Assembly: GCF_009932555.1 (NCBI RefSeq)
Contig: NZ_BLJO01000003.1
Location: 1-64,000 of the forward strand
DNA length: 64,000 bases
Direction: 5' to 3'
DNA from: Steroidobacter agaridevorans
GTDB lineage: Bacteria; Pseudomonadota; Gammaproteobacteria; Steroidobacterales; Steroidobacteraceae
Part shown: positions 1 to 64,000 of the stretch, in pieces
How the letters are laid out: each line of letters begins with the position of its first letter
Position numbering within the stretch: position 1 is the stretch's first letter
Translations under genes and position numbers: made by a program
The notes under the pieces: generated by a model
The model's input: only the letters and a program-made list of their open reading frames with translations
Database searches by the model: none
Told to the model about the DNA's origin: nothing

Positions 1-27
1 GTTCACGGAGCGGCAACCCTGCCTGAC

Positions 28-71
28 TGTGCAATTTTCGTCCGCCAGAAGTGTGCAAATTACGTCCGCCA
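28..71. repeat. Two direct copies of a 20-bp motif, IS-end like
   Basis: TGTGCAATTTTCGTCCGCCA at 28-47 recurs as TGTGCAAATTACGTCCGCCA at 52-71 with two mismatches. The copies directly precede the transposase remnant, so they may be remains of an IS end. No matching inverted partner was found downstream. Confidence 0.4.
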
Positions 72-254
72 CCGACACCAATCGGAACCGTGCAGCGAGA
101 GTCACTGGATCACGTTCCCTTCTGGGGTGGCCGAGATCTGGAACGGAAGCTGCGAGAGTTCCGTGACTATTACAATCACCGCCGGGTTCATGCCTCATTG
201 AAGGGCGTCACTCCGATCTGCTCAAAGGAATCGCAGCCTGATCGCTCTCGATGA
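51..254 (+). mobile_element. IS transposase C-terminal remnant (integrase core)
   Basis: The reading frame encodes the end of a DDE integrase-core transposase. It reads VQRESLDHVPFW, then a helix ending EFRDYYNHRRVHASL, which is the typical tail of IS3/IS481-type transposases around the last catalytic Glu. The upstream part of the transposase is missing and the frame begins within unrelated sequence, so this is a dead fragment. It sits next to a tRNA cluster, a common place for insertions. The exact IS family cannot be assigned from so short a piece. Confidence 0.65.
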
Positions 255-402
255 CTATCGATGGCGATCTCACCGCCGCGGGTTGTATCAGCTGCTTGTG
301 GCCGCGTCACGCTCAATTCGCCACGGACATGCTTTGAGCGGGGCGTCCTCGAGGTTGCATCTCGACACGTCTGAGCAACTCTCGATCGAAACAGCGACTG
401 CC

Positions 403-435
403 TCACACCAACTGATTCAACGTCAGTTGGTGTGA
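403..435. repeat. Perfect 13-bp inverted repeat (hairpin)
   Basis: The arms 403-415 and 423-435 are perfectly complementary around a 7-nt loop. There is no T-run on either side, so it is not a clear intrinsic terminator. It lies between the IS remnant and the tRNA cluster, in a stretch (255-553) with no convincing gene. Confidence 0.5.
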
Positions 436-553
436 TCGGGAAAATCATCTAGTTGCAATGCACGAGGTCGTCAGCAAGTGCACTTATTTTTATAGAGACA
501 GCGTTTGTTCCGCTGCGGCGAAAACGTAAGTCGCGGAATCTAAAGCAGGAAAG

Positions 554-629
<76 letters not shown>

Positions 630-749
630 ACGTGATCGTGGTGTGCGGCGTAGTGACTGAATGTCCGCGCCGTCTACGAAGACGTAAAAGTGTAACAGAA
701 TTTTCCAAACTACCCAACGCAGCCACAGCAAGGCCAGTGCTTCATCGAG

Positions 750-826
750 TGGGGTGGACGATGGGGCTCGAACCCACGACGACCGGAATCACAATCCGGG
801 GCTCTACCAACTGAGCTACGTCCACC
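750..826 (-). tRNA. tRNA-His (anticodon GTG)
   Basis: The minus strand gives a cloverleaf with anticodon loop TTGTGAT (GTG, His). It has the extra 5' G(-1) typical of tRNA-His opposite the discriminator C, and an encoded CCA. The sequence is close to the standard proteobacterial tRNA-His. Confidence 0.95.
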
Positions 827-959
827 ATTGCAATCGATAGTGGCTCCCGCTCGCCGACCCTGCAAGAGGGCCCTGGCCGCTGCGGGGCGCAGAGTATATA
901 CGAACTCGGCGCGAACACTAGTCGTTGGAGGAAGTTCGAGCACAGAAAGAGCGGCCGGA

Positions 960-1036
960 TGGCGCGCCCGGAGGGACTCGAACCCCCGACCACCGGCTTA
1001 GAAGGCCGATGCTCTATCCAGCTGAGCTACGGGCGC
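960..1036 (-). tRNA. tRNA-Arg (anticodon TCT)
   Basis: The minus strand gives a 77-nt cloverleaf with acceptor stem GCGCCCG/CGGGCGC, anticodon loop CTTCTAA (TCT, Arg) and an encoded CCA. It is the first tRNA of the leftward cluster. Confidence 0.95.
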
Positions 1037-1599
1037 GTCGCGGGCAAAGGGTGAAATGGTCGGGGCAGCCCGATTAGCTCTGTCCCTGGACCAGCGGGCG
1101 CAGATGGTACGGATCCAGTTACGGTAAGTCGAGAAGGGTGGCAGTGAAAATAGGACAGCTTGCGAGGCGAGCGCGAAATACTACCCCTTCACGAACCAGA
1201 AGGTGTTTGGCGACAATGGCTTACGCGCTTGGGGGGTACGCCCAAATTGCATACCCGGCGTGAGCCCGCAACCGGTGTCGCCCCTCGAGCTCGCGTCGAT
1301 GAGGCTCTGATCATCACTCGCCGGGAGCCGCCATCGATGCGCCCGCTGTGCTGTCCCTGGAGTCCTTCGGCGCTCCGCGGCCTGCCGCCCGCAGGTCGGC
1401 TTTCACTCAGTGCGTCGACAACGTCCTTTACCTAGGTCTACACGCACACGGTCCCCGGTTCTTGGCGTGCTGTTGTGCTTGCGCATCGGGTGGTGGCTCG
1501 GTCGGGCGCGACTCCGCAGGGATGGCGAGCAGTCCATCGCCGGCGTAGGTGCAATCGACGGTGCGGTCTACGGGCGATGGGGCTGCTCATTGCATTCAT
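1037..1599. other. Stretch without a recognisable gene
   Basis: No frame here shows a recognisable protein or a good ribosome binding site. The open frames on both strands have the arginine- and serine-rich look of high-GC shadow frames. The region leads into a decayed sulfatase fragment and may be decayed sequence itself. Confidence 0.5.
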
Positions 1600-1799
1600 A
1601 TTCACAGGCGCCGCGCAGCGCTTCGAGCAATTCGGCAAGACCCAACGCGCACACCTTCAATTGCCGGACGGCGAGATTCGGTGTCGGCATGCCGCGATTC
1701 TCGCCTCCGCCATAAACGCCCGCGTCTCCATAGCCGAAATCGTCGGAAAAAAATTAGAACGATGTTCAGCTTGCGGTTCTGCTTGCTGGCCTGTGGCAT
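1600..1799 (-). pseudogene. Frameshifted N-terminal fragment of a sulfatase
   Basis: Reading leftwards from an ATG near 1799, the protein starts MPQASKQNRKLNIVLIF. After a frameshift in a run of T residues near 1750 it continues DDFGYGDAGVYGG, then NRGMPTPNL. This is the N-terminus of formylglycine sulfatases (arylsulfatase A type: NIVLI..DD.GYGD...YGG...PTPNLD). A further frame change follows and the gene stops long before the C-x-P-x-R active-site motif, so only a non-functional relic remains. It is interesting beside an agar locus that has no intact sulfatase in this window. Confidence 0.55.
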
Positions 1800-1826
1800 G
1801 ACATCTCCTTGCAGCGCATGCGCTTC

Positions 1827-1845
1827 GCAATGTTCGCTGGCGCAC
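1827..1845 (+). promoter_or_regulatory. Shared upstream element 1 (GCAATGTTCGCTNGCGCAC)
   Basis: This 19-bp sequence is repeated with one change at 7117-7135. Each copy lies 55-57 bp before the start of a PAS-domain gene. The spacing and otherwise diverged surroundings suggest a conserved promoter or operator, though shared ancestry of the two genes could also explain it. Confidence 0.4.
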
Positions 1846-1900
1846 CGAGAGGCGGGCGCCGCTAAGTCATAGTACCGGCAGGTGTCATATGGAGAAGCGT

Positions 1901-2419
1901 ATGAAACACGAGCCAGCGGTGCCGAGCGACGAACGAGAGTGGGGGGTTGCGATACCGTCGAAATCGGATCAACTCACGGCGGCTGACGGCTGCTCCGACA
2001 AGATTCGATCCTGGCGGCGACGGGCGCTGTTGAAGCGCGGTGCGCGGCTGCACATGACGATGGTCGCGAATGCGCAATCAAATTCGTTAGCGTCGTTAGC
2101 CATGCTGGATGAAGCGGGCACAGTGGTCAGCTGGTACGGCAGTCCAGATGGGCGCGATTACGTCTCCCAGGAAGTCGTCGACCGCCATCTGTCGTTGTTC
2201 TATTCCTCGGAGGAGGTTTGCAGACGACAGCCGGATCGTGATTTGCGTGCCGCTGTCATCGAAGGCCGAATCACTCGACAAGCGTGGCGCCGCAGGCCCG
2301 ACGGCAGCGCATTCTGGGGCACTATCGACATCGAACCGGTCGTGCTTCGGGACGGGCGCGTGCAGGGGTTCAGCTATGTAGCGAGCGCTCCAGACCAGGT
2401 TGAACACAGCCTTCGATGA
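1901..2419 (+). CDS. Single PAS-domain protein (paralog 1 of 4)
   Basis: A 172-residue soluble protein made essentially of one PAS-like sensory domain. Landmarks are LAMLDEAGTVVSWYG, HLSLFYSSEEV and a closing strand pattern RRPDGSAFWG...GRVQGFSYVA. It has no kinase, GGDEF or HTH output. The start at 1901 is chosen because GGAG at 1892-1895 is well spaced; the in-frame ATG at 1889 overlaps that site. Close paralogs lie at 7193-7786, 14268-14879 and 16864-17496. The ligand is unknown. It may pass signals by protein-protein contact, which is inference. Confidence 0.75.
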   Translation: MKHEPAVPSDEREWGVAIPSKSDQLTAADGCSDKIRSWRRRALLKRGARLHMTMVANAQSNSLASLAMLDEAGTVVSWYGSPDGRDYVSQEVVDRHLSLFYSSEEVCRRQPDRDLRAAVIEGRITRQAWRRRPDGSAFWGTIDIEPVVLRDGRVQGFSYVASAPDQVEHSLR

Positions 2420-2438
2420 TGAAAGTACTGGGCCACTA

Positions 2439-2627
2439 TCACACGTTAGGCGGACGCTCGGAGATCTGCTGCAATAGTTCACCGAATTCAGTATCCGTTA
2501 GCGGTGGTGGCCGGGAGTTGATGCTCTCCAGAACTCTCCGCGCAAGGATCGAGGAACTGGTTTGGGGGTCCAGCCCCGCCAATTCCAGTAGCTGGTCGAT
2601 GCGGTGATCGGAATCGTCTGACGGCAT
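2439..2627 (-). CDS. Small hypothetical acidic protein
   Basis: A 62-residue frame beginning MPSDDSDHRIDQLLELAGLD with a helical, protein-like composition and few arginine runs, unlike typical shadow frames. It is convergent with the PAS gene at 1901-2419. No domain is recognised and the ribosome binding site is weak, so the call rests on composition only. Confidence 0.4.
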   Translation of the reverse strand: MPSDDSDHRIDQLLELAGLDPQTSSSILARRVLESINSRPPPLTDTEFGELLQQISERPPNV

Positions 2628-2791
2628 GTCTGCAGCTCATTTGCTTCGCGTCCCCACGATGTGTGGTGCCCTGCGAAGTCTCAATCTGTCAATGCGCAGC
2701 GATGTGTATTAGTTCGAAACAGCCCCCACGAACGCGCCAGACAGAACGCGGCGAGGCGGAACGAGAGATCCGCGCACAAAATATATTTATC

Positions 2792-2821
2792 TATCTAAAG
2801 GTGACCGAAGCGCGCACACTG
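2792..2821 (+). promoter_or_regulatory. Bipartite element TATCTA-N14-GCGCACACTG, copy 1
   Basis: TATCTA at 2792-2797 is followed 14 bp later by GCGCACACTG at 2812-2821, 28 bp before the start of the cysteine-repeat gene. The same two blocks with identical spacing occur at 14974-15003 (minus), 15118-15147, 17642-17671 (minus) and 18083-18112. An AT-rich tract precedes this copy. It is probably a promoter read by a specific sigma factor or activator. Confidence 0.6.
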
Positions 2822-2849
2822 GGGGCCGGTTCGTATCTTGGAGAAACTC

Positions 2850-3620
2850 TTGCGCTTTTGGGTGATTACTCGGATCGTTGCTGAATGTACGGCGCTGTTG
2901 CTCGTTGCGGCTGCCGCCAGCGCTCAGGCGCAAAGCTCTCTTTCCTCGATTCCGGAGAATGCCCGTCCGAGAGCCTATGGCAGCGGTTGGGAGTGTGCGC
3001 GCGGCTATCGAGAGACGGAGGGACGTTGTATCGCAGTGGTCGTCCCGGCGAACGCATATTTAGATGCACGGGGGACTTCTTGGCGCTGCAATCGCGGATA
3101 CCTCAATGACAATCAGCGATGCACGCCCGTACGGGTGCCGCAGAACGGTTATGCCGTGGACTCCAGCTACGATCAGGGCTGGCGCTGCAATCGCGGATAC
3201 CGCGCGGTCGGCGAATCCTGTGTGAAAGGCGAGGTGCCGGCACATGCCTACTTGCTCGACTCGATTCACGGCTTCGGATGGCAATGCGATCGAGGCTTCA
3301 GACAAACGCAGGATCGATGTGTCGCGATCGAAGTTCCTGCCAACGCATATCTGGTTCGCGCCGGCGATGATTGGAAGTGTGAGCGCGGCTTTCAGCGGAT
3401 CGACAACCAGTGCTCGCCGATAGTCGTCCCGACGAACGCATATCTCGATGATCGCGGCAGTGAGTGGCGCTGCGAGCGTGGCTTCCGCAAGCAAGGTGCC
3501 GGTTGTGTCGCCGTGCGTGTCCCAGCCAATGCCTTCATCGGTTACGCGGGAGACGACTGGTCGTGTGAAGCGGGATTTCGCAAGCAAGAGGCGGCGTGCG
3601 TGGCCGTGCCCGGGAGTTGA
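2850..3620 (+). CDS. Exported protein with seven cysteine-pair repeats
   Basis: A 256-residue protein with a signal peptide (ITRIVAECTALLLVAAAASAQAQ). It is followed by seven tandem repeats of about 31 residues with the pattern VPANAYL...G..W.C.RGY.....C.AV. Each repeat carries two cysteines, 14 in all, which suggests one disulfide per repeat in the periplasm or outside the cell. TTG at 2850 is chosen as start because GGAGA lies 5 bp upstream; TTG 2838 is the longer alternative. The function is unknown. A strong bipartite promoter-like element lies just upstream, and promoter plus first codons are duplicated near 18083-18160. Confidence 0.8.
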   Translation: MRFWVITRIVAECTALLLVAAAASAQAQSSLSSIPENARPRAYGSGWECARGYRETEGRCIAVVVPANAYLDARGTSWRCNRGYLNDNQRCTPVRVPQNGYAVDSSYDQGWRCNRGYRAVGESCVKGEVPAHAYLLDSIHGFGWQCDRGFRQTQDRCVAIEVPANAYLVRAGDDWKCERGFQRIDNQCSPIVVPTNAYLDDRGSEWRCERGFRKQGAGCVAVRVPANAFIGYAGDDWSCEAGFRKQEAACVAVPGS

Positions 3621-3622
3621 CC

Positions 3623-4012
3623 GTGCCCGAGGATATGAAACCAGATCGGTTGGCGGCGTTGCATGCCGCCCTTCGGATCGTGATCACGAGCGAGCTGCCG
3701 TCGGAACACAAGGCCACTTTGATCGAAGTGTTGACACAGGCTATCCGCGACGACGAGGCGGCTGAGCTGCACCGCCGATCGGTTGCGCGGTCGCAAGGGG
3801 AATGGCAGGAGCACGAGATCGTGGAGCTGAGATCGTTCCTGCACGGCCAGACGGTTAGAAGCTGGCAACATGCGGACGAGTGCGTGATGCAGCTGGCAAC
3901 GCGGTTGCATCGTGATCCTGCATCGGTTCGGCACAAAGCAACGGAGCTCGGACTCGGCACGGCGGTCGATTATCGATTCGTCAGGCAGTTCAAGCTCAGT
4001 CGCGACGAGTGA
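3623..4012 (+). CDS. Hypothetical protein with SANT/Myb-like C-terminal half
   Basis: A 129-residue protein starting at GTG 3623, preceded by GGGAG, three bases after the stop of the cysteine-repeat gene, so the two are probably co-transcribed. The C-terminal half (W.EHEIVELRSFL...W.....C...LATRLHR...SVRHKATELGLG) has spaced tryptophans and a putative recognition helix like small SANT/Myb-type DNA-binding folds. That similarity is weak and is inference. No enzymatic motif is seen. Confidence 0.6.
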   Translation: MPEDMKPDRLAALHAALRIVITSELPSEHKATLIEVLTQAIRDDEAAELHRRSVARSQGEWQEHEIVELRSFLHGQTVRSWQHADECVMQLATRLHRDPASVRHKATELGLGTAVDYRFVRQFKLSRDE

Positions 4013-4019
4013 TCGTCAG

Positions 4020-4265
4020 TACGCGTGGAGCCGCGGGCGGCGATGGTAACGGTGACCCGCGTGCCCATCCCAATGTCTCTATCTCCCACATCGAGCGTTT
4101 CGAGCAATTGAGCTGGGCGAGATAAAGCCACAGCCAGGAGCGCCACCGTGGTCAGGCCACGGATTCATTCGCAAATGCATGCTCGTATGCGTTGGTTACA
4201 GCCTCATTCGCGAGCAGCGCCAATGCTGCCGCGTCCTGGGCGGGCAGTGTTATCTGATCGCATCC
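4020..4265 (-). pseudogene. Relic of a histidine kinase ATPase domain
   Basis: Reading leftwards, the fragment ITLPAQDAAALALLANEAV continues TNAYEHAF, matching the N-box of an HWE/HisKA_2-type HATPase domain (ALALHELVTNA.KHAF). After a stop and a deletion, LLETLDVGDRDIGMGTRVTV matches the end of the same domain (GG.l.v....GT.v.v). The central G boxes are missing, so this is an internally deleted relic. It occupies most of the gap before the Crp/Fnr gene. Confidence 0.5.
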
Positions 4266-4489
4266 GATCCAACGCCACATGTGCATGGGGGTACGGCGAA
4301 ACGATGCTCTGGCGCGCTGCCCGGCCGGGATCTCGGTGCGTTTGCGCACACAGGTCGAGTGCGCGATGGGTAATCGCCGGCCAGCTGGGAATATTCATTC
4401 GGGTGTGCGCCAACGTACATCGCGCTGACGCCGGCGGAGATACCCTCAACGCGAGGCTGAAACATCTTCCGGCCGTAGCCGAGAACTCA

Positions 4490-5269
4490 TTGCATTCTTT
4501 CAAACAAAGTGCGGGCGAGAACCGTCTGCTGGCGACATTGACCGGGCCGGATCGGCAGCGCTTGTTTGCGGACTTTGAGCGGGTCGAGCTGTGTTCCGCG
4601 GAGATTATCTGCGGGTCGGATGAGCGGATAGAACACGTGTATTTCCCGACCGATGGCATCATCTCCTTGGTAACCGCGCTGCGCGACGGATCGCGTCTGG
4701 AGGTCGGCAGCATCGGTCACGAGGGCATGCTGGGTTCGTCGCTCATCCTGGGCGTCGATACATCCGCACAGTATGCGATAGTCCAGCGGTCTGGCACGGC
4801 GTGGCGGCTCGGTGCCGCCGTATTCCAGCGACATTTGCGCGAGAACATTGCTCTGCGCCGGCGGCTGAACTGTTACATGTACGTGCTGATGGGACAACTG
4901 GCCCAGACGACGGCTTGTTCGCACTACCACCAAGTGCGAGCGCGTCTGGCACGGCGGCTGCTGATGAATCGCGATCAGGTGCGCGGTAATCAGTTTCATG
5001 TCACCCAGGAATTTCTGGCGCACATGCTCGGCGTGCGGCGGGTGGGAGTCACGAACGCCGCGAACTCGTTGCGAGAGGAAGGTTTGATCGATTACCGACG
5101 TGGCGCCGTCACTATTCTGGACGGGCCTGCGCTCGAGCTGGCGTCATGCGCATGCTATCGAGGAGCAAACGACATGTACCAGCGGGCTTTGGGTCCATTG
5201 TCCGAGCCGAGGCATCGTCGCGCCGAACAGGCATCGACGCGGCGGACGGCGCACAAGCTCAGTAACTGA
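4490..5269 (+). CDS. Crp/Fnr-family transcription regulator
   Basis: About 259 residues from TTG 4490, chosen by alignment with the paralog at 8149; the frame stays open upstream to 4148 but that part resembles no protein. The N-terminal cyclic-nucleotide-like sensor includes HVYFPTDGIISLVTALRDGS and VGSIGHEGMLG. The C-terminal winged helix (VTQEFLAHMLGVRRVGVTNA) is the HTH_Crp_2 type. It lacks the Fnr N-terminal cysteine cluster, so the ligand is unknown. A second copy of the family lies at 8149-8988, on the other side of nhaA and a PAS gene. Confidence 0.85.
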   Translation: MHSFKQSAGENRLLATLTGPDRQRLFADFERVELCSAEIICGSDERIEHVYFPTDGIISLVTALRDGSRLEVGSIGHEGMLGSSLILGVDTSAQYAIVQRSGTAWRLGAAVFQRHLRENIALRRRLNCYMYVLMGQLAQTTACSHYHQVRARLARRLLMNRDQVRGNQFHVTQEFLAHMLGVRRVGVTNAANSLREEGLIDYRRGAVTILDGPALELASCACYRGANDMYQRALGPLSEPRHRRAEQASTRRTAHKLSN

Positions 5270-5746
5270 GGGTGCGCTCCGGACGAGTGCCAAGACTGCC
5301 GCCTTCATTTTCCCAAATCCTCACAGCAGCTCTTTGCTGCCGATCGTCTGGCCCAGGCGAGTCGGCGGGCTTGCCGTCCACGGCGGACCATGCATCGTCT
5401 GGTGCGGTGGAGCTGGTTCCGGTTCCGCTCCGGGTGTGCAAGGCGTTGCACATGGCATTGATCCATGGATTCTGGCGCCAGTCGCCTGCGTAGCGTCGGC
5501 CCGGCGTATGCCAGCGGCTTCCGATTGTAGTGCGACGCATGAGTGCTCCGGTGGTGGATGACCTCGCAACTGTGCGCCGGAACCCCGCTGCCGTCGGCGC
5601 GGTACCCAACGGAGCGCTGGCGGCTCAGTATTCGCCACTGCAGAGACAGGATTGCATCCGATCCCATCTGCATCCAAGATGGCCCGGATTCGCAGCAACC
5701 TCCCCAGCTACAGTTACATCCCGCATCGCGCTTCGGCGCCTGCCCA
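5270..5746. other. Stretch without a recognisable gene
   Basis: Nothing supportable is seen between the Crp/Fnr gene and nhaA. Long open frames run through on both strands, including the upstream extension of the nhaA frame, but they carry no recognisable motifs. It may hold the nhaA leader and promoter. Confidence 0.4.
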
Positions 5747-5752
5747 GTGAGC

Positions 5753-7084
5753 ATGAACGAAAGCCGGCTCACTTCGGACCTGGCCAGGTTGCCGTCAGAG
5801 CCTGTAGACCGGCTGACCCATCCGTTCGGCAGGTTCCTGCGCATCGAGACGCTCGGCGGCGTTGTTTTGTTGGTTGCCGCGCTCATTTCGTTCGTGCTTT
5901 CCAATTCTCCCTGGGCGCACACCTTCGCTGGATTTTGGGAGTCGCCGGTCGGGCTGCGCCTTGGCCCGATCGAGTTCGTACGCTCGCTACGAGAGTGGAT
6001 CAACGATGCCCTGATGACGGGATTCTTCTTCCTGGTTGCGGTCGAGCTCAAGCGCGAGTTGGTGCTCGGTGAGTTGAGCAATGCACGCATAGCGGCGTTG
6101 TCGATCGCCGGTGCCTTGGGCGGCATGATCATGCCTGCCACGCTGTATCTGCTGCTGCAAGCCGGCCAAGCCGGCGGCGCGGGGTGGGGCACTGTGATGG
6201 CGACCGATACCGCGTTCGTCATCGGCTGTCTTGCGCTGCTGGGCCGACGGGTCCCGCCGGCCCTGGGCGTGTTCATGCTCTCGCTGGCGATCGTCGACGA
6301 TATTGGAGCAATCCTGGTCGTCGCCGTTGGTTACAGCGAGCAGATCGCCTGGTTGCCAGTCGCATTCGCCGTCGTATGTATCGCAGGCATAGCTGCCCTG
6401 GCGTGGGTAGGAGTGCGCAGCATGCCGGCGTATTTTGTGATGGGCGTGCTCGTCTGGCTTGCCATCGATGCCTCGGGCATTCATGCAACGATTGCGGGAG
6501 TCATTCTCGGGCTGCTGACACCTGCTCGCAGATGGGTGAGTGATGAACGGCTGTACGCGATACTCGATAAGGTGGTCGCGCATCCGGATGCCGCGGCGGA
6601 GAGCGGCGATACCAAGGATCGGGAAACCCTGCAGGTAGCGGCCATCGCCGCCCGCGAAACGCTGCCTCCAGTCGAACGCATCGAGATTGCTTTGCATCCC
6701 TGGGTGAGCTTCGTCGTCATGCCGGTGTTTGCACTCGCGAACGCTGGCTTGCCGATCGCTTTCACCGATCTGGAGATGTCGCTCACGACGACCATCTTTT
6801 TCGCGTTCGTCGTTGGCAAGCCAGCAGGAATACTGACGTTTTGCTGGCTGGCCGTTCGCACGGGAATCGCAGTACGTCCGCCCGGACTGAGCTGGGGAGT
6901 ACTGGCCGGCGGCAGCGTGCTTGGCGGTATCGGATTCACGATGGCGCTCTTCATCGCCGGTCGCGCGTTCGACCAACATCTGATCGATAGCGCCAAGGCG
7001 GGGATTTTCGCGGCATCGGTCGTCTCGGGCGCACTCGGCCTTGCGCTGTTGGCGTGGGTGTCGCGCAGTGATTCGCGATGCTAA
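5753..7084 (+). CDS. nhaA: Na+/H+ antiporter NhaA
   Basis: Inner-membrane sodium/proton antiporter of about 443 residues with many hydrophobic segments. Family signatures are FFLVAVELKRELVLGEL, the MATDTAFVIGCLALLG segment and LSLAIVDDIGAILVVA, whose adjacent aspartates are the known ion-binding pair. It exchanges Na+ for H+ to control pH and sodium. ATG 5753 is preferred; GTG 5747 is equally possible and neither has a clear ribosome binding site. It is probably transcribed alone. Length is slightly above E. coli NhaA (388) because of a longer loop before the last helices. Confidence 0.93.
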   Translation: MNESRLTSDLARLPSEPVDRLTHPFGRFLRIETLGGVVLLVAALISFVLSNSPWAHTFAGFWESPVGLRLGPIEFVRSLREWINDALMTGFFFLVAVELKRELVLGELSNARIAALSIAGALGGMIMPATLYLLLQAGQAGGAGWGTVMATDTAFVIGCLALLGRRVPPALGVFMLSLAIVDDIGAILVVAVGYSEQIAWLPVAFAVVCIAGIAALAWVGVRSMPAYFVMGVLVWLAIDASGIHATIAGVILGLLTPARRWVSDERLYAILDKVVAHPDAAAESGDTKDRETLQVAAIAARETLPPVERIEIALHPWVSFVVMPVFALANAGLPIAFTDLEMSLTTTIFFAFVVGKPAGILTFCWLAVRTGIAVRPPGLSWGVLAGGSVLGGIGFTMALFIAGRAFDQHLIDSAKAGIFAASVVSGALGLALLAWVSRSDSRC

Positions 7085-7116
7085 GCGCGCGTGTACCGCA
7101 ATCGGCTCGTCGAAGC

Positions 7117-7135
7117 GCAATGTTCGCTAGCGCAC
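7117..7135 (+). promoter_or_regulatory. Shared upstream element 1, second copy
   Basis: GCAATGTTCGCTAGCGCAC, differing by one base from 1827-1845 and lying 57 bp before the next PAS-domain gene. The core TGTTCGCTNGCG is a partial inverted repeat. Confidence 0.4.
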
Positions 7136-7192
7136 TGATTGACAGATGCCCGTCAGCGCACAGTACGGAAAGGTTCTCATATGGAGGGGCAC

Positions 7193-7786
7193 ATGAAATT
7201 CAGGCAGGCAATGCCAAGCGACGACCGGCAGAACGTTGTCGCGATCTCTACCGACAGCAATCCCGATCTGATCCCGGCGGGCGCGACGCAGGGCTCCGAT
7301 CAGAAGCTCGAAGGCGCCAGCGACTCGCCGCCAGGTTGGTCATCGTTATCGATATCGAAGTGGGATCAAGACAAGCCCGCTGACAGCCGCTCCGAGAAGA
7401 TTCGGTTGTGGCGGCGACGAGCGTTGTCAAAGCGCGGGGCACGGCTACACACGAAGATGAGCGCGGATGGGCAGTCGAGTTCTTTGGCCATGCTGGACGA
7501 GACGGGAGTCGTGGTCTGCTGGTACGGCAGCCTGGACGGGCGCGATTACACGTCCGAGGAAGTCGTGGACCGTCATTTGTCACAGTTCTATGTCTCCGAG
7601 GACGTTGGAAAGCGACAGCCGTATCGTGATTTGCGTGCGGCGGTTGTCAATGGCCGTATCACGCGGCGAGGGTGGCGGCGCCGGTCCGACGGAAGCGCGT
7701 TCTTGGGCTTTTTCGACATTCAACCGGTAGTGCTTCGAGACGGGCGAGTGCAGGGGTTCAGCTACTTGGCGAGTGCTCCAGCGTGA
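7193..7786 (+). CDS. Single PAS-domain protein (paralog 2 of 4)
   Basis: A 197-residue protein closely related to the product of 1901-2419. The PAS region has SLAMLDETGVVVCWYG, HLSQFYVSEDV and GWRRRSDGSAFLG, and ends GRVQGFSYLASAPA. A roughly 70-residue variable, probably flexible N-terminus precedes it. ATG 7193 is chosen for the GGAGG site ending 5 bp upstream. No output domain is fused. Its stop overlaps the GTG of the small gene at 7783 (GTGA), so the two are translationally coupled. Confidence 0.75.
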   Translation: MKFRQAMPSDDRQNVVAISTDSNPDLIPAGATQGSDQKLEGASDSPPGWSSLSISKWDQDKPADSRSEKIRLWRRRALSKRGARLHTKMSADGQSSSLAMLDETGVVVCWYGSLDGRDYTSEEVVDRHLSQFYVSEDVGKRQPYRDLRAAVVNGRITRRGWRRRSDGSAFLGFFDIQPVVLRDGRVQGFSYLASAPA

Positions 7787-7992
7787 ATACCGAGAGCGCC
7801 GGTCTGTCAGCAAAGCTCGTGACCCTCGATCAGGTCGCTGACGCGGCGCTCCCGCGTCCTGCGCAAGCTCGCTACACGGCGTACCGGAATGCACTCATCG
7901 CGGACGGACAGGATGACGAGCAGGTCGTGCAGACGCTTTGGCTGTTTCTGTGGGATTTGTCGGAGGGTCGCTCTGTAAACGGCGTCCACTAG
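7783..7992 (+). CDS. Small conserved protein, paralog of 9988-10281
   Basis: A 69-residue protein starting at a GTG that overlaps the PAS gene stop. Its core, ARYTAYRNALIADGQDDEQV followed by LFLWDLSEGR, matches the C-terminal half of the protein at 9988-10281 (TRYQAYKAVLLAREQDEAAI...LFVQDLS). It is helical, soluble and of unknown function. The coupling to a PAS protein here and to a desaturase there suggests an adaptor role, which is inference only. Confidence 0.6.
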   Translation: MNTESAGLSAKLVTLDQVADAALPRPAQARYTAYRNALIADGQDDEQVVQTLWLFLWDLSEGRSVNGVH

Positions 7993-8148
7993 GCGCTGCG
8001 GCCCATCTTCAACGCCGCGTTTGCCAGCCGTCGCTGCTGTAAAGCTTCATCGTACACGGTACTTCACGATTCGCCGCTGCGTCGACGTGAATGTGTGTAC
8101 GATACCGCACAGATCCGTAGTGCGGAGCATATACATCAAGGCCTCACG

Positions 8149-8988
8149 ATGACGCCAGCTCACTATCCTCATCAGAACTATCTGCTGGCCGCGTTGCCGG
8201 CGGAGGATCTGGAGCGCGTGAGCAAAAATCTGAAACTCGTCGAGCTGCCGCTGGGCGAAGCTCTATATGAATCCGGTAGTCGTCAGCGGGCAGTGTACTT
8301 TCCGACGACCGCGATCGTTTCGCTCCTTTATACGTTGGCGGACGGTTCTTCAGTGGAAATCGCCGTGGTCGGCAACGAAGGGGTCATCGGCGTGTCGCTC
8401 TTCATGGGCGGCGAAACTACGCCGAGCCGGGCGGTGGTGCAGAGCGCTGGCTACGGCTACCGATGGTCCGGAAAATTTCTCAAAGAAGAATTCACGCTCG
8501 GTGGACCCATGCAGCATCTGCTGCTGAGGTACACGCAGGCGCTGCTGACGCAGATGGCGCAGACCGCGGTGTGTAACCGGCATCACTCGCTCGATCAGCA
8601 ACTGTGCCGTTGGCTGTTGCTGAGTCTGGATCGTCTGGTCGGCACGGAGCTGGTGATGACGCAGGAATTGATCGCCAACATGTTGGGCGTGCGTCGTGAA
8701 GGCGTGACGGAGGCGGCAGGCAATCTGCAAAGCGCCGGACTGATCAAGTACAGCCGTGGCCGCATCAAGGTGCTCGATCGCGTGGGTCTGGAAGCTAGGA
8801 CCTGCGAATGTTACGCCGTGGTCAAGAAAGAGTTCGATCGCCTGTTGCCGGCCGTTGCGCGGACTGGATTCCAGAGGGTGGATGTGCGGAGCTCGACGTG
8901 TTGTTCGCGCGCCGGCTCGCTTCGAGCTTGCGAATGTGCGCATAGCCGACGAGCTGCCTGGCCTGCTCGTCCCAAAAGCGGAACTTGA
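8149..8988 (+). CDS. Crp/Fnr-family transcription regulator
   Basis: A 279-residue paralog of the regulator at 4490-5269. The sensor half has AVYFPTTAIVSLLYTLADGS and VVGNEGVIGVSLFMGG, and the winged helix is MTQELIANMLGVRREGVTEA (HTH_Crp_2). ATG 8149 is chosen with AAGG 8 bp upstream. The frame runs about 40 codons past the conserved end (near FDRLLP) into the 3' end of the convergent desaturase gene, giving a 167-bp tail-to-tail overlap. The last part may be non-conserved tail. Confidence 0.85.
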   Translation: MTPAHYPHQNYLLAALPAEDLERVSKNLKLVELPLGEALYESGSRQRAVYFPTTAIVSLLYTLADGSSVEIAVVGNEGVIGVSLFMGGETTPSRAVVQSAGYGYRWSGKFLKEEFTLGGPMQHLLLRYTQALLTQMAQTAVCNRHHSLDQQLCRWLLLSLDRLVGTELVMTQELIANMLGVRREGVTEAAGNLQSAGLIKYSRGRIKVLDRVGLEARTCECYAVVKKEFDRLLPAVARTGFQRVDVRSSTCCSRAGSLRACECAHSRRAAWPARPKSGT

Positions 8989-9988
8989 GGGATTGCAGAC
9001 TCGACAGCAGCGACAGCGAGGTGACCGCTGCGAATCTCGGGTCGCTTTCGTGGCACTTCTGCAGGTTGTAATTGGGAATGCGCGGGCTGAGATGGTGAAT
9101 GTGATGAAAGCCGATGTTCCCTGAGATCCATTGCAGCACCTTCGGCAGCTTGTAGTAGGAACTGCCGCGCAGCGCGGCTGCCGTGAAGTCCCACTTGTCG
9201 TTGCGTTCCCAGTAGACACCTTGGAACTGATGCTGGACATAGAAGAGCCACAGGCCGGCGGCGCCAGCCACGGTCATGGCGATCGATTGAATGAGCAGGT
9301 AAGAGGCCAGGCCGAATATCGAGCTCAGCAGCGTCGTGCTGATCAGCAGTGTCACATTCAACCACCACACCGAGTGGCGCTGTCGCCGTTGCGCGTTTGC
9401 GGACGCAAAACGCTGCTTGATCACGAAGACGAACAGCGGCGCGAGCACGAACAATATCAGTGGATTACGCGTTAGCCGGTACTGAAGACGTCGCTGGCGC
9501 GATGCGCTGAGATATTCCTGGACCGTCATGGTCCATACATCGCCGGTTCCGCGTCGATCGAGATTGCCGGCGCTGCCGTGATGAATGGCGTGCTCCCAGC
9601 GCCAGTGCTGGTACGGGCTGAACGTCAAGGCGCCAGCTATGAAACCGACAATGTCGTTCGCGCGCCGGGAACGAAAGTAGGACCCGTGCGTGCAGTCATG
9701 GAAGATGATGAAAATGCGCACCAGCAACACGCCCGATAGAGCTGCAAGCGGCACAGTGAGCCACAGGGAGATCTCCAGTACGCAGTACATCGCGAACCAC
9801 AAAAGAAAGTACGGCAGGAATGTGTTCACGAGCTGCCATAGCGCGCGCTTCGTGGAAGCGTTCTGATGTGCCACGAGCACGTCTTTCAAGTCGGCCGTAT
9901 GCGAGCCGTCGCTTTCGCTGATGTGACTCGCGACTGCTCCAGGCGCATGCGTGCTTGCAGGGTGTTCCGATGCGACAGTAGTGGGCAT
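8822..9988 (-). CDS. Membrane fatty acid desaturase
   Basis: A 388-residue integral membrane di-iron desaturase. The three histidine boxes are HDCTHGS (near residue 100), HAIHHG (near 135) and HHIHH (near 300), with hydrophobic segments between them. It would introduce a double bond into an acyl chain using O2, probably in the inner membrane; the position on the chain cannot be told. The ATG overlaps the stop of the upstream small gene (TAATG), so the pair is co-translated. The last 30 residues are low-complexity and overlap the convergent Crp/Fnr gene. Confidence 0.88.
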   Translation of the reverse strand: MPTTVASEHPASTHAPGAVASHISESDGSHTADLKDVLVAHQNASTKRALWQLVNTFLPYFLLWFAMYCVLEISLWLTVPLAALSGVLLVRIFIIFHDCTHGSYFRSRRANDIVGFIAGALTFSPYQHWRWEHAIHHGSAGNLDRRGTGDVWTMTVQEYLSASRQRRLQYRLTRNPLILFVLAPLFVFVIKQRFASANAQRRQRHSVWWLNVTLLISTTLLSSIFGLASYLLIQSIAMTVAGAAGLWLFYVQHQFQGVYWERNDKWDFTAAALRGSSYYKLPKVLQWISGNIGFHHIHHLSPRIPNYNLQKCHESDPRFAAVTSLSLLSSLQSLKFRFWDEQARQLVGYAHIRKLEASRRANNTSSSAHPPSGIQSAQRPATGDRTLS

Positions 9989-10281
9989 TATCGGCGATCG
10001 GAGAGATCCTGCACGAAGAGGGTCAGTGTAGAGAGGATGGCTGCTTCGTCCTGTTCGCGGGCGAGCAGCACCGCTTTGTACGCCTGGTAGCGTGTCAGTG
10101 CCTCGCTCGAGAGCGTGGAGACGGCAAGCGCGTCGATGTGAGCAAGCGGTAACGGGGTGTCTGCCGCACGTTCCGCCTGGGGCTCAGCGCCATGAGTTGG
10201 CGATGCGTCTTTCGGGGCGGGCCGGTCATTGGGTCCATTCCTTTCTTCGCAGTTCATGTCCTTGTGCTCGCAATGTTTCAC
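9988..10281 (-). CDS. Small conserved protein upstream of the desaturase
   Basis: A 97-residue protein from GTG 10281 (an alternative ATG lies at 10257). The N-terminal half is polar and Pro/Ala-rich. The C-terminal half (LTRYQAYKAVLLAREQDEAA...LFVQDLSDRR) is homologous to the product of 7783-7992. It overlaps the desaturase start by one base. The function is unknown. Confidence 0.6.
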   Translation of the reverse strand: MKHCEHKDMNCEERNGPNDRPAPKDASPTHGAEPQAERAADTPLPLAHIDALAVSTLSSEALTRYQAYKAVLLAREQDEAAILSTLTLFVQDLSDRR

Positions 10282-10360
10282 TGAACGTGGCTACCCAGAA
10301 TGCGCCAGCGCCGCGTCGCCCTCGGTGCGGTGACGCACATATGCCGCATCGTTCAAGCGG

Positions 10361-12139
10361 CTATCGCGTCAATGACCATGTCATCATGATGAGTGGCACG
10401 CCCAGCACGATCACAAGTAAAGACAGCGGCGCGCCGAGGCGAGCGTAGTCACCGAACTTGTATCCACCCGGTCCCATCACGAGCGTGTTGCATTGGTGCC
10501 CTATCGGTGTGAGGAAGTCACAAGCCGCTCCCACAGCAACGGCCATGAGGAATGCATCGGGCTGAAAGCCAAGACGGCCGGCGAAGCTCACAGCGATCGG
10601 CGCCATTACCAACACGGTCGCGGCATTGTTCAAGAACGGTGTCAGCGCCATGGCTGCTGCAATGATCAAGGCGAGCGCTGCGTATGGAGGCAGTGAATGA
10701 GCGATGTTCGAGAGCCCGATCGCAATGAGATCCGCGCCCCCCGTCGTACGAATCGCTTCACTGACGGGGATCAGAGCGCCGAGCATGACGAGCAATGGCC
10801 ACTGGACGGTCGCATAGGCCTCTCGCAACGAGAGCGAGCCAAACAACACCACGAGCAATGCGGCGCCGAAGAACGCCAGCGCGACTGGCAATAGACCGGT
10901 GCCTGCCAGCAACATCGCGCCCGCCAGAACTGCAATCGGGATCACACCGCGACGGACACTGCCGAGCCTGATCTCGCGGGTTGCTAGCGGCAGACAGCCC
11001 AGATCGCGCAATAGCGCGGGCATGCCGCCGAGCGAACCTTGCAGGACGATGATGTCTCCCGCACGAAGCTTGATATCACGCAGCCGCTCGGTGAAGCGCT
11101 GGCCGCTGCGACTCACCGCGAGCAGATTCACTTTGAATCTGGCATGCAAAGCCAGACTTCCGACAGCCTGATCGATGAGCAGCGAGTCAGGACCGATCAC
11201 CGCTTCGACACCGCCGATCTCCTCATTGGCCTTGTCGCTCCTCGTGCTGCGTTCCTCGCCTTCCAGTTCGAGGTCCAACCGCGCGACCGCTTGCTGTAGA
11301 GCTGCCGGCTCCCCTTGCAGAAGCACGATATCGTTCTCTCGCATCACCATATCGGGCAGCGGCGATGTTTTCTGGCCGTCGCGAACGACAGCGGTCACGA
11401 CGACCTCCGGGCCTGCGGATCCACGCAGGTCGGCCATTGTCTTGCCGGCAATCGTTGATTCGGCCCGTACACGGCCCTCGGTGAGATAGTCATGAATATC
11501 CATGGCTTCGGCCAACGTCGATGCTCCTGCGCGATCGAGCGGCAGCAAACGGTATGCGATTGCGAGAAACGCGATCCCTGCTGTGGCGAGCCCGACACCG
11601 ACGGGTGCGAAGTCAAACATCGCGAACGGCGCGCCCGTGATTTCGGAACGCAAGCGCGAAACGATGATGTTCGGCGAGGTGCCGATCAGGGTTGCGAGTC
11701 CGCCGAGCAATGAGCCGAATGCCATGGGCATCAGAAACACCGATGGCGAGGTTTTGGAGCGCTTGGCCATCTGGAAAGCCACTGGAAGCATCATCGCAAG
11801 TGCGCCGATGTTTTTTACGAATGCAGACAGCACGGTCACGGTGGTGACCAGCAGGACGAGTTGCGCACGCGTCGAGGTGATCTTCGGAGCGAGTGGATGC
11901 AGGACGGCCTCGATGACGCCGGAGCGCGCCACTGCCGCACTGACCAGCAACGCGCTGCCCACGATGATCACGATATCGTCGCCAAAGCCGCTGAAAGCAG
12001 CCTCGACGGGCACCACGCCGACGACTACCGAAGCGAATAGGGCGAGACCGGCGACCAGGTCATATCTCAGGCGTCCCCAGACGAATAGCGCCATCATGCC
12101 CGTGAGGATCGCGAAGGCGAGCATCTGGTCCAACGTCAT
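10361..12139 (-). CDS. SLC13-family permease with two TrkA-C domains
   Basis: A 592-residue inner-membrane transporter. Two hydrophobic halves (segments near residues 10-200 and 400-590) flank a central soluble part with two RCK/TrkA_C-like domains, for example VVVTAVVRDGQ...MRENDIVLLQGEP and LRAGDIIVLQG. The family motif GTSPNIIVSRLR and the repeat-like FLNNAATVLVMAPIAV fit the DASS/SLC13 fold. Relatives move dicarboxylates or sulfate with Na+; the substrate here is unknown. ATG 12139 is chosen over the longer frame because GGAGA is correctly placed. Confidence 0.85.
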   Translation of the reverse strand: MTLDQMLAFAILTGMMALFVWGRLRYDLVAGLALFASVVVGVVPVEAAFSGFGDDIVIIVGSALLVSAAVARSGVIEAVLHPLAPKITSTRAQLVLLVTTVTVLSAFVKNIGALAMMLPVAFQMAKRSKTSPSVFLMPMAFGSLLGGLATLIGTSPNIIVSRLRSEITGAPFAMFDFAPVGVGLATAGIAFLAIAYRLLPLDRAGASTLAEAMDIHDYLTEGRVRAESTIAGKTMADLRGSAGPEVVVTAVVRDGQKTSPLPDMVMRENDIVLLQGEPAALQQAVARLDLELEGEERSTRSDKANEEIGGVEAVIGPDSLLIDQAVGSLALHARFKVNLLAVSRSGQRFTERLRDIKLRAGDIIVLQGSLGGMPALLRDLGCLPLATREIRLGSVRRGVIPIAVLAGAMLLAGTGLLPVALAFFGAALLVVLFGSLSLREAYATVQWPLLVMLGALIPVSEAIRTTGGADLIAIGLSNIAHSLPPYAALALIIAAAMALTPFLNNAATVLVMAPIAVSFAGRLGFQPDAFLMAVAVGAACDFLTPIGHQCNTLVMGPGGYKFGDYARLGAPLSLLVIVLGVPLIMMTWSLTR

Positions 12140-12273
12140 GGTTTTCTCCGCGACGGTGCAAGGTCCAGCGTGTTTTCGTCTCGGCAATCAGCACAGCGAA
12201 TGCTGAATCAATCACTTGTCTGGGGGAAAGTTCCTGCGAGGAGCGCTCTACGTGCACCAGGTCTCACGTGGAC

Positions 12274-12290
12274 TATGTTCGTTGGCGAAC
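12274..12290 (+). promoter_or_regulatory. Possible third copy of shared element 1
   Basis: TATGTTCGTTGGCGAAC resembles the element at 1827-1845 and 7117-7135 and forms a GTTC-N6-GAAC palindrome. It lies about 90 bp before the small basic gene at 12379. Confidence 0.3.
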
Positions 12291-12378
12291 GGACGCCGTA
12301 TGACATTGATTACACACTGCAGGCTGTTGTCAGCATCACTGAAGCGCCGCATGCATCAATGATTGAAGGGGTGAACAC

Positions 12379-12501
12379 GTGAGCAAGGGGCAGGACCGAA
12401 AGAAAGATCAGAAGAAAAAGCCGACAAGGACTTTCGACGAGAAGCGTGCGGCGAAGAAAGTCAAAAGGGCGGAGCGAGCGGCGGCACGCCGCTTCATATA
12501 A
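12379..12501 (+). CDS. Small lysine-rich protein (40 aa)
   Basis: A GTG start preceded by GAAGGGG opens a 40-codon frame, MSKGQDRKKDQKKKPTRTFD then EKRAAKKVKRAERAAARRFI. It is very basic and predicted helical or disordered. Similar short SKGQD..K proteins occur in proteobacteria without known function (from memory, not checked). Binding to nucleic acid is likely from charge alone. It is easily missed by gene callers because of its size. Confidence 0.55.
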   Translation: MSKGQDRKKDQKKKPTRTFDEKRAAKKVKRAERAAARRFI

Positions 12502-12576
12502 CAAATGCGTGCTGGGTCAGGGGAGCCCCGCAGTCGGAGCGCCTCCAGCGCTCCGACTTGGTTGTCGCTGCTGTGT

Positions 12577-13263
12577 TTACAGCGGGCGCCGGGTCGAATT
12601 TGTCGGAATAGCCGGCCGATCACTGTTGGTCGCTGCGCGCCCGTCATCGACTTCATCGGCACTGGTCGCGCTCGCGTCGCTGGAGCCCCGAGTCACCTCG
12701 CCACTGAATTCCGGCCGGACGACTCTTGCAGAGGCGCGCGAGTTCTTGGGAACACTGGCTTCACTTGTGGAGCTCACGTCGGTCGCGCCGGCTTCTTCAA
12801 GCGCTCGCTTAGCACGCGACCGTTCGTCGCCACTCTCCGTGTGCGCAGAAATCAGAATATTGCCTGCCCGAACCTTCCCTTCGTACTGCTTGGCCTCCAG
12901 CTCAGGAATGCCCAGTCCGACGAGGGCGCCGATGAGGCCACCCGTTGCTCCGCCAACGGCGGCGCCGCTGAGGGCGCCCATGATGGGGCCGGCAGCTATC
13001 AGAGGCCCGACGCCGGGGATTGCCAGCGCGCCGATGCCCGCAAGCAGGCCCAAGGTGCCGCCGACGCCCATACCCGCGAGTCCGCCGGTGGTCGCGCCCT
13101 CGGGGGCTTTCGTGTTCTTTTCATGGGCAAAGTCGCGCGTGCCGGCCTTGTCCGGAAAAAGAACCGAGATGTCGGAAGTCTGGATACCCAACGATTGAAG
13201 CCGGGTGACAATGGATTCGGCCTGCTCAGGGGTGCTGGCGATGCCATAGACTGCGTTCTTCAT
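12577..13263 (-). CDS. YflT-like general stress protein with glycine-rich membrane segment
   Basis: A 228-residue protein. The N-terminus (AVYGIASTPEQAESIVTRLQ...DISVLFPD) matches the heat-induced stress protein YflT/GSP17M domain. A glycine-zipper hydrophobic region follows (about residues 60-115), then IPELEAKQYEGKVRAGNILI and a Ser/Ala-rich disordered tail. GAGGA upstream supports ATG 13263. It probably sits in a membrane; its role in stress is inferred from family. The upstream BON gene is transcribed the same way. Confidence 0.75.
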   Translation of the reverse strand: MKNAVYGIASTPEQAESIVTRLQSLGIQTSDISVLFPDKAGTRDFAHEKNTKAPEGATTGGLAGMGVGGTLGLLAGIGALAIPGVGPLIAAGPIMGALSGAAVGGATGGLIGALVGLGIPELEAKQYEGKVRAGNILISAHTESGDERSRAKRALEEAGATDVSSTSEASVPKNSRASARVVRPEFSGEVTRGSSDASATSADEVDDGRAATNSDRPAIPTNSTRRPL

Positions 13264-13306
13264 ACAAGATTCCTCGATGTTAAAAAAATTCAGGGGCGCT
13301 TCGAGC

Positions 13307-13699
13307 TCAGCGCGCAATGGAAATTTCGTTGCGTACCTGCTTGCCTGTCGCTGCTTTCATCGCCAACGCTTCGACGCGCTTCTTCTCGTCGGCGCTCTCA
13401 ACCGGACCGCGCAGGGTTACGACATCTCCATCGGTAACGATCTTGACGTTGTGCGCTGACGTGGACAGCGACTTGTCGTCCAGCACGGCTCTGCGAATGC
13501 CGGCGGTCACTTCAATCGCGTCCTTGTCGTTCGATTGATCGACCGGCGTCTTCGCATCCGTGTTCCGGTCTGTCGCGTTCGCTCTGGCGTTGTCGGCCGC
13601 TTCGCGCTTGCTTGCCGGCTCGGTCGTCTGCGCATTCACCGCGGTGACTGTGAGTAGTCCGGCAAGTAGCGCGGTCGAGAATGAAAATGGTTTGAACAT
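13307..13699 (-). CDS. Periplasmic BON-domain protein
   Basis: A 130-residue protein with a signal peptide (FSTALLAGLLTVTAVNAQ), a charged linker and one BON domain. The domain reads VTAGIRRAVLDDKSLSTSAH...VKIVTDGDVVTLRGPV and ends GKQVRNEISI. BON domains bind phospholipid or envelope components, as in OsmY. It is probably co-expressed with the YflT-like gene downstream and fits an envelope-stress role. Confidence 0.82.
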   Translation of the reverse strand: MFKPFSFSTALLAGLLTVTAVNAQTTEPASKREAADNARANATDRNTDAKTPVDQSNDKDAIEVTAGIRRAVLDDKSLSTSAHNVKIVTDGDVVTLRGPVESADEKKRVEALAMKAATGKQVRNEISIAR

Positions 13700-13762
13700 G
13701 GAGAGGTCCTCGCGGATGGCTGAGATCGAGATGACCGCATGGAGAACCTCCCGTGTGGCGAA

Positions 13763-14266
13763 CTAACGGCCGGCAGGAGGCGAAGTTCCTGTTGCGCACT
13801 CGGTCCGGCGGGCGAGGCGCCGATGTTTGTTCCTTGAGCAGTGGCCTCGGCGGGGCGGTGGCGGCCGATGCAGTCGAACTGCTGAAGGCCGAACATGGTA
13901 GAGGAGCTGTCGAACGCGTTCGATGATTTGCTCGCCGGATGGGGCCCTCTCCGGCGCAACCTGCCCGAGCTGTGCGCTCAGGGTTTCGGTGGCGGAGAGT
14001 CCGAGACCTTGCGCGCCGCCTGCTGTCGCTGCCTTTCTTCGTTTTTCTTCTTCTGCATGTCTTCGCGACGCTTTTTCTGCTGCTTGTAGTTTGGGGTTTT
14101 GTTCAAGGTACTCTTCAGGTTGGAGGTGAGGGGCCGGCGCGACGAGTGTTATCTGCAACGTCGAGTCCGGGCGGCGCTCGTAACAAGCGAAATACGGCGG
14201 TAGTGGGATCTCGCTTCCGCAGCAATGACCTACAGCAACGGCTTCACAACGTGCCCACTTCTTCAT
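13763..14266 (-). CDS. Uncertain frame, possibly a degraded TonB-like protein
   Basis: The frame starts 2 bases after the stop of the PAS gene at 14268, so it could be coupled to it. The segment RPDSTLQITLVAPAPHLQPE followed by EYLEQNPKLQAAEK resembles the region after the membrane anchor in gammaproteobacterial TonB homologs (LxITLV...P..ADYLAQ.NQ). There is no membrane helix before it and no C-terminal TonB fold after it. It is either a decayed gene or a chance frame; the opposite strand is also open. Confidence 0.3.
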   Translation of the reverse strand: MKKWARCEAVAVGHCCGSEIPLPPYFACYERRPDSTLQITLVAPAPHLQPEEYLEQNPKLQAAEKASRRHAEEEKRRKAATAGGAQGLGLSATETLSAQLGQVAPERAPSGEQIIERVRQLLYHVRPSAVRLHRPPPPRRGHCSRNKHRRLARRTECATGTSPPAGR

Positions 14267-14267
14267 C

Positions 14268-14879
14268 TCACGCAGCCGCAGCTACACCAGCGCACATGAA
14301 AAATTGTCGAGAGATGCGCCGCGCGGCCATGTGGCTGCGTCCCCGAGGATCTCGCGAGTGGCGTGTCACATGGGAATAGCCATGTAGTTCTCCGTTCTTC
14401 AGCTGCAGCGCCTCGATCACAGTAACCCCCCAGAAGGCCGAGCCGTTAGCACGGCGATACCATCCCTCGCGGGTATCCGCGCCGAGGATGGATGCGAGCT
14501 TCAGCTGCCGATCGGCTAGCTGGAGCGCCACATCCGCTGCAGGATAGAACTGTGACACGTGAGTGCCGATGACTCTGTGATCGAACATTGCCGCGCCAGG
14601 CAAGCTGTCATGCCAGGCGACGACCATTCCGCGGCTGTCCAGGATGGCGATCGAGCAATGATCACCACGCTCCAGGCTGGTCGCGTGCATGCGGGCGCCT
14701 TGCCTGATCAACAGGCGTTGCGGCCAGGCTTGCGGTCCAGGATGCGGGCGAGTCATGGCTGCGATCGGCAGTCGGATGTGAGGGTGTTGGCCTGCGCGCT
14801 GTGATTCCGGGGATACTGAGATCGAGCGCCTGGCTGCTTTCAGTAGACGACGCAATCGGCGCGATAGGTGGTTCAGCAT
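14268..14879 (-). CDS. Single PAS-domain protein (paralog 3 of 4)
   Basis: A 203-residue protein. Its PAS-like domain reads SIAILDSRGMVVAWHDSLPG, THVSQFYPAADVALQL and GWYRRANGSAFWGVTV, ending GELHGYSHVTR. The N-terminus is basic and hydrophobic-poor. ATG 14879 is chosen because GGAG lies 6-7 bp upstream; the frame is open further to 14927. The bipartite element at 14974-15003 lies about 95 bp upstream in the matching orientation. There is no output domain. Confidence 0.7.
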   Translation of the reverse strand: MLNHLSRRLRRLLKAARRSISVSPESQRAGQHPHIRLPIAAMTRPHPGPQAWPQRLLIRQGARMHATSLERGDHCSIAILDSRGMVVAWHDSLPGAAMFDHRVIGTHVSQFYPAADVALQLADRQLKLASILGADTREGWYRRANGSAFWGVTVIEALQLKNGELHGYSHVTRHSRDPRGRSHMAARRISRQFFMCAGVAAAA

Positions 14880-14973
14880 GGATAGCTCCGCTTGAGTGAG
14901 ACGGTAGGGGTGCGGCCGCCGTGTCAATGCGGATGCGATAGTCGGGCCAGAGTAAGCATGGCCGAGCTGCGGC

Positions 14974-15003
14974 TACTATGCGCTTGGCTGGCACATATAG
15001 ATA
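14974..15003 (-). promoter_or_regulatory. Bipartite element, copy 5 (divergent)
   Basis: On the minus strand TATCTA at 15003-14998 is followed 14 bp later by GCGCATAGTA, matching 7 of 10 positions of GCGCACACTG. It drives toward the PAS gene at 14879 and faces away from copy 2 at 15118. Confidence 0.45.
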
Positions 15004-15117
15004 CATAAAAACGTCGCGCCGCCGATTCTTTTGGCGCTGGGCCGCTGGCACGTTCCTTTCTGAACAACATGTGAAAAGAAGAAACGCCGCAAGAACGCGG
15101 CACACAGAATTTTTACC

Positions 15118-15147
15118 TATCTAAACGCGGCGGATACGCGCACACTG
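15118..15147 (+). promoter_or_regulatory. Bipartite element, copy 2
   Basis: TATCTA at 15118-15123 and a perfect GCGCACACTG at 15138-15147 with the same 14-bp spacing. It lies about 100 bp before the gene at 15250, leaving a longer leader than in copy 1. Confidence 0.55.
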
Positions 15148-15249
15148 CAGCGAGTTGAGAAACGTTGCAGTCACCACTGTCTGCCTGCTCTATGTGGTCG
15201 AGGCGCGCAGCTGGAGCGAGCGAACCAAGTAGCGCAAAGGAGTACGACG

Positions 15250-15576
15250 ATGACATTCGATAGACAGCCTTACCAGCCGTCGACCATTCTCCATGACAGT
15301 CCTGTGGAGCGACGCCTGCAAGTTCAAAGAGCCGAGCAGGAACGCGCGGCGCTACGGGAAAGCGAGCTGGAGGATCAGTCATCGCCCGTGAAGGAGCCGC
15401 GCGAACGCATCGAAATCTGGGAGCGGCTGCACGCGTTGCGCCTGCCGCGCTCACCGGACCACCTGCTCCTCACGGTAATTGCCACCCAGACTCGACTGAC
15501 TGTTGCTCAGCTGCACGAGGAGCAGCGGCGCAGAGTTGCACGGTCTGTACCGCCCGCAGCCGGCGCTTTAACGTAG
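15250..15576 (+). CDS. Hypothetical charged helical protein
   Basis: A 108-residue soluble protein with a strong ribosome binding site (AAAGGAG 7 bp before ATG). The middle (VERRLQVQRAEQERAALRES...ERIEIWERLHALRLP) is strongly helical and charged, possibly a coiled coil. No domain is recognised. Its bipartite promoter-like element groups it with the PAS and cysteine-repeat genes. Confidence 0.65.
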   Translation: MTFDRQPYQPSTILHDSPVERRLQVQRAEQERAALRESELEDQSSPVKEPRERIEIWERLHALRLPRSPDHLLLTVIATQTRLTVAQLHEEQRRRVARSVPPAAGALT

Positions 15577-15604
15577 CGGGCTCCTCTCCGAGATCCAGGA
15601 GTCG

Positions 15605-15832
15605 TTATCTCGGTCTCTTGCCCATGCGGCGTAGATTCAAACGCTCCACCATCGCTTCGACTTGCGAAAGTACATCTACATGCTTGCCTGCTCGTAGTCC
15701 GGCGATGGTATTCGCACCTTGGGAAATCACATATCGGTGCCACATCGAATCGCCGCCGTCCGGCGCGGGTGCGCGAACGACCTGATCGACGCGGAAAGGC
15801 TGTTCGATCGATAACGTATCAAGCTTGATCAT
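15605..15832 (-). CDS. Small conserved hypothetical protein
   Basis: A 75-residue protein from ATG 15832 (MIKLDTLSIEQPFRVDQVVR...GDSMWHRYVISQGANTIAGL). It is compact, non-repetitive and soluble. The frame is open up to 15892, but that extension runs through a GC hairpin and is unlikely to be translated. It lies downstream of the RRM gene in the same direction. The function is unknown. Confidence 0.6.
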   Translation of the reverse strand: MIKLDTLSIEQPFRVDQVVRAPAPDGGDSMWHRYVISQGANTIAGLRAGKHVDVLSQVEAMVERLNLRRMGKRPR

Positions 15833-15863
15833 GGTGAGCGGGCTCCGCACTTCGCCTATGAGT

Positions 15864-15893
15864 GATGGCCCGGGACCGAAGTCCCGGGCCATC
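15864..15893 (-). terminator. Very stable hairpin with UUCG loop after the RRM gene
   Basis: A perfect 13-bp GC-rich stem (15864-15876 with 15881-15893) closes a loop that reads TTCG on the minus strand, the extra-stable C(UUCG)G tetraloop. It begins 6 bp after the RRM gene stop. No U-run follows, so it may act as an RNA 3'-end protector or partial terminator. Confidence 0.6.
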
Positions 15894-15898
15894 CCGAA

Positions 15899-16171
15899 TC
15901 ACCAGCGTCGTTGACTGCCGCCGCCACGAGGTTTGTCCTGCGCCTCATTCACCTTGAGTGCGCGGCCGCCCATATCCTGGCCGTTCAGGCCCTGAATGGC
16001 GCGTGCTGCGTCGGTGCGAGGCATTTCGACAAATCCGAATCCGCGAGGTTGGCCGGTGTCGCGATCATTGATCAATGCAACCGACTCGACCACGCCGTGT
16101 TGTGAAAACAGCGTGCGTAAGCTGTCTTCCGTGACTGAAAAGGGCAGATTGCCAACGTAGATCTTGCTCAT
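15899..16171 (-). CDS. RRM-domain RNA-binding protein
   Basis: A 90-residue protein that is a single RNA recognition motif. RNP2 is IYVGNL (residues 4-9) and RNP1 is RGFGFVEM (near 43-50), followed by a short Gly/Arg tail. Bacterial proteins of this type bind single-stranded RNA and are often cold- or stress-induced; that role is inferred. GGAGAG 7 bp upstream supports the start. Confidence 0.9.
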   Translation of the reverse strand: MSKIYVGNLPFSVTEDSLRTLFSQHGVVESVALINDRDTGQPRGFGFVEMPRTDAARAIQGLNGQDMGGRALKVNEAQDKPRGGGSQRRW

Positions 16172-16400
16172 TCGTAACTCTCCAAAAAAGAATGCGTTCG
16201 ATCGAATCGAAAGAACGTTAGTGGATATGACAGCGCCAATGAAGCTGCCACCGAGGTTCGAGAACGATTCGATTTAGATCGAGTGGTCGGGAAGCGCCGG
16301 ACGGCGGTGACCCAGACTAAGATAAAGAGAAAGGTTACGAGCCGAAGTCACTATACATGCTGATTGACGCGCGCGCTCGATTTTCTTTCGAGGCCCGTGC

Positions 16401-16856
16401 TTACTGCGAATCTCTCAACGCGATGGTGAATGCTCCGCGACGAGCAAATTCGCTGAAGGTCTGCAACTGTGCATGCAACGATTGCTCGGCGATCGTCCCG
16501 CTCGCGCCCTGCAGTTGGACGTGCGTTCGAAGCATACCTGCGATGAACGGCGACCGTCTCGCTCGGTGCAGCGCAGCCGCCCATCGCGCGCCGTCATCGG
16601 CTTCGACACGCTTGCTGTCCTGACTGTCGCCGGGCTGATAATCATGCTTGATCGGGTTGAGTCGCGCGCGCTCGCCATGCTGGGGCAGGTAGGTGGTTCC
16701 TGTGGCGTTCCACCCGAACGTCCGACCAAGATCGCGGATGAAATTCCAGTCCGCCAGGGAGCAGATGAATTGTTCATCGCCGCTCGTTCTGGACAGTTCC
16801 ACGACGATGCCCGGTTGCAATGTCTCCTGCTGATTCGTGCGCTGCTGCGACCTCAT
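16401..16856 (-). CDS. Hypothetical protein downstream of a PAS gene
   Basis: A 151-residue frame starting 7 bases after the stop of the PAS gene at 16864, so probably in its operon. The part PGIVVELSRTSGDEQFICSL followed by ADWNFIRDLGRTFGWNATGT has a strongly protein-like composition with aromatic spacing. The rest is polar with a helical C-terminus. No known domain is recognised. The ribosome binding site is weak, so the start could be internal. Confidence 0.5.
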   Translation of the reverse strand: MRSQQRTNQQETLQPGIVVELSRTSGDEQFICSLADWNFIRDLGRTFGWNATGTTYLPQHGERARLNPIKHDYQPGDSQDSKRVEADDGARWAAALHRARRSPFIAGMLRTHVQLQGASGTIAEQSLHAQLQTFSEFARRGAFTIALRDSQ

Positions 16857-16863
16857 GTCGTCA

Positions 16864-17496
16864 CTACGCCGGTATGGCGAGACCTGTGGTGTGCTGTGGT
16901 CCTGCTTGAAGTGGGCGGGCGAGATGTCGTGCCGGCGCGCGCAGGACTCGCGTCACGTGCGAATACCCCAGCAGTTCGCCATCGCTCAGCAGGATGCTCT
17001 GCATGATCGTCACTCCCCAGAATGTTTCTCCGGCGGGGCGGCGTCGCCAACCGCGCTGCGTATCCACGCCATACTTAGTCGCGATCGTTAGGTGGCGCGC
17101 GGGAACGTGCAATGCGACATCATCAGGTAAATAGAATTGCGACACATGCCGACTCAGGACGCCTGGATCGTAGGGACGAGCACGTGGCAAGTTGTCGTGC
17201 CACGAAATCACGATGCCCCTCGCATCTAGAATTGCTATAGCGCTGCGATCGTTCCGATGCAGGTTTGCACTGTGAATCTGCTCGCCTCGTGCCGCCAGCA
17301 CACGGTGGCGCCAGTCCTCGTCGACCTGGGGAGCGATGTTTGCATTCGAGATAGAAGGAATGCTCCAGTGACCTGCGGAAGTTCCGATGCGTTCGAGATC
17401 GATTCGTCGGATTGTTGCGGGCGGTCGTCGCTGCGCGATGCCGCTCGCTCGGGCTGGCGCGCGAACGACGCTCCAATGCAGTCTGAAAATGTTCAT
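16864..17496 (-). CDS. Single PAS-domain protein (paralog 4 of 4)
   Basis: A 210-residue protein. The PAS-like domain has SAIAILDARGIVISWHDNLP, RHVSQFYLPDDVALHVP and GWRRRPAGETFWGVTI, ending GELLGYSHVTR. It is most like paralog 3 (14268-14879). ATG 17496 is chosen with GAGA nearby; the frame extends to 17559. The bipartite element at 17642-17671 lies about 145 bp upstream. There is no fused output domain. Confidence 0.7.
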   Translation of the reverse strand: MNIFRLHWSVVRAPARASGIAQRRPPATIRRIDLERIGTSAGHWSIPSISNANIAPQVDEDWRHRVLAARGEQIHSANLHRNDRSAIAILDARGIVISWHDNLPRARPYDPGVLSRHVSQFYLPDDVALHVPARHLTIATKYGVDTQRGWRRRPAGETFWGVTIMQSILLSDGELLGYSHVTRVLRAPARHLARPLQAGPQHTTGLAIPA

Positions 17497-17641
17497 GAAA
17501 TCTCTGGCAGTCTGATGAAGGAAATTGGATGCGCGCGAGGAGAGGGCAGGTTGAGCCACGTCTCGAGCGATACGTAGCGCTGCGCGGGTGGTGGCCGGAG
17601 ATTGTTCGCCACCAGATGCGGACGATTCCGCAATCTCGAAG

Positions 17642-17671
17642 CAGTGTGCGCCCTGGCGGGCAAAATAGATA
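17642..17671 (-). promoter_or_regulatory. Bipartite element, copy 4
   Basis: Minus strand TATCTA at 17671-17666 and a perfect GCGCACACTG at 17651-17642, with 14 bp between them. It is oriented toward the PAS gene at 17496. Confidence 0.5.
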
Positions 17672-17793
17672 CGAATAAATGAATAAATCGCGCCGTAGGT
17701 GGCTGGCTACGCCAAGTCTGTTGGAGACACCCAAGCAAGTTGTTGTGAACAGTAGTAGGCTGCGCGCCCTTTTCTTCGAGCTGTGATGACTAT

Positions 17794-18009
17794 ATGGATT
17801 GGATCTTGGTAGAGAGCAACTGGGCGCAGTTCCAGGGTACGGTGAAGGCGCGCTGGCTGAAGCTCGATGGGCAGCAATTGCAAGCGATCGCCGGCAAGCG
17901 AGCCTCGCTGCTCGGCGCGATTCAGGAGGTTTACGGCATTAGCCGTAGCGATGCGGAACGAGAGATCCGCGCATTCGAGGCACGCAACAAAAGCTATCGG
18001 CCAAAGTAG
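17794..18009 (+). CDS. CsbD-like stress protein
   Basis: A 71-residue protein matching the CsbD family pattern: W.QFQGTVKARWLKL, then IAGKRASLLGAIQEVYGISR and a terminal helix. CsbD relatives are small general-stress proteins of unknown mechanism. It is probably transcribed alone and lies between two copies of the bipartite element. Confidence 0.75.
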   Translation: MDWILVESNWAQFQGTVKARWLKLDGQQLQAIAGKRASLLGAIQEVYGISRSDAEREIRAFEARNKSYRPK

Positions 18010-18082
18010 CGGCTGACATCTGCAGCCGATCCCCAGCGATCAGTGCGCAGATCGATGTGCCCACGTTCCAAATATATTTATC

Positions 18083-18112
18083 TATCTAAAGCTGGCGGAA
18101 GCGCGCACACTG
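18083..18112 (+). promoter_or_regulatory. Bipartite element, copy 3
   Basis: TATCTA at 18083-18088 and GCGCACACTG at 18103-18112. The surrounding 90 bp are nearly identical to 2779-2868, including the AT-rich tract, the GGAGA site and the first codons, so this is a duplicated promoter-leader block. Confidence 0.6.
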
Positions 18113-18140
18113 GTTGTCGATCCGTATTGTGGAGAATCGT

Positions 18141-18212
18141 TTGCGTACTTGGCTGATTGCCGCCAACGCCGCTGGAGAAGCCGAGTGCAATACACTCCAG
18201 AGCTACTCGTGA
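18141..18212 (+). other. 23-codon leader frame left by a promoter duplication
   Basis: TTG 18141 follows GGAGA with the same spacing as the start of the cysteine-repeat gene, and its first codons (MRTWLI) resemble that gene (MRFWVI). It stops after 23 codons and overlaps the GTG start at 18185. It may be a translated leader peptide or simply the stump of a former gene copy. Confidence 0.35.
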
Positions 18213-18463
18213 TACAGCGAGGCACCAACGAATCCATCGCGGAGAATCTTCGAAGCGCCCTCGAGTTCATGGACCTGTCCAGCCAGGCCCACGACTCAGC
18301 GACCAAGCGAAAGTACTACAAGAAAGCGCGCATGGCTCATGACGCCGCGGATCAGCTTCTCAGGCGGAAGTTGCCAGCTTCGCCGAGCGCCCGTGCGGAG
18401 TTGGGAGCCGCGATCGCGAAACTCAGGTCTCGTTTGGTGGCGTACGAGTGCGTGCATTCCTAG
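18185..18463 (+). CDS. Small helical hypothetical protein
   Basis: A 92-residue protein from GTG 18185, with GGAGA 6 bp upstream. It is mostly helical and basic (SIAENLRSALEFMDLSSQAH, then KYYKKARMAHDAADQLLRRK). No domain is recognised. It is expressed from a duplicated copy of the bipartite promoter, with its start inside the short leader frame. Confidence 0.6.
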   Translation: MQYTPELLVIQRGTNESIAENLRSALEFMDLSSQAHDSATKRKYYKKARMAHDAADQLLRRKLPASPSARAELGAAIAKLRSRLVAYECVHS

Positions 18464-18577
18464 ATTTGCCGTGCGCTCTTGCGACGGTGCCGCAGCGTTC
18501 ACCGTTCGCCAGATGCAGTAGACTATTGAGGAGTGAGGCGCAGAATGGCCTTAGATAATGAACGCGCATTGACCTAG

Positions 18578-18755
18578 GTGTATACACTTCGACGATCACT
18601 GGATAGCGACGACCGGATTCGTAGTCGTGCGGCAATAGCATGCAGCCTTCGAGCGTGCGCTTGCCGATCTCGGCATTCACTTCGTACTCGATGGGCTTGA
18701 ATGTGGTCCGCGCAACTTCGCCGAGGGATCGACCATCCGCGTAGAGCGGCGCCAC
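18578..18755 (-). pseudogene. Fragment of an S9-type (prolyl oligopeptidase) peptidase
   Basis: The minus frame encodes YEVNAEIGKRTLEGCMLLPH followed by DYESGRRYPVIVEVYT. This matches the strand entering the alpha/beta hydrolase domain of S9 peptidases (G..L.g.lllP..Y..G.ryPviv.vYg). The catalytic Ser, Asp and His regions are absent, so it is a relic. Confidence 0.45.
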
Positions 18756-18958
18756 TGCAACCGTTTGGAACTGCTTGATGATTCAGTTCGGCGCGATGGT
18801 AACAAGGACCGTCGCGTCAAGGACGGAGTTTGATGTTCCCTCGAGCGCGGCCCATCACCTGAGGGGTTAACGTCCGTTTGCACCGTGCTCATGGTAGGGG
18901 ATTCACGGGGGAGGGCGTGCCTCGCCGTGGGCGTTCACATCGCACTGAGGTCAGATCG

Positions 18959-19369
18959 ATGCAACGTAAATCTTCAGACCGTCGCAAGCGTCGCCGGTCG
19001 TCCAGTGAGCAACTGTTCCGCACTTGGGTTGAACTCCGAGATCTGCGCGATGGCTCGACGCGCCAACTGCAACTGCGGGTTGAGACGAGTGTGCACCTTC
19101 GCAGTTTGGCCGGTGGGCCGCAACAACCTGATCAGCAGTTGTTGATCCTGGAGGATGGGGCACACACGATCAAGGCGAGTCAGAGTGACGATTTGTTCGC
19201 GCAGTTGCGCGAGCGCTATCCGGATGGGCTGTACGAGCGTTACTTGCACCAGGAACGAGATGTTGCGGCGGAGCAGTCGCGCAGCGCGGCGCTAGATAGC
19301 CTTGTCGAAATTTATGCAATCGCCGGCTTCGACGAGTACCTGAAGAATCAGGTTCCACGAGCGCCGTGA
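18959..19369 (+). CDS. Hypothetical protein with basic N-terminus
   Basis: A 136-residue protein from ATG 18959, with GAGG 8 bp upstream. It starts with a very basic stretch (MQRKSSDRRKRRRSS). A compact domain follows (FRTWVELRDLRDGSTRQLQL, QQLLILEDGAHTIKAS, LFAQLRERYPDGLYERYL) and ends in a helical tail. No known family is recognised. The start could be earlier, since the frame is open to 18878. Confidence 0.55.
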   Translation: MQRKSSDRRKRRRSSSEQLFRTWVELRDLRDGSTRQLQLRVETSVHLRSLAGGPQQPDQQLLILEDGAHTIKASQSDDLFAQLRERYPDGLYERYLHQERDVAAEQSRSAALDSLVEIYAIAGFDEYLKNQVPRAP

Positions 19370-19502
19370 ACTCCTAACTGGCACAAGGTCAAATCCCGGA
19401 AGTGCTTCGCCAAGTGATCACCCTGTCACGTCTCAGGGCTCCTAAAACTACGCTTCGCGGTGATCGATCCAACGGACCGCACCGGTTTTGCTCCAGGTCG
19501 AG

Positions 19503-19661
19503 TTAGCCGATGCCGCGGCGTTTGAAGACCGCCCCATGCATGTCTTCAATGAGCTCGCTTAGTGCGGCATCGGTCAGCTTTTTGAGTAACCAGTGGTCGG
19601 GGTGACAGGATTTCTCGTGTACCGGCGGTGATTCCCCTTGGTACCAGTGTCCGTCCAGCAT
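19503..19661 (-). CDS. Small hypothetical protein (52 aa), possibly a fragment
   Basis: A short minus-strand frame with clearly protein-like content: MLDGHWYQGESPPVHEKSCH followed by PDHWLLKKLTDAALSELIED. It is too small for automatic callers. The in-frame sequence upstream (RRYKLDLVE) continues the protein-like pattern until a stop near 19710, so the start is unsure and it may be the end of a lost gene. No family is recognised. Confidence 0.4.
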   Translation of the reverse strand: MLDGHWYQGESPPVHEKSCHPDHWLLKKLTDAALSELIEDMHGAVFKRRGIG

Positions 19662-19693
19662 TTCGACTAGGTCAAGTTTGTAGCGCCTAGCAG

Positions 19694-19721
19694 GAGTTTC
19701 ACCGATTTATCGGCGAAACTC
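19694..19721. repeat. 12-bp stem hairpin, with a nearby third arm
   Basis: GAGTTTCACCGA (19694-19705) pairs with TCGGCGAAACTC (19710-19721) with one mismatch around TTTA. A further GGAGTTTCGCCG occurs near 19741. It lies in an otherwise gene-poor stretch (19370-19918). Confidence 0.4.
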
Positions 19722-19918
19722 GTCCACGATCATTGTAGCTGGAGTTTCGCCGTACAAGCGGCCAACAGCGCCGGCCCCCTGATTATCAATTCGCCACAGA
19801 CAGGTCGAACAGAGCTGTCGGGAGAGGCTTGGTGGAAATGCTCAACTTCTATCATCGAGAAGCGGACGCCAACGACGGACTGTTCAGACACTACGCTATC
19901 GAGGTGTCCTTCGTGCGC

Positions 19919-22264
19919 TCATGATCGGAGCTTGTGCAGGTAGGGCCAGCCTGCGAATTGGCGACCCGAGTGGGGGTCCTGGTCCCAGGGCCAGCATTCG
20001 ATTCGTGCCGTGCGCGAGCGATGATCGACGCGAATGAGACCGTATCCCTCGCTCTTCATCCGGCTGTCCGAGAGGAACTTGCCCCAGGTGCGATTACGGC
20101 GTTGAAACTCGGCGTGGGGGATCTTTGGATTGGCGGCCGCGAGGATGCGCATGCGGTTGCCGAACGCATCCGTGAAGTCTCCGGTGTCCGGATCATCGTC
20201 TCGCCGGTTTCGCAGCTTGCCACGGCCTTCGAACCAGCGTTGCCAGAATGCGGCTGCGGCCGGACCGGCGAAGAACAGCGGTCCGTCGTCATGACCCTCG
20301 ATGCCCTGTCGCGCAAGCAGCGCGAGATGCTGATCGCCGGTGAGCACCAGTGCCTTTGCTCTTGCAAGCAGCTTCACCGCGCGTGTGCGCCCATCCGGCG
20401 GATAGCCGTTCGAGTCGTAATCCAGGAGCGGTTGGCCTTCGTGATCGGTCTGAGCCGACGCCCATACCGATGCCGTGAGACAGATCTTTGGCAGATCCGT
20501 GCTCGTGCGGCTCCAGTACTCCAGGAACTCCTCCTGGCGGGGGCCGAGCAGTTCGCCGCGTGCCGAGGCAGGTGCAACGCTCATATCCGGTGGCGACTTG
20601 AACTTGCGATCCTCGAGCAGACAGAAACTCACGCCGCCATAGACGAATTCTCCGTAACCGACCGGAATGTCGTACTCGATGGGTGTCGGATCGTACGAGT
20701 CGGGATTGTGGCCCTGCTCGATGCGATAGATCATGCGAATCAGATCCTTGCTCCACTTGAACCCGCCATCCTCCTCGCGCGGAAGCCGGGAGCCCGCGCC
20801 CGCGTTGCCCCACAGATTTCCCTGCAGTACATCGTGGTCGTCGGCGAGCACGATCGTCGGCTTGTCGCGCACGCAGTCCCTGAATGCCCAGTACCAAAGG
20901 TACCAGCGGTAAAGCGTGTCGAGCTTCGCCTCGGACGTGTCGCGTGCCGATCGCGTCGGATAGCCTTCGTAGAACTGGTCGCCGCAGAACACGTACAGAT
21001 CGGGGTCGTGACGGTCGCAGTTCGCAATGAGGCGCCGATGTGGAAACAAAATGTTCTCGGGCGTGTAGCGCCCCGGCACCCGTTCCTCGGCGATCCATGG
21101 GTCGTATGAATCCTCGTCGAGTCTTCTCGCGGTGGGCAGGATGCAGGAGTACAACGCGATTCTAAGTTCCCGCTTGCTCGCAGGATCGGCAGCGATCCTT
21201 CCCTCATAGAGCACGCGGTCCGCGCACGCCGGGTCGATGATGCGGTACTGATGCGGTGTGTCGGCATCCCACCGATCGAGTCTGAATGCCGCTACATATC
21301 CATCGCCGAGCGCGGCACGCGGCCCTTGAATCCAATGCCCGCGAGGCAGCGCTCGATAGTCGAGCCTGAGTTCGCAGTGCTCCTTCGCCGACACAGGCAG
21401 AAGCTGTGCGGTGAGCTTGAGTACATTTCGATTGAGGCTGTGCAGACAACCCATTACAGGGCCCAGGGCGCGCTCAGGATGCTCGTCGATCTTCGCACCG
21501 CCGGTCGCGACCTCGGAGAACCACCAGCGGGCGCCGGCTTGCTGCGAGGGTGGGGAAGAGATGAGCGAGATTCCTCCGCACAACTCGCGCTCCGCCACGT
21601 CCCGGCGCAATGCGAAGCCGATCTTCTCGCCTGTCGCTCCGTCACGGGCAACCAACTCGACGTTGAACCGGCCACGGCCAGCCGGTTCGATACAGCAAGC
21701 GAGCACGATCTCCCGCGATCCCAGCGCTCCAGTCGATTGGTGCGCATCCCGTTTCTGCGGCACGAAGGCGTTCGCGCGCTGATCTGCAGAGAAGTCACGA
21801 AAGCATAGTTCACCGCGATCATCCATGACCGCCATGAAGCCGCCGCCTTCTCCGCCGCGCGCGTGCGCTAGCGCGCAGCTACGATAATCCAGCTTTCCAG
21901 CGCCGATGCCGAGGAGGAAGCCTGCGAAGCCCGGCCGTCCGGGCTCAACGAGTCCGAGTCGCACGCTGATCCTTGCGGGCGCCCGCTTGCGATTCATGCT
22001 GCGAGTCAAAAGTGCGACCGTGCGCGCTTCAAAGCTCTCTCTGCCGTTCAGACACTCGATGCGGCCATTGGCGAGGCGCCAATCCTGCAGCCGATTCGCC
22101 CAGAAGGCCTCGCCGAGCCACACGCGCTCGACATCGCCCGGCAATGTCTGCACGGGCCTGAGTACGACCTCTCGCCTGGCTGCGGCGTGAGCATCTTTCA
22201 GCGCGGCGAGCGCGGATCCGGCGGCTGCCGCGGCCGCGCCAATGAAATTGCGTCGGTTCATCAT
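19919..22264 (-). CDS. Tat-exported PhoD-like metallophosphatase
   Basis: A 781-residue protein with a twin-arginine signal (NRRNFIGAAAAAAGSALAAL). A large N-terminal beta-rich domain precedes a PhoD-like catalytic region with YVFCGDQFYEG, IVLADDHDVLQGN and ALVLTGDQHLALLA, which supply the metal-ligand Asp, Asn and His residues. PhoD enzymes are Ca/Fe phosphodiesterases, but this one is longer than usual and its substrate is unknown. It shares a divergent promoter region and paired operators with the kinase gene at 22368, placing it in the agar regulon. Confidence 0.82.
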   Translation of the reverse strand: MMNRRNFIGAAAAAAGSALAALKDAHAAARREVVLRPVQTLPGDVERVWLGEAFWANRLQDWRLANGRIECLNGRESFEARTVALLTRSMNRKRAPARISVRLGLVEPGRPGFAGFLLGIGAGKLDYRSCALAHARGGEGGGFMAVMDDRGELCFRDFSADQRANAFVPQKRDAHQSTGALGSREIVLACCIEPAGRGRFNVELVARDGATGEKIGFALRRDVAERELCGGISLISSPPSQQAGARWWFSEVATGGAKIDEHPERALGPVMGCLHSLNRNVLKLTAQLLPVSAKEHCELRLDYRALPRGHWIQGPRAALGDGYVAAFRLDRWDADTPHQYRIIDPACADRVLYEGRIAADPASKRELRIALYSCILPTARRLDEDSYDPWIAEERVPGRYTPENILFPHRRLIANCDRHDPDLYVFCGDQFYEGYPTRSARDTSEAKLDTLYRWYLWYWAFRDCVRDKPTIVLADDHDVLQGNLWGNAGAGSRLPREEDGGFKWSKDLIRMIYRIEQGHNPDSYDPTPIEYDIPVGYGEFVYGGVSFCLLEDRKFKSPPDMSVAPASARGELLGPRQEEFLEYWSRTSTDLPKICLTASVWASAQTDHEGQPLLDYDSNGYPPDGRTRAVKLLARAKALVLTGDQHLALLARQGIEGHDDGPLFFAGPAAAAFWQRWFEGRGKLRNRRDDDPDTGDFTDAFGNRMRILAAANPKIPHAEFQRRNRTWGKFLSDSRMKSEGYGLIRVDHRSRTARIECWPWDQDPHSGRQFAGWPYLHKLRS

Positions 22265-22286
22265 TCGACCGTAGGGTAGCGAACAT

Positions 22287-22303
22287 TAGTTGACAATCGA
22301 CAA
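22287..22303. promoter_or_regulatory. Agar-regulon operator A1
   Basis: TAGTTGACAATCGACAA, 13 of 17 positions like the consensus near TTGTCAACATTCGACAA. It lies 23 bp upstream of the PhoD-like gene, in the divergent region with the kinase gene. Confidence 0.5.
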
Positions 22304-22327
22304 TCACATTGAGTTGCCTTGACATGA

Positions 22328-22344
22328 ATGTCAAATGTTGACAA
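22328..22344. promoter_or_regulatory. Agar-regulon operator A2
   Basis: The minus strand reads TTGTCAACATTTGACAT, differing from the copy at 27389 in two positions. It lies about 25 bp before the GTG start of the kinase gene, a position expected for repression. Confidence 0.6.
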
Positions 22345-22367
22345 TCTGGCGCGACTGTCATCGCGGT

Positions 22368-23354
22368 GTGTCGACCTTGTCGAGTAAGTTCGAGGAGATT
22401 CTCAGGAATTGCGGCCTGTCCGACTGGCGCACAGTGCGTTCGGTGGAGCCGCTGACGGGCGGAGTCTCGTCGGACATTTACAAAGTGACGCTCGCCGGTC
22501 GTGTCGTCTGTGTGAAGAGCGCGCTGGCGCAACTGAAAACCGAAGAGCGCTGGTGCGCTCCGGTGCACCGGACTTTCGCGGAGTACCGATGGCTCTCGTT
22601 CGCCGCCGCTCAGTCGCGCGGCTGCGTGCCCCAAGTGTTGGGCTATGACTCCGTCAATCACGCAATCGTCATGGAATACCTGGCGGCCGGCGACAACACG
22701 ACGTGGAAGGAGCGGCTGCTCGCAGGTGACGTGTCCAAGCCATTCGCCGCGGAGGTGGGCGTGCGTCTATCTCTCATTCACGCGGCGTCCTTCCGAGAGC
22801 CTGCGTTCTTGAAGGAAATGGACCATGCCGAAGATTTTCGAGCATTGCGTGTGGAACCCTACTTGCGTTTTACGGCCGAGCGGGAACCTGCCGCAGCAGT
22901 GCAAATCCTGCACGTCGCGAAGCACCTCGAAGACGCGCGTTGCACCCTCATTCACGGTGATGTCAGTCCCAAGAACATTCTCTGCAGCGGGTATGGGCCG
23001 ATGTTCATCGATGCGGAATGCGCCACGCATGGCGATCCTGCGTTCGACGTCGCCTTCTGCCTGAATCATCTGCTCATCAAGGCTCAGCATCTGCCTGCCT
23101 GCGCGGGTGCGTTGAAGGCTGCGGCCGGCGTGCTGTGGCAGTCGTATGCAGCTGGTATCGATTGGGAAGCTCCCGAGAACCTGGAGCGACGCGTGGCGGC
23201 GCTCGTTCCGGCGCTGATGCTGGCGCGCATCTCCGGGAAGTCGCGCCTCGAATATTTGTTGCCTGCGACAGCACGGCTGGTGCGAGAGCAGGCATTGGAA
23301 TCGCTTACGAGCCCTCCGGGCGCACTGAGCGATCTCATCCGACCCGATAAGTGA
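22368..23354 (+). CDS. APH/choline-kinase-like small-molecule kinase
   Basis: About 328 residues with the protein-kinase-like APH fold. The catalytic loop is LIHGDVSPKNIL (Asp as base, Asn for Mg), followed by FIDAECATHGDPAFDVAF in the DFG-like position. The N-terminal lobe carries VCVKSAL with the ATP-binding Lys. Relatives phosphorylate hydroxyls of aminoglycosides, choline or sugars. GTG 22368 is preferred because the ATG at 22335 lies inside an operator. Gene order with an enolase paralog suggests a carbohydrate-derived substrate, not antibiotic resistance; that is inference. Confidence 0.75.
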   Translation: MSTLSSKFEEILRNCGLSDWRTVRSVEPLTGGVSSDIYKVTLAGRVVCVKSALAQLKTEERWCAPVHRTFAEYRWLSFAAAQSRGCVPQVLGYDSVNHAIVMEYLAAGDNTTWKERLLAGDVSKPFAAEVGVRLSLIHAASFREPAFLKEMDHAEDFRALRVEPYLRFTAEREPAAAVQILHVAKHLEDARCTLIHGDVSPKNILCSGYGPMFIDAECATHGDPAFDVAFCLNHLLIKAQHLPACAGALKAAAGVLWQSYAAGIDWEAPENLERRVAALVPALMLARISGKSRLEYLLPATARLVREQALESLTSPPGALSDLIRPDK

Positions 23355-23372
23355 TGCTTGTTGGATGACATC

Positions 23373-24707
23373 ATGAGCAACTCTGAGATTTCCGATGTAC
23401 AGGCGCGCCGCGTGTGGGATTCACGTGGCTTGCCGACGGTGGAGGTGGAGGTCCGAACAAGGAGCGGCGGTCTCGGGCGCGCGATCGCGCCGGCGGGGGC
23501 TTCCTGCGGGACGCACGAAGCCGTCGAACTTCGCGATGGCGGAGATCGACTCGGAGGCAAGGACGTCTCTCGCGCCGTCGCCAACGTCGAGGAATTGATT
23601 GCGCCAGCGCTTCGCGGCGTCGATGCGCGAGATCAATGTGGAGTCGACGCGAAACTGGATGGGCTGGACAGTTCCGGAGCGTTTCGCACGTTGGGAGCCA
23701 ACGCCAGTGTCGCGACTTCCCTGGCGGTGTTGCACGCCGGCGCACAATCGACGGGTGTTCCATTGTGGCGTCACGTTGCCGATACGTTCGACAGGGCGCC
23801 ATCGATTCCCCTGGCGGAGACGCAGATATTCGGTGGCGGTGCTCACGCGTCGGGCCGAGTGGACGTGCAGGACTTCATGATCATGGTGCCCGGCGCAGGC
23901 TCGTTCGACGAGTCGATGGTCGTGACCGCGGAAATCTATCGCGCCGCCGGTCGCTGCATGGCGGAGCAGGGGCGGCTGGCCGGTGTCGCTGACGAGGGCG
24001 GATGGTGGCCGAATTTCGACTCCAATGAGCAGGCACTGGATATGTTGATGCGGGCGATAGAGGCAGCGGGCGAAACCCCGGGAGAGCGCGTCGTGATCTC
24101 GCTCGACATCGCGGCCACGCAACTGCGTCACGGCAGCGGCTACAGGATGGCGCTCGAAGGCGCACTGCTCGACGCCGACGGCTTTTCGGAGCGAATTGCG
24201 CGCTGGATCGAGCGCTATCCCATCGTCGCGATCGAAGATCCGTTCGCCGAGGATGCTTACGAGAATTTCGCGCGCTTCCGGCAACGCACGGCAGCTATTC
24301 AGGTCGTCGGTGATGATTTGCTGGTGACGAATGCTTTGCGAGTGCGCGAGGCGGCGGCGGCGGGTGCCTGCAATACGGCACTGATCAAGGTCAACCAGGC
24401 CGGCACCGTGAGCAGAGCGGTTGCCGCGCTCGATGAGGCGCACCGAGCAGGGTGGCGCACGATCGTCTCGGCACGATCGGGTGAAAGCGAGGATGTCTCG
24501 ATCGTCCATCTGGCTGTCGGGCTCGGCGCCGGGCAGCTCAAGGTCGGCTCCTTCGCTCGCAGCGAGCGGATGGCGAAGTGGAACGAGTGCGTGCGTATCG
24601 AGCAGGCCTTGGGAAGCAAGGCTTTCGTGGCCGGTGAGCCGTTGACGAACACCTGGTGGGCACGATCCGGGCAGCGCGCCGCCAAATCGAGTAGTGGAGC
24701 GAATTGA
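23373..24707 (+). CDS. Divergent enolase paralog (role unknown)
   Basis: A 444-residue member of the true enolase family (RVWDSRGLPTVEVEV, ADEGGWWPN, LIKVNQAGT, GQLKVGS). The metal ligands (LDIAA, AIEDPF, VGDDL) and both active-site lysines are kept. Several substrate residues differ: the SGAST loop is AGASC, QEFMI is QDFMI, and SHRSGETED is SARSGESED, losing the active-site His. It is therefore unlikely to be the housekeeping glycolytic enzyme. It sits in an operon of kinase, enolase paralog, FAH hydrolase and SDR behind an agar operator, so it may eliminate water from a phosphorylated sugar acid (inference). Carboxyphosphonoenolpyruvate synthase is a precedent for enolase paralogs with new substrates. 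Confidence 0.8.
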   Translation: MSNSEISDVQARRVWDSRGLPTVEVEVRTRSGGLGRAIAPAGASCGTHEAVELRDGGDRLGGKDVSRAVANVEELIAPALRGVDARDQCGVDAKLDGLDSSGAFRTLGANASVATSLAVLHAGAQSTGVPLWRHVADTFDRAPSIPLAETQIFGGGAHASGRVDVQDFMIMVPGAGSFDESMVVTAEIYRAAGRCMAEQGRLAGVADEGGWWPNFDSNEQALDMLMRAIEAAGETPGERVVISLDIAATQLRHGSGYRMALEGALLDADGFSERIARWIERYPIVAIEDPFAEDAYENFARFRQRTAAIQVVGDDLLVTNALRVREAAAAGACNTALIKVNQAGTVSRAVAALDEAHRAGWRTIVSARSGESEDVSIVHLAVGLGAGQLKVGSFARSERMAKWNECVRIEQALGSKAFVAGEPLTNTWWARSGQRAAKSSSGAN

Positions 24708-24709
24708 CG

Positions 24710-25546
24710 ATGAAACTGATGCGCTATGGCGAGGCGGGTCGCGAGAAACCCGCGGTCCTGGATGCTTCCGGCAAGATCCGCGACGTGTCGTCCCTGGTGA
24801 GCGACTATGACCCGAGCACGCTCGGTGACGATCTCGTTTCGCGATTGAGGCAGGTGGAGGAACAGCCGGAAGTCACGGGCACTCCTCGAATAGGTCCGGT
24901 GCTGGCGAGAGTCGGCACGATCTGGTGCATCGGGCTCAACTACGTCGACCACGCGAAGGAGGCCGGCATGGCGGTGCCGACGGAGCCAGTTGTTTTCAGC
25001 AAGGCAGCCAGTACCGTCTGTGGACCGAACGATTCGATTCCGATCACAGCCGCGATGGCCAAGCTGGATTGGGAGGTCGAGCTGGGGGTCGTCATCGGCC
25101 GGCGCGCCTTTCGAGTGACCGAGGCGCAAGCGCTGGAGCACGTCTTCGGATATACCGTGGTCAACGACGTGTCCGAGCGCGCCTGGCAGCTCGAGCGGGG
25201 CGGGCAGTGGATGAAAGGCAAGAGTCATCCCAACTTCTGTCCCCTCGGCCCGTGGCTTGTGACGGGGGATGAAATTCCCGACTTGCAGTCGCTGCAGCTG
25301 TGGCTCGATGTCAACGCGGTGCCAAAGCAGCGTGGCAGCACCTCATCGATGATTTTCCCGGTCGCCAAGCTGGTCAGTTATCTGAGTCAGTTCGCGCGCC
25401 TGGAGCCCGGCGATCTCATCTGTACCGGCACGCCACCGGGCGTCGGAGCAGGCATGAAGCCGCCTCAATTCCTCCGCAGCGGCGATGTGGTGACGCTGGG
25501 CATCGAGCTGCTGGGCAAGCAGAAGCAGCGAGTGGAGAGCGCATGA
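24710..25546 (+). CDS. FAH-family diketo-acid hydrolase (diketo-deoxyfuconate hydrolase type)
   Basis: A 278-residue fumarylacetoacetate hydrolase-fold enzyme. The start MKLMRYGEAGREKPAVLD and the motifs CIGLNYVDHAKEAG, DWEVELGVVIG, VVNDVSERAWQ and LICTGTPPGVG are typical. Acidic residues of the metal site (DWEVEL) are present. It most resembles 2,4-diketo-3-deoxy-L-fuconate hydrolases, which split the product of the neighbouring SDR into pyruvate and a hydroxy acid. TTG 24704 overlaps the enolase stop; ATG 24710 fits the family start. Confidence 0.82.
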   Translation: MKLMRYGEAGREKPAVLDASGKIRDVSSLVSDYDPSTLGDDLVSRLRQVEEQPEVTGTPRIGPVLARVGTIWCIGLNYVDHAKEAGMAVPTEPVVFSKAASTVCGPNDSIPITAAMAKLDWEVELGVVIGRRAFRVTEAQALEHVFGYTVVNDVSERAWQLERGGQWMKGKSHPNFCPLGPWLVTGDEIPDLQSLQLWLDVNAVPKQRGSTSSMIFPVAKLVSYLSQFARLEPGDLICTGTPPGVGAGMKPPQFLRSGDVVTLGIELLGKQKQRVESA

Positions 25547-26265
25547 ACAGGATCGATCTGGAAGGGCGGATCGCGGTCGTGACCGGCGGGGCATCCGGCA
25601 TCGGCGCGGCGATTGCGCAGAATTTCATCGCGTCCGGTGCGACGGTCGTCATCTGGGATCTCGAGCGTGCCGAGCATCAGCTCGGCGAGTTCCTGACCAC
25701 CGATGTAGCCGACGAGTCGAGCGTCGGCAGCGCCATGCGCTTGACGATGGAGCGGCATGGCCGAGTCGACATTCTGGTGAACAGCGCGGGAATCGCCGGA
25801 CCGACGGCCAATACCTGGGAATATTCTCTCTTTGACTGGCAGCGGGTGCAGCGCGTGAACCTCGATGGCACGTTCCTTTGCTGTCGAGCGGTGGTGCCGG
25901 CGATGTTGCGGCACCGGTACGGCCGCATCGTCAACATAGCATCCATCGCCGGCAAGGAAGGCAACCCGAAGGCCGCCGCTTACAGCGCCTCCAAGGCTGC
26001 GGTCATTGCACTCACCAAATCGCTGGGGAAGGAACTTGCCGCCGAGCCCATCGCGGTGAATTGCATCACTCCGGCGGCGGCCAAGACGAAAATATTCGAC
26101 GCGGTGAGCGAAGACTTCATCACCTTCATGTTGTCCAAGATACCGCGCGGCCGCTTCCTCGAGGTGAGCGAAGTGGCCTCGATGGTCGCCTGGCTGGCGT
26201 CCACCGAGAACTCGTTTACGACGGGAGCGGTCTTCGATCTATCCGGAGGCCGCGCGACCTATTGA
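25543..26265 (+). CDS. SDR dehydrogenase (2-keto-3-deoxy-acid dehydrogenase type)
   Basis: A 240-residue classical short-chain dehydrogenase. It has the nucleotide-binding GGASGIGAAIA, NSAG in strand 4, a catalytic Ser in VNIASIAG and the YSASK motif. Its ATGA start overlaps the FAH stop, so the two are coupled. In the non-phosphorylating L-fuconate pathway an SDR oxidises the 2-keto-3-deoxy acid and the FAH enzyme cleaves it; the same pairing here suggests an analogous route for an agar-derived sugar acid. Substrate assignment is inference. Confidence 0.82.
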   Translation: MNRIDLEGRIAVVTGGASGIGAAIAQNFIASGATVVIWDLERAEHQLGEFLTTDVADESSVGSAMRLTMERHGRVDILVNSAGIAGPTANTWEYSLFDWQRVQRVNLDGTFLCCRAVVPAMLRHRYGRIVNIASIAGKEGNPKAAAYSASKAAVIALTKSLGKELAAEPIAVNCITPAAAKTKIFDAVSEDFITFMLSKIPRGRFLEVSEVASMVAWLASTENSFTTGAVFDLSGGRATY

Positions 26266-26282
26266 CCACACAACGTCCGCAT

Positions 26283-27326
26283 TCATGCGGGCAGCAACCG
26301 AAAAGAATATCGCACGTGCTCGCAGTAGCGCTCGCCCGGTCGCAGGAGCGTGCTCGGGAACTGCGCAAAGTTGCAGGCATCGGTGTGGTGCTGCGTCTCC
26401 AGACACAGGCCGGCATGCCGCGAATAGATCGTTCCGCCCTTGCCGACAAGCTCTCCCGTGAAACCGTTCGCGGCGTAAAACACGATGCCCGGCTGCGTCG
26501 TGGCCACGTCGAGGATTCGCCCGGAGTCCGGCTCGATCACCTCGGCGACGTGCCGGAGTGCACGCGCCGTTCGACTGAAGATGTAGTTGTGATGATAGCC
26601 ACGCAGGGGAATTCGATGGATGCAGTCGCCCAGTCTCGTCGAGCGAGACAGATCCCACGGCGCGCCTCGTAAGCGGCCGATTTCACCCGTTGCAGCGCCT
26701 GCGCCATCCAGTTTCAGGTAGCGGCGCGCGTCGATGCGGACGCGGTGATCGTAGATCGGCGAGCGTCCACCATTGAGATTGAAATAACCGTGATGCGTCA
26801 TATTCACATGGGTGGCGCGATCCGTCTCGGCCTCGAAGCGTATGCCAATCGCGTTGTCGTCTCCCAATGTGTATGTGACGTGACAGCGCAGATTGCCGGG
26901 AAAGCCGTGGCTGCCGTCGGCCGAGCAATATGCGAAGCGCAGCTCGGTTGCGCGCGCCTGTTTGACGACGTCCACATCCCAGACGGCGGTGGCGAATTCG
27001 CCGCCGCCGTGCAGCGCGTGCTCGCCGTCGTTGGCCGTGAGCAGAAAGATGTTGCGATCGATCATGAATCGGGCGGAGCGAATTCTGTTGGCGACGCGGC
27101 CGATGGTCGCGCCGAAATATGGATCCGACTCCAGATACTGAGCGAGGTGGTCGAAGCCGAGCACCACATCGTCGAGACCACCGCCACGGTCAGGAACCAG
27201 AAGCGCGGTGATTCTCGCACCGCAGTTGGTCATTTTCAGCACGAGGCCGTTGGCATTGGTGACGGCGATTTGATACACGCTGCGAGCGCCCAGCTGGCCC
27301 CAGCGCATCTGTTCGACATGATGCAT
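26283..27326 (-). CDS. Aldose 1-epimerase (galactose mutarotase)
   Basis: About 347 residues from ATG 27326. Family motifs are LLVPDRGGGLDDVVLGFD, YFGATIGRVANRI, LHGGG, MTHHGYFNLNG (catalytic His) and a late ETQHHTDACN region. It interconverts the anomers of D-galactose and related sugars, feeding dehydrogenases or kinases. The frame extends upstream across the operator at 27389, so a start after it is chosen. No signal peptide is evident, so it is probably cytoplasmic. Confidence 0.87.
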   Translation of the reverse strand: MHHVEQMRWGQLGARSVYQIAVTNANGLVLKMTNCGARITALLVPDRGGGLDDVVLGFDHLAQYLESDPYFGATIGRVANRIRSARFMIDRNIFLLTANDGEHALHGGGEFATAVWDVDVVKQARATELRFAYCSADGSHGFPGNLRCHVTYTLGDDNAIGIRFEAETDRATHVNMTHHGYFNLNGGRSPIYDHRVRIDARRYLKLDGAGAATGEIGRLRGAPWDLSRSTRLGDCIHRIPLRGYHHNYIFSRTARALRHVAEVIEPDSGRILDVATTQPGIVFYAANGFTGELVGKGGTIYSRHAGLCLETQHHTDACNFAQFPSTLLRPGERYCEHVRYSFRLLPA

Positions 27327-27388
27327 TTGCCACAATCGTAGAAGAAGGGCGCCGCACGGCGACGGCGGTCGATACTGTAGATAGTTGA

Positions 27389-27405
27389 TTGTCGAATGTT
27401 GACAA
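27389..27405. promoter_or_regulatory. Agar-regulon operator B
   Basis: TTGTCGAATGTTGACAA on the plus strand, inside a larger GATTGTC-N7-GACAATC inverted repeat. It lies between the divergent aldose epimerase and the first TonB-dependent receptor and is the most symmetric copy. Confidence 0.65.
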
Positions 27406-27476
27406 TCGTGCATCTCAGAGTACCATGGAACCGCTGGTACTCAAGATCGATAGCAGTTTTTAGGGGGAAAAACGAA

Positions 27477-30233
27477 ATGGTTCACAGGCACCGTGCCCGT
27501 ACGACAAAGGTAGCCATTGCCGTTTCGGTGGCCATGGCGCAGGCAGCGACTGCGCAGGAGTCCACCACGGCGCTCGAAGAGGTCGTGGTCACCGGAATCA
27601 GGACGTCGCTGGAGTCCGCCACCGCGCTCAAGCGGGAATCTTCGGGTGTGGTCGACGCGATCACCGCGGAGGATATCGGCAAGTTTCCGGACACCAACCT
27701 CGCCGAGTCGTTGCAGCGAGTCACCGGCCTGTCGATCGATCGCTCCAACAACGAAGGCAATCAGGTCACCGTGCGCGGCTTCGGCCCGAGCTTCAACCTG
27801 GTGACCTTGAATGGCCGTCAGATGCCCAATACTTCCGCGCTGCAATCGGACGGCATTTCGCGCAGCTTCAACTTCCGTGAGCTCGCCTCGGAGTCCGTCT
27901 CGGCGGTGGAGGTGTATAAGACCGGCAGGGCGGACGTTCCCTCCGGCGGTATCGGCGCCACGATCAACATCAGAACACCGCGGCCGTTCGACTACGACGG
28001 ATTCACGACAGCGTTCAGCATCCAGGGTAATTCCGATAGCAGCGTGCGGACCGGGGATGACGTGACGCCCGAACTGTCGGGCCTGATCAGTCATACGTTC
28101 GCCGATGGCCGGTTCGGTGTTTTGTTGTCAGGCTCCGATTCCGAGCGTGACAGCCACAAGGACCGCCTGGGCACGCAGCAGGGCTGGCAGCGCAACTACG
28201 GAGTCGCCGATACGAGCGCCATCGACACTTCGCGCAATCCCACTCGAACCTACTGGACGCCGTTCACGATCGATCTCGACGATTGGAATTATCACCGCAC
28301 CCGGCAGAACGGCCAGGCCGTGCTGCAGTTCGCGCCTTTCGACGGGTTGACCGCGACGGTCGACTACAACGTGTCGAGGATCAAGGAAGACATCGACATG
28401 AACCGGCAGAGCTACTGGTTCGATCGTCCCAGCGGACGGACCGATGCCAACGGCACGATGGTGGAAATCGCCAATCCAAACGACGAGTTGAATTTCTGGG
28501 CTTGGAATTATTTGTTCGAGACGCACAACGATTCGATCGGGTTGAACCTGGAATGGCGGGCCACCGATACGCTGATCCTCAGTCTCGACGCGCACCAGTC
28601 GACTTCTCACTCGCAGCCGGACGGCCAGACATCGGAGACCATCGCCAATCTGAAGAATCCCGCGGGTAGCGTGCGGCTGATCGGCGCCAACTTCGACGGT
28701 CGCCTGCCAGAGGTGATCGTGGACGACTCGACGCTGCCTGGCGGCGCCTACAATTCCGATAACATCGTGGCGGATTTGTTCCAGAAGCGCGGCTACGAGA
28801 TGGAAAATGAGATTCGCCAGGTGCAGCTGCAGGCGCAATGGAACAACACCGACGGCGGCGCGCTCGAGCGCGTGGTGTTCGGCGTCGAAACAACCAAGTA
28901 TCAGATCGATACTCATCTGACTCAGACATTCGCCTTCGTCGATCCCGACTTCGCCGGCGTCGATCTGGATCTGTCGGGACTCGGGTTGAGCTTCATTCCC
29001 GGCGGTTACGGCGGCGGCAGTTTCCCGTTCATCCCGCAATACGATGCCGAGAGATTCCTGGATATCGTGCGCGATGCCGGGCTGTTCTACCTCAATCCTC
29101 CCACCGTCAACGGCGTCGAGGAGGACACGATGGCGGGTTATATCGCCACCGACTTCGCCACCACCTTCAATCAGCGGCCGGTGAAGGTGAATGTCGGGGT
29201 GCGCCTGGAGGATACCGATGTCACCTCCTATTCGGTCCAGAACAGCATCGCGAACCTCAACTACCGGCAGGCGGCGGAACTGCAAGTCGTGTACGACGAT
29301 GTTCCCAAGCGCCAGGAGCTGGAAGGCGGCTACACGTCCGTACTGCCGAATGCGGATTTCAGCATCGAGGCTACCGACGACCTGGTCGCGCGCTTCTCGT
29401 ACAGCCGGACTTTGTCCCGGCCCTCCATCGGTGGGCTCATTCCATCGCTGTCCATCAATGCACGCCCCAACGGCCCATTCATCGGATCGCAGGGCAATCC
29501 CGCGCTGCTGCCGCTCGAGTCGGACAACTTCGATCTGTCGCTGGAGTGGTACTACGCGAAGGGCAGCTATGCTTCGGTCGGCTACTTCCGGAAATACGTG
29601 GAGAACTTCATCGGGTCGACCGTGGTACGTCAGACCATCGACGACGTGAACGGTAATCCGTTGACCAATCCCAGCATCAATCCTCGGCCCGGCTGTCCGG
29701 ACGGATCGGCCACGCCGAATCCCGCGTGCTTGAATCAGCCCGGCGATCCCGCCATCACCTTCGATATTTCGACGTACGCCAATCTGAAGACGGCGGAGGT
29801 CGACGGGTGGGAGCTCAACCTGCAGCACATGTTCGGCAACTCCGGCTTCGGCGGCATCATCAATGCTACCCTCGTCAACAGCAATGTCGGCTTCAACCGC
29901 TACAGCTTCGAACAGTCGCTGGCGCTGACAGGTCTGGCGGACTCGGCCAATGCCGTCCTGTTCTATGAGAACTCGCGCTTTCAGATTCGCGCAGCATACA
30001 ACTGGCGCGACGATTTCCTGCTGTCGCTAGGTACCGAGCCGGTATTCACGGCGGAGTATGGACAGGTGGATCTCAGTGCCAGTTACCAGGTGACTCCGTG
30101 GATGTCGGTATTCGCCAATGCGCTGAATCTCACCGAGGAGGCAACGCACCGCTACGGCCGCTTCGAGAATCAGCTCGTCGACTACGAGGAGTACGGTCGG
30201 CGCTACGCTTTCGGTGTGCGCATGAAGTTCTGA
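27477..30233 (+). CDS. TonB-dependent receptor 1 (oligosaccharide uptake)
   Basis: A 918-residue outer-membrane receptor with a signal peptide (VAIAVSVAMAQAATAQ). The plug domain has LEEVVVTGIRTSLESATALK, AEDIGKFPDTNLAESLQRVT and VRGFGPSFNLVTLNGRQMP. A long beta-barrel ends RYAFGVRMKF with a terminal Phe. GGGGGA upstream supports ATG 27477. It is the Xanthomonas/Caulobacter glycan type without an N-terminal signalling domain. Position behind operator B suggests uptake of neoagaro-oligosaccharides. Confidence 0.92.
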   Translation: MVHRHRARTTKVAIAVSVAMAQAATAQESTTALEEVVVTGIRTSLESATALKRESSGVVDAITAEDIGKFPDTNLAESLQRVTGLSIDRSNNEGNQVTVRGFGPSFNLVTLNGRQMPNTSALQSDGISRSFNFRELASESVSAVEVYKTGRADVPSGGIGATINIRTPRPFDYDGFTTAFSIQGNSDSSVRTGDDVTPELSGLISHTFADGRFGVLLSGSDSERDSHKDRLGTQQGWQRNYGVADTSAIDTSRNPTRTYWTPFTIDLDDWNYHRTRQNGQAVLQFAPFDGLTATVDYNVSRIKEDIDMNRQSYWFDRPSGRTDANGTMVEIANPNDELNFWAWNYLFETHNDSIGLNLEWRATDTLILSLDAHQSTSHSQPDGQTSETIANLKNPAGSVRLIGANFDGRLPEVIVDDSTLPGGAYNSDNIVADLFQKRGYEMENEIRQVQLQAQWNNTDGGALERVVFGVETTKYQIDTHLTQTFAFVDPDFAGVDLDLSGLGLSFIPGGYGGGSFPFIPQYDAERFLDIVRDAGLFYLNPPTVNGVEEDTMAGYIATDFATTFNQRPVKVNVGVRLEDTDVTSYSVQNSIANLNYRQAAELQVVYDDVPKRQELEGGYTSVLPNADFSIEATDDLVARFSYSRTLSRPSIGGLIPSLSINARPNGPFIGSQGNPALLPLESDNFDLSLEWYYAKGSYASVGYFRKYVENFIGSTVVRQTIDDVNGNPLTNPSINPRPGCPDGSATPNPACLNQPGDPAITFDISTYANLKTAEVDGWELNLQHMFGNSGFGGIINATLVNSNVGFNRYSFEQSLALTGLADSANAVLFYENSRFQIRAAYNWRDDFLLSLGTEPVFTAEYGQVDLSASYQVTPWMSVFANALNLTEEATHRYGRFENQLVDYEEYGRRYAFGVRMKF

Positions 30234-30246
30234 TGCGCGACATCTG

Positions 30247-30301
30247 GTGATCCGGCGAGGATGATGCGAGCCCGGCGTTGGGCGGGCTCGCACCGGATCA
30301 C
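30247..30301. terminator. Two-stage GC hairpin between receptor and next gene
   Basis: An outer perfect 9-bp stem (30247-30255 with 30293-30301) encloses an inner perfect 10-bp stem (30265-30274 with 30283-30292), with a 9-nt bulge on the left side. There is no U-run. It probably acts as a partial terminator or RNA stabiliser, letting the receptor be made in excess over the downstream genes. Confidence 0.55.
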
Positions 30302-30333
30302 TCAAAGCACAACCAACCAGTCGGGATTCGACC

Positions 30334-31878
30334 ATGGCACAGCAGACTCGTAGTGTGGCGATCATCGGCGGCGGGACAGCGGGTTGGCTGACGGCGGGCA
30401 TCCTGGCTTCGGCCGTTCGCGAGTCCGGCGTGACGGTGACGCTGGTCGAGTCTCCCACCGTCGCCTCGATCGGTGTCGGAGAGGGCACCTGGCCCACGAT
30501 GCGCCGAAGCCTGAAGCGGATGGGCATACGCGAGACGGACTTCATTCGCAGATGCAATGCCTCGCTCAAGCAAGGGGCCAGGTTTTCACGCTGGGCGAAG
30601 GACGTGCCGGAGGATTTCTATTATCACCCGCTGGTCCTGCCGGAGGGTCGAAGCGAGGTGAATCTCGGGCCGCATTGGGCAAGCGGCGCGCGCGGACAGT
30701 CATTCGCGGCGAGCGTCTGCGCTCAGGAGCGCGTCTGCGAAGCCGGTCTCTCACCCAAGCAAATAACGACTGCCGAGTACGACGGCGTTCTCAACTACGC
30801 TTATCACCTGGATGCCGGGCTGTTCGCGGACTTTCTCAGGGAGCACTGCGTTGAGCGCCTCGGAGTCAAGCACGTTCTGGCTGATGTCGTCGGTGTGAAC
30901 TCGACTCCCAGCGGGGACATCTGCTCGGTCGCGACGCTCTCCAGCGACGAGATCGGCGCGGACTTCTTCGTGGACTGCACCGGCTTCAGGTCGCTGTTGC
31001 TGGGCCGGCATTTCGGCGTGCCGTTCAAATCGTGCAAGGACATCCTGTTCATCGACACCGCCCTGGCGGTGCAGGTGCCCTACGAGGACGAACAGGCTCC
31101 GATCGCTTCACACACGATTTCAACGGCGCAGGAAGCCGGCTGGATCTGGGACATCGGTTTGTGGTCGCGGCGGGGAGTCGGTCATGTCTACTCGAGCGCG
31201 CACACGAGTGAGGAGCGGGCCCGCCGCCGGTTGTACGACTACTTGCGGCCCGCAGTACCTCGATGCGAAGAGCTGTCGGTGCGCAAGATCGGCATCGAAC
31301 CGGGTCATCGGACCAGATTCTGGGAGCGAAACTGTGTCGCGGTGGGTCTATCTGCCGGGTTTCTCGAGCCCCTGGAAGCTTCCGCAATTTTGTTGATCGA
31401 AATCGCAGCCGCCGCGATCGCGGACAAGTTTCCAAACACGCGCGAGTCCATGGACGTGCTGTCCCGGCGGTTCAATGCGGCCTTCCTGTATCGCTGGGAT
31501 CGCATCATCGACTTCCTGAAGCTGCACTACGTGTTGAGCCAGCGCTCGGACAACAGCTTCTGGCTGGACAACCGTGCGGCCGAGTCCGTGCCCGGCAGCC
31601 TGAAGGAACTGCTGACCTTGTGGCGCTATCACGATCCCTGGGTGGATGATCTCGAGCACGCAATCGAGGTATTTCCTGCTGCCAGCTACCAGTATGTGCT
31701 CTACGGCATGGGCTTCGATGCGCAGTGCGAGCGCCGTGCGCGGCCGCCTCGGCACAGTCCGACTACCGACGAGCTCTTCCAGCGGAACGAGGCATTGACC
31801 CGACAACTTCTGGCCCGTATGCCGGCCAATCGCGCGCTGCTCGACAAGATCCGGCGTTACGGACTGCAGTCCGTCTAG
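30334..31878 (+). CDS. Tryptophan-halogenase-like FAD enzyme of a glycan locus
   Basis: A 514-residue flavoprotein of the tryptophan halogenase family: IIGGGTAGWLTAGILA binds FAD, followed by IGVGEGTWPTMRRSL, and GLSAGFLEPLEASAILL near the middle. The position of the halogenase catalytic Lys (FKAAIKF in PrnA) reads LKQGARF here, and the WxWxIP motif is GWIWDIGL, so true halogenation is doubtful. Such genes follow TonB-dependent receptors in many proteobacterial carbohydrate loci, with unknown function. It lies between the receptor and a SapC-like gene. Confidence 0.82.
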   Translation: MAQQTRSVAIIGGGTAGWLTAGILASAVRESGVTVTLVESPTVASIGVGEGTWPTMRRSLKRMGIRETDFIRRCNASLKQGARFSRWAKDVPEDFYYHPLVLPEGRSEVNLGPHWASGARGQSFAASVCAQERVCEAGLSPKQITTAEYDGVLNYAYHLDAGLFADFLREHCVERLGVKHVLADVVGVNSTPSGDICSVATLSSDEIGADFFVDCTGFRSLLLGRHFGVPFKSCKDILFIDTALAVQVPYEDEQAPIASHTISTAQEAGWIWDIGLWSRRGVGHVYSSAHTSEERARRRLYDYLRPAVPRCEELSVRKIGIEPGHRTRFWERNCVAVGLSAGFLEPLEASAILLIEIAAAAIADKFPNTRESMDVLSRRFNAAFLYRWDRIIDFLKLHYVLSQRSDNSFWLDNRAAESVPGSLKELLTLWRYHDPWVDDLEHAIEVFPAASYQYVLYGMGFDAQCERRARPPRHSPTTDELFQRNEALTRQLLARMPANRALLDKIRRYGLQSV

Positions 31879-31887
31879 GCGTAACTC

Positions 31888-32616
31888 GTGAATCCTCAAT
31901 CTGCGCAACACGCCCCGCTCGACAACACTCTGCATCGTGACTTGCGGGTTGCAGCGTGCGGCGCGGTGGCCGGCGCTACCACGCACTATGCGCCAGTGAT
32001 CGCCGATGAGTTGGTTCACCTGGTCCTCGAGTATCCGGTCTGCCTGATGAAGGATGCGGATACCGGCCGCTTCGGCTTGTATGCGTTGCTCGGTTTCGAG
32101 GAGGGCGAGAATCTGTATCTGCACCGAGGCGCCTGGCAGGCGCGTTACTTGCCGCTGCATTTTCGTCGGCAGCCTTTTGTGACTATCAGAACGCCCGGAG
32201 CCGAAGGCGACCTCGGCTGCCCGCCGCGGATTGCGATTGATCTGAACAACAGTCGCGTGCAGATGAGCGAGGGGGAGCGGCTATATACCGAAGACGGAAG
32301 GGAAACAGAGTATCTGCTGAGCGCGCGGTCGCTGTTGGAACGGCTGACTGCCGGCGCCCGGTCCACCCAATCCTTCATCGGCGTCCTGGCCGGTTACGAT
32401 TTGATCGAACCCTTGCGCCTGGATGTCGCGCTGACCACCGGCACACGGCGCAGCTATGCGGGGGCTTATGGCATCAATAGCGACCGTCTCCAAACCCTCC
32501 CGCCGGACACGTTGCAACGCCTGCATACGCTGGGCTATCTGCAGGCGAGCTATCTGTTGCTGGCGTCGCTGGGCCACATCAGAAAGCTGATCGAAATGAA
32601 AACGCAGCGGACTTGA
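31888..32616 (+). CDS. SapC-family protein
   Basis: A 242-residue protein starting at GTG 31888, 10 bp after the halogenase-like gene. It shows SapC-family features: HYAPVIADELVHLVLEYPVC, LYALLGFEEGENLY, YLPLHFRRQPF and a C-terminal YLQASYLLLASLGHIRKLIE. The name comes from an S-layer-associated protein but the function is unknown. Receptor, halogenase-like and SapC genes form a recurrent cassette in glycan loci, which this arrangement repeats. Confidence 0.8.
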   Translation: MNPQSAQHAPLDNTLHRDLRVAACGAVAGATTHYAPVIADELVHLVLEYPVCLMKDADTGRFGLYALLGFEEGENLYLHRGAWQARYLPLHFRRQPFVTIRTPGAEGDLGCPPRIAIDLNNSRVQMSEGERLYTEDGRETEYLLSARSLLERLTAGARSTQSFIGVLAGYDLIEPLRLDVALTTGTRRSYAGAYGINSDRLQTLPPDTLQRLHTLGYLQASYLLLASLGHIRKLIEMKTQRT

Positions 32617-32633
32617 CCCTGAGCGCATTCGTC

Positions 32634-33269
32634 TCAGGGGTGGGCTTTCAGGTGGGAGACGAAAGCGTCCGCTCGAGTCGCTACTTCGGCTGCTGTCAGG
32701 CCGGGGCGGAAGAGTGCAGATCCAATGCCGAAGCCATCCGCGCCTGCCGCGAGCCAAGTTGCCATGGTCTCGGGCGTGATTCCTCCGACAGGCAGTACGC
32801 GGGTGTCGCGAGGAAGGACCGCGCGCAGGGATTTCAATGCGGCTGGACTGCTTGCTTCGGCAGGGAACAGCTTCAGCGCGTGCACACCGGCTTCGATGGC
32901 GAGGAAACATTCCGAAGGCGTGCTCACACCCGGTACGCAAAGGATGCGCTGCGCAGCGCACGCCTGCACGATTCTAAGGTCCAGGTGCGGCGAGACAATC
33001 AACGATCCGCCGGCGGCGGCGACTGCCTCGATCTGCGCGACGCTCGTCACCGTCCCCGCGCCAACAACGGCTCTGCCTTCGAGTCGGCGTGCGATTCGTT
33101 CGATGCTTTCCAGCGGGCGCGGGGAGTTGAGAGGGACTTCGATGATCCTCAGGCCACATTGCCATAGCGTATCGCCTATGACTTCGGCTTCCTCGGGCGT
33201 GATGCCGCGGAGAATGGCGATCAGGGGACATTGAGCGAGTGCCGCGTTGAATTCGATCGAAGCTTTCAT
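32634..33269 (-). CDS. dgoA: 2-dehydro-3-deoxy-6-phosphogalactonate aldolase
   Basis: A 211-residue class I aldolase of the KDPG/KDPGal family. It has PLIAILRGITPEEAEVIGDT, EVPLNSPRPLESI (active-site Glu), VGAGTV, and the Schiff-base Lys in HALKLFPAE. It splits KDPGal into pyruvate and D-glyceraldehyde 3-phosphate. The NSP triplet favours the galactonate type (DgoA) over Eda. The start overlaps the kinase stop as ATGA; ATG 33275 is the alternative. It is the last gene of the leftward operon beginning at 39441. Confidence 0.88.
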   Translation of the reverse strand: MKASIEFNAALAQCPLIAILRGITPEEAEVIGDTLWQCGLRIIEVPLNSPRPLESIERIARRLEGRAVVGAGTVTSVAQIEAVAAAGGSLIVSPHLDLRIVQACAAQRILCVPGVSTPSECFLAIEAGVHALKLFPAEASSPAALKSLRAVLPRDTRVLPVGGITPETMATWLAAGADGFGIGSALFRPGLTAAEVATRADAFVSHLKAHP

Positions 33270-34150
33270 TGCCATTGTTCGTAAATTGCCAGACTTCCCG
33301 CCACGAAGGCGTGTTGGCTGTCGATGTGCACGACTTCCCGGCCGTGATGTTCCAGGGCCGCCGCATACAGGGGCGCGAGCGTCTGGTCGCTGAGGAGGTA
33401 GACGCGGCGGTCGGCCGCGCCTCGCAGGCAAACGGAGACTTCGCTGCCGATCAACAGTCCGCTTGCATAAGAGCTTGCGTCGCCATCTCGATCATCCTTG
33501 CGGACCGCGGCCGCGGCGCGAATCTCGAATAGCGCGCAGGTCAGGTCCATGCGCTCCGCGCGCTTGAGTCCGCAATGAAAGCCATCATCCGCGTGCGTCG
33601 GGCTCTTCAAATGCGCAGCGAGCAGGCTATGCGTTCGAAGCAGCGCGAACAACTCCCCTGTCATCGACGTGCTGAAGTCCACGATGCGACCGGCTTGGAT
33701 TTTGGCCCACTTGCTGTGGGTGCCGGGCTGACAGAACAGCCCGCTATCCGGTGTCAGGCCAGCGGCCGGCGCGCCAAGCAGCTGGACTTCCTCGCCGCGC
33801 ATGACGTCGACGTGGCCGTGAAGGTTCGTTGCCACGCCCGGGACGATTGCAGTCTGCGAATCGACGTGCAGGAGCTGTGACGAAATGCTCGCGATATCCG
33901 CGGGGCACTGTGCATACCCTGCTTGGTGCCAACCGATGTTCGAACCGATCATGCCGGCCAGAAGCATCGGATGATTTCCGAGTTCGTCGCGAATGGCCGC
34001 CACCTGGCCGGCATACGTGGTACGCGACGATATGGACACGCCTTCCTGCCGACGATGAGTCCTGGTGACTGCACCGTTCTCGATGAGATAGGCGCGTCGA
34101 TTGGTGGTACCCCAATCGACGGCGATGAATGATTCGGATGCACGCCTCAT
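33266..34150 (-). CDS. dgoK: 2-keto-3-deoxygalactonate kinase
   Basis: A 294-residue DgoK-type kinase. Signatures are AVDWGTTNRRAYLIENG, LAGMIGSNIGW, HGHVDVMRGEEVQLLGA and FCQPGTHSKWAKI. It phosphorylates KDGal at C6 with ATP, giving the substrate of the overlapping aldolase gene. KDGal is the meeting point of D-galactonate dehydration and 3,6-anhydrogalactonate cycloisomerisation, so this kinase serves both halves of agarose. Confidence 0.9.
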   Translation of the reverse strand: MRRASESFIAVDWGTTNRRAYLIENGAVTRTHRRQEGVSISSRTTYAGQVAAIRDELGNHPMLLAGMIGSNIGWHQAGYAQCPADIASISSQLLHVDSQTAIVPGVATNLHGHVDVMRGEEVQLLGAPAAGLTPDSGLFCQPGTHSKWAKIQAGRIVDFSTSMTGELFALLRTHSLLAAHLKSPTHADDGFHCGLKRAERMDLTCALFEIRAAAAVRKDDRDGDASSYASGLLIGSEVSVCLRGAADRRVYLLSDQTLAPLYAAALEHHGREVVHIDSQHAFVAGSLAIYEQWQ

Positions 34151-34175
34151 GTCTAAGATCGGTTCGACGAGCGCA

Positions 34176-35612
34176 TCAATACTTCATATAGACCGTGCGC
34201 TTTTGCATGTAGTTCTCGAGCCCGTACGGACCATCCTCGCCGCCGAGCCCGCTCAGCTTGTGTCCGGTGTGATAGCCGTGCACCGAGCCTGAGATGCCCT
34301 TGTTGACGAATACGGTGCCTGTCTGCAGCTCGCCGATCATTTGCATGATGGTCGAGTTGTCTCTGCTCCAGAGGTAGGCGGAAAGGCCGTCCTCGCGAGA
34401 ATTGACCAGTGCGACGGCTTGAGAGGCGCTGTCGATCGTGAGCACCGGCAGTACCGGACCGAATATTTCTTCCTTGATCACTGGCATCGTCGCCGTGGTG
34501 TCGACGATTACCGTCGGGGCGTACCAGTTGCCGCCTCGACGGCCCGGCACCTCCGGTCGCGTGCCGCCGAGCACGACCTGCCCGCCGGCTTGCCGCGACG
34601 CTTCGACCAGCGACGCCACTCGCTCGAGTGCTTGTGGCGTCGCCAGCGGGCCCATGTCGGGATCATCCATTGGATTGCCGACTTTGATGCGGCCGACCCG
34701 CGTCACCAGCTTGTCGATGAACTCCTGCGCGATGGCTCGGTGGACCAGCAGCATCTCGTTGCAGATGCAGACTTGTCCGGAGTTGCTGAAGCGGGCAACT
34801 GCGGCTGCTTCGACGGCGGCATCCACATCGGCGTCCGGCAGAACGATGAAAGGCGCTTTGCCCCCGAGCTCCAGGCTCAGCGCGGCCAGATTGCCTGCAG
34901 CCAGCTCCGCGACTTTCCTGCCGGCAGCGGCGCTGCCTGTGAGAGTAATCATCCGCGTCATGGAACTCTTGACGAGGGCCGCGCCTGTCGTGGCCCCGCC
35001 GCCCGTGACCATGTTGACGACGCCCGCCGGCACACCGACGCTTGCGACCAGCCTGCAGAACTCCGCTGCGGTCACCGGAGTGGCTTCATGCGGCTTGATG
35101 ACGATCGTGTTTCCCGTCACGAGGGCAGGGCCGACCTTGCGGCCGATCAGTGCGAGCGGATAGTTGTAAGCGCATAGGGCGACGACGACGCCATAGGGCA
35201 CACGGAAGGTGAACAGATGCTCGTTCGGGCTATCGGCCGGCCAGATGTCGCCACGCAACCAGCGTGCGGATTGAGCTGCGTAGCGCATGTAACCGATGGT
35301 GTCGGAAACCTCGGCATGCGCCTCGCGCAGCGTTTTGCCCTGTTCGCGGACCAGCAGTCGGGCGAAATGATCGCGGTCGGATTCGAGTGCCACACTGATT
35401 GCTTCGATGTATAGAGCGCGTTCGATGGCAGGCAGCGATTGCCATGCCTTCTGCGCTTGCGCGGCGGCGGCCAGGGCGGTCTGCGCGTCCTCGGGCGAGC
35501 AGTCCGGCACTTCCGCCCAGGGCTCGTTGTTGGAGGGGTCGACGACGGTAAGGCGACGCGCGTGCTGCGCATCGATCCAGCGCCCGTTGACGAAACAGCG
35601 ATAGTAGTCCAT
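34176..35612 (-). CDS. Aldehyde dehydrogenase, candidate 3,6-anhydro-L-galactose dehydrogenase
   Basis: A 478-residue NAD(P)-dependent aldehyde dehydrogenase. It has LGGKAPFIVLPDADVDAAVE with the active Glu, SNSGQVCICNEM with the catalytic Cys, and EEIFGPVLPVLTI. ATG 35612 starts MDYYRCFVNGRWID. It resembles lactaldehyde-type enzymes. Agar-degrading bacteria use such an enzyme to oxidise 3,6-anhydro-L-galactose to the acid; with dgoK, dgoA and an enolase superfamily enzyme alongside, that role is the best guess. Confidence 0.83.
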   Translation of the reverse strand: MDYYRCFVNGRWIDAQHARRLTVVDPSNNEPWAEVPDCSPEDAQTALAAAAQAQKAWQSLPAIERALYIEAISVALESDRDHFARLLVREQGKTLREAHAEVSDTIGYMRYAAQSARWLRGDIWPADSPNEHLFTFRVPYGVVVALCAYNYPLALIGRKVGPALVTGNTIVIKPHEATPVTAAEFCRLVASVGVPAGVVNMVTGGGATTGAALVKSSMTRMITLTGSAAAGRKVAELAAGNLAALSLELGGKAPFIVLPDADVDAAVEAAAVARFSNSGQVCICNEMLLVHRAIAQEFIDKLVTRVGRIKVGNPMDDPDMGPLATPQALERVASLVEASRQAGGQVVLGGTRPEVPGRRGGNWYAPTVIVDTTATMPVIKEEIFGPVLPVLTIDSASQAVALVNSREDGLSAYLWSRDNSTIMQMIGELQTGTVFVNKGISGSVHGYHTGHKLSGLGGEDGPYGLENYMQKRTVYMKY

Positions 35613-35616
35613 GCCT

Positions 35617-36462
35617 CTAACTCTTCGTTGCGGTTTCAGTGGCTTTGCGCCGAGGATCGACGGTGGCTCCAGCCATGATGATCTGATTTTGCAGCTTCGC
35701 GACGTGCTCGTGAAACTGCTGCTCCTCTGCGCCAAAATCTCGGCGCGGCACCTGCTCCATGTCGAAGTTCCCGTGGCGATCCCTGCCACGCACAAGTGTG
35801 GCCGTGTCGCGATTCCCGCTCAGCTGGCGGACGTGCGGCGGGAGATAGCGGATGGCGAATCCGATGCGACGCCGATCCGAGACATTGGAACCCGAGCCAT
35901 GAATCATGCGCACGTGATGCAGCGACATCTGGCCGGGGTCGAGAGTCAAGGTCATCGCGGTGGCGGGATCCACCTTCACGGCGATTTCCTGGCCGCGTGA
36001 AAGCATATTCGCCGAATCGAAAGTATCGATGTGCGGGCGCTGATCGAGTGCGTGACTGCCGGGAACCACGCACAACGCCCCGTTCTGTGAGTTGCTCTCC
36101 GACAGGGCGACCCAGGCAGTGACGACATCGGCCGGGTCGAGTCCCCAGTAGGTCGAATCCTGGTGCCAGGAGACGAACCCCGGATGACGCGGCTCCTTGA
36201 TGAAGAGCGTCGTGCCCCAGACCAGGATGTCATCGCCAATGAGGGCGCCGACGGCGTCGAGAATCGTGTCCTTGCGGATGAGATCGTTCAGCCAAGTGAA
36301 CAGCAGGTGAGGGTTGTTGCGATGAGCGGGGGATAGTGGACCGTGCGCTGCTTCGTGCGCGTCGAGGTGCGCGCGCATGGATGCGGCTTCCGCCTCGTTC
36401 AGCACAGTGATCGGTGCGTAGTAACCGTCGATCTCATACCGGGTGCGTATATCTGATTTCAT
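35617..36462 (-). CDS. PhyH-family Fe(II)/2-oxoglutarate dioxygenase
   Basis: A 281-residue phytanoyl-CoA dioxygenase-family protein. The iron site is WHQDSTYWGL (His-x-Asp) with the distal His in MSLHHVRMIHGSGSN and the 2-oxoglutarate Arg in DRRRIGFAIRYL. Such enzymes hydroxylate or oxidatively demethylate small molecules. ATG 36462 is chosen since the longer frame overlaps the SDR gene. It lies inside the anhydrogalactose operon, five bases from the aldehyde dehydrogenase, so the substrate is probably a modified sugar; this is inference. Confidence 0.82.
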   Translation of the reverse strand: MKSDIRTRYEIDGYYAPITVLNEAEAASMRAHLDAHEAAHGPLSPAHRNNPHLLFTWLNDLIRKDTILDAVGALIGDDILVWGTTLFIKEPRHPGFVSWHQDSTYWGLDPADVVTAWVALSESNSQNGALCVVPGSHALDQRPHIDTFDSANMLSRGQEIAVKVDPATAMTLTLDPGQMSLHHVRMIHGSGSNVSDRRRIGFAIRYLPPHVRQLSGNRDTATLVRGRDRHGNFDMEQVPRRDFGAEEQQFHEHVAKLQNQIIMAGATVDPRRKATETATKS

Positions 36463-36499
36463 GATGCGTGGTCGACTGTCAACTGGAGCGCCGGCGACT

Positions 36500-37267
36500 T
36501 CATCGACCCATCCATCCGCCATCCACCACCAGAGTGGTGCCGTGAACGTAGCGTGCAGCGTCGGAGGCGAGGAAGACTACCGGGCCGGCGAAGTCCTCTG
36601 GCTCGCCCCAGCGACCGGCCGGAATGCGGGCCAGGATCGCTTCGGAACGGACGGCGTCGCTGCGCAGGGCTGCGGTATTATCCGTCGCGATGTAGCCGGG
36701 AGCGATCGCGTTTACGTTCACGCCCCGCGAGGCCCACTCATTGGAGAAGGCCATCGTGAGCTGCCGGATGCCGCCTTTGCTGGCGGCGTAGCCTGGCACC
36801 AGGATGCCTCCTTGAAAAGACAACAGGGAGGCGGTGAAGATGATCTTGCCGCCGCCGTGCTGAACCATGCGTCGGCCAATTTCTCGCGTCATCACGAACT
36901 GTGCTCTCAGGTTCACCTCGAGAACCTGGTCCCAGTACTCGTCGCTGTGCTCGGCTGCCGGCGCGCGTAGGATCGTGCCTGCATTGTTGACCAGGATGTC
37001 GATGCGCGGGTGCGCCTGCATGACGCTCGAGATCGCCGCATGCAGTGCACCACGGTCAGCGAAATCGCATTTGTATCCTGTGAACGAGCGCGAAGTTGCG
37101 CGTACGCCTCGGGCGACTGAGTCGGAATCGGGGTCGAGCGACGCGGACATGCCGATGATGTCCGCGCCCGCTTCGGCGAGGCCGATGGCCATCGCCTGGC
37201 CGATGCCTCTTCGGCAACCGGTAACGAGCGCGACCTTGCCGCTCAGATCGAAGGATTGGATGCTCAT
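36500..37267 (-). CDS. SDR dehydrogenase, KduD-like
   Basis: A 255-residue short-chain dehydrogenase: TGCRRGIGQAMAIGLAEAGA, NNAGT, a Ser in FTASLLSF, YAASKGG, and the C-terminal GTTLVVDGGWMG. It is closest in pattern to 2-keto-3-deoxygluconate/2-deoxygluconate 3-dehydrogenases (KduD). Its ATGA start overlaps the stop of the alcohol dehydrogenase. It probably oxidises or reduces a keto sugar acid in the pathway. Confidence 0.83.
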   Translation of the reverse strand: MSIQSFDLSGKVALVTGCRRGIGQAMAIGLAEAGADIIGMSASLDPDSDSVARGVRATSRSFTGYKCDFADRGALHAAISSVMQAHPRIDILVNNAGTILRAPAAEHSDEYWDQVLEVNLRAQFVMTREIGRRMVQHGGGKIIFTASLLSFQGGILVPGYAASKGGIRQLTMAFSNEWASRGVNVNAIAPGYIATDNTAALRSDAVRSEAILARIPAGRWGEPEDFAGPVVFLASDAARYVHGTTLVVDGGWMGR

Positions 37268-38283
37268 GCGCGGCACTCCAAAAGCGTTTTCATGCCGGCC
37301 TGGCCGGTATCGAGCATCTCGAAGGCGCGCTGGACGTCCGCAAGCGGCCGGACTGATGTAATCAAGGGGTCGACCGGAATCTGTCCGCTGGCGATCAGCT
37401 CGATGGCGCGGTCGAAATCCTCGGCCTGGTAGACGCGCGCACCGAGCAGCTCCAGTTCGCGCCAGAAGAAACGAAACAGATCGACGGGCGGCTGGGACGA
37501 ATGGATCGCGACCATGCAGATGCGGCCGCGTACCGCGGCGATCTTGGTCATCATCTGTACAGTTTGAGGCACGCCCGCGACTTCAAAGACAACATCGGCG
37601 CCCTTGCTTCCGGTCCACGCCTCCACGTGCTCGGCAAGATTCGCGCCGGTGGGATCGAAGACCTCGATGCCGGCGTCGGCGGCATAAGTCCGACGCAACG
37701 CATGCGGCTCGGAGACCAGAACGTGCGCCCCGAGCGCTTTGCCCACGAGAGCAATGAGCTGGCCGATGGGCCCGCCGCCGAGTACGACGGCTCTCTCGCC
37801 CGCTCGAAGGCGTGAGCGTGCTACGTCATGGCAGGCTACAGCCAGCGGCTCCACGAGCGCCCCGCGTTTCAAATCGACGTTGTCGGGCAGTCGGTGCAGG
37901 CTGCGCGCCTTGACGGTCCAGTACGACTGGAGTGCGCCGGTGCTATCGACACCCATGAACTTGAGTCGATGGCAGACATGAGAATGGCCTGCAGTACACG
38001 CCGGGCAGGAGCCGCAGTAGTCGAGCGGGCGGACGACGACGTTGTCGCCGACGGCGAAGCCCTTGACCGACTCGCCGAGCACGGCGACCGTGCCGGACAT
38101 TTCATGTCCGATGATGCCGGGGGGATGGACGCGATGATCCATCTTGCCGTGGTAGATGTGCAGATCGGTGCCGCACAGCCCGACATATGCAACGCGCAAT
38201 GTGACTTCATCCGGCGCCGGTTGCGCCATGTGGCCGACGCCGATCTCGAATCGACGGTTGCCCAGGTACTCTGCTTTCTGCAT
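37264..38283 (-). CDS. Zinc-dependent MDR alcohol/sugar dehydrogenase
   Basis: A 339-residue medium-chain dehydrogenase. It has GLCGTDLHIYHG and GIIGHEMSG for the catalytic zinc, CGSCPACTAGHSHVC for the structural zinc (four cysteines), and VLGGGPIGQLIALVGKALGA for NAD(P). Family members oxidise sorbitol, threonine or galactitol-like polyols. Here it could oxidise D-galactose or L-galactonate; this is not decidable from sequence. It is co-transcribed with the genes on both sides. Confidence 0.85.
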   Translation of the reverse strand: MQKAEYLGNRRFEIGVGHMAQPAPDEVTLRVAYVGLCGTDLHIYHGKMDHRVHPPGIIGHEMSGTVAVLGESVKGFAVGDNVVVRPLDYCGSCPACTAGHSHVCHRLKFMGVDSTGALQSYWTVKARSLHRLPDNVDLKRGALVEPLAVACHDVARSRLRAGERAVVLGGGPIGQLIALVGKALGAHVLVSEPHALRRTYAADAGIEVFDPTGANLAEHVEAWTGSKGADVVFEVAGVPQTVQMMTKIAAVRGRICMVAIHSSQPPVDLFRFFWRELELLGARVYQAEDFDRAIELIASGQIPVDPLITSVRPLADVQRAFEMLDTGQAGMKTLLECRA

Positions 38284-38292
38284 GACAGCTGA

Positions 38293-39441
38293 CTATCCTT
38301 CGTGAACCAGATACGGCTTCAGGCGCGCAAAGTCGAACTCGACGCCGGTGCCGGGAACCTCGGGCGCGGTGGCGATGCCATTCGCGACCTCGAACGGGCG
38401 GTGCGTGTACTCATCGATGGGGAAGGAGTGCACCTCGAGCAATGAGGCGTTCGGCTGAGCGGCCATGAGCGACACGTGAAGCTCGTGCATGCCGTGACTG
38501 GCGACTTTCAGACCATGTAATGCGGCATGTCGCGCCACCTCCAGCCAGCCGGTGATGCCGCCGAGATTGGACGCGTCCGGCTGCAAATAACCGAGGCGCG
38601 CATGACGAATGGCCTCACGGAATTCGGCGAACGTTCGCAGGTTCTCGCCGGAGGCGAGTGGAATATCCACGGCCTGTGCAATCGCTGCGTAGCTGTCGAA
38701 GTCGTGGGGGTCGACCGGCTCCTCGAACCAATGCAGCCGGGCGCCCGCCACCTCTTTCGCGAATGCGATGGCGGTGCTGGCGTCCCAACTGTAGTTGGCG
38801 TCGGCCATCATGACCGCTGCCGGGCCGATCACGTCGCGCACGCGACGCACTCTGCGAACGTCGGTCTGGTAATCGGGACGGCCCACTTTCAACTTGATGC
38901 CCGTATGGCCGCGAGCGATCTCTGCGGCGACAACTTCCACCAATTGTTCCTCGGAGAAGCCGAGGTCGATGAGTCCACGGTAGCAAGGCACGGTGTTCGC
39001 GTGGCCGCCTGCGACGCGCCACAAAGGCTGGCCCAGGCGTCGGCAGTGCAGGTCCCACAGAGCCACGTCGACGGCCGAGATCGCGAAGCCCACGACGCCG
39101 CCGCAGCCGAGGTAATGCAGACTTTGCCGCATTTTTTTCCACAGACCGGCAATGTCGGCGGAGTTCGCTCCATGCAGCAAGCCAGCGATCTCATCGCGCA
39201 ATAGCGCTCGAATCGCGGTGCCGCCCTTGCCGCCCGTGTAGGTGTAACCGACGCCGCATGCGCCGTCGGCGCAGTGCACTTTGCTGATCACCAGCTCGAA
39301 ATGCGTGTGGTCGCCGTGGCCCGCGTCGACCAGGACCTGACGCAGCGGCACGCGGTACAGCAGATTTTCGATGCGGACTATCTGGGTTGCCCGGCTGTTG
39401 CGGGATATTTCGTCCGCGGCCGCGTCGGTTGGTGTTTGCAT
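38293..39441 (-). CDS. Mandelate racemase-type enolase superfamily dehydratase
   Basis: A 382-residue enolase superfamily enzyme of the mandelate racemase subgroup. The KxK base is in HTGIKLKVG, metal ligands are in MMADANYSWD, FEEPVDP and SGENLR, and the second base is in ASHGMHELH. It should dehydrate or epimerise a sugar acid such as galactonate. It is the first gene of the leftward operon that ends with dgoK-dgoA, and its ATG is only 10 bp from operator C1. It differs in subgroup from the enzyme at 45402. Confidence 0.83.
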   Translation of the reverse strand: MQTPTDAAADEISRNSRATQIVRIENLLYRVPLRQVLVDAGHGDHTHFELVISKVHCADGACGVGYTYTGGKGGTAIRALLRDEIAGLLHGANSADIAGLWKKMRQSLHYLGCGGVVGFAISAVDVALWDLHCRRLGQPLWRVAGGHANTVPCYRGLIDLGFSEEQLVEVVAAEIARGHTGIKLKVGRPDYQTDVRRVRRVRDVIGPAAVMMADANYSWDASTAIAFAKEVAGARLHWFEEPVDPHDFDSYAAIAQAVDIPLASGENLRTFAEFREAIRHARLGYLQPDASNLGGITGWLEVARHAALHGLKVASHGMHELHVSLMAAQPNASLLEVHSFPIDEYTHRPFEVANGIATAPEVPGTGVEFDFARLKPYLVHEG

Positions 39442-39451
39442 GGACGGCAGA

Positions 39452-39468
39452 TTGTCAACTATCTACAA
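39452..39468. promoter_or_regulatory. Agar-regulon operator C1
   Basis: TTGTCAACTATCTACAA within an AGATTGT-N9-ACAATCT inverted repeat, directly before the leftward anhydrogalactose operon. Confidence 0.6.
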
Positions 39469-39470
39469 TC

Positions 39471-39487
39471 TAGTCAAGTGTAGACAT
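39471..39487. promoter_or_regulatory. Agar-regulon operator C2
   Basis: TAGTCAAGTGTAGACAT, a weaker copy starting 19 bp after the start of C1, in the divergent region between the dehydratase gene and the SMP-30 gene. Confidence 0.4.
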
Positions 39488-39540
39488 TCAACATGCGGTC
39501 GGGAACGATCGGGTTTTGTGGACGAGCGGAGGGCAGCGGC

Positions 39541-40584
39541 ATGCGGGCGGGCACGACCGATCGAAGGCAGTTCTTGATCGCGGTGACAGGTATCTTGGGA
39601 GGCAGCGCGATGAGTGCAGGACGAAGCGGTGAAACTGCGGAACGACACATTGGCGCCATCGAGCGCTGGCATCCTCGGCTCGATCGGTACCTCGACGCCA
39701 GTCGCCGGCCGATCGTTCTGGCCGATGGACTCATCTGGCCCGAAGGACCGACCTGGGATTCCAAGCGCAATTGCCTGTATTTCTCGGACATACCCGCGAA
39801 TCGGATCTACCAGTGGAGCTCGGCCGGCGGCCTGACCGTCCGGCGCGCGCCTGCCGGCTCGCTGGGCGAGGCTGCGGTCGATCCGGAAGTCATGCCGGGG
39901 ACCAATGGGCTGTTGTATCTGCCGGAGGAGGACGCGCTGTTGATCTGCGATCAGGACAGCCGCTCGCTGCGGAAGTTGTCGCTCGCGAGCGGTGCGCTCA
40001 GCGAGGTGCTGGACTCGGGCGGCACGCCATTCAACAGTCCGAACGATCTCGTCGTTTCGCGCGGCGGCGTTATCTATTTCACCGACCCGCCGTACGGCCT
40101 CAGGAAGGGCAATCGCTCGGCCGCGCGGCGGCGCGCCTTCAACGGGGTGTACCAGAGCGACGGCTCGGGAGGCGCGCGACTGGTGTCACGAGCGATGAGC
40201 TACCCAAATGGGATCGCGCTGTCGGTGGATGAGCGCTATTTGTATGTCTCCCAGTCCGACGAACAGGCGCCGCTCATCCGGCGCTTCAGGTTGGAGGATG
40301 GCCGGGCCGTGGACGATGGGGAAGTGTGGTACGACATGGCAGCGCACCGTTCGGCCGACAGCCCCGGGCTGCCCGATGGCATGACCGTCGCGCATGACGG
40401 CACCGTATTCGCGACGGCACCGGGAGGAGTGATCGTGATTTCACCGGATGGAAGTGCGCTCGGTCGTATCTTTACCGGCCGTGCGACCGCGAATTGCTGT
40501 TTTGGCGAGGACGGCCGGACTTTGTTCGTAACGGCCGACAAGTGCCTGCTGCAGCTTCGCACCCTCACTCGCGCGCCCGGATGA
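39541..40584 (+). CDS. Tat-exported SMP-30/gluconolactonase-like lactonase
   Basis: A 347-residue six-bladed propeller lactonase of the SMP-30 family with a twin-arginine signal (TDRRQFLIAVTGILGGSAMS). Landmarks are IWPEGPTWDSKRNCLYFSDI (metal Glu), FNSPNDLVVSRGGVIYFTDP (Asn/Asp) and GLPDGMTVAHDGTVFATAPGG. It should open sugar lactones such as galactonolactone, in the periplasm given the signal. ATG 39541 is chosen for the GGAGG-like site upstream. Confidence 0.85.
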   Translation: MRAGTTDRRQFLIAVTGILGGSAMSAGRSGETAERHIGAIERWHPRLDRYLDASRRPIVLADGLIWPEGPTWDSKRNCLYFSDIPANRIYQWSSAGGLTVRRAPAGSLGEAAVDPEVMPGTNGLLYLPEEDALLICDQDSRSLRKLSLASGALSEVLDSGGTPFNSPNDLVVSRGGVIYFTDPPYGLRKGNRSAARRRAFNGVYQSDGSGGARLVSRAMSYPNGIALSVDERYLYVSQSDEQAPLIRRFRLEDGRAVDDGEVWYDMAAHRSADSPGLPDGMTVAHDGTVFATAPGGVIVISPDGSALGRIFTGRATANCCFGEDGRTLFVTADKCLLQLRTLTRAPG

Positions 40585-40594
40585 CTTGTGTAGA

Positions 40595-40611
40595 TTGTCG
40601 ACAATTGACAT
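40595..40611. promoter_or_regulatory. Agar-regulon operator D
   Basis: TTGTCGACAATTGACAT, containing a perfect 12-bp palindrome ATTGTCGACAAT. It lies between the SMP-30 gene and the GH50 gene, so GH50 has its own regulated promoter. Confidence 0.6.
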
Positions 40612-40648
40612 ACTGGGTCCGGTCCCGGTCTTTATCGAGAAACGACAA

Positions 40649-42958
40649 ATGAAGAGATTGAACGATGTTCGCTTCGGGGGTGGCATGGGTTCGATTGGCA
40701 CCTGCGCACTGCTCTGTGTCACGTCGCTCGCCGCCGCGTCGGCAGTACCGACTTCGTCGATGACAGTCGAGACATTCGAAACTGCGGCGCCCGAGCGCCT
40801 CTCCGTGCAGCACGCTGGCATCCAGCGCATCGGTGGCAACGGCGTGACTGAAGGCACGCGAGCGCTGCAGATCGACTTCGAGCCACGCGAGGAGAGCACC
40901 GTAACGCTGCAAGCGCCGCAGACGTGGGATTGGAGCGGACACGGCGATGTCAATCTGGCGCTCGATGTCACCAACCTCAGCAAGCTTTCGACCCAGCTCT
41001 ATGTAGTTCTCATCGACGAGCGTGGCGCCAGCCAATCGCGCGCCACCGTCATTCCGGCGGGCACGTCGCAGACGGTTTATGCAGTGCTGAATGGATTCGT
41101 GGGCACGGTGGATGCGGGCATGAGAGAGACTCCGCCAGCGTGGCAATCCGTCGAGAGCAAGATGTCGTGGCGCTGGGGCGATAAAAAATTCGATCTCACC
41201 CGCGTGAAAAAGATCGTACTTGCCACGCAGTCGCTCATGGCACCGCGGCGCCTGGTGGTCGACAACGTGCGCCTGCGAGTCAACCCGCCCGTGGACCCGT
41301 TTTACCTGAGCGGCTTGGTGGACGAGTTTGGACAGAACGCACGCTTGCAGTATCCGACCAAGATCCACTCCTTGCAGGAACTCCAGCAAGCCGCCCGCAC
41401 GGAGTTGGCTCAATTGGCCAACTCGAAGGGCCCCGCCGGCCGCTCCCGATTCGGCGGTTGGAGCGAGGGACCCAAGCGCAAGGCCACCGGATACTTCCGC
41501 GCCGAGAAAGTGGATGGCAAATGGTGGCTGATCGATCCGGAGGGCTACCTGCACTTCTCGAGCGCCCTCGCCAATGTGCGCATGGCGAATCTCGACACAG
41601 TCACTGGCTATGACTTCGGCAGCGCGCGCGTGCGCCACATCGATGGCGAGGAACTCACTCCCGAAGACTCGGCCGATATCGTGCCGGTGAAGGGGGACGC
41701 TCTGAACACGCGCTTTCTCGCATCGCCGCTGCGCCGTCAGATGTTTGAATGGCTGCCGGCCTACGACGACCCGCTGGGAGAGCACTATGGTTACCGCCGC
41801 ACCTTCCACATGGGGCCGCTCGAGCACGGCGAGATCTACAGCTTCTACCGGGCCAATCTCGAGCGCCGCTACGGCGAGAGCTCGCCAGGCTCCTACATGC
41901 GCACGTGGCGCCAGGTCACCATCGATCGGATGCGCGACTGGGGATTCACGTCGTTAGGGAACTGGATCGATCCGATGTTCTACGACAATGAGAAGGTTCC
42001 TTACTTTGCCAACGGCTGGATCATCGGCAACTACAAGACCGTGTCCTCCGGCAGCGACGTGTGGGCGCCGATGCCCGATCCGTACGATCCGGAGTTCGTG
42101 CGGCGCGCTCGCCTCACGATCGAGCAGGTGGCGCGCGAGGTCAAGGGCTCGCCATGGTGCGTGGGAGTCTTCATCGACAATGAGAAGAGCTGGGGACGTC
42201 TCGACAGCGATCGCGCGCACTTCGCCATCGCGCTCGACGCACTGTCGAGATCCGCTGCGGACAGTCCGGCGAAGGCGCGGTTCGTGAGCATTTTGCAAGC
42301 GCGCTACCCGCAGGTCGGTGCACTGAACGACGCATGGAAGACCGATTTCAAGAGCTGGGAGCAGTTTGCCGCGACGGCGAAAGTGCAGACGATCACGCCG
42401 GCGATGAAATCGGATCTGTCGCAGCTGCTCTTCGATTTCTCCGATCGCTACTTCCGTGTCGTGCACGATGAGCTTGCCAAAGCCATGCCGAATCATATGT
42501 ACATGGGAGTGCGCATGGCCGAATGGGGCATGCCGGAGGAAACGATCCGCGCGGCCAAGAAGTATGTCGACGTGATGAGCTTCAACAATTATCGTGAGGC
42601 CATGCACCCGGATACCTGGGGTTTCCTGAAGAATCTGGATGTGCCGACGATCATCGGCGAGTTCCACATCGGCTCCACGGCGGATACCGGCCTGTATCAT
42701 CCGGGATTGGTCCACGGCACGAATCAAGCCGATCGTGCGCGGATCTACCAGCAGTACATGGAAACGGTGATCGACAACCCGGCGATGGTGGGTGCGCACT
42801 GGTTCCAGTACATCGATGACCCGGTAACGGGCCGCGCCTACGACGGCGAGAACTACAACGTCGGGTTCGTGACCAATACCGATATTCCTTATCCAGAGAT
42901 GGTCGAGGCGGCCAAGCGGATCAACTACGGTATCTACGAGCGCCGTCATGGCAAATGA
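40649..42958 (+). CDS. GH50 beta-agarase
   Basis: A 769-residue secreted enzyme with a signal peptide ending near SLAAASA. An N-terminal beta-sandwich, CBM-like domain (about residues 30-220) precedes a GH50 (beta/alpha)8 domain with YFRAEKVDGKWWLIDPEGYL. The acid/base Glu is in VFIDNEKSWG (Glu512) and the nucleophile in TIIGEFHIGS (Glu671). GH50 enzymes are mainly exo-beta-agarases that release neoagarobiose from agarose. The end overlaps the MFS carrier gene by 11 bp. Confidence 0.9.
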   Translation: MKRLNDVRFGGGMGSIGTCALLCVTSLAAASAVPTSSMTVETFETAAPERLSVQHAGIQRIGGNGVTEGTRALQIDFEPREESTVTLQAPQTWDWSGHGDVNLALDVTNLSKLSTQLYVVLIDERGASQSRATVIPAGTSQTVYAVLNGFVGTVDAGMRETPPAWQSVESKMSWRWGDKKFDLTRVKKIVLATQSLMAPRRLVVDNVRLRVNPPVDPFYLSGLVDEFGQNARLQYPTKIHSLQELQQAARTELAQLANSKGPAGRSRFGGWSEGPKRKATGYFRAEKVDGKWWLIDPEGYLHFSSALANVRMANLDTVTGYDFGSARVRHIDGEELTPEDSADIVPVKGDALNTRFLASPLRRQMFEWLPAYDDPLGEHYGYRRTFHMGPLEHGEIYSFYRANLERRYGESSPGSYMRTWRQVTIDRMRDWGFTSLGNWIDPMFYDNEKVPYFANGWIIGNYKTVSSGSDVWAPMPDPYDPEFVRRARLTIEQVAREVKGSPWCVGVFIDNEKSWGRLDSDRAHFAIALDALSRSAADSPAKARFVSILQARYPQVGALNDAWKTDFKSWEQFAATAKVQTITPAMKSDLSQLLFDFSDRYFRVVHDELAKAMPNHMYMGVRMAEWGMPEETIRAAKKYVDVMSFNNYREAMHPDTWGFLKNLDVPTIIGEFHIGSTADTGLYHPGLVHGTNQADRARIYQQYMETVIDNPAMVGAHWFQYIDDPVTGRAYDGENYNVGFVTNTDIPYPEMVEAAKRINYGIYERRHGK

Positions 42959-44570
42959 CATGGGGGCGATCCTGGCGGCGCCGGTGGAGCGCGGCTCGGC
43001 GATACCCACCGATCGCCGCGCCCTGGTGCTGGCGATCATGGTGTCGTTCGGCGGTTTCGTGTTCGGCCTCGACGCCGCGCTGATCTCCGGGACCGTCCGT
43101 TACATCATGCAGCAGTTCGATCTCGACGCCATCCAGCTCGGCGCCATCGTCAGCGCACCTGGCTTCGGTGTGATCTTCGCGTTGCTGGCAACCGGGTATG
43201 TTTGCGACCGGCTGGGTCGGCGCAAGACGTTGCTGATCATCGGATCCTTGTACCTGCTCTCTGCAGTGGCATCGGTCCTCTCGCAGAGCTTCGTGCAGCT
43301 CACGGCGGCGCGCTTCCTCGGTGGCTTGGCATTTGCCTCGCTGTCGGTTTCGTCGATGTATGTGGGGGAGATTGCTCCGCCCGCCAGACGCGGCCGGCTC
43401 GTAGCCATCAATCAGCTCAACATCGTGCTGGGTCTGTTCGCGGCGTACCTGCTCAACTATCTCATTCAAGGTTGGGCCAGCAGCGAATGGGCGCCCCAGC
43501 TCGGGCTGGACCGATATACCTGGCAGTGGATGCTCGGCATGCAAATTCCACCTGCGATCCTGTGGATCGCGCTGTTGTGGCGCATTCCTGAAAGCCCCCG
43601 CTGGCTGATGTTGAAAGGAGAGCGAGAGCGGGCGCGCAGCGTGCTCTGCCGATTGATGCCCGAGTCTGCGGTTCCGGAGGCCTTGCGTGAGATCGAGGGG
43701 ACACTCGACAAGGGACGGACCGAGACGCGGAGCGCAAGCACGGCTCAGCAGCTGCGGCACATGTTCCAACCAGCCCTACGCCGCGCCACTGTAGTAGGTG
43801 TCGTAATTGCCGCCGTGCAGCCCACGACCGGGATCAACGCCATCATGTTCTACGCCCCGCACGTGTTCGAGCAATTGGGCGTGGGGGTCGACGCCTCGTT
43901 CCTGCAATCGGTGTTGATCGGCGTGGTCAGCGTGCTGGCGACTGCGCTCGCGCTGGGGCTCATCGACAGGCTCGGCCGCAAGACGCTGCTGGTGATCGGA
44001 CTGGGAACAGCGGCCGTCAGCCTTGCGGCGTGCGCGATCGGATTCGCGATGGCTACGTACAGGATCGAGGCGCCAGCGGTCGAGGTATTGCCTGCAACCA
44101 TCGATCGTACGGCGCTCGCGTCACTGGTCGGACGCACATTCGCCAACGACGTGGAGCTCAAGAGTGAGCTGTCGGCCGCGCTGGGTCGATCGGTCGCGCA
44201 TGTACACCAGGCGGAGCTGATGCAGGCCGCCACTCACATCAACGTGTGGCTGGTCCTGGGCGGCATCATGGCCTTCATCGCCGCCTTTCAGTTTTCCATC
44301 GGACCCATCATGTGGGTGATACTTTCCGAGATCTTTCCGACAGACGTGCGGGGTGTCGCGATTCCGGCCTGTGCACTGATCACCAGCGTGCTGAGTTATC
44401 TGGTCCAGCAGTTCTTTCCGTGGCAACTCGCCACCTGGGGCGCAGTAGCGATTTTCGTGTCTTATGCCGCCTCGGTTCTGATCGGGCTCGCCGTGCTGGT
44501 GCGGCTGCTGCCGGAAACCAAGGGCCGTTCGATCGAGCAGATCGCCACCGAGATGAGAGGAGCGCATTGA
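42948..44570 (+). CDS. MFS sugar porter (XylE/GLUT family)
   Basis: A 540-residue twelve-helix inner-membrane sugar:H+ symporter. Sugar-porter motifs are GYVCDRLGRRKTLL, the PESPRWLMLKGE loop, QPTTGINAIMFYAP, LIDRLGRKTLL and the ending PETKGRSIEQI. A longer than usual loop lies before the tenth helix. It starts inside the GH50 gene end, so its expression is tied to agarose hydrolysis. The likely cargo is galactose or another agarose product. Confidence 0.9.
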   Translation: MANDMGAILAAPVERGSAIPTDRRALVLAIMVSFGGFVFGLDAALISGTVRYIMQQFDLDAIQLGAIVSAPGFGVIFALLATGYVCDRLGRRKTLLIIGSLYLLSAVASVLSQSFVQLTAARFLGGLAFASLSVSSMYVGEIAPPARRGRLVAINQLNIVLGLFAAYLLNYLIQGWASSEWAPQLGLDRYTWQWMLGMQIPPAILWIALLWRIPESPRWLMLKGERERARSVLCRLMPESAVPEALREIEGTLDKGRTETRSASTAQQLRHMFQPALRRATVVGVVIAAVQPTTGINAIMFYAPHVFEQLGVGVDASFLQSVLIGVVSVLATALALGLIDRLGRKTLLVIGLGTAAVSLAACAIGFAMATYRIEAPAVEVLPATIDRTALASLVGRTFANDVELKSELSAALGRSVAHVHQAELMQAATHINVWLVLGGIMAFIAAFQFSIGPIMWVILSEIFPTDVRGVAIPACALITSVLSYLVQQFFPWQLATWGAVAIFVSYAASVLIGLAVLVRLLPETKGRSIEQIATEMRGAH

Positions 44571-45358
44571 TGAATGGGCAGCTACCGGGCAGCTCTCTTG
44601 CCGGCAAGGTTGTGGTACTCACCGGGGGCGGCGCCGGCATCGGCTGGGGCATCGCTCAGTGCTGCGCGCAGGCGGGGGCGACGGTCTTCTTCGGTCAGCG
44701 CAATCCGGAAGGGGAGGCCAAGGCGCGGCAGCTCCGCGAGCAGGGCGCTGAAGCGAAGTTCCACCGTCTCGACGTAGCCGATCCTGGCAGCATCCGGGAG
44801 TTTGCCGCCTGCGCCGTTGCGACGTATGGCAGAGTCGATGCGTTAATCAACAATGCGGGAGTGACCATCGAGGGCGACTTCCTGGAGTTCTCGGAAAGCG
44901 ACCTGGACGTGCTGTGGCAAACGAATGTTCGCTCGATCTTTTTGCTGTCCCGCGCACTCGTTCCTGCCATGCCGCGGGGCTCCGCAATCCTGAACATTTC
45001 CTCCAACCACTCGGTATCGAGCGTTGCGGGCTACGAAATGTATGCGGCCACCAAGGGCGCTATCTCCGCGATGACGCGTGCGATGTGCTGGAGTCTCGGG
45101 CCACGCGGTATTCGCGTGAACACCCTGAGCCCGGGCCTGACCCGCACCGAAGCGGTCGAAAAGATCATTGCCGATACGCCGTCGCTGGAAAGTACGTTCA
45201 ACGCGATGCACGCCGACGCGCGCTTTGCCACTGTTCACGAGATCGGCGCGCTTGCAGCGTTCCTGGTTTCAGACGGCGCGGCGGCGATGACGGGCGCAGA
45301 GTTGATCGCCGACCACGGGCTGGCGGCGCAGCTGTGCCGGGATTCCCAGCTGAAATGA
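44570..45358 (+). CDS. SDR dehydrogenase
   Basis: A 262-residue short-chain dehydrogenase: TGGGAGIGWGIAQCCAQAGA, NNAGV, the catalytic Ser in LNISSNHS, YAATKGA and LSPGLTRTEAV. The start overlaps the carrier stop (TGATG) behind a GAGGAG site. It could be a galactose dehydrogenase or keto-acid reductase of the pathway; the sequence does not decide. Confidence 0.83.
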   Translation: MNGQLPGSSLAGKVVVLTGGGAGIGWGIAQCCAQAGATVFFGQRNPEGEAKARQLREQGAEAKFHRLDVADPGSIREFAACAVATYGRVDALINNAGVTIEGDFLEFSESDLDVLWQTNVRSIFLLSRALVPAMPRGSAILNISSNHSVSSVAGYEMYAATKGAISAMTRAMCWSLGPRGIRVNTLSPGLTRTEAVEKIIADTPSLESTFNAMHADARFATVHEIGALAAFLVSDGAAAMTGAELIADHGLAAQLCRDSQLK

Positions 45359-45405
45359 CGATTGACCACATGGCGGCGTTCTACGTGCAGCAGTACGGCA
45401 AATGA
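45355..45405 (+). CDS. 16-codon bridging micro-ORF
   Basis: MTIDHMAAFYVQQYGK starts at an ATG overlapping the SDR stop (ATGA) and ends at a TGA overlapping the ATG of the next gene (ATGA). It fits a link for translational re-initiation across the 43-bp gap. Whether the peptide has a role is unknown. Confidence 0.35.
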   Translation: MTIDHMAAFYVQQYGK

Positions 45406-46547
45406 AAATCAGCGATGTCACGGCCTTTGCGATCAACGCGGGCCATCGAAATATCTGTCTGGTGAAGGTCGACACCGACGCCGGAATCGCCGGGTGGGGC
45501 GAGGCGGGGCTGTCGAGCCGGGAGCAGGCCGTCGCGGGCATGGTCCGTCACTTCAAGGAATTCCTGGTGGGAAAAGACGCCACGCGTATCGGCGCCATCT
45601 GGCAGGAACTGTATCGCGGCCAGTATTTTGAGGGCGGCCGCACGATCACCGCGGCGATCTCCGCGATCGACATCGCGTTATGGGACATCGCAGGCAAGGC
45701 GCTGGGCGTTCCGGTGCACCGATTGCTGGGCGGCATGCAGCGCGATCGCATCCCTTGTTTCATCACCAGCACGGCGCCGATGGATGACCGTCTGATCGCC
45801 GACGGAATCGCGCTGCGCGATCTGGGTTGGGACTGCATTCGCGCAACCATCGCGGGCCGCGGTGACGAGTCGATCTTCGATCCTCGCAAGGCGTTGGCCC
45901 AGGCGGCGACGGCCCTGACGGAGCTTCGCACGGCGCTGGGCAGCAGTATCGTCCTGGGCATCGACTTTCATCACCGGCTGCAGGTCGCCGAGGCTGCGTC
46001 GTTCTGTCAGCGCATGCCGCCGGGGACGTTGGATTTCCTGGAGGAGCCGATTCGCCAGCAAACGCCCGGGGCATACCAGGCGCTGAAGCACATGACTCAG
46101 ATCCCTTTGGCCATTGGTGAAGAGTTCGCATCCCGCTGGGATTTTGCGCCGTACATCGAACAGGATATAACGAGCTTCGCACGCATCGACGTCTGCAACG
46201 TCGGCGGCCTCAGCGAAGCCATGCGCATTGCCTCGCTGGCCGAAACTCACTACATCGACGTGATGCCGCACGATCCGCTGAGCCCGCTCTGTACGGCGGC
46301 CACCATACAACTATGTGCCGCGATACCCAACCTCGCCTGGTGCGAAGTCGATCCCTACGGTCTCGACACGTCGGCGTACGATCGTCTGTTTCCAGTGCGC
46401 CCGCGCCTGGAGGGAACTCACTTCCTGGTGAATCAGTCCCCCGGTCTGGGCATCGAGGTCGATGAGTCCGCGGTGCGCTCGGCGAGCTTCTCGTACTGGG
46501 AGCCGCCGCGCCGCTACAAGCCGGACGGTTCTTATACAAACTGGTGA
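45402..46547 (+). CDS. Enolase superfamily enzyme, candidate 3,6-anhydrogalactonate cycloisomerase
   Basis: A 381-residue mandelate racemase/galactonate dehydratase-type enzyme. It has ISAIDIALWDIAGKALGVPV, metal ligands in LGIDFHHRL, FLEEPI and IGEEF, and the catalytic His in VMPHDPLSPLC. The DFH...H arrangement is that of galactonate dehydratases and the known 3,6-anhydro-L-galactonate cycloisomerase, which turns the anhydro acid into KDGal. With an aldehyde dehydrogenase and dgoK/dgoA nearby, that role is favoured; galactonate dehydratase is the alternative. Confidence 0.83.
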   Translation: MKISDVTAFAINAGHRNICLVKVDTDAGIAGWGEAGLSSREQAVAGMVRHFKEFLVGKDATRIGAIWQELYRGQYFEGGRTITAAISAIDIALWDIAGKALGVPVHRLLGGMQRDRIPCFITSTAPMDDRLIADGIALRDLGWDCIRATIAGRGDESIFDPRKALAQAATALTELRTALGSSIVLGIDFHHRLQVAEAASFCQRMPPGTLDFLEEPIRQQTPGAYQALKHMTQIPLAIGEEFASRWDFAPYIEQDITSFARIDVCNVGGLSEAMRIASLAETHYIDVMPHDPLSPLCTAATIQLCAAIPNLAWCEVDPYGLDTSAYDRLFPVRPRLEGTHFLVNQSPGLGIEVDESAVRSASFSYWEPPRRYKPDGSYTNW

Positions 46548-46563
46548 GGAGTAGGCGCCGCAA

Positions 46564-47895
46564 GTGTCGCCGTGGTCGATCACCATCGTGCATTCACCTT
46601 CAGTTACGCGGCGCTCGCGCCTGATGCTCGTGGCGGTGCTCGTCACCGTCGTCATCAACTATCTCGACCGTACCAACATCTCGATCGCCGCGATCGGCCT
46701 GGCGGCGGAGCTGGCCCTGTCCCCGGCGCAGATGGGACTGCTCTTCTCTGCTTTCGCCTGGAGCTATTCCCTCTGCCAGTTGCCCGGCGGAATTCTGGCG
46801 GATCGGGTGCGGCCGCGCGTGCTCTATCCTGCGCTGCTAGTGTGCTGGTCCCTGGCTACGCTCGCGCAGGGAATGGCAGCGTCGTTCGCGTGGCTGGTGG
46901 TGTGTCGGGTTCTCGTCGGTATCTTCGAGGCACCCTCCTATCCCATCAACAACCGGGTGGTCAGCAGCTGGTTCGTCGCGGACCGTAGAGCTGGAGCGAT
47001 CGGCATCTATACCTCCGGCCAGTTTCTGGGCCTGGCCGGATTGGCGCCGGTGCTGGTGGCCTTCCAGGCGACCTTTGGCTGGCGCGCGCTGTTTTTCGCC
47101 TGCGGCGCGATCGGTATCCTCTGGGCCTGGGTGTGGCACTCGTTCTATCGGGATCCGGACCAGGATTCGAAACTCACTGACGCCGATCTCTCGGCGTTGC
47201 GCTCCGGTGGAGCTCTGCTGGATTGGAAGCGGCCGACGCAAGCACCCCGATTCGTGTTCGTCGCGAGCGATCTGAAGCATGCGTTCTCGCACCGAGCGCT
47301 TTGGGGCCTGTACTGCGGGCAGTTCTGTATCGGCACGCTCACCGCGTTCTTTCTCACCTGGTTCCCGTCGTACCTGGTGCAAGCAAGAGGGATGCAGTTC
47401 GAGAGTATCGGCGCAATGACTGCCGTGCCCTTCCTCGCCGCAATGGGCGGCGTGGTGCTTGCCGGGCTGGTGTCCGACTGGCTGGTGCGCAACGGCGTAT
47501 CCAATGGACTGGCTCGCAAGGCTCCCGTGTTGACCGGCATGGCGCTGTCAGGCGCCGTGCTCGCGATCCCTTACGTTGGCGATGACGCGACGGTGCTGGC
47601 GATCATGGCAATCGCCTTTTTCGGCAACGGGCTGGCCTCCATCAACTGGGTGTTCGTTTCGATGCTCGCGCCGCCCGGTCACCTCGGTCTGGTCGGAGGA
47701 GTCTTCAATCTGGTCGGAGGACTGTCGGCGGCGGTGACTCCGATCGCGATCGGAATGCTCGTGCGCGGCGGAGACTTCAGCGCCGCCATGGCGTATATTG
47801 GCGCGGTCGGCATGGTTGGCTTCGCTTGCTATACCGTGCTGATGAGCGGGATCGACGGCAGATTGCCGAATGCGATCGGCCAATCCCATCCATAG
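46564..47895 (+). CDS. MFS anion:cation symporter (sugar-acid type)
   Basis: A 443-residue MFS carrier of the anion:cation symporter family. It has VINYLDRTNISIAAIGLAAE, QLPGGILADRVRPR and IFEAPSYPINNRVVSSWF, like galactonate/hexuronate transporters (DgoT, ExuT). It would import sugar acids made outside or in the periplasm, which fits the Tat-exported lactonase. The GTG start has GAGGAG 12 bp upstream. Confidence 0.86.
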   Translation: MSPWSITIVHSPSVTRRSRLMLVAVLVTVVINYLDRTNISIAAIGLAAELALSPAQMGLLFSAFAWSYSLCQLPGGILADRVRPRVLYPALLVCWSLATLAQGMAASFAWLVVCRVLVGIFEAPSYPINNRVVSSWFVADRRAGAIGIYTSGQFLGLAGLAPVLVAFQATFGWRALFFACGAIGILWAWVWHSFYRDPDQDSKLTDADLSALRSGGALLDWKRPTQAPRFVFVASDLKHAFSHRALWGLYCGQFCIGTLTAFFLTWFPSYLVQARGMQFESIGAMTAVPFLAAMGGVVLAGLVSDWLVRNGVSNGLARKAPVLTGMALSGAVLAIPYVGDDATVLAIMAIAFFGNGLASINWVFVSMLAPPGHLGLVGGVFNLVGGLSAAVTPIAIGMLVRGGDFSAAMAYIGAVGMVGFACYTVLMSGIDGRLPNAIGQSHP

Positions 47896-47985
47896 GGAAA
47901 ATCTCGCGCAGGCGGCGGGGCGCATGCTCGTTCTCCCGACACTCGCCGCTACGCGAACGACGGCCCAGAGGGGGCCACTGCGAAG

Positions 47986-48597
47986 ATGAAAACAAACGGT
48001 GCCGTGATCGTCCAGGTACGTGAGCAGATTGCCGAACGGCTGCGTCTCGACATCATTTCCGGAGCCTTGGCGCCCAATCAGAAGATCACCGAGGAGGCGC
48101 TGGCGCAGCGGTTCGGTGTGTCCCGCGGCCGCATTCGCGATGTCTTGCTGGAGTTGTCCAAGGAGGGCTTGATCGTCAACCGAGCCAATCGCGGCAGCAC
48201 GGTCAACAACGTGCCCTCGACCGATCTGCAAGCGTTGATGATCAAGCTGCGTCTGGCAATCGAGACGTTCGCGATCCGACAGGCGATCCGTGCGCGTCCC
48301 ACGCAATTGCTCGATGATCTTACGGCGGCCTTCAAGGATCTTTCGGAGCGGCTGGAGGCAGGGGATTTCGCGGAAGTCACGCACGCCGACATCGCTTTTC
48401 ACAGAGTCATCGTCATGGCGGCGGGCGGTGAGGACCTGGTGAACCTCTGGCAACCGATCGTGTTGCGAATGCGCATGAACTACAAGCGGATCAGCACGCC
48501 GAAACAGGCGATTGCCGAGCACAAGAAAATTCTCGATGCCATCCGCAAGGCGGATGCGAGCGCGGCCGTCGCCGCGCTCGAAGCCAATATTCGCTAG
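47986..48597 (+). CDS. GntR/FCD transcription regulator, likely repressor of the locus
   Basis: A 203-residue GntR-family regulator. The winged helix reads IAERLRLDIISGALAPNQKI followed by ALAQRFGVSRGRIRDVLLEL. An FCD ligand domain follows with its metal residues (THADIAFHRVI and EHKKILDAI). FCD repressors bind sugar acids and release DNA. It is the only regulator in the agar locus, and a 17-bp palindrome is repeated at five promoters there, so it is the natural candidate to bind it. It is slightly shorter than typical members. Confidence 0.85.
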   Translation: MKTNGAVIVQVREQIAERLRLDIISGALAPNQKITEEALAQRFGVSRGRIRDVLLELSKEGLIVNRANRGSTVNNVPSTDLQALMIKLRLAIETFAIRQAIRARPTQLLDDLTAAFKDLSERLEAGDFAEVTHADIAFHRVIVMAAGGEDLVNLWQPIVLRMRMNYKRISTPKQAIAEHKKILDAIRKADASAAVAALEANIR

Positions 48598-48827
48598 CAG
48601 AGCCAGGCATTCCCGGCGCGACATGCTCAGCGCCGGCGCCGAGCCACGAGCACCGCTGCCGCCCGTTCAGCGCGCATAGCCGGCGGGCAATCGCCCGGTA
48701 CTCGATTTCCATCTCTCGACACCCCGCCGAACGCACCTGCCTTTTCGATCCCCCCGTCCTCGGCGCACGAGACGCCGCGTGCCTGCTCGTTCAGCCGCGT
48801 GTTTTCGGTCTGTAGCCAGTTGTTGAC

Positions 48828-48851
48828 TGTCGACTGTTGACAATTGACAAG
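48828..48851. promoter_or_regulatory. Agar-regulon operators E1 and E2 (overlapping)
   Basis: Two overlapping copies: minus-strand TTGTCAACAGTCGACAG (48828-48844) and TTGTCAATTGTCAACAG (48835-48851). They lie about 95 bp before the second receptor gene. Confidence 0.6.
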
Positions 48852-48945
48852 TAGCATTACAACATATGACCAGGCTGCACGGAGAACGCGCCTCTGGCTG
48901 CGTCCCGCAAGCGGCTCAAGAATAAAATCGCTGGAGGGGGAGACC

Positions 48946-51900
48946 ATGAAGATTGCTAGCGCTGCGGCGTGTCGTTGCGTAGTTCCCGCGGCGGTCACTG
49001 CCGCTTGGTGTTGTGCGTCGGCGAGCGCAACGGCAGCCGATCCGCCGCGAAGCACGACCAGCACGACTCCCGTGCTCGAAGAGGTGGTGGTTCAGGGCAT
49101 CCGGCGCAGCATCGAGGAATCGATCGAGGACAAGCGCGCCAACGCCAATATCGGCGATACGATCAATGCCGAGGATATCGGCAAGTCCACCGACCAGAGC
49201 ATCGCCGACGCCCTGTCCAGGGTGACCGGCGTGACCACGCAGAGCGTCGACGGTGAGGGAACGCAGATCTCGATCCGCGGCGCCAATCCTCAGCAGAATG
49301 TCATCTTGCTGAACGGCGTGCAGATGAGCACCACGGACTTCAGCCAAGGCATCGATCTGTCCGCGTACTCATCGGACATCATCCAGAAGATCGTGGTGAT
49401 CAAGGCGCCGAGCGCTGACCATATCGAAGGTGCGCTCGGCGGCCTGGTGTACCTGGAGACCCCCAAGCCGCTCGAACTCGACCGCAATGTCCGCGTCGTG
49501 ACCCTGCAAGGTCGTTACGGAGAGCTGTCCGGCAGCGAGGATTACAAGCTTTCGGGCAGCATCTCGCAGAAGTTCGCGGGCGACACGCTCGGATTGCTGT
49601 TGACCGCGTTCGACGAGACATATTCGATCCGGCGCGATCAGTTTCGCGTCTCCAGTTATATCGCCCGCAACTCACGCCTGGCGAGCGACCCCGCGGGCAA
49701 TCTCCTCAACGATGTGACCGGGCTGGTCGCGCAGGACTCCAACTACGAGCTCTTCAGAAACGAGCGCAACCGTCACGGCATCGATTTCGCCGCGCAGTGG
49801 CAGGCGACCGACCGCACACTGCTATCGCTGAATGCCACGTGGAGCGAACAAGCGGTCAAGGAGTCGATGCACGGAGTAAAAACGCGCGCTCCCGATCACG
49901 ACAATCTGGTGGCAGGCGAGCCGCTGGCGAGCCTGTTCACGGGCATTCCGGCGCCGTACACCGATCCCCAGCAGGACTGGCATACCTACGATCCAGACAC
50001 ACGCACATTCACCAAATATCTCAATCGCAACGCGTTGGGCGATCTGTCGCAATCGCAGAGCGAGTACACCAATCGCAACGCGCTGCTGTCCGTGGATCTG
50101 GCGCAGGACTTGACCGACCGGCTGAGCCTCCGGACGGGCGTGAGCCGCACCAAGGCCGAGCGGATCCCGGACCAGTCCGTCTACGTCAATCTGCAGAACT
50201 ACGCGAGCATCAATCCCTGGCTGCTGTTCTGGACCGACCCGTCCCAGCTCGAGCCGGTGGGCTACGACTGCACCCAGGGACGCTGCCGCCTGGTGGCGGG
50301 GCAGGGCCAGGTGGATTACGGCCCCACCACCGAACCGCTGCCGGGCAACGGACATGTCTGGGACAACAGCTCCACTACGGGCTTCAACCCGAGCGACCTG
50401 CAGGCGCAACACCTGGCGTTCATGCAACGTAACGTCGTCACCGTGGAAGACAAGCAGGAGAGCGCCTATCTGGACTTCGACTGGCTCGTCGACGCCGGCA
50501 GCATTCGCGGCATCGAGTTCGGCGCACGTTACTCGACCATCGATAAGTACGTGGACAATCAGGCAGGCACGTTCAACGCCGTAGGCGAGGGCGTCATCGT
50601 GACCAATCCACAGACCGGCTTGCCCCTGGTCGCCCCGAACGGCCTCTCGGACATACCGGCAACCTTGATCGCCACCGGCGGGAATCTCGGCGCGAGTGAC
50701 TTCATGTCGTCGCTGGGCTATCCCCGCGATTCCGTCACGCGGGGCTGGCCGACAGTGTCCGCGTTTCGAGCCTTCGACGTCGCGCTTGGGAATCGCAATG
50801 TCGCATTCATACCGGATGACAGCGAGACGCGCGCCGCCCGACTCGAAAACTTCGCCACCTATCTCAAGCTGAACTTCGCCCATTTCGACGATCGCTTGAA
50901 CGGCGACGTCGGCGTTCGCTACGTGCGGACAGACCTCGAAGCGAGCGGCTCGTCCGGCGTCAACTTCCATTTCGATCCGGGCAACCTGGGCAGAGTCTTC
51001 GATCCGTTCGTGCTTCAACAGTTGCGCGATCCATCGAACCCGGCGTGCAGCGACATCCGCTTCTATGGCACCGACTATAACGAAGAGACTCGGTGGTCAC
51101 GCGTCGACGGACAGGGCTGGGATACATCCGGCACTGCCTCGTACGCGGACGATGTGCGGCTCCCGGACGAACGTCCTTGCTACGATGCACGCGCCGAGCG
51201 CAATCATCCGGAATATTCCGAGTGGTGGCTGTGGCGTCACAGCGATGTTTCCACCGAGGCGGCCCACGTCTATGGGGACCGCCCGCTCGATGCGAACGGT
51301 CGGCCGGTGGCCAGCAATCAGAGTCGGCGCTCGTTCAAGGTGGAGGGCGAGCACGAGTACCACCGTTTCCTGCCGGCACTGAACGTCAACTACCGCCTCG
51401 CCGACAATCTCGTGGCGCGCTTTGCCGCCTCCAAGACGATGTCACGACCGCAGATAGATTCGCTGCGCCCCGGTTTCAAGGTCACGGAATCCGTCTGGGG
51501 GGATGACCGAGTGCGTGCCGGAAACACCATCACGCTCTACAACCCGCAACTGGATCCGCTCGAATCGGTCAACCTCGATGTTTCCCTCGAATGGTACTTC
51601 GACGCCGGCGCGTTGCTGTCGATGGGGCTGTTCCACAAGGACATGACCAACTTCGAGGAGTCCGAGCAGATCGTGACCTATATGGACGACTTGCGCGGAT
51701 TGGGGCTCGATCCGAATGCCCCTGCCTACGATTTGAGCCGGTTGATACGCACCGAGGATGATCTCGCCGGCTGCATGCCCAGGCGCATTCAGGGTGGCAA
51801 CCAATTGGCGCAGGACTGGGTGTTCTCGGACGATCTGGCGCAGCTGTGCAACCAGTTCGTGACCACGCGTATCAAGAACGGCAAGGGCGCGGATATCCGT

Positions 51901-52452
51901 GGCGTGGAGCTGCAGTACATCCAGCAGTATCGCGGGCTGCCCGGCTTCCTGTCCGGGCTCGGCGTGCAGATGAACTACACCTATCAGAAGAGCGAGTTCG
52001 ATCAGGAAGTCTCATCCCTCGATACTTCCGTGCTGCTGCCGGCCCTGCCGGTGACCTACACGCCCGAGCACAGTTACAACGCGACCATTTTCTGGGGCCT
52101 GCGCGGCCATCAATTGCGCCTGGCCTATCAGGGGGCGTCCGATGTCCTCGCGCAGCGTGCATGGAACAACGGTGCGCTGTGGCAGGAGGGCAGAAGCACG
52201 CTGGATTTCTCGGCCATCTATGCCGTCAACGATTCGCTGTCGATCTCCTTCGATGCCGTCAATCTGACCGATCAGGACCACCGCACCTATTTCACCAGCC
52301 GCTTCATCGATCTCGGCGACGTGGACGGCGACGGCAACCCGGTGCTGTTCGACGAGGGCAGTCCGCTGGGCGACGGTGCCTCGAAGCGCCGCACCGTGGA
52401 GCAATACAAGACCGGGCCGATCTACCGGCTCGGCTTCCGTTTCAATTTCTGA
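48946..52452 (+). CDS. TonB-dependent receptor 2 (large)
   Basis: A 1168-residue outer-membrane receptor. The signal peptide is CRCVVPAAVTAAWCCASASA. The plug has LEEVVVQGIRRSIEESIEDK, AEDIGKSTDQSIADALSRVT and ISIRGANPQQNVILLNGVQM. A very long barrel ends YRLGFRFNF. GGAGGGGGAG before ATG 48946 is a strong ribosome binding site. It lies behind paired operators and upstream of the GH86 gene, so it probably imports larger neoagaro-oligosaccharides. Confidence 0.92.
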   Translation: MKIASAAACRCVVPAAVTAAWCCASASATAADPPRSTTSTTPVLEEVVVQGIRRSIEESIEDKRANANIGDTINAEDIGKSTDQSIADALSRVTGVTTQSVDGEGTQISIRGANPQQNVILLNGVQMSTTDFSQGIDLSAYSSDIIQKIVVIKAPSADHIEGALGGLVYLETPKPLELDRNVRVVTLQGRYGELSGSEDYKLSGSISQKFAGDTLGLLLTAFDETYSIRRDQFRVSSYIARNSRLASDPAGNLLNDVTGLVAQDSNYELFRNERNRHGIDFAAQWQATDRTLLSLNATWSEQAVKESMHGVKTRAPDHDNLVAGEPLASLFTGIPAPYTDPQQDWHTYDPDTRTFTKYLNRNALGDLSQSQSEYTNRNALLSVDLAQDLTDRLSLRTGVSRTKAERIPDQSVYVNLQNYASINPWLLFWTDPSQLEPVGYDCTQGRCRLVAGQGQVDYGPTTEPLPGNGHVWDNSSTTGFNPSDLQAQHLAFMQRNVVTVEDKQESAYLDFDWLVDAGSIRGIEFGARYSTIDKYVDNQAGTFNAVGEGVIVTNPQTGLPLVAPNGLSDIPATLIATGGNLGASDFMSSLGYPRDSVTRGWPTVSAFRAFDVALGNRNVAFIPDDSETRAARLENFATYLKLNFAHFDDRLNGDVGVRYVRTDLEASGSSGVNFHFDPGNLGRVFDPFVLQQLRDPSNPACSDIRFYGTDYNEETRWSRVDGQGWDTSGTASYADDVRLPDERPCYDARAERNHPEYSEWWLWRHSDVSTEAAHVYGDRPLDANGRPVASNQSRRSFKVEGEHEYHRFLPALNVNYRLADNLVARFAASKTMSRPQIDSLRPGFKVTESVWGDDRVRAGNTITLYNPQLDPLESVNLDVSLEWYFDAGALLSMGLFHKDMTNFEESEQIVTYMDDLRGLGLDPNAPAYDLSRLIRTEDDLAGCMPRRIQGGNQLAQDWVFSDDLAQLCNQFVTTRIKNGKGADIRGVELQYIQQYRGLPGFLSGLGVQMNYTYQKSEFDQEVSSLDTSVLLPALPVTYTPEHSYNATIFWGLRGHQLRLAYQGASDVLAQRAWNNGALWQEGRSTLDFSAIYAVNDSLSISFDAVNLTDQDHRTYFTSRFIDLGDVDGDGNPVLFDEGSPLGDGASKRRTVEQYKTGPIYRLGFRFNF

Positions 52453-52609
52453 CCGAACGCACGCCGTCGAATCGCGAGCGCAGACCAATAAGGAGGTGGT
52501 GTTCGACGCCTGCGAGCAGCAGTGACATGGCACGGGAGCCGGCATCCAACGGCTCGATGCACGGCCAGGTGTAATGCCGCCTGGCACTACCAACGTCGGA
52601 GTAGCCAGT

Positions 52610-55186
52610 ATGAAAGTTATAGGAAGAGCGAGTCTCGCCACCACCCTGCTCGTCGCAAGCGCGCATGCGAGCACGGTGGCGGTGGATGTGAATCTCAACA
52701 TGAAGCACAGTGTCAACGGCGTATCGGACTTCGGACGCGATCGCCATATCATCGTGCACACCAACTTGACGGAGCCGGACTGGCAGGGCGAGGAGGACAA
52801 GATGACCTACCTCTTTCGCACGCTCGATGCCTACATGGGAAGAGACAACGGCACCGCTTCGTGGATCTTCGCCGCGACCGAGCAGGATCCGGCGAGGCCC
52901 GGTCGTCCCGACCACGAGCAGATGGCCGATTTCGGCGGCTGGGTCCGATCGCAGTACTCCGCGCAGAACCCGTTCCTGCTGTCCTTTCGCGATCGCGCCC
53001 AGAATATGATCATGGGAACCAATCCCCATCCAACTTATCCGACGTTGTGCTACTACGCGCACTGCTGGGCCGGCTCCGAGCCGGCCTCCGGCGGCAACGG
53101 CAAGTGGCTGACCAGAGACATCGAGACGTCGGCAGAATGGGTGGGTCAGTATCTCGATCAGTTCTTCGCCAAATACGCGACCGACTCCGGCGCATCGCTG
53201 CCGAAGTACTGGGAGGTTGTCAACGAGCCGGACATGCTCCTCAACACCGGCCAGTTCATGATGTCGAGTTGGGAAGACATCTTCCAATATCACAACCTGG
53301 TCGCACAGGAGGTGCGTTCCAGACTGGGCAGCAAGGCGCCGCTGATCGGCGGCATGACTTGGGGATTGCACGACCTGCCCGACCGAGACCTCGGCACGCG
53401 CTTCAAGCAGCACGGTTACACCGATGCCTTTTATCGGCCGGAGGATGTCGAGGCCAGAGCGTACGCGCGCGAACAGACGAGTTCGAGCTACTGGGGGCTC
53501 GGCGATAACAACTGGTTCCAGTGGGATGTGATCTGGAAGGGCTTCATCGACACCGCCGGCCAGAACATGGATTTCTATTCGGTCCACTTGTATGACTGGC
53601 CGAACTGGGCGGTCGGCGGGGGCAGTGTCACTCGCACGGGCGGCGCGGTGGAAGCCACGCTCGATCTGCTGCAGTGGTACAACGTCAAGAAGTTCGGCAC
53701 GACCAAGCCGGTCGTTCTTTCCGAATACGGTTCGGTCAACGGCGCATATATCGAGCGCGGTTACACCATCGATGCGGCGCGCCGCGAATGGGAGGATCTC
53801 AAGCCCTTCTCGTCCATGCTGATGCAATTCCTGGAGCGACCCGACCAGGTGGTGCGCTCGATGCCGTTCACTCCCATCAAGGCGACCTGGGGCGATTGGG
53901 ATGCGAATCGCCCGTACCCGTACAAAATGATGAATCGCAAGCTCGACACCTGCAACGCCGACCGCACGCAGTGTCAATGGGAGTGGTCGTCATATATCAA
54001 GTGGTACGAGTTGTGGAAAGGCGTCACGGGTACGCGCATAGACACTGCCGCGTCGGATAGAGATATCCAGGTCGATGCGTACGTCAACGGCAGGACGGTG
54101 TATCTGATCTTGAACAGCCTGCAGCACCAGGACACGCAGCTGCAGCTGTCGTTGTTCGGGGCGCAAGGCAATCCAGTCACCTCGGTGCAGCAGCGACATC
54201 TGTTCCTGGATCGATCGCTGGGTACCGATGGACGGCCCCGTCTGGATCAACGGTCGCTGACAACAGTTCCCGGCACGGTCACGGTCGCCGCCGATGCAAC
54301 TATGATCCTGGCGATCACCTACCGGGATCCGGTCGCCATCAATGCGACGTCCAAGGAGCGACGATACTACAGCGAGCCGCTGACTCCGTCGTCACCCCAT
54401 CGAGTCACCACTTCGTACACTCCCCTGACCGCGCGAGTGAACAACGTGGCGGTGCCCGCAGTGGGCGAGGCTCAGATCCGCCTGACAGGCAACTTCATCT
54501 ACCAGGACATCATCCGGCAAGACGGCCGGGTCGCGGTGAAGCTCAATGGGCATTCGATCGCTGTGAATCCCGACTGGCGCGGCGAGGATCCGGGGCGCAA
54601 TACGTTCTTTGCTACGCTGGAGATCCCCGTTCCGCTGCAGTACCTGCGCACCAACAATACCATCGAAGCCACTTTCCTCAACCGCGCCGAATACGCCGCG
54701 GCTGGCTTGCAGGTATGGGACATGAGTCAGGCGCCGGGTCGATCGACTAATCCGCCTTGCACGCCAAACTGCAATGGTGGCGGTACTCCGAGCGCTCAGA
54801 CGGTGCAAATGGAGGCGTTCACGCAAACCGGCGGCGCCTACGGTGGCTTCCAGGTGTACAACGTCAATGGAGTGACCGCGATCAACTGGAATCAGGTGGG
54901 AGACTGGGCGGACTATCGCGTCAATGTGCCTGTGGCCGGCAGCTACGCCGTCGACATCACGATCTCGACTCCGATGAATGGCGCGCAGGCCACGCTGCTG
55001 GTCGATGGGCAGCACATCTCCACCACCGCAGTACCCAACAACGGCAGCTGGGATCACTTCGTGCCGTTGAGGCTGACGCCGGCGCTGCAGCTCACCAGCG
55101 GCGATCACACGATTCGCATGTTGAGCAGCGGTCCCAGCAACTGGCAGTGGAACGCCGACTACTTCCAACTGAGGCCCGTGAACTAG
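52610..55186 (+). CDS. GH86 beta-agarase with CBM6-like module
   Basis: An 858-residue secreted enzyme with a signal peptide (LATTLLVASAHA). The GH86 (beta/alpha)8 domain has the acid/base Glu in YWEVVNEPDM (Glu206) and the nucleophile in VVLSEYGSVNG (Glu372). Beta-sandwich domains and a short GGG linker follow. A C-terminal CBM6-like module (about residues 735-858) contains INWNQVGDWADYRVNV. GH86 includes endo-agarases and porphyranases; the context favours agarase. It lies 157 bp after receptor 2 with no operator of its own, so read-through is likely. Confidence 0.88.
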   Translation: MKVIGRASLATTLLVASAHASTVAVDVNLNMKHSVNGVSDFGRDRHIIVHTNLTEPDWQGEEDKMTYLFRTLDAYMGRDNGTASWIFAATEQDPARPGRPDHEQMADFGGWVRSQYSAQNPFLLSFRDRAQNMIMGTNPHPTYPTLCYYAHCWAGSEPASGGNGKWLTRDIETSAEWVGQYLDQFFAKYATDSGASLPKYWEVVNEPDMLLNTGQFMMSSWEDIFQYHNLVAQEVRSRLGSKAPLIGGMTWGLHDLPDRDLGTRFKQHGYTDAFYRPEDVEARAYAREQTSSSYWGLGDNNWFQWDVIWKGFIDTAGQNMDFYSVHLYDWPNWAVGGGSVTRTGGAVEATLDLLQWYNVKKFGTTKPVVLSEYGSVNGAYIERGYTIDAARREWEDLKPFSSMLMQFLERPDQVVRSMPFTPIKATWGDWDANRPYPYKMMNRKLDTCNADRTQCQWEWSSYIKWYELWKGVTGTRIDTAASDRDIQVDAYVNGRTVYLILNSLQHQDTQLQLSLFGAQGNPVTSVQQRHLFLDRSLGTDGRPRLDQRSLTTVPGTVTVAADATMILAITYRDPVAINATSKERRYYSEPLTPSSPHRVTTSYTPLTARVNNVAVPAVGEAQIRLTGNFIYQDIIRQDGRVAVKLNGHSIAVNPDWRGEDPGRNTFFATLEIPVPLQYLRTNNTIEATFLNRAEYAAAGLQVWDMSQAPGRSTNPPCTPNCNGGGTPSAQTVQMEAFTQTGGAYGGFQVYNVNGVTAINWNQVGDWADYRVNVPVAGSYAVDITISTPMNGAQATLLVDGQHISTTAVPNNGSWDHFVPLRLTPALQLTSGDHTIRMLSSGPSNWQWNADYFQLRPVN

Positions 55187-55212
55187 CGCGAGGTGACGGC
55201 GACGTCACACTC

Positions 55213-55242
55213 AGCTCGCCGCCGTGCAACCGGCGGCGAGCT
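55213..55242 (+). terminator. 12-bp GC hairpin after the GH86 gene
   Basis: AGCTCGCCGCCG (55213-55224) pairs perfectly with 55231-55242 around a TGCAAC loop, 26 bp after the stop codon. The U-run is poor (CTTCCTGCC), so termination may be partial. Confidence 0.6.
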
Positions 55243-55266
55243 TCCTGCCGCCGCAGTCTTTCAGCG

Positions 55267-55365
55267 CTAAGCTCCGACAACCGCCGCCTTGATCTGCTTC
55301 TGGGTCTTGTCGAGATTGAAGGGGGCAGGCTGTAAATAGTCCGTTCTGGTCGGCAGGAAACTTTT
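55267..55365 (-). pseudogene. C-terminal coding fragment at an island edge
   Basis: The minus strand reads FLPTRTDYLQPAPFNLDKTQ then KQIKAAVVGA and a stop. It is protein-like but has no start or upstream body. It adjoins the short 3' end of the thermonuclease gene at 55376, suggesting a recombination joint. Confidence 0.3.
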
Positions 55366-55375
55366 CGGTGAACTG

Positions 55376-55786
55376 TTAAAGCGGTACCAGTACAGCATCG
55401 GCCTTGCGCATATAGCGTCGCATCGCCCAAGCGTGACCGTTGCGAACGGCTGCCGAATTCACGTTCAGCTCGCCGATGAAGACGATTCCGACGAGGCGGT
55501 CATATCGGTCCTGCTCGAAAGGTTCAATCTGCACATCCTTGTCCATCACCAAAAGCGAGAGCGCCGCTGTCGCCTCCTTCCCGTGATTCTGGGCATTCTC
55601 TGGCGCATCCACACCGTGGAAGCGCACTCGAATCAGGCCAGACTGGAGCCGAACGTCGATCGTGTCGCCATCGATGACCTTGACCACGCGTCCAGCGAGG
55701 ACGGAGCGCCCTTCGGAGAGCGCTGCTGTTGAGTGTGCGAAGAGTGTAGCTGCAGTCAGCGCGAGGACCCAGAGAATAGATTTCAT
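55376..55786 (-). CDS. Secreted thermonuclease-like (SNase) protein, C-terminally short
   Basis: A 136-residue protein with a signal peptide (LWVLALTAATLFAHSTAA) and an SNase fold. It has VVKVIDGDTIDVRL, IRVRFHGVDAPEN, YDRLVGIVFIGELNVNSAAV and GHAWAMRRYMRK. Active-site Arg and Asp residues are present. The usual last helix after the YLR segment is missing; the frame ends DAVLVPL, so the gene may be cut at its 3' end by the island boundary. It would degrade DNA or RNA outside the cytoplasm. Confidence 0.72.
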   Translation of the reverse strand: MKSILWVLALTAATLFAHSTAALSEGRSVLAGRVVKVIDGDTIDVRLQSGLIRVRFHGVDAPENAQNHGKEATAALSLLVMDKDVQIEPFEQDRYDRLVGIVFIGELNVNSAAVRNGHAWAMRRYMRKADAVLVPL

Positions 55787-55856
55787 CGCGGCATTTTCGC
55801 ACTTCCTGACCACGCTTTGCGCGGTTACGGAGGGGGCACTCCTGGCGCTCAACCCG

Positions 55857-56753
55857 CTATTTCAGTTTTCGCTTGGCGAGTGCTTCTTGAAACATGGCGG
55901 AGGTCTCCGACATCGTCGGGAAGCGGCCATGGCGAGCAAAGAACTCCGCAATCAGGTTTGCACTCTCGCGGGTGCCGTCGAAGCTCGACGCCCGGCGCAT
56001 GCGCTCACCGCGATCCTTCTCTGCCTTAGCGCGCTCGGCTTGCTCTTGTTCAAGGCGATCTCGTGCTTGACGATAGCGCTCGTCAAATCGTCGTTCGCAA
56101 TCCAACTCACGCGGATGAAAGAGCCATCGTTTGCCGGCCGATCCTTGCAAGATGCGCTTTTCGAGCTCCGCGCGCGTCAATCGTGCGTGCGCTGGTTTCA
56201 ACGTCAGTTCGAGCGCAGGAAGATTCAGCGCCCGTAGGCGCTTGAGCTTTTCGGCGTCGACGGGGTGACTCACTGTAACTTCAAGCAAGATCGTGCGGGC
56301 GGATCCGTCGCGCGCCTGCGTCGCAAATACAACGTCGGGGATGATGCCCTCGAACGTACGAGGCTCGATCAAGACTTGCGACAGCCGGGCACGCCCGCCG
56401 GCAACAATCGCCTGTTCAAGATGTATCAGTCGATCTCCAAGGGACTGCTCGCGGCGCCAGGTGTAATCAGGCAGGGCAAGGACGGAAGCGGTGCGCAGAA
56501 TCTCCTTGGCGAGCAGATGCAGGAGCGTCTCGAGCGCGCCGGTGCATTGATTCTGCTGTGCATGGGCAAAATGATGAACGCGGATGTCACCCTTTCTAGC
56601 AATGAGCGGTTCGGCGCAACTGACGCACCGACAACCGCACGCTTTGCCGCGGGGCACGCTATCAATATGCACGAGTTCGTCCGACTCATTGAGGCAGTAG
56701 CCAATATATCGGTCATCGTGGGGAAGATCGCGTGGGGTCAGCGTACGGGTCAT
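55857..56753 (-). CDS. CoiA-like competence-family protein
   Basis: A 298-residue protein. The N-terminal zinc-finger-like CRCVSCAEPLIARKGDIRVH followed by HFAH is the mark of the CoiA family. A restriction-nuclease-like core follows (RTFEGIIPDVVFAT, TILLEVTVSHPVD) with the acidic and Glu-x-x residues expected. The C-terminus is a charged coiled coil (RDRLEQEQAERAKAEKDRGE). CoiA aids recombination of incoming DNA in Gram-positives; here it more likely belongs to a mobile or defence context. AGAGGA supports the start. Confidence 0.72.
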   Translation of the reverse strand: MTRTLTPRDLPHDDRYIGYCLNESDELVHIDSVPRGKACGCRCVSCAEPLIARKGDIRVHHFAHAQQNQCTGALETLLHLLAKEILRTASVLALPDYTWRREQSLGDRLIHLEQAIVAGGRARLSQVLIEPRTFEGIIPDVVFATQARDGSARTILLEVTVSHPVDAEKLKRLRALNLPALELTLKPAHARLTRAELEKRILQGSAGKRWLFHPRELDCERRFDERYRQARDRLEQEQAERAKAEKDRGERMRRASSFDGTRESANLIAEFFARHGRFPTMSETSAMFQEALAKRKLK

Positions 56754-56774
56754 CCTTCAGTATCCTCTCTGTCT

Positions 56775-57233
56775 ATGATTATCCCTCCTGTTCGCTATCC
56801 GCCCTCGCAGCTTGCCAGCCTGATGGCGGATCGCAATGTACAGCGGCGTTGGATGCTGCGGGCAAGCAAGGAACCTTATCCTCTGAAGCGTCTGACTGTT
56901 CTCACCCGATGGGCCGAGGGGGCTGCGCTCCTTGCGTTCGGCAGGCCGCGCCTCTTGGTCCGTTCCTCCTCGGTCGATGATAGATGCGCGGTGCGCCTTG
57001 CCTCGGATCGCGGGCATTCTAGGCCGTCTTCCTCTCGCCGCGTTCTTGCGTGTCGGGCCACGAACCAGCCCACTTGCGTCCTCAGTGGAGATCAAGCGCC
57101 TACCACAAATGAAGCGGATTCAGTCGATGAATTTCCAGCGATGTGGCCAGCGATTTATCTCAGCATGGCAAGCCATCGGTCTACAGTCCTCGCCCGCACG
57201 GTCCGGCGTAACGGATCGATTCAGGGACGTTAA
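56775..57233 (+). CDS. Doubtful frame upstream of csrA
   Basis: An open frame of 152 codons starting MIIPPVRYPPSQLASLMADR and stopping 3 bases before csrA. The first 60 residues are moderately protein-like, while the rest looks like a high-GC shadow. There is no domain or clear ribosome binding site. It is reported because the 480-bp gap holds nothing better. Confidence 0.2.
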   Translation: MIIPPVRYPPSQLASLMADRNVQRRWMLRASKEPYPLKRLTVLTRWAEGAALLAFGRPRLLVRSSSVDDRCAVRLASDRGHSRPSSSRRVLACRATNQPTCVLSGDQAPTTNEADSVDEFPAMWPAIYLSMASHRSTVLARTVRRNGSIQGR

Positions 57234-57236
57234 ACG

Positions 57237-57419
57237 ATGCTCATTTTGACGCGACGGGTTGGCGAGGCCATTCACATCGGCGCCGACATCACCGTGGTCG
57301 TGCTCGGCGTGAAAGGCAACCAGGTGCGAATCGGCACCGAGGCACCGGAGGACGTCGCGGTTCACCGCGAAGAAATCTTTGAGCAGGTCCGGCGGGAGAC
57401 GAACTCGAAGCCAGTCTAG
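57237..57419 (+). CDS. csrA: Carbon storage regulator CsrA
   Basis: A 60-residue post-transcriptional regulator that binds GGA motifs in mRNA leaders. Complete hallmarks are [35 protein letters not shown] and VAVHREEIF, with the RNA-contact Arg residues near positions 6-7 and in the region of residue 44. AGGGA lies 11 bp upstream of ATG. It stands alone in the accessory region between a CoiA-like and a HTH gene, so it may be an extra, mobile copy and not the core csrA. Confidence 0.9.
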
Positions 57420-57965
57420 GGGGGCCTGCGGCCGGCACCACGAAGACAGTCGTCGCTTGCAAGCTCCAACACCGCGTTGCTGATCGGCACGGGCCTGCGA
57501 CCAGCATAGCTTGCCGCCCGCAGGTCCGTGCCGCCCGCAGGGCCATGCCGGCCTGCAAGCATAGAAGGGCGGCTCGACGGCGACGGCGGCACGCGGATAG
57601 GTCTGCTGGGGGCGGCCCCAAAAATCGCCGCGCAAGATATAAACATTGGTGGGCTTGCGATGCTCGTTGACCTCGGCCGCGATCGACGCGACCCCGTGTG
57701 TGCCGATCGAAATCCAATCGTGGTTGAGCAGCACATCGATCGCGTGCCGGATGCGTGGTCGGGGGATCCCGGTGTAGTGCTCGATGCGATCGTAGGAGAG
57801 CAGCACATGCCGCGACTGGTTCGGTCGGAAGGTCACCAGCGCCAGATACAGCTTCAGCGCATTGAGGGCGGCCGCGCCGCGCAGCCCGAGGCCCCGGAAG
57901 TGATTCTCGTGGAGCAGATGCGCGCGCGGTAGCTTCGCCCAGCCGGGCAGCTCGAACTGGGACAT
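57416..57965 (-). CDS. Replication-initiator-like HTH protein, frame broken at tandem repeats
   Basis: The first 125 codons from ATG 57965 encode [40 protein letters not shown] and [12 protein letters not shown]. This is a winged-helix arrangement like plasmid or ICE replication/partition proteins. Near 57563-57513 the gene runs into degenerate 17-bp repeats. After these, the in-frame reading passes antisense through csrA to 57120, while a +1 frame gives a better tail ([20 protein letters not shown]) ending at 57416. A frameshift or repeat-number change is likely. Confidence 0.5.
57513..57563. repeat. Degenerate 17-bp tandem repeat inside the HTH gene
   Basis: GCCGCCCGCAGGTCCGT (57513-57529) is followed by GCCGCCCGCAGGGCCAT (57530-57546, 15 of 17 identical) and a third, weaker unit to 57563. 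The unit length is not a multiple of three, so gain or loss of a unit shifts the frame of the HTH gene. Confidence 0.6.
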
Positions 57966-58003
57966 TCGATCATTACCGCGCAACGCTGCCCATCGCCCTG
58001 CAC

Positions 58004-58891
58004 TTGAACACCACCGTCGGCACACCACAATCCGCAGACCGCAGCGTTGAGCTGCCCATCCTGAAGCCGTCGCGAGCGCCGATGAGGTTCGATGCCGTCA
58101 TCCTTGCGACAGGATTCGGCGAAGAAGCACTGGATGACAATGCTGTGACGAACGACATCTCGTATTGGCTCTCCGGCAATCCGCTGACCTACCGGCGCTC
58201 CCCGTTGCGCAAAGGCGGCGTGGAGCGGGTACTGGTTTCTGGCAACGGCGATAGCGCGATCATTGAACTGGCACAATTGCTGATTCGCGACTTCACCCAT
58301 GAGAACATCTTTAGTTTCCTGCCGAGCAACACGCTCGCGAAAGGCTTGAGTACTCAATACACGAGGGCGATCCAACATCTAACGCATCGCCAAATTGCTC
58401 GCCACGAGGGCATCATTCAGTGGTATTGGCGTACGCGTGGCCTCGCAGATCTCACTGCGCGGGCCAACCCGTTCGGATCTGGGCGGCAATCTCAGCCCAG
58501 CGGCAAGCTCTACCGTGCCGTCCATCGGCTGCTGAAGAATTTCAATGAGAACGCTGCGGTCGATGAGGCGCTGAGTGCCTCTCTCTCGGCGCTGCAAGCC
58601 CAATTCGATGACATGGCCAGCCACGAAATCAAGGCGTGCCTAGACAGTTTCATTCTGTCGAAGATCTTTTCTGAGAAGATTCGGGACGCGTTTAGAACCG
58701 ACCTCCACGTTACGGTCACGGGACGCTCACCCACCATTTACTCCACCCGGCAAGCGCCATTGAATTGGTTCTTGCTGCGTGTGCTGATGGAGTACGGGTC
58801 GATTCAGTATCATCAAACCCATCTCACCCGCAGTCGCCTGGTCAACAACCTCACGCGGTGTCAGTTCGCCGACCCCTTCATTGAAGGGTGA
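58004..58891 (+). pseudogene. 5'-truncated FAD/NAD(P)-binding protein, frameshifted
   Basis: The frame begins inside a dinucleotide-binding protein: FDAVILATGFGEEALDDN is a conserved ATGFG loop and VLVSGNGDSAIIELAQLL a second Rossmann GxGxxA motif. A helical domain follows (to YSTRQAPLNWFLLRVLMEYG). The N-terminal FAD-binding GxGxxG is absent, so the 5' part was lost, apparently at the joint with the convergent HTH gene near 57970. The frame stops at 58889 after FIEG, and the other frame continues DFHRVITRHGPDY as if one base had been lost or gained. Confidence 0.55.
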
Positions 58892-59357
58892 TTTCCATCG
58901 TGTGATTACACGACATGGACCCGACTACTCGGGGTATGCGAGCGATCCGCAGATGCGGCATCCCGCGCCGCCGCCATCGATTAAGAAATTCCTGCCGCCG
59001 CCCAAATTCTTCGAGGGGAAAATCGACCCGAAGCGGTTCAAGACTCGCCGACTTCTTCAGGCGCAACGTCGCCCGCTGCCGTTGGAGGATGTTTCTTATC
59101 CGGGATCGTGGGATTCGGCGAGCACCCAATGGGCGCATGCTGACCAGGCGCTCTGGTTTTGCCACGGCGAACGCGAGGCGGGCAAGGCACAGCAACTGTA
59201 TCGGCGGCTCAAAGAAAGTCGCAGGCCAAACGCTCGAAGGTCAAATCTCAAAGGCTTGCTGGAGCTGGCACATGCCGCTGTTCGTCGGCAAAACCGCCGC
59301 CGATCTGTTAAGCAATCCAATCAGGGGTTGCAAGCACATCGCCAAGGGGGGACATGA
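58881..59357 (+). pseudogene. Shifted continuation of the FAD/NAD(P)-binding gene
   Basis: From 58884 this frame reads GDFHRVITRHGPDYSGYASD, which continues the preceding frame in sense. It runs on with SIKKFLPPPKFFEGKIDPKR and LPLEDVSYPGSWDSASTQWA. After about 59210 a different frame looks better (SWHMPLFVGKTAADLLSNPI), so a second shift is possible. No separate start or domain is recognised. Confidence 0.35.
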
Positions 59358-59615
59358 CAGAACGCCAGCCGCGGCCACTAAGGTGAGGTCCACGGCCGGC
59401 AAGGGGCAGTTGCCAGCAATCCCGCTCGCGACTCAGGGTAAATGCCGAGCCGTGAGGGAGTCTTAGATCTTGTCTTTCAACTTCGTTGCTCGCCCGTGAA
59501 ACTGTTTCTGCAAGGTCAACCCTGCGGTTCCATGGGTGCAGGCGCATAATCGGATTCTTAGCGGCTTATACCTCCTTCAGGCACTGCCTTGGGTGCCAAT
59601 GCTTTGAGGTCCAAA

Positions 59616-60650
59616 ATGGCGGTACGGCGAGCAAGCAAAAGTCGCGTGGATTGGGCTGAGGAAGCGCGACGACGGGAATTAGAAGAATTTCGGAAAGATT
59701 GGGACTGGTCCGGCGTGTTCTTGCATTGGAAATCACGCCTGGAGGACTTTGCGATAGATCCGGCGGACCTTTTCGTGCAGGTTTCAGTGCATGATCCGGC
59801 GTATCCGACCGGCAGAGAACCGGAGCTTTCGTGGTGGCCGCGGCGCCGAATCCGTGAGCGCCAAGAGTACGTCCAACACCATTTTCTGCGGTGGCCGGGA
59901 ACGCACGGCCCGATTCATGTCGAGAATCAGCGGAAAGGGGAGCTCGATACCCTTCAGCACATATACGAGTCTAAAGACGATGCCGAGAATGTAGCGGCCA
60001 TACTCATCGCTGCCTCGCTCTTCGCTCGGCTTAGGAGTAACCGGCGGGACTTCCCTCGTGATCGATGGCCGCCTTTCCGATGTGTCGAGGTGTTGGAACA
60101 GATGGCCTATCGGCGGTGGCAAGGTGAGCAGTTTTATGTTCCGTGGGCAGATACCTGCACCGTAGTACTTCCATTTATCAGCCACGATTGGGATTACTCG
60201 ATAACGACTCTTGACACTCTCATCCGCTACTTAGCGGAAGAGCACGCTGCGGTGTTCAGCCAGTCCTGTCCAGTCATAGTTAGTTTCTCGTCCGAGTGCG
60301 ATGCATCAGTGGAGAAGAGTTTCAGAGATAAGCAGGAAGCGGAGGCGGAACGATCACGGCAGTGGAAGCTGCAATGGCAAGAGAAGCAAGCGATACAAGA
60401 GCAAAAGAGGCTTGATCGGTTAAAAGCGCACCCGCGATGTGAAGAGTGGGACCGATTGTCGCATCAGGAACTCGAGCGGCTAGTTTGGTCGATGCCAACA
60501 ACAAAGATCGCCGAGCAATTTGGTGTCTCGGATTCTGCGATCGGGAAGCGCTGTAGACAGGTCGGGATCAAGAAACCACCGGCGGGATTTTGGGCTCGTG
60601 TCGACGCCGGGAAGGTTCCTCACCCGAACGGAAGTCCTCAGGATTCCTGA
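59616..60650 (+). CDS. Unknown protein with C-terminal HTH (accessory island)
   Basis: A 344-residue protein with GAGG correctly placed before ATG 59616. Residues 1-240 match nothing recognised and are mixed alpha/beta with many Trp. A charged coiled coil follows (about 240-275). The C-terminal segment CEEWDRLSHQELERLVWSMP followed by TTKIAEQFGVSDSAIGKRCR and VGIKKPPAGFW is a HTH often seen at the end of island-encoded proteins. Lower GC and AT-rich codons than the agar genes suggest transfer. It is 7 bp upstream of the nucleotidyltransferase gene, so they form a pair. Confidence 0.65.
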   Translation: MAVRRASKSRVDWAEEARRRELEEFRKDWDWSGVFLHWKSRLEDFAIDPADLFVQVSVHDPAYPTGREPELSWWPRRRIRERQEYVQHHFLRWPGTHGPIHVENQRKGELDTLQHIYESKDDAENVAAILIAASLFARLRSNRRDFPRDRWPPFRCVEVLEQMAYRRWQGEQFYVPWADTCTVVLPFISHDWDYSITTLDTLIRYLAEEHAAVFSQSCPVIVSFSSECDASVEKSFRDKQEAEAERSRQWKLQWQEKQAIQEQKRLDRLKAHPRCEEWDRLSHQELERLVWSMPTTKIAEQFGVSDSAIGKRCRQVGIKKPPAGFWARVDAGKVPHPNGSPQDS

Positions 60651-60657
60651 CCGGGTA

Positions 60658-62013
60658 ATGAAAATGAGCGTGGCATCTTCTGTGCCTGAGAATCGCCAGC
60701 CGCGGGAGAAATTCACTGCACTGCTGATTCGCATGTGTGAGCGACTCGATGCCTGCGCAAGCTTCGAGATCCGCGATCGCGACAGGTATCTCCGTTGGGC
60801 GATTGAAGCAAACGAACTGGACCCAGCCGCGGCCAGCGAGACGGTTTTCATTACGCGCATGTGGGTGGTAGGCTCGTACGCGCGAGGCATGCTTACGTGC
60901 GGAGATCTCGATGTGCTGTTGGAGACCCGAACAGCCACAGGCAAGGAGCCGCGCACTCACCGCGGGCTTGCGCGTCTTGCATTCGGCCACATCCAAAATC
61001 TGCACTGGCATCACGGAACACCGGAGACCAACAGCTCAAGGGTAGCGTTCCCGGAGGCTTGCGAGGTTTGGGCGCCAGGGAAGGATTGGCGAGCGGCCAT
61101 CAGTGCCATTCCGGTCAACCCTCAGGCAGTGCGATTCGAGCGGCCTCGGGACTTGGTTCCGCTTCGTCCCCATCAGCTGTATGCGGGGATTGAGACACAA
61201 GAAGATTTGCTGGAGGCATACGACAAAGGTCATATCGCGTGGCGCTTTCTGCCTTACGAAGGTGAAGGCGTCCTTACGGATCTGACATCCCTAGAGGCTC
61301 ATGTGCTTAACAACTTCGGTTGGGGAGAAAAGACTCGCAAGCTCGTTCCCCATGCATGGGCCTATCTCCGCACGCAGCGCCGCGAGACCGACAAGTTCAC
61401 CGCTCATGCCGGAGCCGGCCTCACGCTCGCGGGCGTCCACTTTCAGTTTGGCCGCCCATTTGCTCCTTTGCACATGCTTGATGGGATGGACATCTCGCGA
61501 GTGGTGCTCGCCCCGCACGTATCCCGGCGCGGCCCTAATGGCATGCTGGAGATCTCACGCGGCCCGAAGCATCCGCTGACCGAAGCCGCCAAAGATCTAA
61601 GCGCGTGGGTGCATTTGAACGAGCGGGGCGCGCTCGCCATGATTCAGAGGAGCGTATTCCACTCATGGGGGCCTTATGCCTTTGCTTACGTGCTAGAGCT
61701 TTTTTCCAAACAGGAGTTGGCAGATAGATGGATGGAGCAACTCGCCCGAGACGATGAGTTCACGATGCCTTTGGCCACCCATCGGCTTACGGGTGCTGAA
61801 CTCCTCGATGCAATCTCCCTGGCCGATACGCTGGCGTTTCCTTCGGGCCAAAGCGTCGGAACTTTGCATCTGACGCGCGAGGGCGCGCGCTATCACGATG
61901 ACGTCAAGGGCGACTTCGGCGCCGCCACCGTCGAGCACCTTATTGAGCGTCTACAAGAGCAGGCGCGCAGATCGCAACGGAAACGTCGTGGCTCGGTCCG
62001 TAAACAGATCTGA
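60658..62013 (+). CDS. Nucleotidyltransferase-fold protein (accessory island)
   Basis: A 451-residue protein. Residues 70-89 (VVGSYARGMLTCGDLDVLLE) form the pol-beta nucleotidyltransferase core: GS at 72-73 and the metal-binding D83-x-D85. A DNA-polymerase-beta-like helical part follows. The middle and C-terminus (HVLNNFGWGEKTRKLVPHAW, AYVLELFSKQELADRWMEQL) are unrecognised. It is too large for a MNT antitoxin and lacks obvious CD-NTase context genes. The substrate is unknown. Pairing with the HTH-tailed protein at 59616 suggests a two-gene defence or regulatory module, which is inference. Confidence 0.7.
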   Translation: MKMSVASSVPENRQPREKFTALLIRMCERLDACASFEIRDRDRYLRWAIEANELDPAAASETVFITRMWVVGSYARGMLTCGDLDVLLETRTATGKEPRTHRGLARLAFGHIQNLHWHHGTPETNSSRVAFPEACEVWAPGKDWRAAISAIPVNPQAVRFERPRDLVPLRPHQLYAGIETQEDLLEAYDKGHIAWRFLPYEGEGVLTDLTSLEAHVLNNFGWGEKTRKLVPHAWAYLRTQRRETDKFTAHAGAGLTLAGVHFQFGRPFAPLHMLDGMDISRVVLAPHVSRRGPNGMLEISRGPKHPLTEAAKDLSAWVHLNERGALAMIQRSVFHSWGPYAFAYVLELFSKQELADRWMEQLARDDEFTMPLATHRLTGAELLDAISLADTLAFPSGQSVGTLHLTREGARYHDDVKGDFGAATVEHLIERLQEQARRSQRKRRGSVRKQI

Positions 62014-62350
62014 TACACGTCCAGCCGGCGGCCGTGCGTTTGAAAAACTGCATGGACGAAGGCAGGAACCGAGTAGCACTCAGCGGCTGCTGGTGGACTG
62101 CTCGCGAAGAAAGGGGGTACACGCAGTTCCTGCGGCCAGGATGCGGGTGCTTTTCCGTTCAAGCGTCAACGCGCTGTCGTAGTCACGGCGCGCCCGCAGG
62201 TGCGGCCGAGCGCGCTCCTGTCCCCTCGTTGTGGCGCCAGCATTCAGCGCAGGCCGTCGGGTTCACCCTATGGACTTTCAGTCGTTGTTACGCATGATGT
62301 TGCCGTGTGTGCCCCTACGCTCCAGAAGGCGCTATGCACAGGGAGGCGTG
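62014..62350. other. Stretch without a recognisable gene
   Basis: No convincing frame, repeat or RNA is seen. Short frames on both strands have shadow-like composition. It is the probable right margin of the island. Confidence 0.4.
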
Positions 62351-62659
62351 ATGAGAACTGAGAATCACCAGGATTCGACATCGGAACACGATGGTGTCAT
62401 CGTGAACTTGCTCCTTGCGGCATTCTGGCTGACATTGAGCGCGATCCGTTGGTGCACTCTAATTATTCTGGCCTTCCTCGAGCCGTTCGTCCGACTGCTG
62501 TTATCTGCTATCGCCGTGCTGAGTGTGCTGGCGGGCTTGGTGTATTTGGGTTCGAGTGTGCCGCCTCCGGTTCCCTTCTGGGTCACCCTATGTGTGGCGT
62601 TGGGATGTCTGCTACTGATCTCGATCTATCAGGGCGTGCTTCATCTCCTTTCAAGATAG
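62351..62659 (+). CDS. Small inner-membrane protein
   Basis: A 102-residue protein from ATG 62351, with GGAGG 4 bp upstream. A short polar N-terminus precedes hydrophobic segments (VIVNLLLAAFWLTLSAI, LIILAFLEPFVRLLLSAIAV, LVYLGSS, FWVTLCVALGCLLLISIYQG), so three or four membrane helices are likely. The function is unknown. Similar small membrane proteins occur in integrative elements, but that link is not provable here. Confidence 0.55.
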   Translation: MRTENHQDSTSEHDGVIVNLLLAAFWLTLSAIRWCTLIILAFLEPFVRLLLSAIAVLSVLAGLVYLGSSVPPPVPFWVTLCVALGCLLLISIYQGVLHLLSR

Positions 62660-62928
62660 CGTTCGACGAGCCTGGCCCGGTTTCCCTTCACAACCCCCAT
62701 CGTCCGCCCCGTAAAACCTGCCTGACCGGGGTGCTGTCGACAGCTATCGGCAGCCGTTATTGCCGTTGTTTCGCCCTCGTATGCGTATCTACCACAGGAA
62801 CGCCCGCGCTTCGACTGTGTCTTAATCGATACGAACCCGGAGTAACAGGTAGGGGCCGGTGGTGGATTGTTGAGCATGAACGAGCGCAACTGGTTCCGCG
62901 CCGGGGGAACAAGCCGCGGCTGAATGAC

Positions 62929-63723
62929 ATGGACCCGTTCGATTGGACACAGCTTTTCGTCGAGCGCTGCGAACGCTCCGCGCCCACGCAAGCATTAACG
63001 GATATCTTCCAGCGCGCATTGGAGCAGATGGGCTTTCGTCACTTTGCCTGCTGTTCCCACGTCGACTTCAATGATCCTCCACCGGGCGCCGTCATACTTC
63101 ATAACTATCCGCCCGCCTGGGCGGACGTCTATTTGGAACGGAATCTGTTTCGGTACGATCCGGTGCTTCAGCATGCCGAACGTCGCCTTTTGCCGTTTCG
63201 GTGGAACACTCCAGAGTTTGTCGCCGCACTCACGGTGCCGCAGAGGCACATTCTTCTGGAGGCGGCGAGCGTCGGCATAGCCGACGGCTACACCGTCCCG
63301 ATCCACCTACCCTGGACCGCCGGTGCGATCAGAGCCTCCTGCTCGGCGATTCCGGATTCTCATTCCATCGACGAACATTCCTACCGTGCCGTGCAGGTCA
63401 TGGCGGTCTACCTGTACGCCTCGATGGCGCATCGTCAACCGCCAAGACCCATGGGAGAACGCGGGCTGCAGTCGCGCCCTTTGCTCAGCATGCGCGAGCG
63501 CCAATGTCTGGAACTGGTTGCAGAGGGAAAAAGCGATTGGGACATCAGTCAGCTACTCGGCATCAGCGAGAGTACGGTGCACAAGCACGTCGAATCGGCG
63601 AAGCGTCGGTTGGGCGTCTCGACGAGAATCCAAGCCGTGGTCTGGGCCGTCCAGCATCGAGAGATCTGCTTTGGCGATGTGGTGCAATCGGCGCGCGACG
63701 TGCGAGCAGCGGGCGTGCATTAA
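62929..63723 (+). CDS. LuxR-family quorum-sensing regulator (solo)
   Basis: A 264-residue regulator. The N-terminal autoinducer-binding domain keeps the canonical residues: Trp and Tyr in YPPAWADVYLERN, Asp-Pro in RYDPVL, Trp in LPFRWN, and the glycine after DGYTVPIHLPWTAG. The C-terminal GerE helix-turn-helix is LSMRERQCLELVAEGKSDWD then ISQLLGISESTVHKHVESAK. It should respond to an acyl-homoserine lactone or a related signal. No luxI synthase is visible, so it is a solo receptor in this window. ATG 62929 is chosen by domain start; no strong ribosome binding site is seen. Confidence 0.88.
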   Translation: MDPFDWTQLFVERCERSAPTQALTDIFQRALEQMGFRHFACCSHVDFNDPPPGAVILHNYPPAWADVYLERNLFRYDPVLQHAERRLLPFRWNTPEFVAALTVPQRHILLEAASVGIADGYTVPIHLPWTAGAIRASCSAIPDSHSIDEHSYRAVQVMAVYLYASMAHRQPPRPMGERGLQSRPLLSMRERQCLELVAEGKSDWDISQLLGISESTVHKHVESAKRRLGVSTRIQAVVWAVQHREICFGDVVQSARDVRAAGVH

Positions 63724-63929
63724 GGCGCGTCCATCGGAGCAGCACTCTGTTCAGGTTGATTGTTTTGTCGATGGTTGGCATGTCATCTGGGCAAAAGTTC
63801 GATTTGTTCGATTCGAATCATTGATGCAGGGTCAACTAGCCTGATCAGGCCATTGTGTCGGCCGCACACTCTCGGTACTTCTGAGGCAAGCCCTGCGTGC
63901 ATCGTGAGCGCAGAGGACCGGAGATGGTC

Positions 63930-64000
63930 ATGGAAGCGAACCTCGCAAGGGAATCGATCGACCAGGAGCTACGACGGCGGCAACTCGCCCAGCGCCTGGT
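63930..64000 (+). CDS. Start of a gene cut by the window end
   Basis: GGAG 7 bp before ATG 63930 opens a frame MEANLARESIDQELRRRQLA that runs to the last base. It is charged and helical, too short to identify. The ATG at 63924 is an alternative start. The 200 bp before it hold a 10-bp palindrome CCTGATCAGG near 63840 and no other feature. Confidence 0.4.
   Translation, partial: MEANLARESIDQELRRRQLAQRL

Follow-up and report, generated by a model that had tools for sequence, protein, structure and literature searches.

The window, a 64,000-nucleotide stretch of Steroidobacter agaridevorans DNA, holds at 22368-26265 a kinase–enolase–FAH–SDR operon of four open reading frames on one strand. The original prediction had proposed these four genes, and Pfam matches bear them out. 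The operon and its related features are as follows.

22368..23354, + strand: APH-fold small-molecule kinase, predicted glycerate 2-kinase (PF01636 and motifs; putative substrate)
23373..24707, + strand: enolase paralog, type I, predicted to dehydrate 2-phosphoglycerate, perhaps the L enantiomer (Pfam, TIGR01060 and alignments; putative substrate)
24710..25546, + strand: FAH-family acylpyruvate hydrolase, relative of LRA6 (2,4-diketo-3-deoxy-L-rhamnonate hydrolase) (NF053535, 8gsr)
25543..26265, + strand: SDR, predicted 2-keto-3-deoxyaldonate 4-dehydrogenase (PF13561 and neighboring FAH; putative substrate)
22329..22343, + strand: operator TGTCAAATGTTGACA, common to other agar-locus promoters (0 mismatches)
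27390..27404, + strand: same operator, where the divergent GalM and TonB receptor genes start (0 mismatches)
48828..48842, + strand: same operator, upstream of the open reading frame at 48844 (0 mismatches)
38293..39441, − strand: predicted 3,6-anhydro-L-galactonate cycloisomerase, which would yield 2-keto-3-deoxy-L-galactonate (context; 5xd7)
33266..38283, − strand: remainder of the cycloisomerase operon, with Zn-ADH, KduD-like SDR, PhyH, ALDH and DGOK-family kinase (context)
45402..46547, + strand: MR/MLE-family protein resembling galactonate dehydratase (context; NF010624, 3rr1)

The kinase frame starts with GTG; an ATG at 22335 overlaps the operator. The protein matches PF01636 (APH) with 69.7 bits (cut-off 23.2), and its Pfam matches at E 0.001 are APH and RIO1 only. 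Its HGDVSPKN and DAE motifs agree with the HGDxxPxN and DxE of the APH superfamily, and H196, D198, N203, D215 and E217 are invariant across eight aligned relatives. Among solved proteins it matches methylthioribose kinase; against the model for that enzyme (TIGR01767) it scores 51.6 bits, under the cut-off of 275. Of the known glycerate kinase families, the comparison covered MOFRL/GK2 and GarK, and Pfam finds neither domain in it. The FAH protein carries the FAH superfamily domain (FAA_hydrolase, 246.9 bits, cut-off 23.9), scores 357.9 bits against the LRA6 equivalog NF053535 (2,4-didehydro-3-deoxy-L-rhamnonate hydrolase), below the cut-off of 500, and has 8gsr as its closest solved structure (281.6 bits). 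The SDR (PF13561, adh_short_C2, 188.4 bits) adjoins an LRA6-like FAH both in the window and in relatives.

The enolase paralog matches Enolase_C (266.5 bits) and Enolase_N (147.3 bits) and passes the curated equivalog TIGR01060 (423.7 bits, cut-off 300). Its type I motifs are AGASCG, FGGGAHA, QDF, DEGGWWP, IEDP, SARSGE and KVGSFARSER. Aligned with PDB 4yws and with the core enolase of its own genome, the paralog keeps the metal ligands and both lysines (aligned D245, E288, D314, K339 and K390), as the original prediction had said, and shows the changes that prediction had read from the letters: SHRSG to SARSG, SGASTG to AGASCG (noted there as SGAST to AGASC) and QE to QD. In yeast enolase numbering (E168, H373, H159, E211), the paralog is H373A and E168D (SARSGE and QDF versus SHRSGE and QEF in the core enolase) and keeps the equivalents of H159, E211, S39, K345 and K396. 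In the enolase active site, H373 and E168 lie on the side of the 3-hydroxyl and E211. The search for a separate core enolase that the prediction had proposed turned one up elsewhere on the contig, at G000:C3:767363-768211; it is canonical (SHRSGE/QEF), shares 41.7% identity with the paralog, and rules out the paralog as sole enolase of the source genome. An AlphaFold model of the paralog built with three sequences had a mean pLDDT of 53, too poor for inspection of the active site, and was set aside. Plasmid-borne relatives of the paralog are annotated as phosphopyruvate hydratase in their records.

An agar-regulon operator had also been predicted ahead of the operon, and TGTCRANTGTTGACA does occur without mismatch at 22329, as it does at 27390 and 48828. 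Copies with one or two mismatches lie at 39453, 39472 and 40589/40596, with one further copy outside the agar locus at 63766; weaker copies fall at the cycloisomerase/SGL gap. The pattern, derived from the three exact sites themselves, gave 12 rows against 0.54 expected, several of them overlapping sites or one site read on both strands, and 12 was reached by none of 100 shuffles. Two palindromes considered as the operator, TTGACATNNATGTCAA and ATGTCAANNTTGACAT, were not in excess over shuffles, and the wider motif was used instead. An operator common to the promoters of the locus would make the kinase–enolase operon a member of the agar regulon. The locus is linked to agar because the best solved match of the frame at 38293-39441 is 3,6-anhydro-L-galactonate cycloisomerase (5xd7, 366.9 bits, versus 275 bits for the best entry with a different name). 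The other genes of that operon (33266-38283) may represent a second fate of 2-keto-3-deoxy-L-galactonate. The MR/MLE-family protein at 45402-46547 scores 268.8 bits against NF010624, under the cut-off of 311, and 209 bits against 3rr1.

The kinase is present in nine of 398 Pseudomonadota genomes, and the type I paralog is present in the same nine and in none of the other 389 (p about 1.6e-18); without the window's own genome the co-occurrence is 8 of 8. A second enolase match is present in each of the nine as well. The SARSG enolases from kinase-centred loci, 54 distinct sequences, all have A at 373 and D at 168, and the other enolases of the same set have H at 373 in 12 of 12 cases. A second enolase lineage, type II, is also found with the kinase. 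A comparison over eight motif positions, with 36 rows of type I and 4 of type II set against the core enolase of the window's genome, finds these changes in both lineages: H373A, E168D, a missing NGG asparagine, and V or I in place of the T following K396; the trees of the two types are unrooted and leave a single origin of both undecided. The subfamily spans at least three phyla (Pseudomonadota, Actinomycetota and Bacteroidota). The kinase and the altered enolases form a module. Two altered catalytic residues could indicate an enolase that has decayed or moonlights and plays no part in metabolism, an explanation that is very improbable given that the metal ligands, the lysines and a long signature are conserved together with the kinase, Bacteroidota included. 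At 12 of 64 kinase loci (11 genomes), the paralog is absent within 9 kb of the kinase, a point against the reading favored below; a SARSG enolase lies elsewhere in seven of these genomes, and none was found in four.

The original prediction had the kinase phosphorylate a sugar acid and the enolase then carry out an elimination. In such a route the kinase would act at O2 and the enolase would strip the 3-hydroxyl, so that the pair would replace an aldonate dehydratase ahead of the SDR and FAH. Both genes do stand first in the operon, and E168D and H373A shorten side chains beside C3. Loci with the kinase, the paralog and an LRA6-like FAH (FAH-type loci, n = 12) bear on this in both directions. 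At four of the 12, no dehydratase was found in the DNA examined, and there the predicted order may still hold; at a fifth (L081) the sole candidate is an UxaA gene at a distance of about 22 kb. However, an IlvD (PF00920) or MR/MLE-family gene lies in or near the other seven, at L135 inside the operon between the FAH and an SDR, and such sugar-acid-dehydratase-family genes would make dehydration by the kinase and enolase redundant at those loci. The operon also has no recognised enzyme to remove the enol phosphate, and two gene contexts of the pair (PEP carboxylase/2HADH and ALDH/aldolase) show no aldonate route. A first action on the aldonate is therefore improbable; what stands of the predicted sugar-acid route is a kinase-linked, non-canonical enolase with an SDR and a FAH as neighbors in the agar regulon.

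The gene contexts of the pair include an operon type LysR–PEP carboxylase–2HADH–kinase and a locus TRAP–PhyH–3-hydroxyisobutyrate-dehydrogenase-family–kinase–enolase. In Persicobacter sp. JZB09 (Bacteroidota), AraC and ALDH–kinase–enolase stand divergent from PfkB–FucI-like–class II aldolase, a gene set that would give glyceraldehyde and then glycerate. The FucI-like protein has no solved relative, and its Pfam match (28.8) is just below the cut-off of 29.3. The genus includes a known agarolytic member (PMC5300873). The PEP carboxylase–2HADH and ALDH/aldolase contexts both suggest that the pair acts after a C3 product has been formed, and the PEP carboxylase–2HADH–kinase and TRAP–PhyH loci suggest glycerate and PEP. 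Together these neighborhoods point to a C3 acid, glycerate, as the substrate of the pair, converted to PEP.

Neighbors at other loci are diverse: an alpha/beta hydrolase and acyl-CoA ligases beside the pair at Novosphingobium-type loci (the hydrolase of L030 has no solved relative), CysD/CysNC in genus g32, an alkylsulfatase and FGE at L045, and VOC and cupin proteins at Rhizobium-type loci. With the changes placed on the C3 side, this variety would suit another 2-hydroxyacid, either a glycerate substituted at C3 or one that loses an ether, sulfonate or amine group instead of hydroxide, the FAH loci being one of several uses. We consider this slightly less probable still than action on the aldonate, as an unsubstituted C3 unit results whether a FAH cleaves a diketo acid derived from a hexonate or an aldolase splits a ketose phosphate, and PEP carboxylase fits PEP itself.

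We tentatively favor, at somewhat less than an even chance, a reading of the operon as a sugar-acid tail in which the kinase and enolase act last, as an L-glycerate 2-kinase and then a 2-phospho-L-glycerate enolase forming PEP. The cycloisomerase would open agar-derived 3,6-anhydro-L-galactonate to 2-keto-3-deoxy-L-galactonate, the SDR would oxidize C4, and the FAH hydrolase would split the resulting 2,4-diketo acid into pyruvate and glycerate, which by the stereochemistry of this cleavage would be L-glycerate. The APH-fold kinase would phosphorylate its 2-hydroxyl, and the modified enolase would remove the 3-hydroxyl to give PEP. H373A and E168D would fit an inverted C2, with the alpha-proton and CH2OH swapping places. 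Gene content, the motif changes, the linkage between the kinase and altered enolases, the dehydratase-family neighbors, the C3-type contexts and the likely cycloisomerase are observed in the sequences; we infer every substrate and the position that is phosphorylated, and most of all the choice of the L form. Three points support the L form: the cycloisomerase lies in the same regulon, the closest solved relative of the FAH is from an L-sugar route, and four of the six FAH-type genomes tested (G262, G835, G997 and G977) already have a MOFRL glycerate kinase. The wider proposal, that the subfamily as a whole is enantiomer-switched by H373A/E168D in both type I and type II and takes 2-phospho-L-glycerate from an APH-fold L-glycerate 2-kinase to PEP, is possible though somewhat more doubtful.

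The same placement with D-glycerate, that is, a new family of D-glycerate 2-kinase with a differently tuned enolase isozyme taking 2-phospho-D-glycerate to PEP, is on balance unlikely but draws on several observations. Close to the kinase, 28 of 64 loci carry 2-hydroxyacid dehydrogenases of a D-specific family, which would make D-glycerate, the form that an ordinary enolase can deal with; the 3-hydroxyisobutyrate-dehydrogenase-family and PEP carboxylase neighbors fit as well. MOFRL glycerate kinase is absent from 10 of 18 kinase genomes, including both agar-type genomes (the window's own and G546), and the GarK type from all 18. No other recognised glycerate kinase (MOFRL or GarK-type) was found in the window's own genome, so the kinase in these two could be an ordinary D-glycerate kinase. 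Two draft genomes, G653 (320 contigs) and G698 (630 contigs), yielded no enolase other than one of type II, as if type II could serve glycolysis, and this too speaks against the L form. On the other side, the window's genome has its canonical enolase, each of the nine kinase genomes has its second enolase match, H373 and E168 are altered in every kinase-linked enolase of both lineages, and MOFRL kinase is retained in 8 of the 18 genomes. Changes of H373 in yeast enolase abolish most 2-phospho-D-glycerate activity, which also counts against D-glycerate. Two further points weigh against the L-glycerate tail: the KduD-like, ADH and DGOK genes of the cycloisomerase operon make the usual route available, and class II glycerate kinases already described accept L-glycerate, at 13-34% of their rate with the D form (PMC2063504), a side activity we count against a dedicated L route.

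If the L-glycerate reading is correct, no dedicated L-glycerate kinase and no enolase of altered substrate handedness would have preceded these two, as far as the literature was searched. They would give L-glycerate from L-sugars a direct route into central metabolism in Pseudomonadota, Actinomycetota and Bacteroidota, complete the carbon balance of L-sugar routes, that of agar included, and account for the pairs of "aminoglycoside phosphotransferase" and "eno" in Rhizobium, Rhodococcus, Paracoccus, Roseibium, Novosphingobium and others. The D reading, if true, would still provide a new glycerate kinase family and a marked enolase isozyme. The original prediction regarded the route as undescribed, and a partial literature search agrees: it names neither a kinase specific for L-glycerate nor an enolase for 2-phospho-L-glycerate, nor an agar route with an SDR–FAH–kinase–enolase tail.

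Few enzymes are as conserved as enolase. The paralog resembles canonical enolase (EC 4.2.1.11, phosphopyruvate hydratase) in fold, judged by sequence, and in its metal ligands, K345/K396, E211, S39 and H159, but differs in H373A, E168D, the lost NGG asparagine, DEGGWWP, IEDP, KVGS and its kinase partner. GK2/MOFRL and GarK glycerate kinases catalyze the reaction proposed here, 2-phosphorylation, yet have no domain in common with the window's kinase. The oxidative route for L-rhamnose and L-fucose has the same SDR–FAH pair (LRA5/LRA6-type; the window's FAH matches 8gsr at 281.6 bits) and ends in lactate, a product for which neither a kinase nor an enolase of this sort is required, whereas the C3 product expected here bears a 3-hydroxyl. 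In Vibrio sp. EJY3, the later steps of 3,6-anhydro-L-galactose use lead to KDG by oxidation and reduction at C5, and the pathway is not known to have an SDR–FAH–kinase–enolase tail. The cycloisomerase step to 2-keto-3-deoxy-L-galactonate is alike in that pathway (PMC11219438). The fungal 2-keto-3-deoxy-L-galactonate route, described in the same source, likewise gives an L-configured C3 product; it differs in using an aldolase to form L-glyceraldehyde, which is reduced to glycerol. The nearest known logic (PMC2063504) is the tail of the non-phosphorylative Entner-Doudoroff pathway of Thermoproteus tenax, in which glycerate passes through 2-phosphoglycerate to PEP by way of enolase; there a class II (MOFRL/GK2) glycerate kinase that prefers D-glycerate (L at 30%) works with the common enolase, whereas the window pairs an APH-fold kinase with an altered one.

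The kinase and the enolase paralog form the first part of an operon in which neighboring ORFs are separated by small gaps or overlap:

22368-23354, + strand, APH-fold kinase
23373-24707, + strand, enolase paralog
24710-25546, + strand, FAH hydrolase
25543-26265, + strand, SDR

GTG 22368 (residue 12) is the likelier kinase start, because ATG 22335 overlaps the operator and six relatives align only from residues 11–15 of the ATG-22335 frame. The kinase is 100% identical to its counterpart in Peristeroidobacter agariperforans KA5-B, as are the enolase, FAH, GalM, TonB receptor, and PhoD-like ORFs of the window. The original prediction had placed an operator ahead of this operon, and a candidate shared with other promoters of the agar locus is present: TGTCRANTGTTGACA lies upstream of three units (the kinase operon, the ORF at 48844, and the GalM/TonB pair), weaker matches precede the cycloisomerase/SGL pair and the point where the ORF at 40586 begins, and the pattern was itself derived from three of these sites. 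At two of the other loci compared (L047 and L048), another palindrome, GTTCACGTGAAC, adjoins LacI genes. Two more LRA6-like FAH genes in the same genome (G000:C2:292025-292855 and G000:C1:813829-814662; 56% and 54% identity to that of the window) possibly have a role in deoxy-sugar routes.

Residue numbers for the enolase follow the yeast protein. Aligned to PDB 4yws and to the genome's own core enolase, the paralog retains the metal ligands, E211, H159, S39, and both lysines; H373 is replaced by A, E168 by D, S36 by A, and T40 by C, and the INGG asparagine is gone. This agrees with the predicted loss of the active-site histidine and alteration of the loop and QE in a protein keeping its metal ligands and lysines. 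The paralog still passes TIGR01060. A separate core enolase, on which the prediction partly turned, does exist: a canonical gene, 41.7% identical to the paralog, lies on the same contig.

The altered signature (SARSG) occurs in two enolase lineages that are distinct groups in trees. Type I mostly carries PAGAS, FGGGAHA, DEGG[WY]WP, and IEDP; type II mostly carries PSGAS, LSGGxHA, and DEGGLSPG, and its hosts include Rhodococcus, Methylobacterium, and Sphingobium. Compared with the core enolase at eight motif positions (36 rows of type I, 4 of type II), both differ in having A at 373, D at 168, G or S for the NGG asparagine, and V or I for the threonine after K396. Among enolases of the kinase loci, 54 of 54 SARSG rows have A at 373 and D at 168 and 12 of 12 other rows have H, the rows having been chosen by a motif that allows any residue at 373 yet misses MSHRSG enolases, with position 168 unread in 3 of the 12. 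Twelve additional enolases of the MSHRSG kind all have H and E.

The kinase and the enolase paralog are a module. At the default limit, a search of the order (196 genomes) gave 18 kinase matches, 7 of them below 1e-60 with the own genome counted; further searches gave 9 in 398 genomes of the phylum, 28 in 199 of family f60, 16 in 248 of family f71, and matches in 32 plasmid records. A paralog-enolase profile run on the 398 phylum genomes yielded 9 matches of at least 597 bits, exactly the nine kinase genomes, with the next best at 526 bits (Fisher p = 1.6e-18; 7e-17 when the window's genome is left out). This profile cannot pick out type II paralogs, whose scores fall below those of canonical enolases. 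The paralog is within 9 kb of the kinase in 52 of 64 kinase loci (63 distinct, L029 being L108). The other 12 represent 11 genomes. A SARSG enolase lies elsewhere in 7 of these (G609, G619, and G673, type I; G659, G631, G653, and G698, type II), and the remaining 4 (G664, G598, G621, and G610) have a canonical enolase only. In G653 (L190) and G698 (L191), drafts of 320 and 630 contigs, type II (SARSGE) is the sole enolase found, which means either that the assembly lacks the canonical gene or that type II is able to serve glycolysis.

The pair is found in several contexts: (i) FAH and SDR, to which LacI and a CUT1 sugar transporter are frequently added, with 12 loci having the kinase, the paralog, and an LRA6-like FAH (the window, L047, L048, L081, L088-L090, L131, L133-L135, and L141); (ii) 2HADH with alpha/beta hydrolase, acyl-CoA ligases, and TonB receptors (Novosphingobium, family f60, L046); (iii) LysR–PEP carboxylase–2HADH–kinase, the enolase being close by (L043, L044, L076); (iv) in Rhodococcus, the order FAH–2HADH–type II enolase–kinase–FAH; (v) TRAP–PhyH, which in L137 is joined by a 3-hydroxyisobutyrate-dehydrogenase-family protein and in L079 extends to TRAP–PhyH–GntR, where PEP-mutase-family and Fe-ADH genes are also present; and (vi) in Persicobacter sp. 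JZB09, AraC and ALDH–kinase–enolase with a divergent PfkB–FucI-like–class II aldolase, in a 40-kb stretch that also holds GH2, GH3, KDPG aldolase, further PfkB kinases, and an ALDH sharing 54% identity with that of the window. In 19 loci (vii) the paralog is the sole recognized gene near the kinase, and in 5 none is recognized.

Glycerate is plausibly the one metabolite common to contexts i, iii, v, and vi. FAH would cleave a hexonate-derived 2,4-diketo acid, leaving glycerate; splitting of a ketose 1-phosphate by the aldolase would give glyceraldehyde, which ALDH would convert to glycerate; 2HADH and a reductase-like protein would form it from hydroxypyruvate or tartronate semialdehyde; and PEP carboxylase would consume the PEP made by the pair. 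The original prediction had the pair acting first, on an aldonate. Dehydratase-family genes occur in or near 7 of the 12 FAH-type loci: IlvD (PF00920; 344-347 bits) at L134, at L135, and 9 kb downstream of the L047 kinase (in L083), two IlvD genes (PF00920; 386 and 310 bits) beside L131, MR/MLE (PF13378) in L048, in L131, and, at a distance of 22 kb, in the window, and an MR/MLE protein by annotation at the edge of L088. Outside these seven, L081 has a UxaA gene ~22 kb away. The IlvD evidence is one of nearness, because every genome searched for IlvD has several. At L089, L090, L133, and L141, the DNA examined at each locus has no dehydratase-family gene; for L133 and L141 the closest MR/MLE genes in the genome are ~22-25 kb from the locus. 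Since the dehydratase-family genes would make the pair needless for aldonate dehydration, we place it last rather than first, and we regard a glycerate-to-PEP placement as such as probable.

The enantiomer is a more tentative matter. We favor, at somewhat under an even chance, L-glycerate to 2-phospho-L-glycerate to PEP as the last steps of 3,6-anhydro-L-galactonate breakdown. In the agar locus the cycloisomerase would yield 2-keto-3-deoxy-L-galactonate, and L-glycerate is expected because C5 of the L-hexose becomes C2 of glycerate. The nearest solved relative of the window's FAH is from an L-sugar route, and a MOFRL kinase is also kept in four of six FAH-type genomes tested. That the enolase has switched enantiomer and takes 2-phospho-L-glycerate is a prediction that we rate somewhat lower still. 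The L reading is lowered because the two of these six that lack a MOFRL kinase are the agar-type genomes (own and G546), a D-type 2HADH is near the kinase in 28 of 64 loci, type II stands alone in the two drafts, and the window's cycloisomerase operon has genes for the usual route. The first three of these points favor the same placement with ordinary D-glycerate, which we judge unlikely.

Several neighboring genes are recorded here in their own right. The window flavoprotein (30334-31878, resembling a tryptophan halogenase) and TonB receptor (27396-30233) recur in L048 (2255-6815) at 60% and 55% identity, both loci being agar-type. PhyH-type 2OG-Fe oxygenase genes lie in the cycloisomerase operon (35617-36522, minus strand) and adjoin the pair in L079 (6247-7155) and L137 (5040-5987); mutual identity of the three proteins is just 22-29% over partial lengths. 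A conserved alpha/beta-hydrolase-like protein adjoins the kinase in L030 (8793-9923) and homologous loci; for L030 its Pfam matches are all below cut-off and no solved relative was found, and the L046 homologue passes the Hydrolase_4 cut-off. The L043 PEP carboxylase ORF (11828-13762, minus strand) matches its profile only from position 263, and the L044 orthologue is full length. CysD and CysNC sulfate-activation genes are downstream of the pair in L022, L023, and L027 (genus g32), and an alkylsulfatase and an FGE gene flank it in L045. L076 (Rhizobium), L080 (Cupriavidus), L093 (Paraburkholderia), and L178 (Sphingobium) have a common VOC, cupin, and alcohol dehydrogenase cassette beside 2HADH, kinase, and enolase, with an NADPH oxidoreductase added in two of the four.

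Such a kinase-enolase pair is not named in the titles and abstract openings of the literature searched. Catabolism of L- and D-2-keto-3-deoxygalactonate is the subject of PMC11219438, in whose text, as far as available, no word starts with "glycerate". In PMC13228409, 2-phospho-L-glycerate is a reagent and a poorer substrate of a cytidylyltransferase, and in a table of PMC2063504 three glycerate kinases reach 13-34% of their D rate when given L-glycerate. Among the loci compared, L048 mirrors that of the window, with halogenase-like gene, TonB receptor, GntR, MFS, GalD, SGL, and cycloisomerase.
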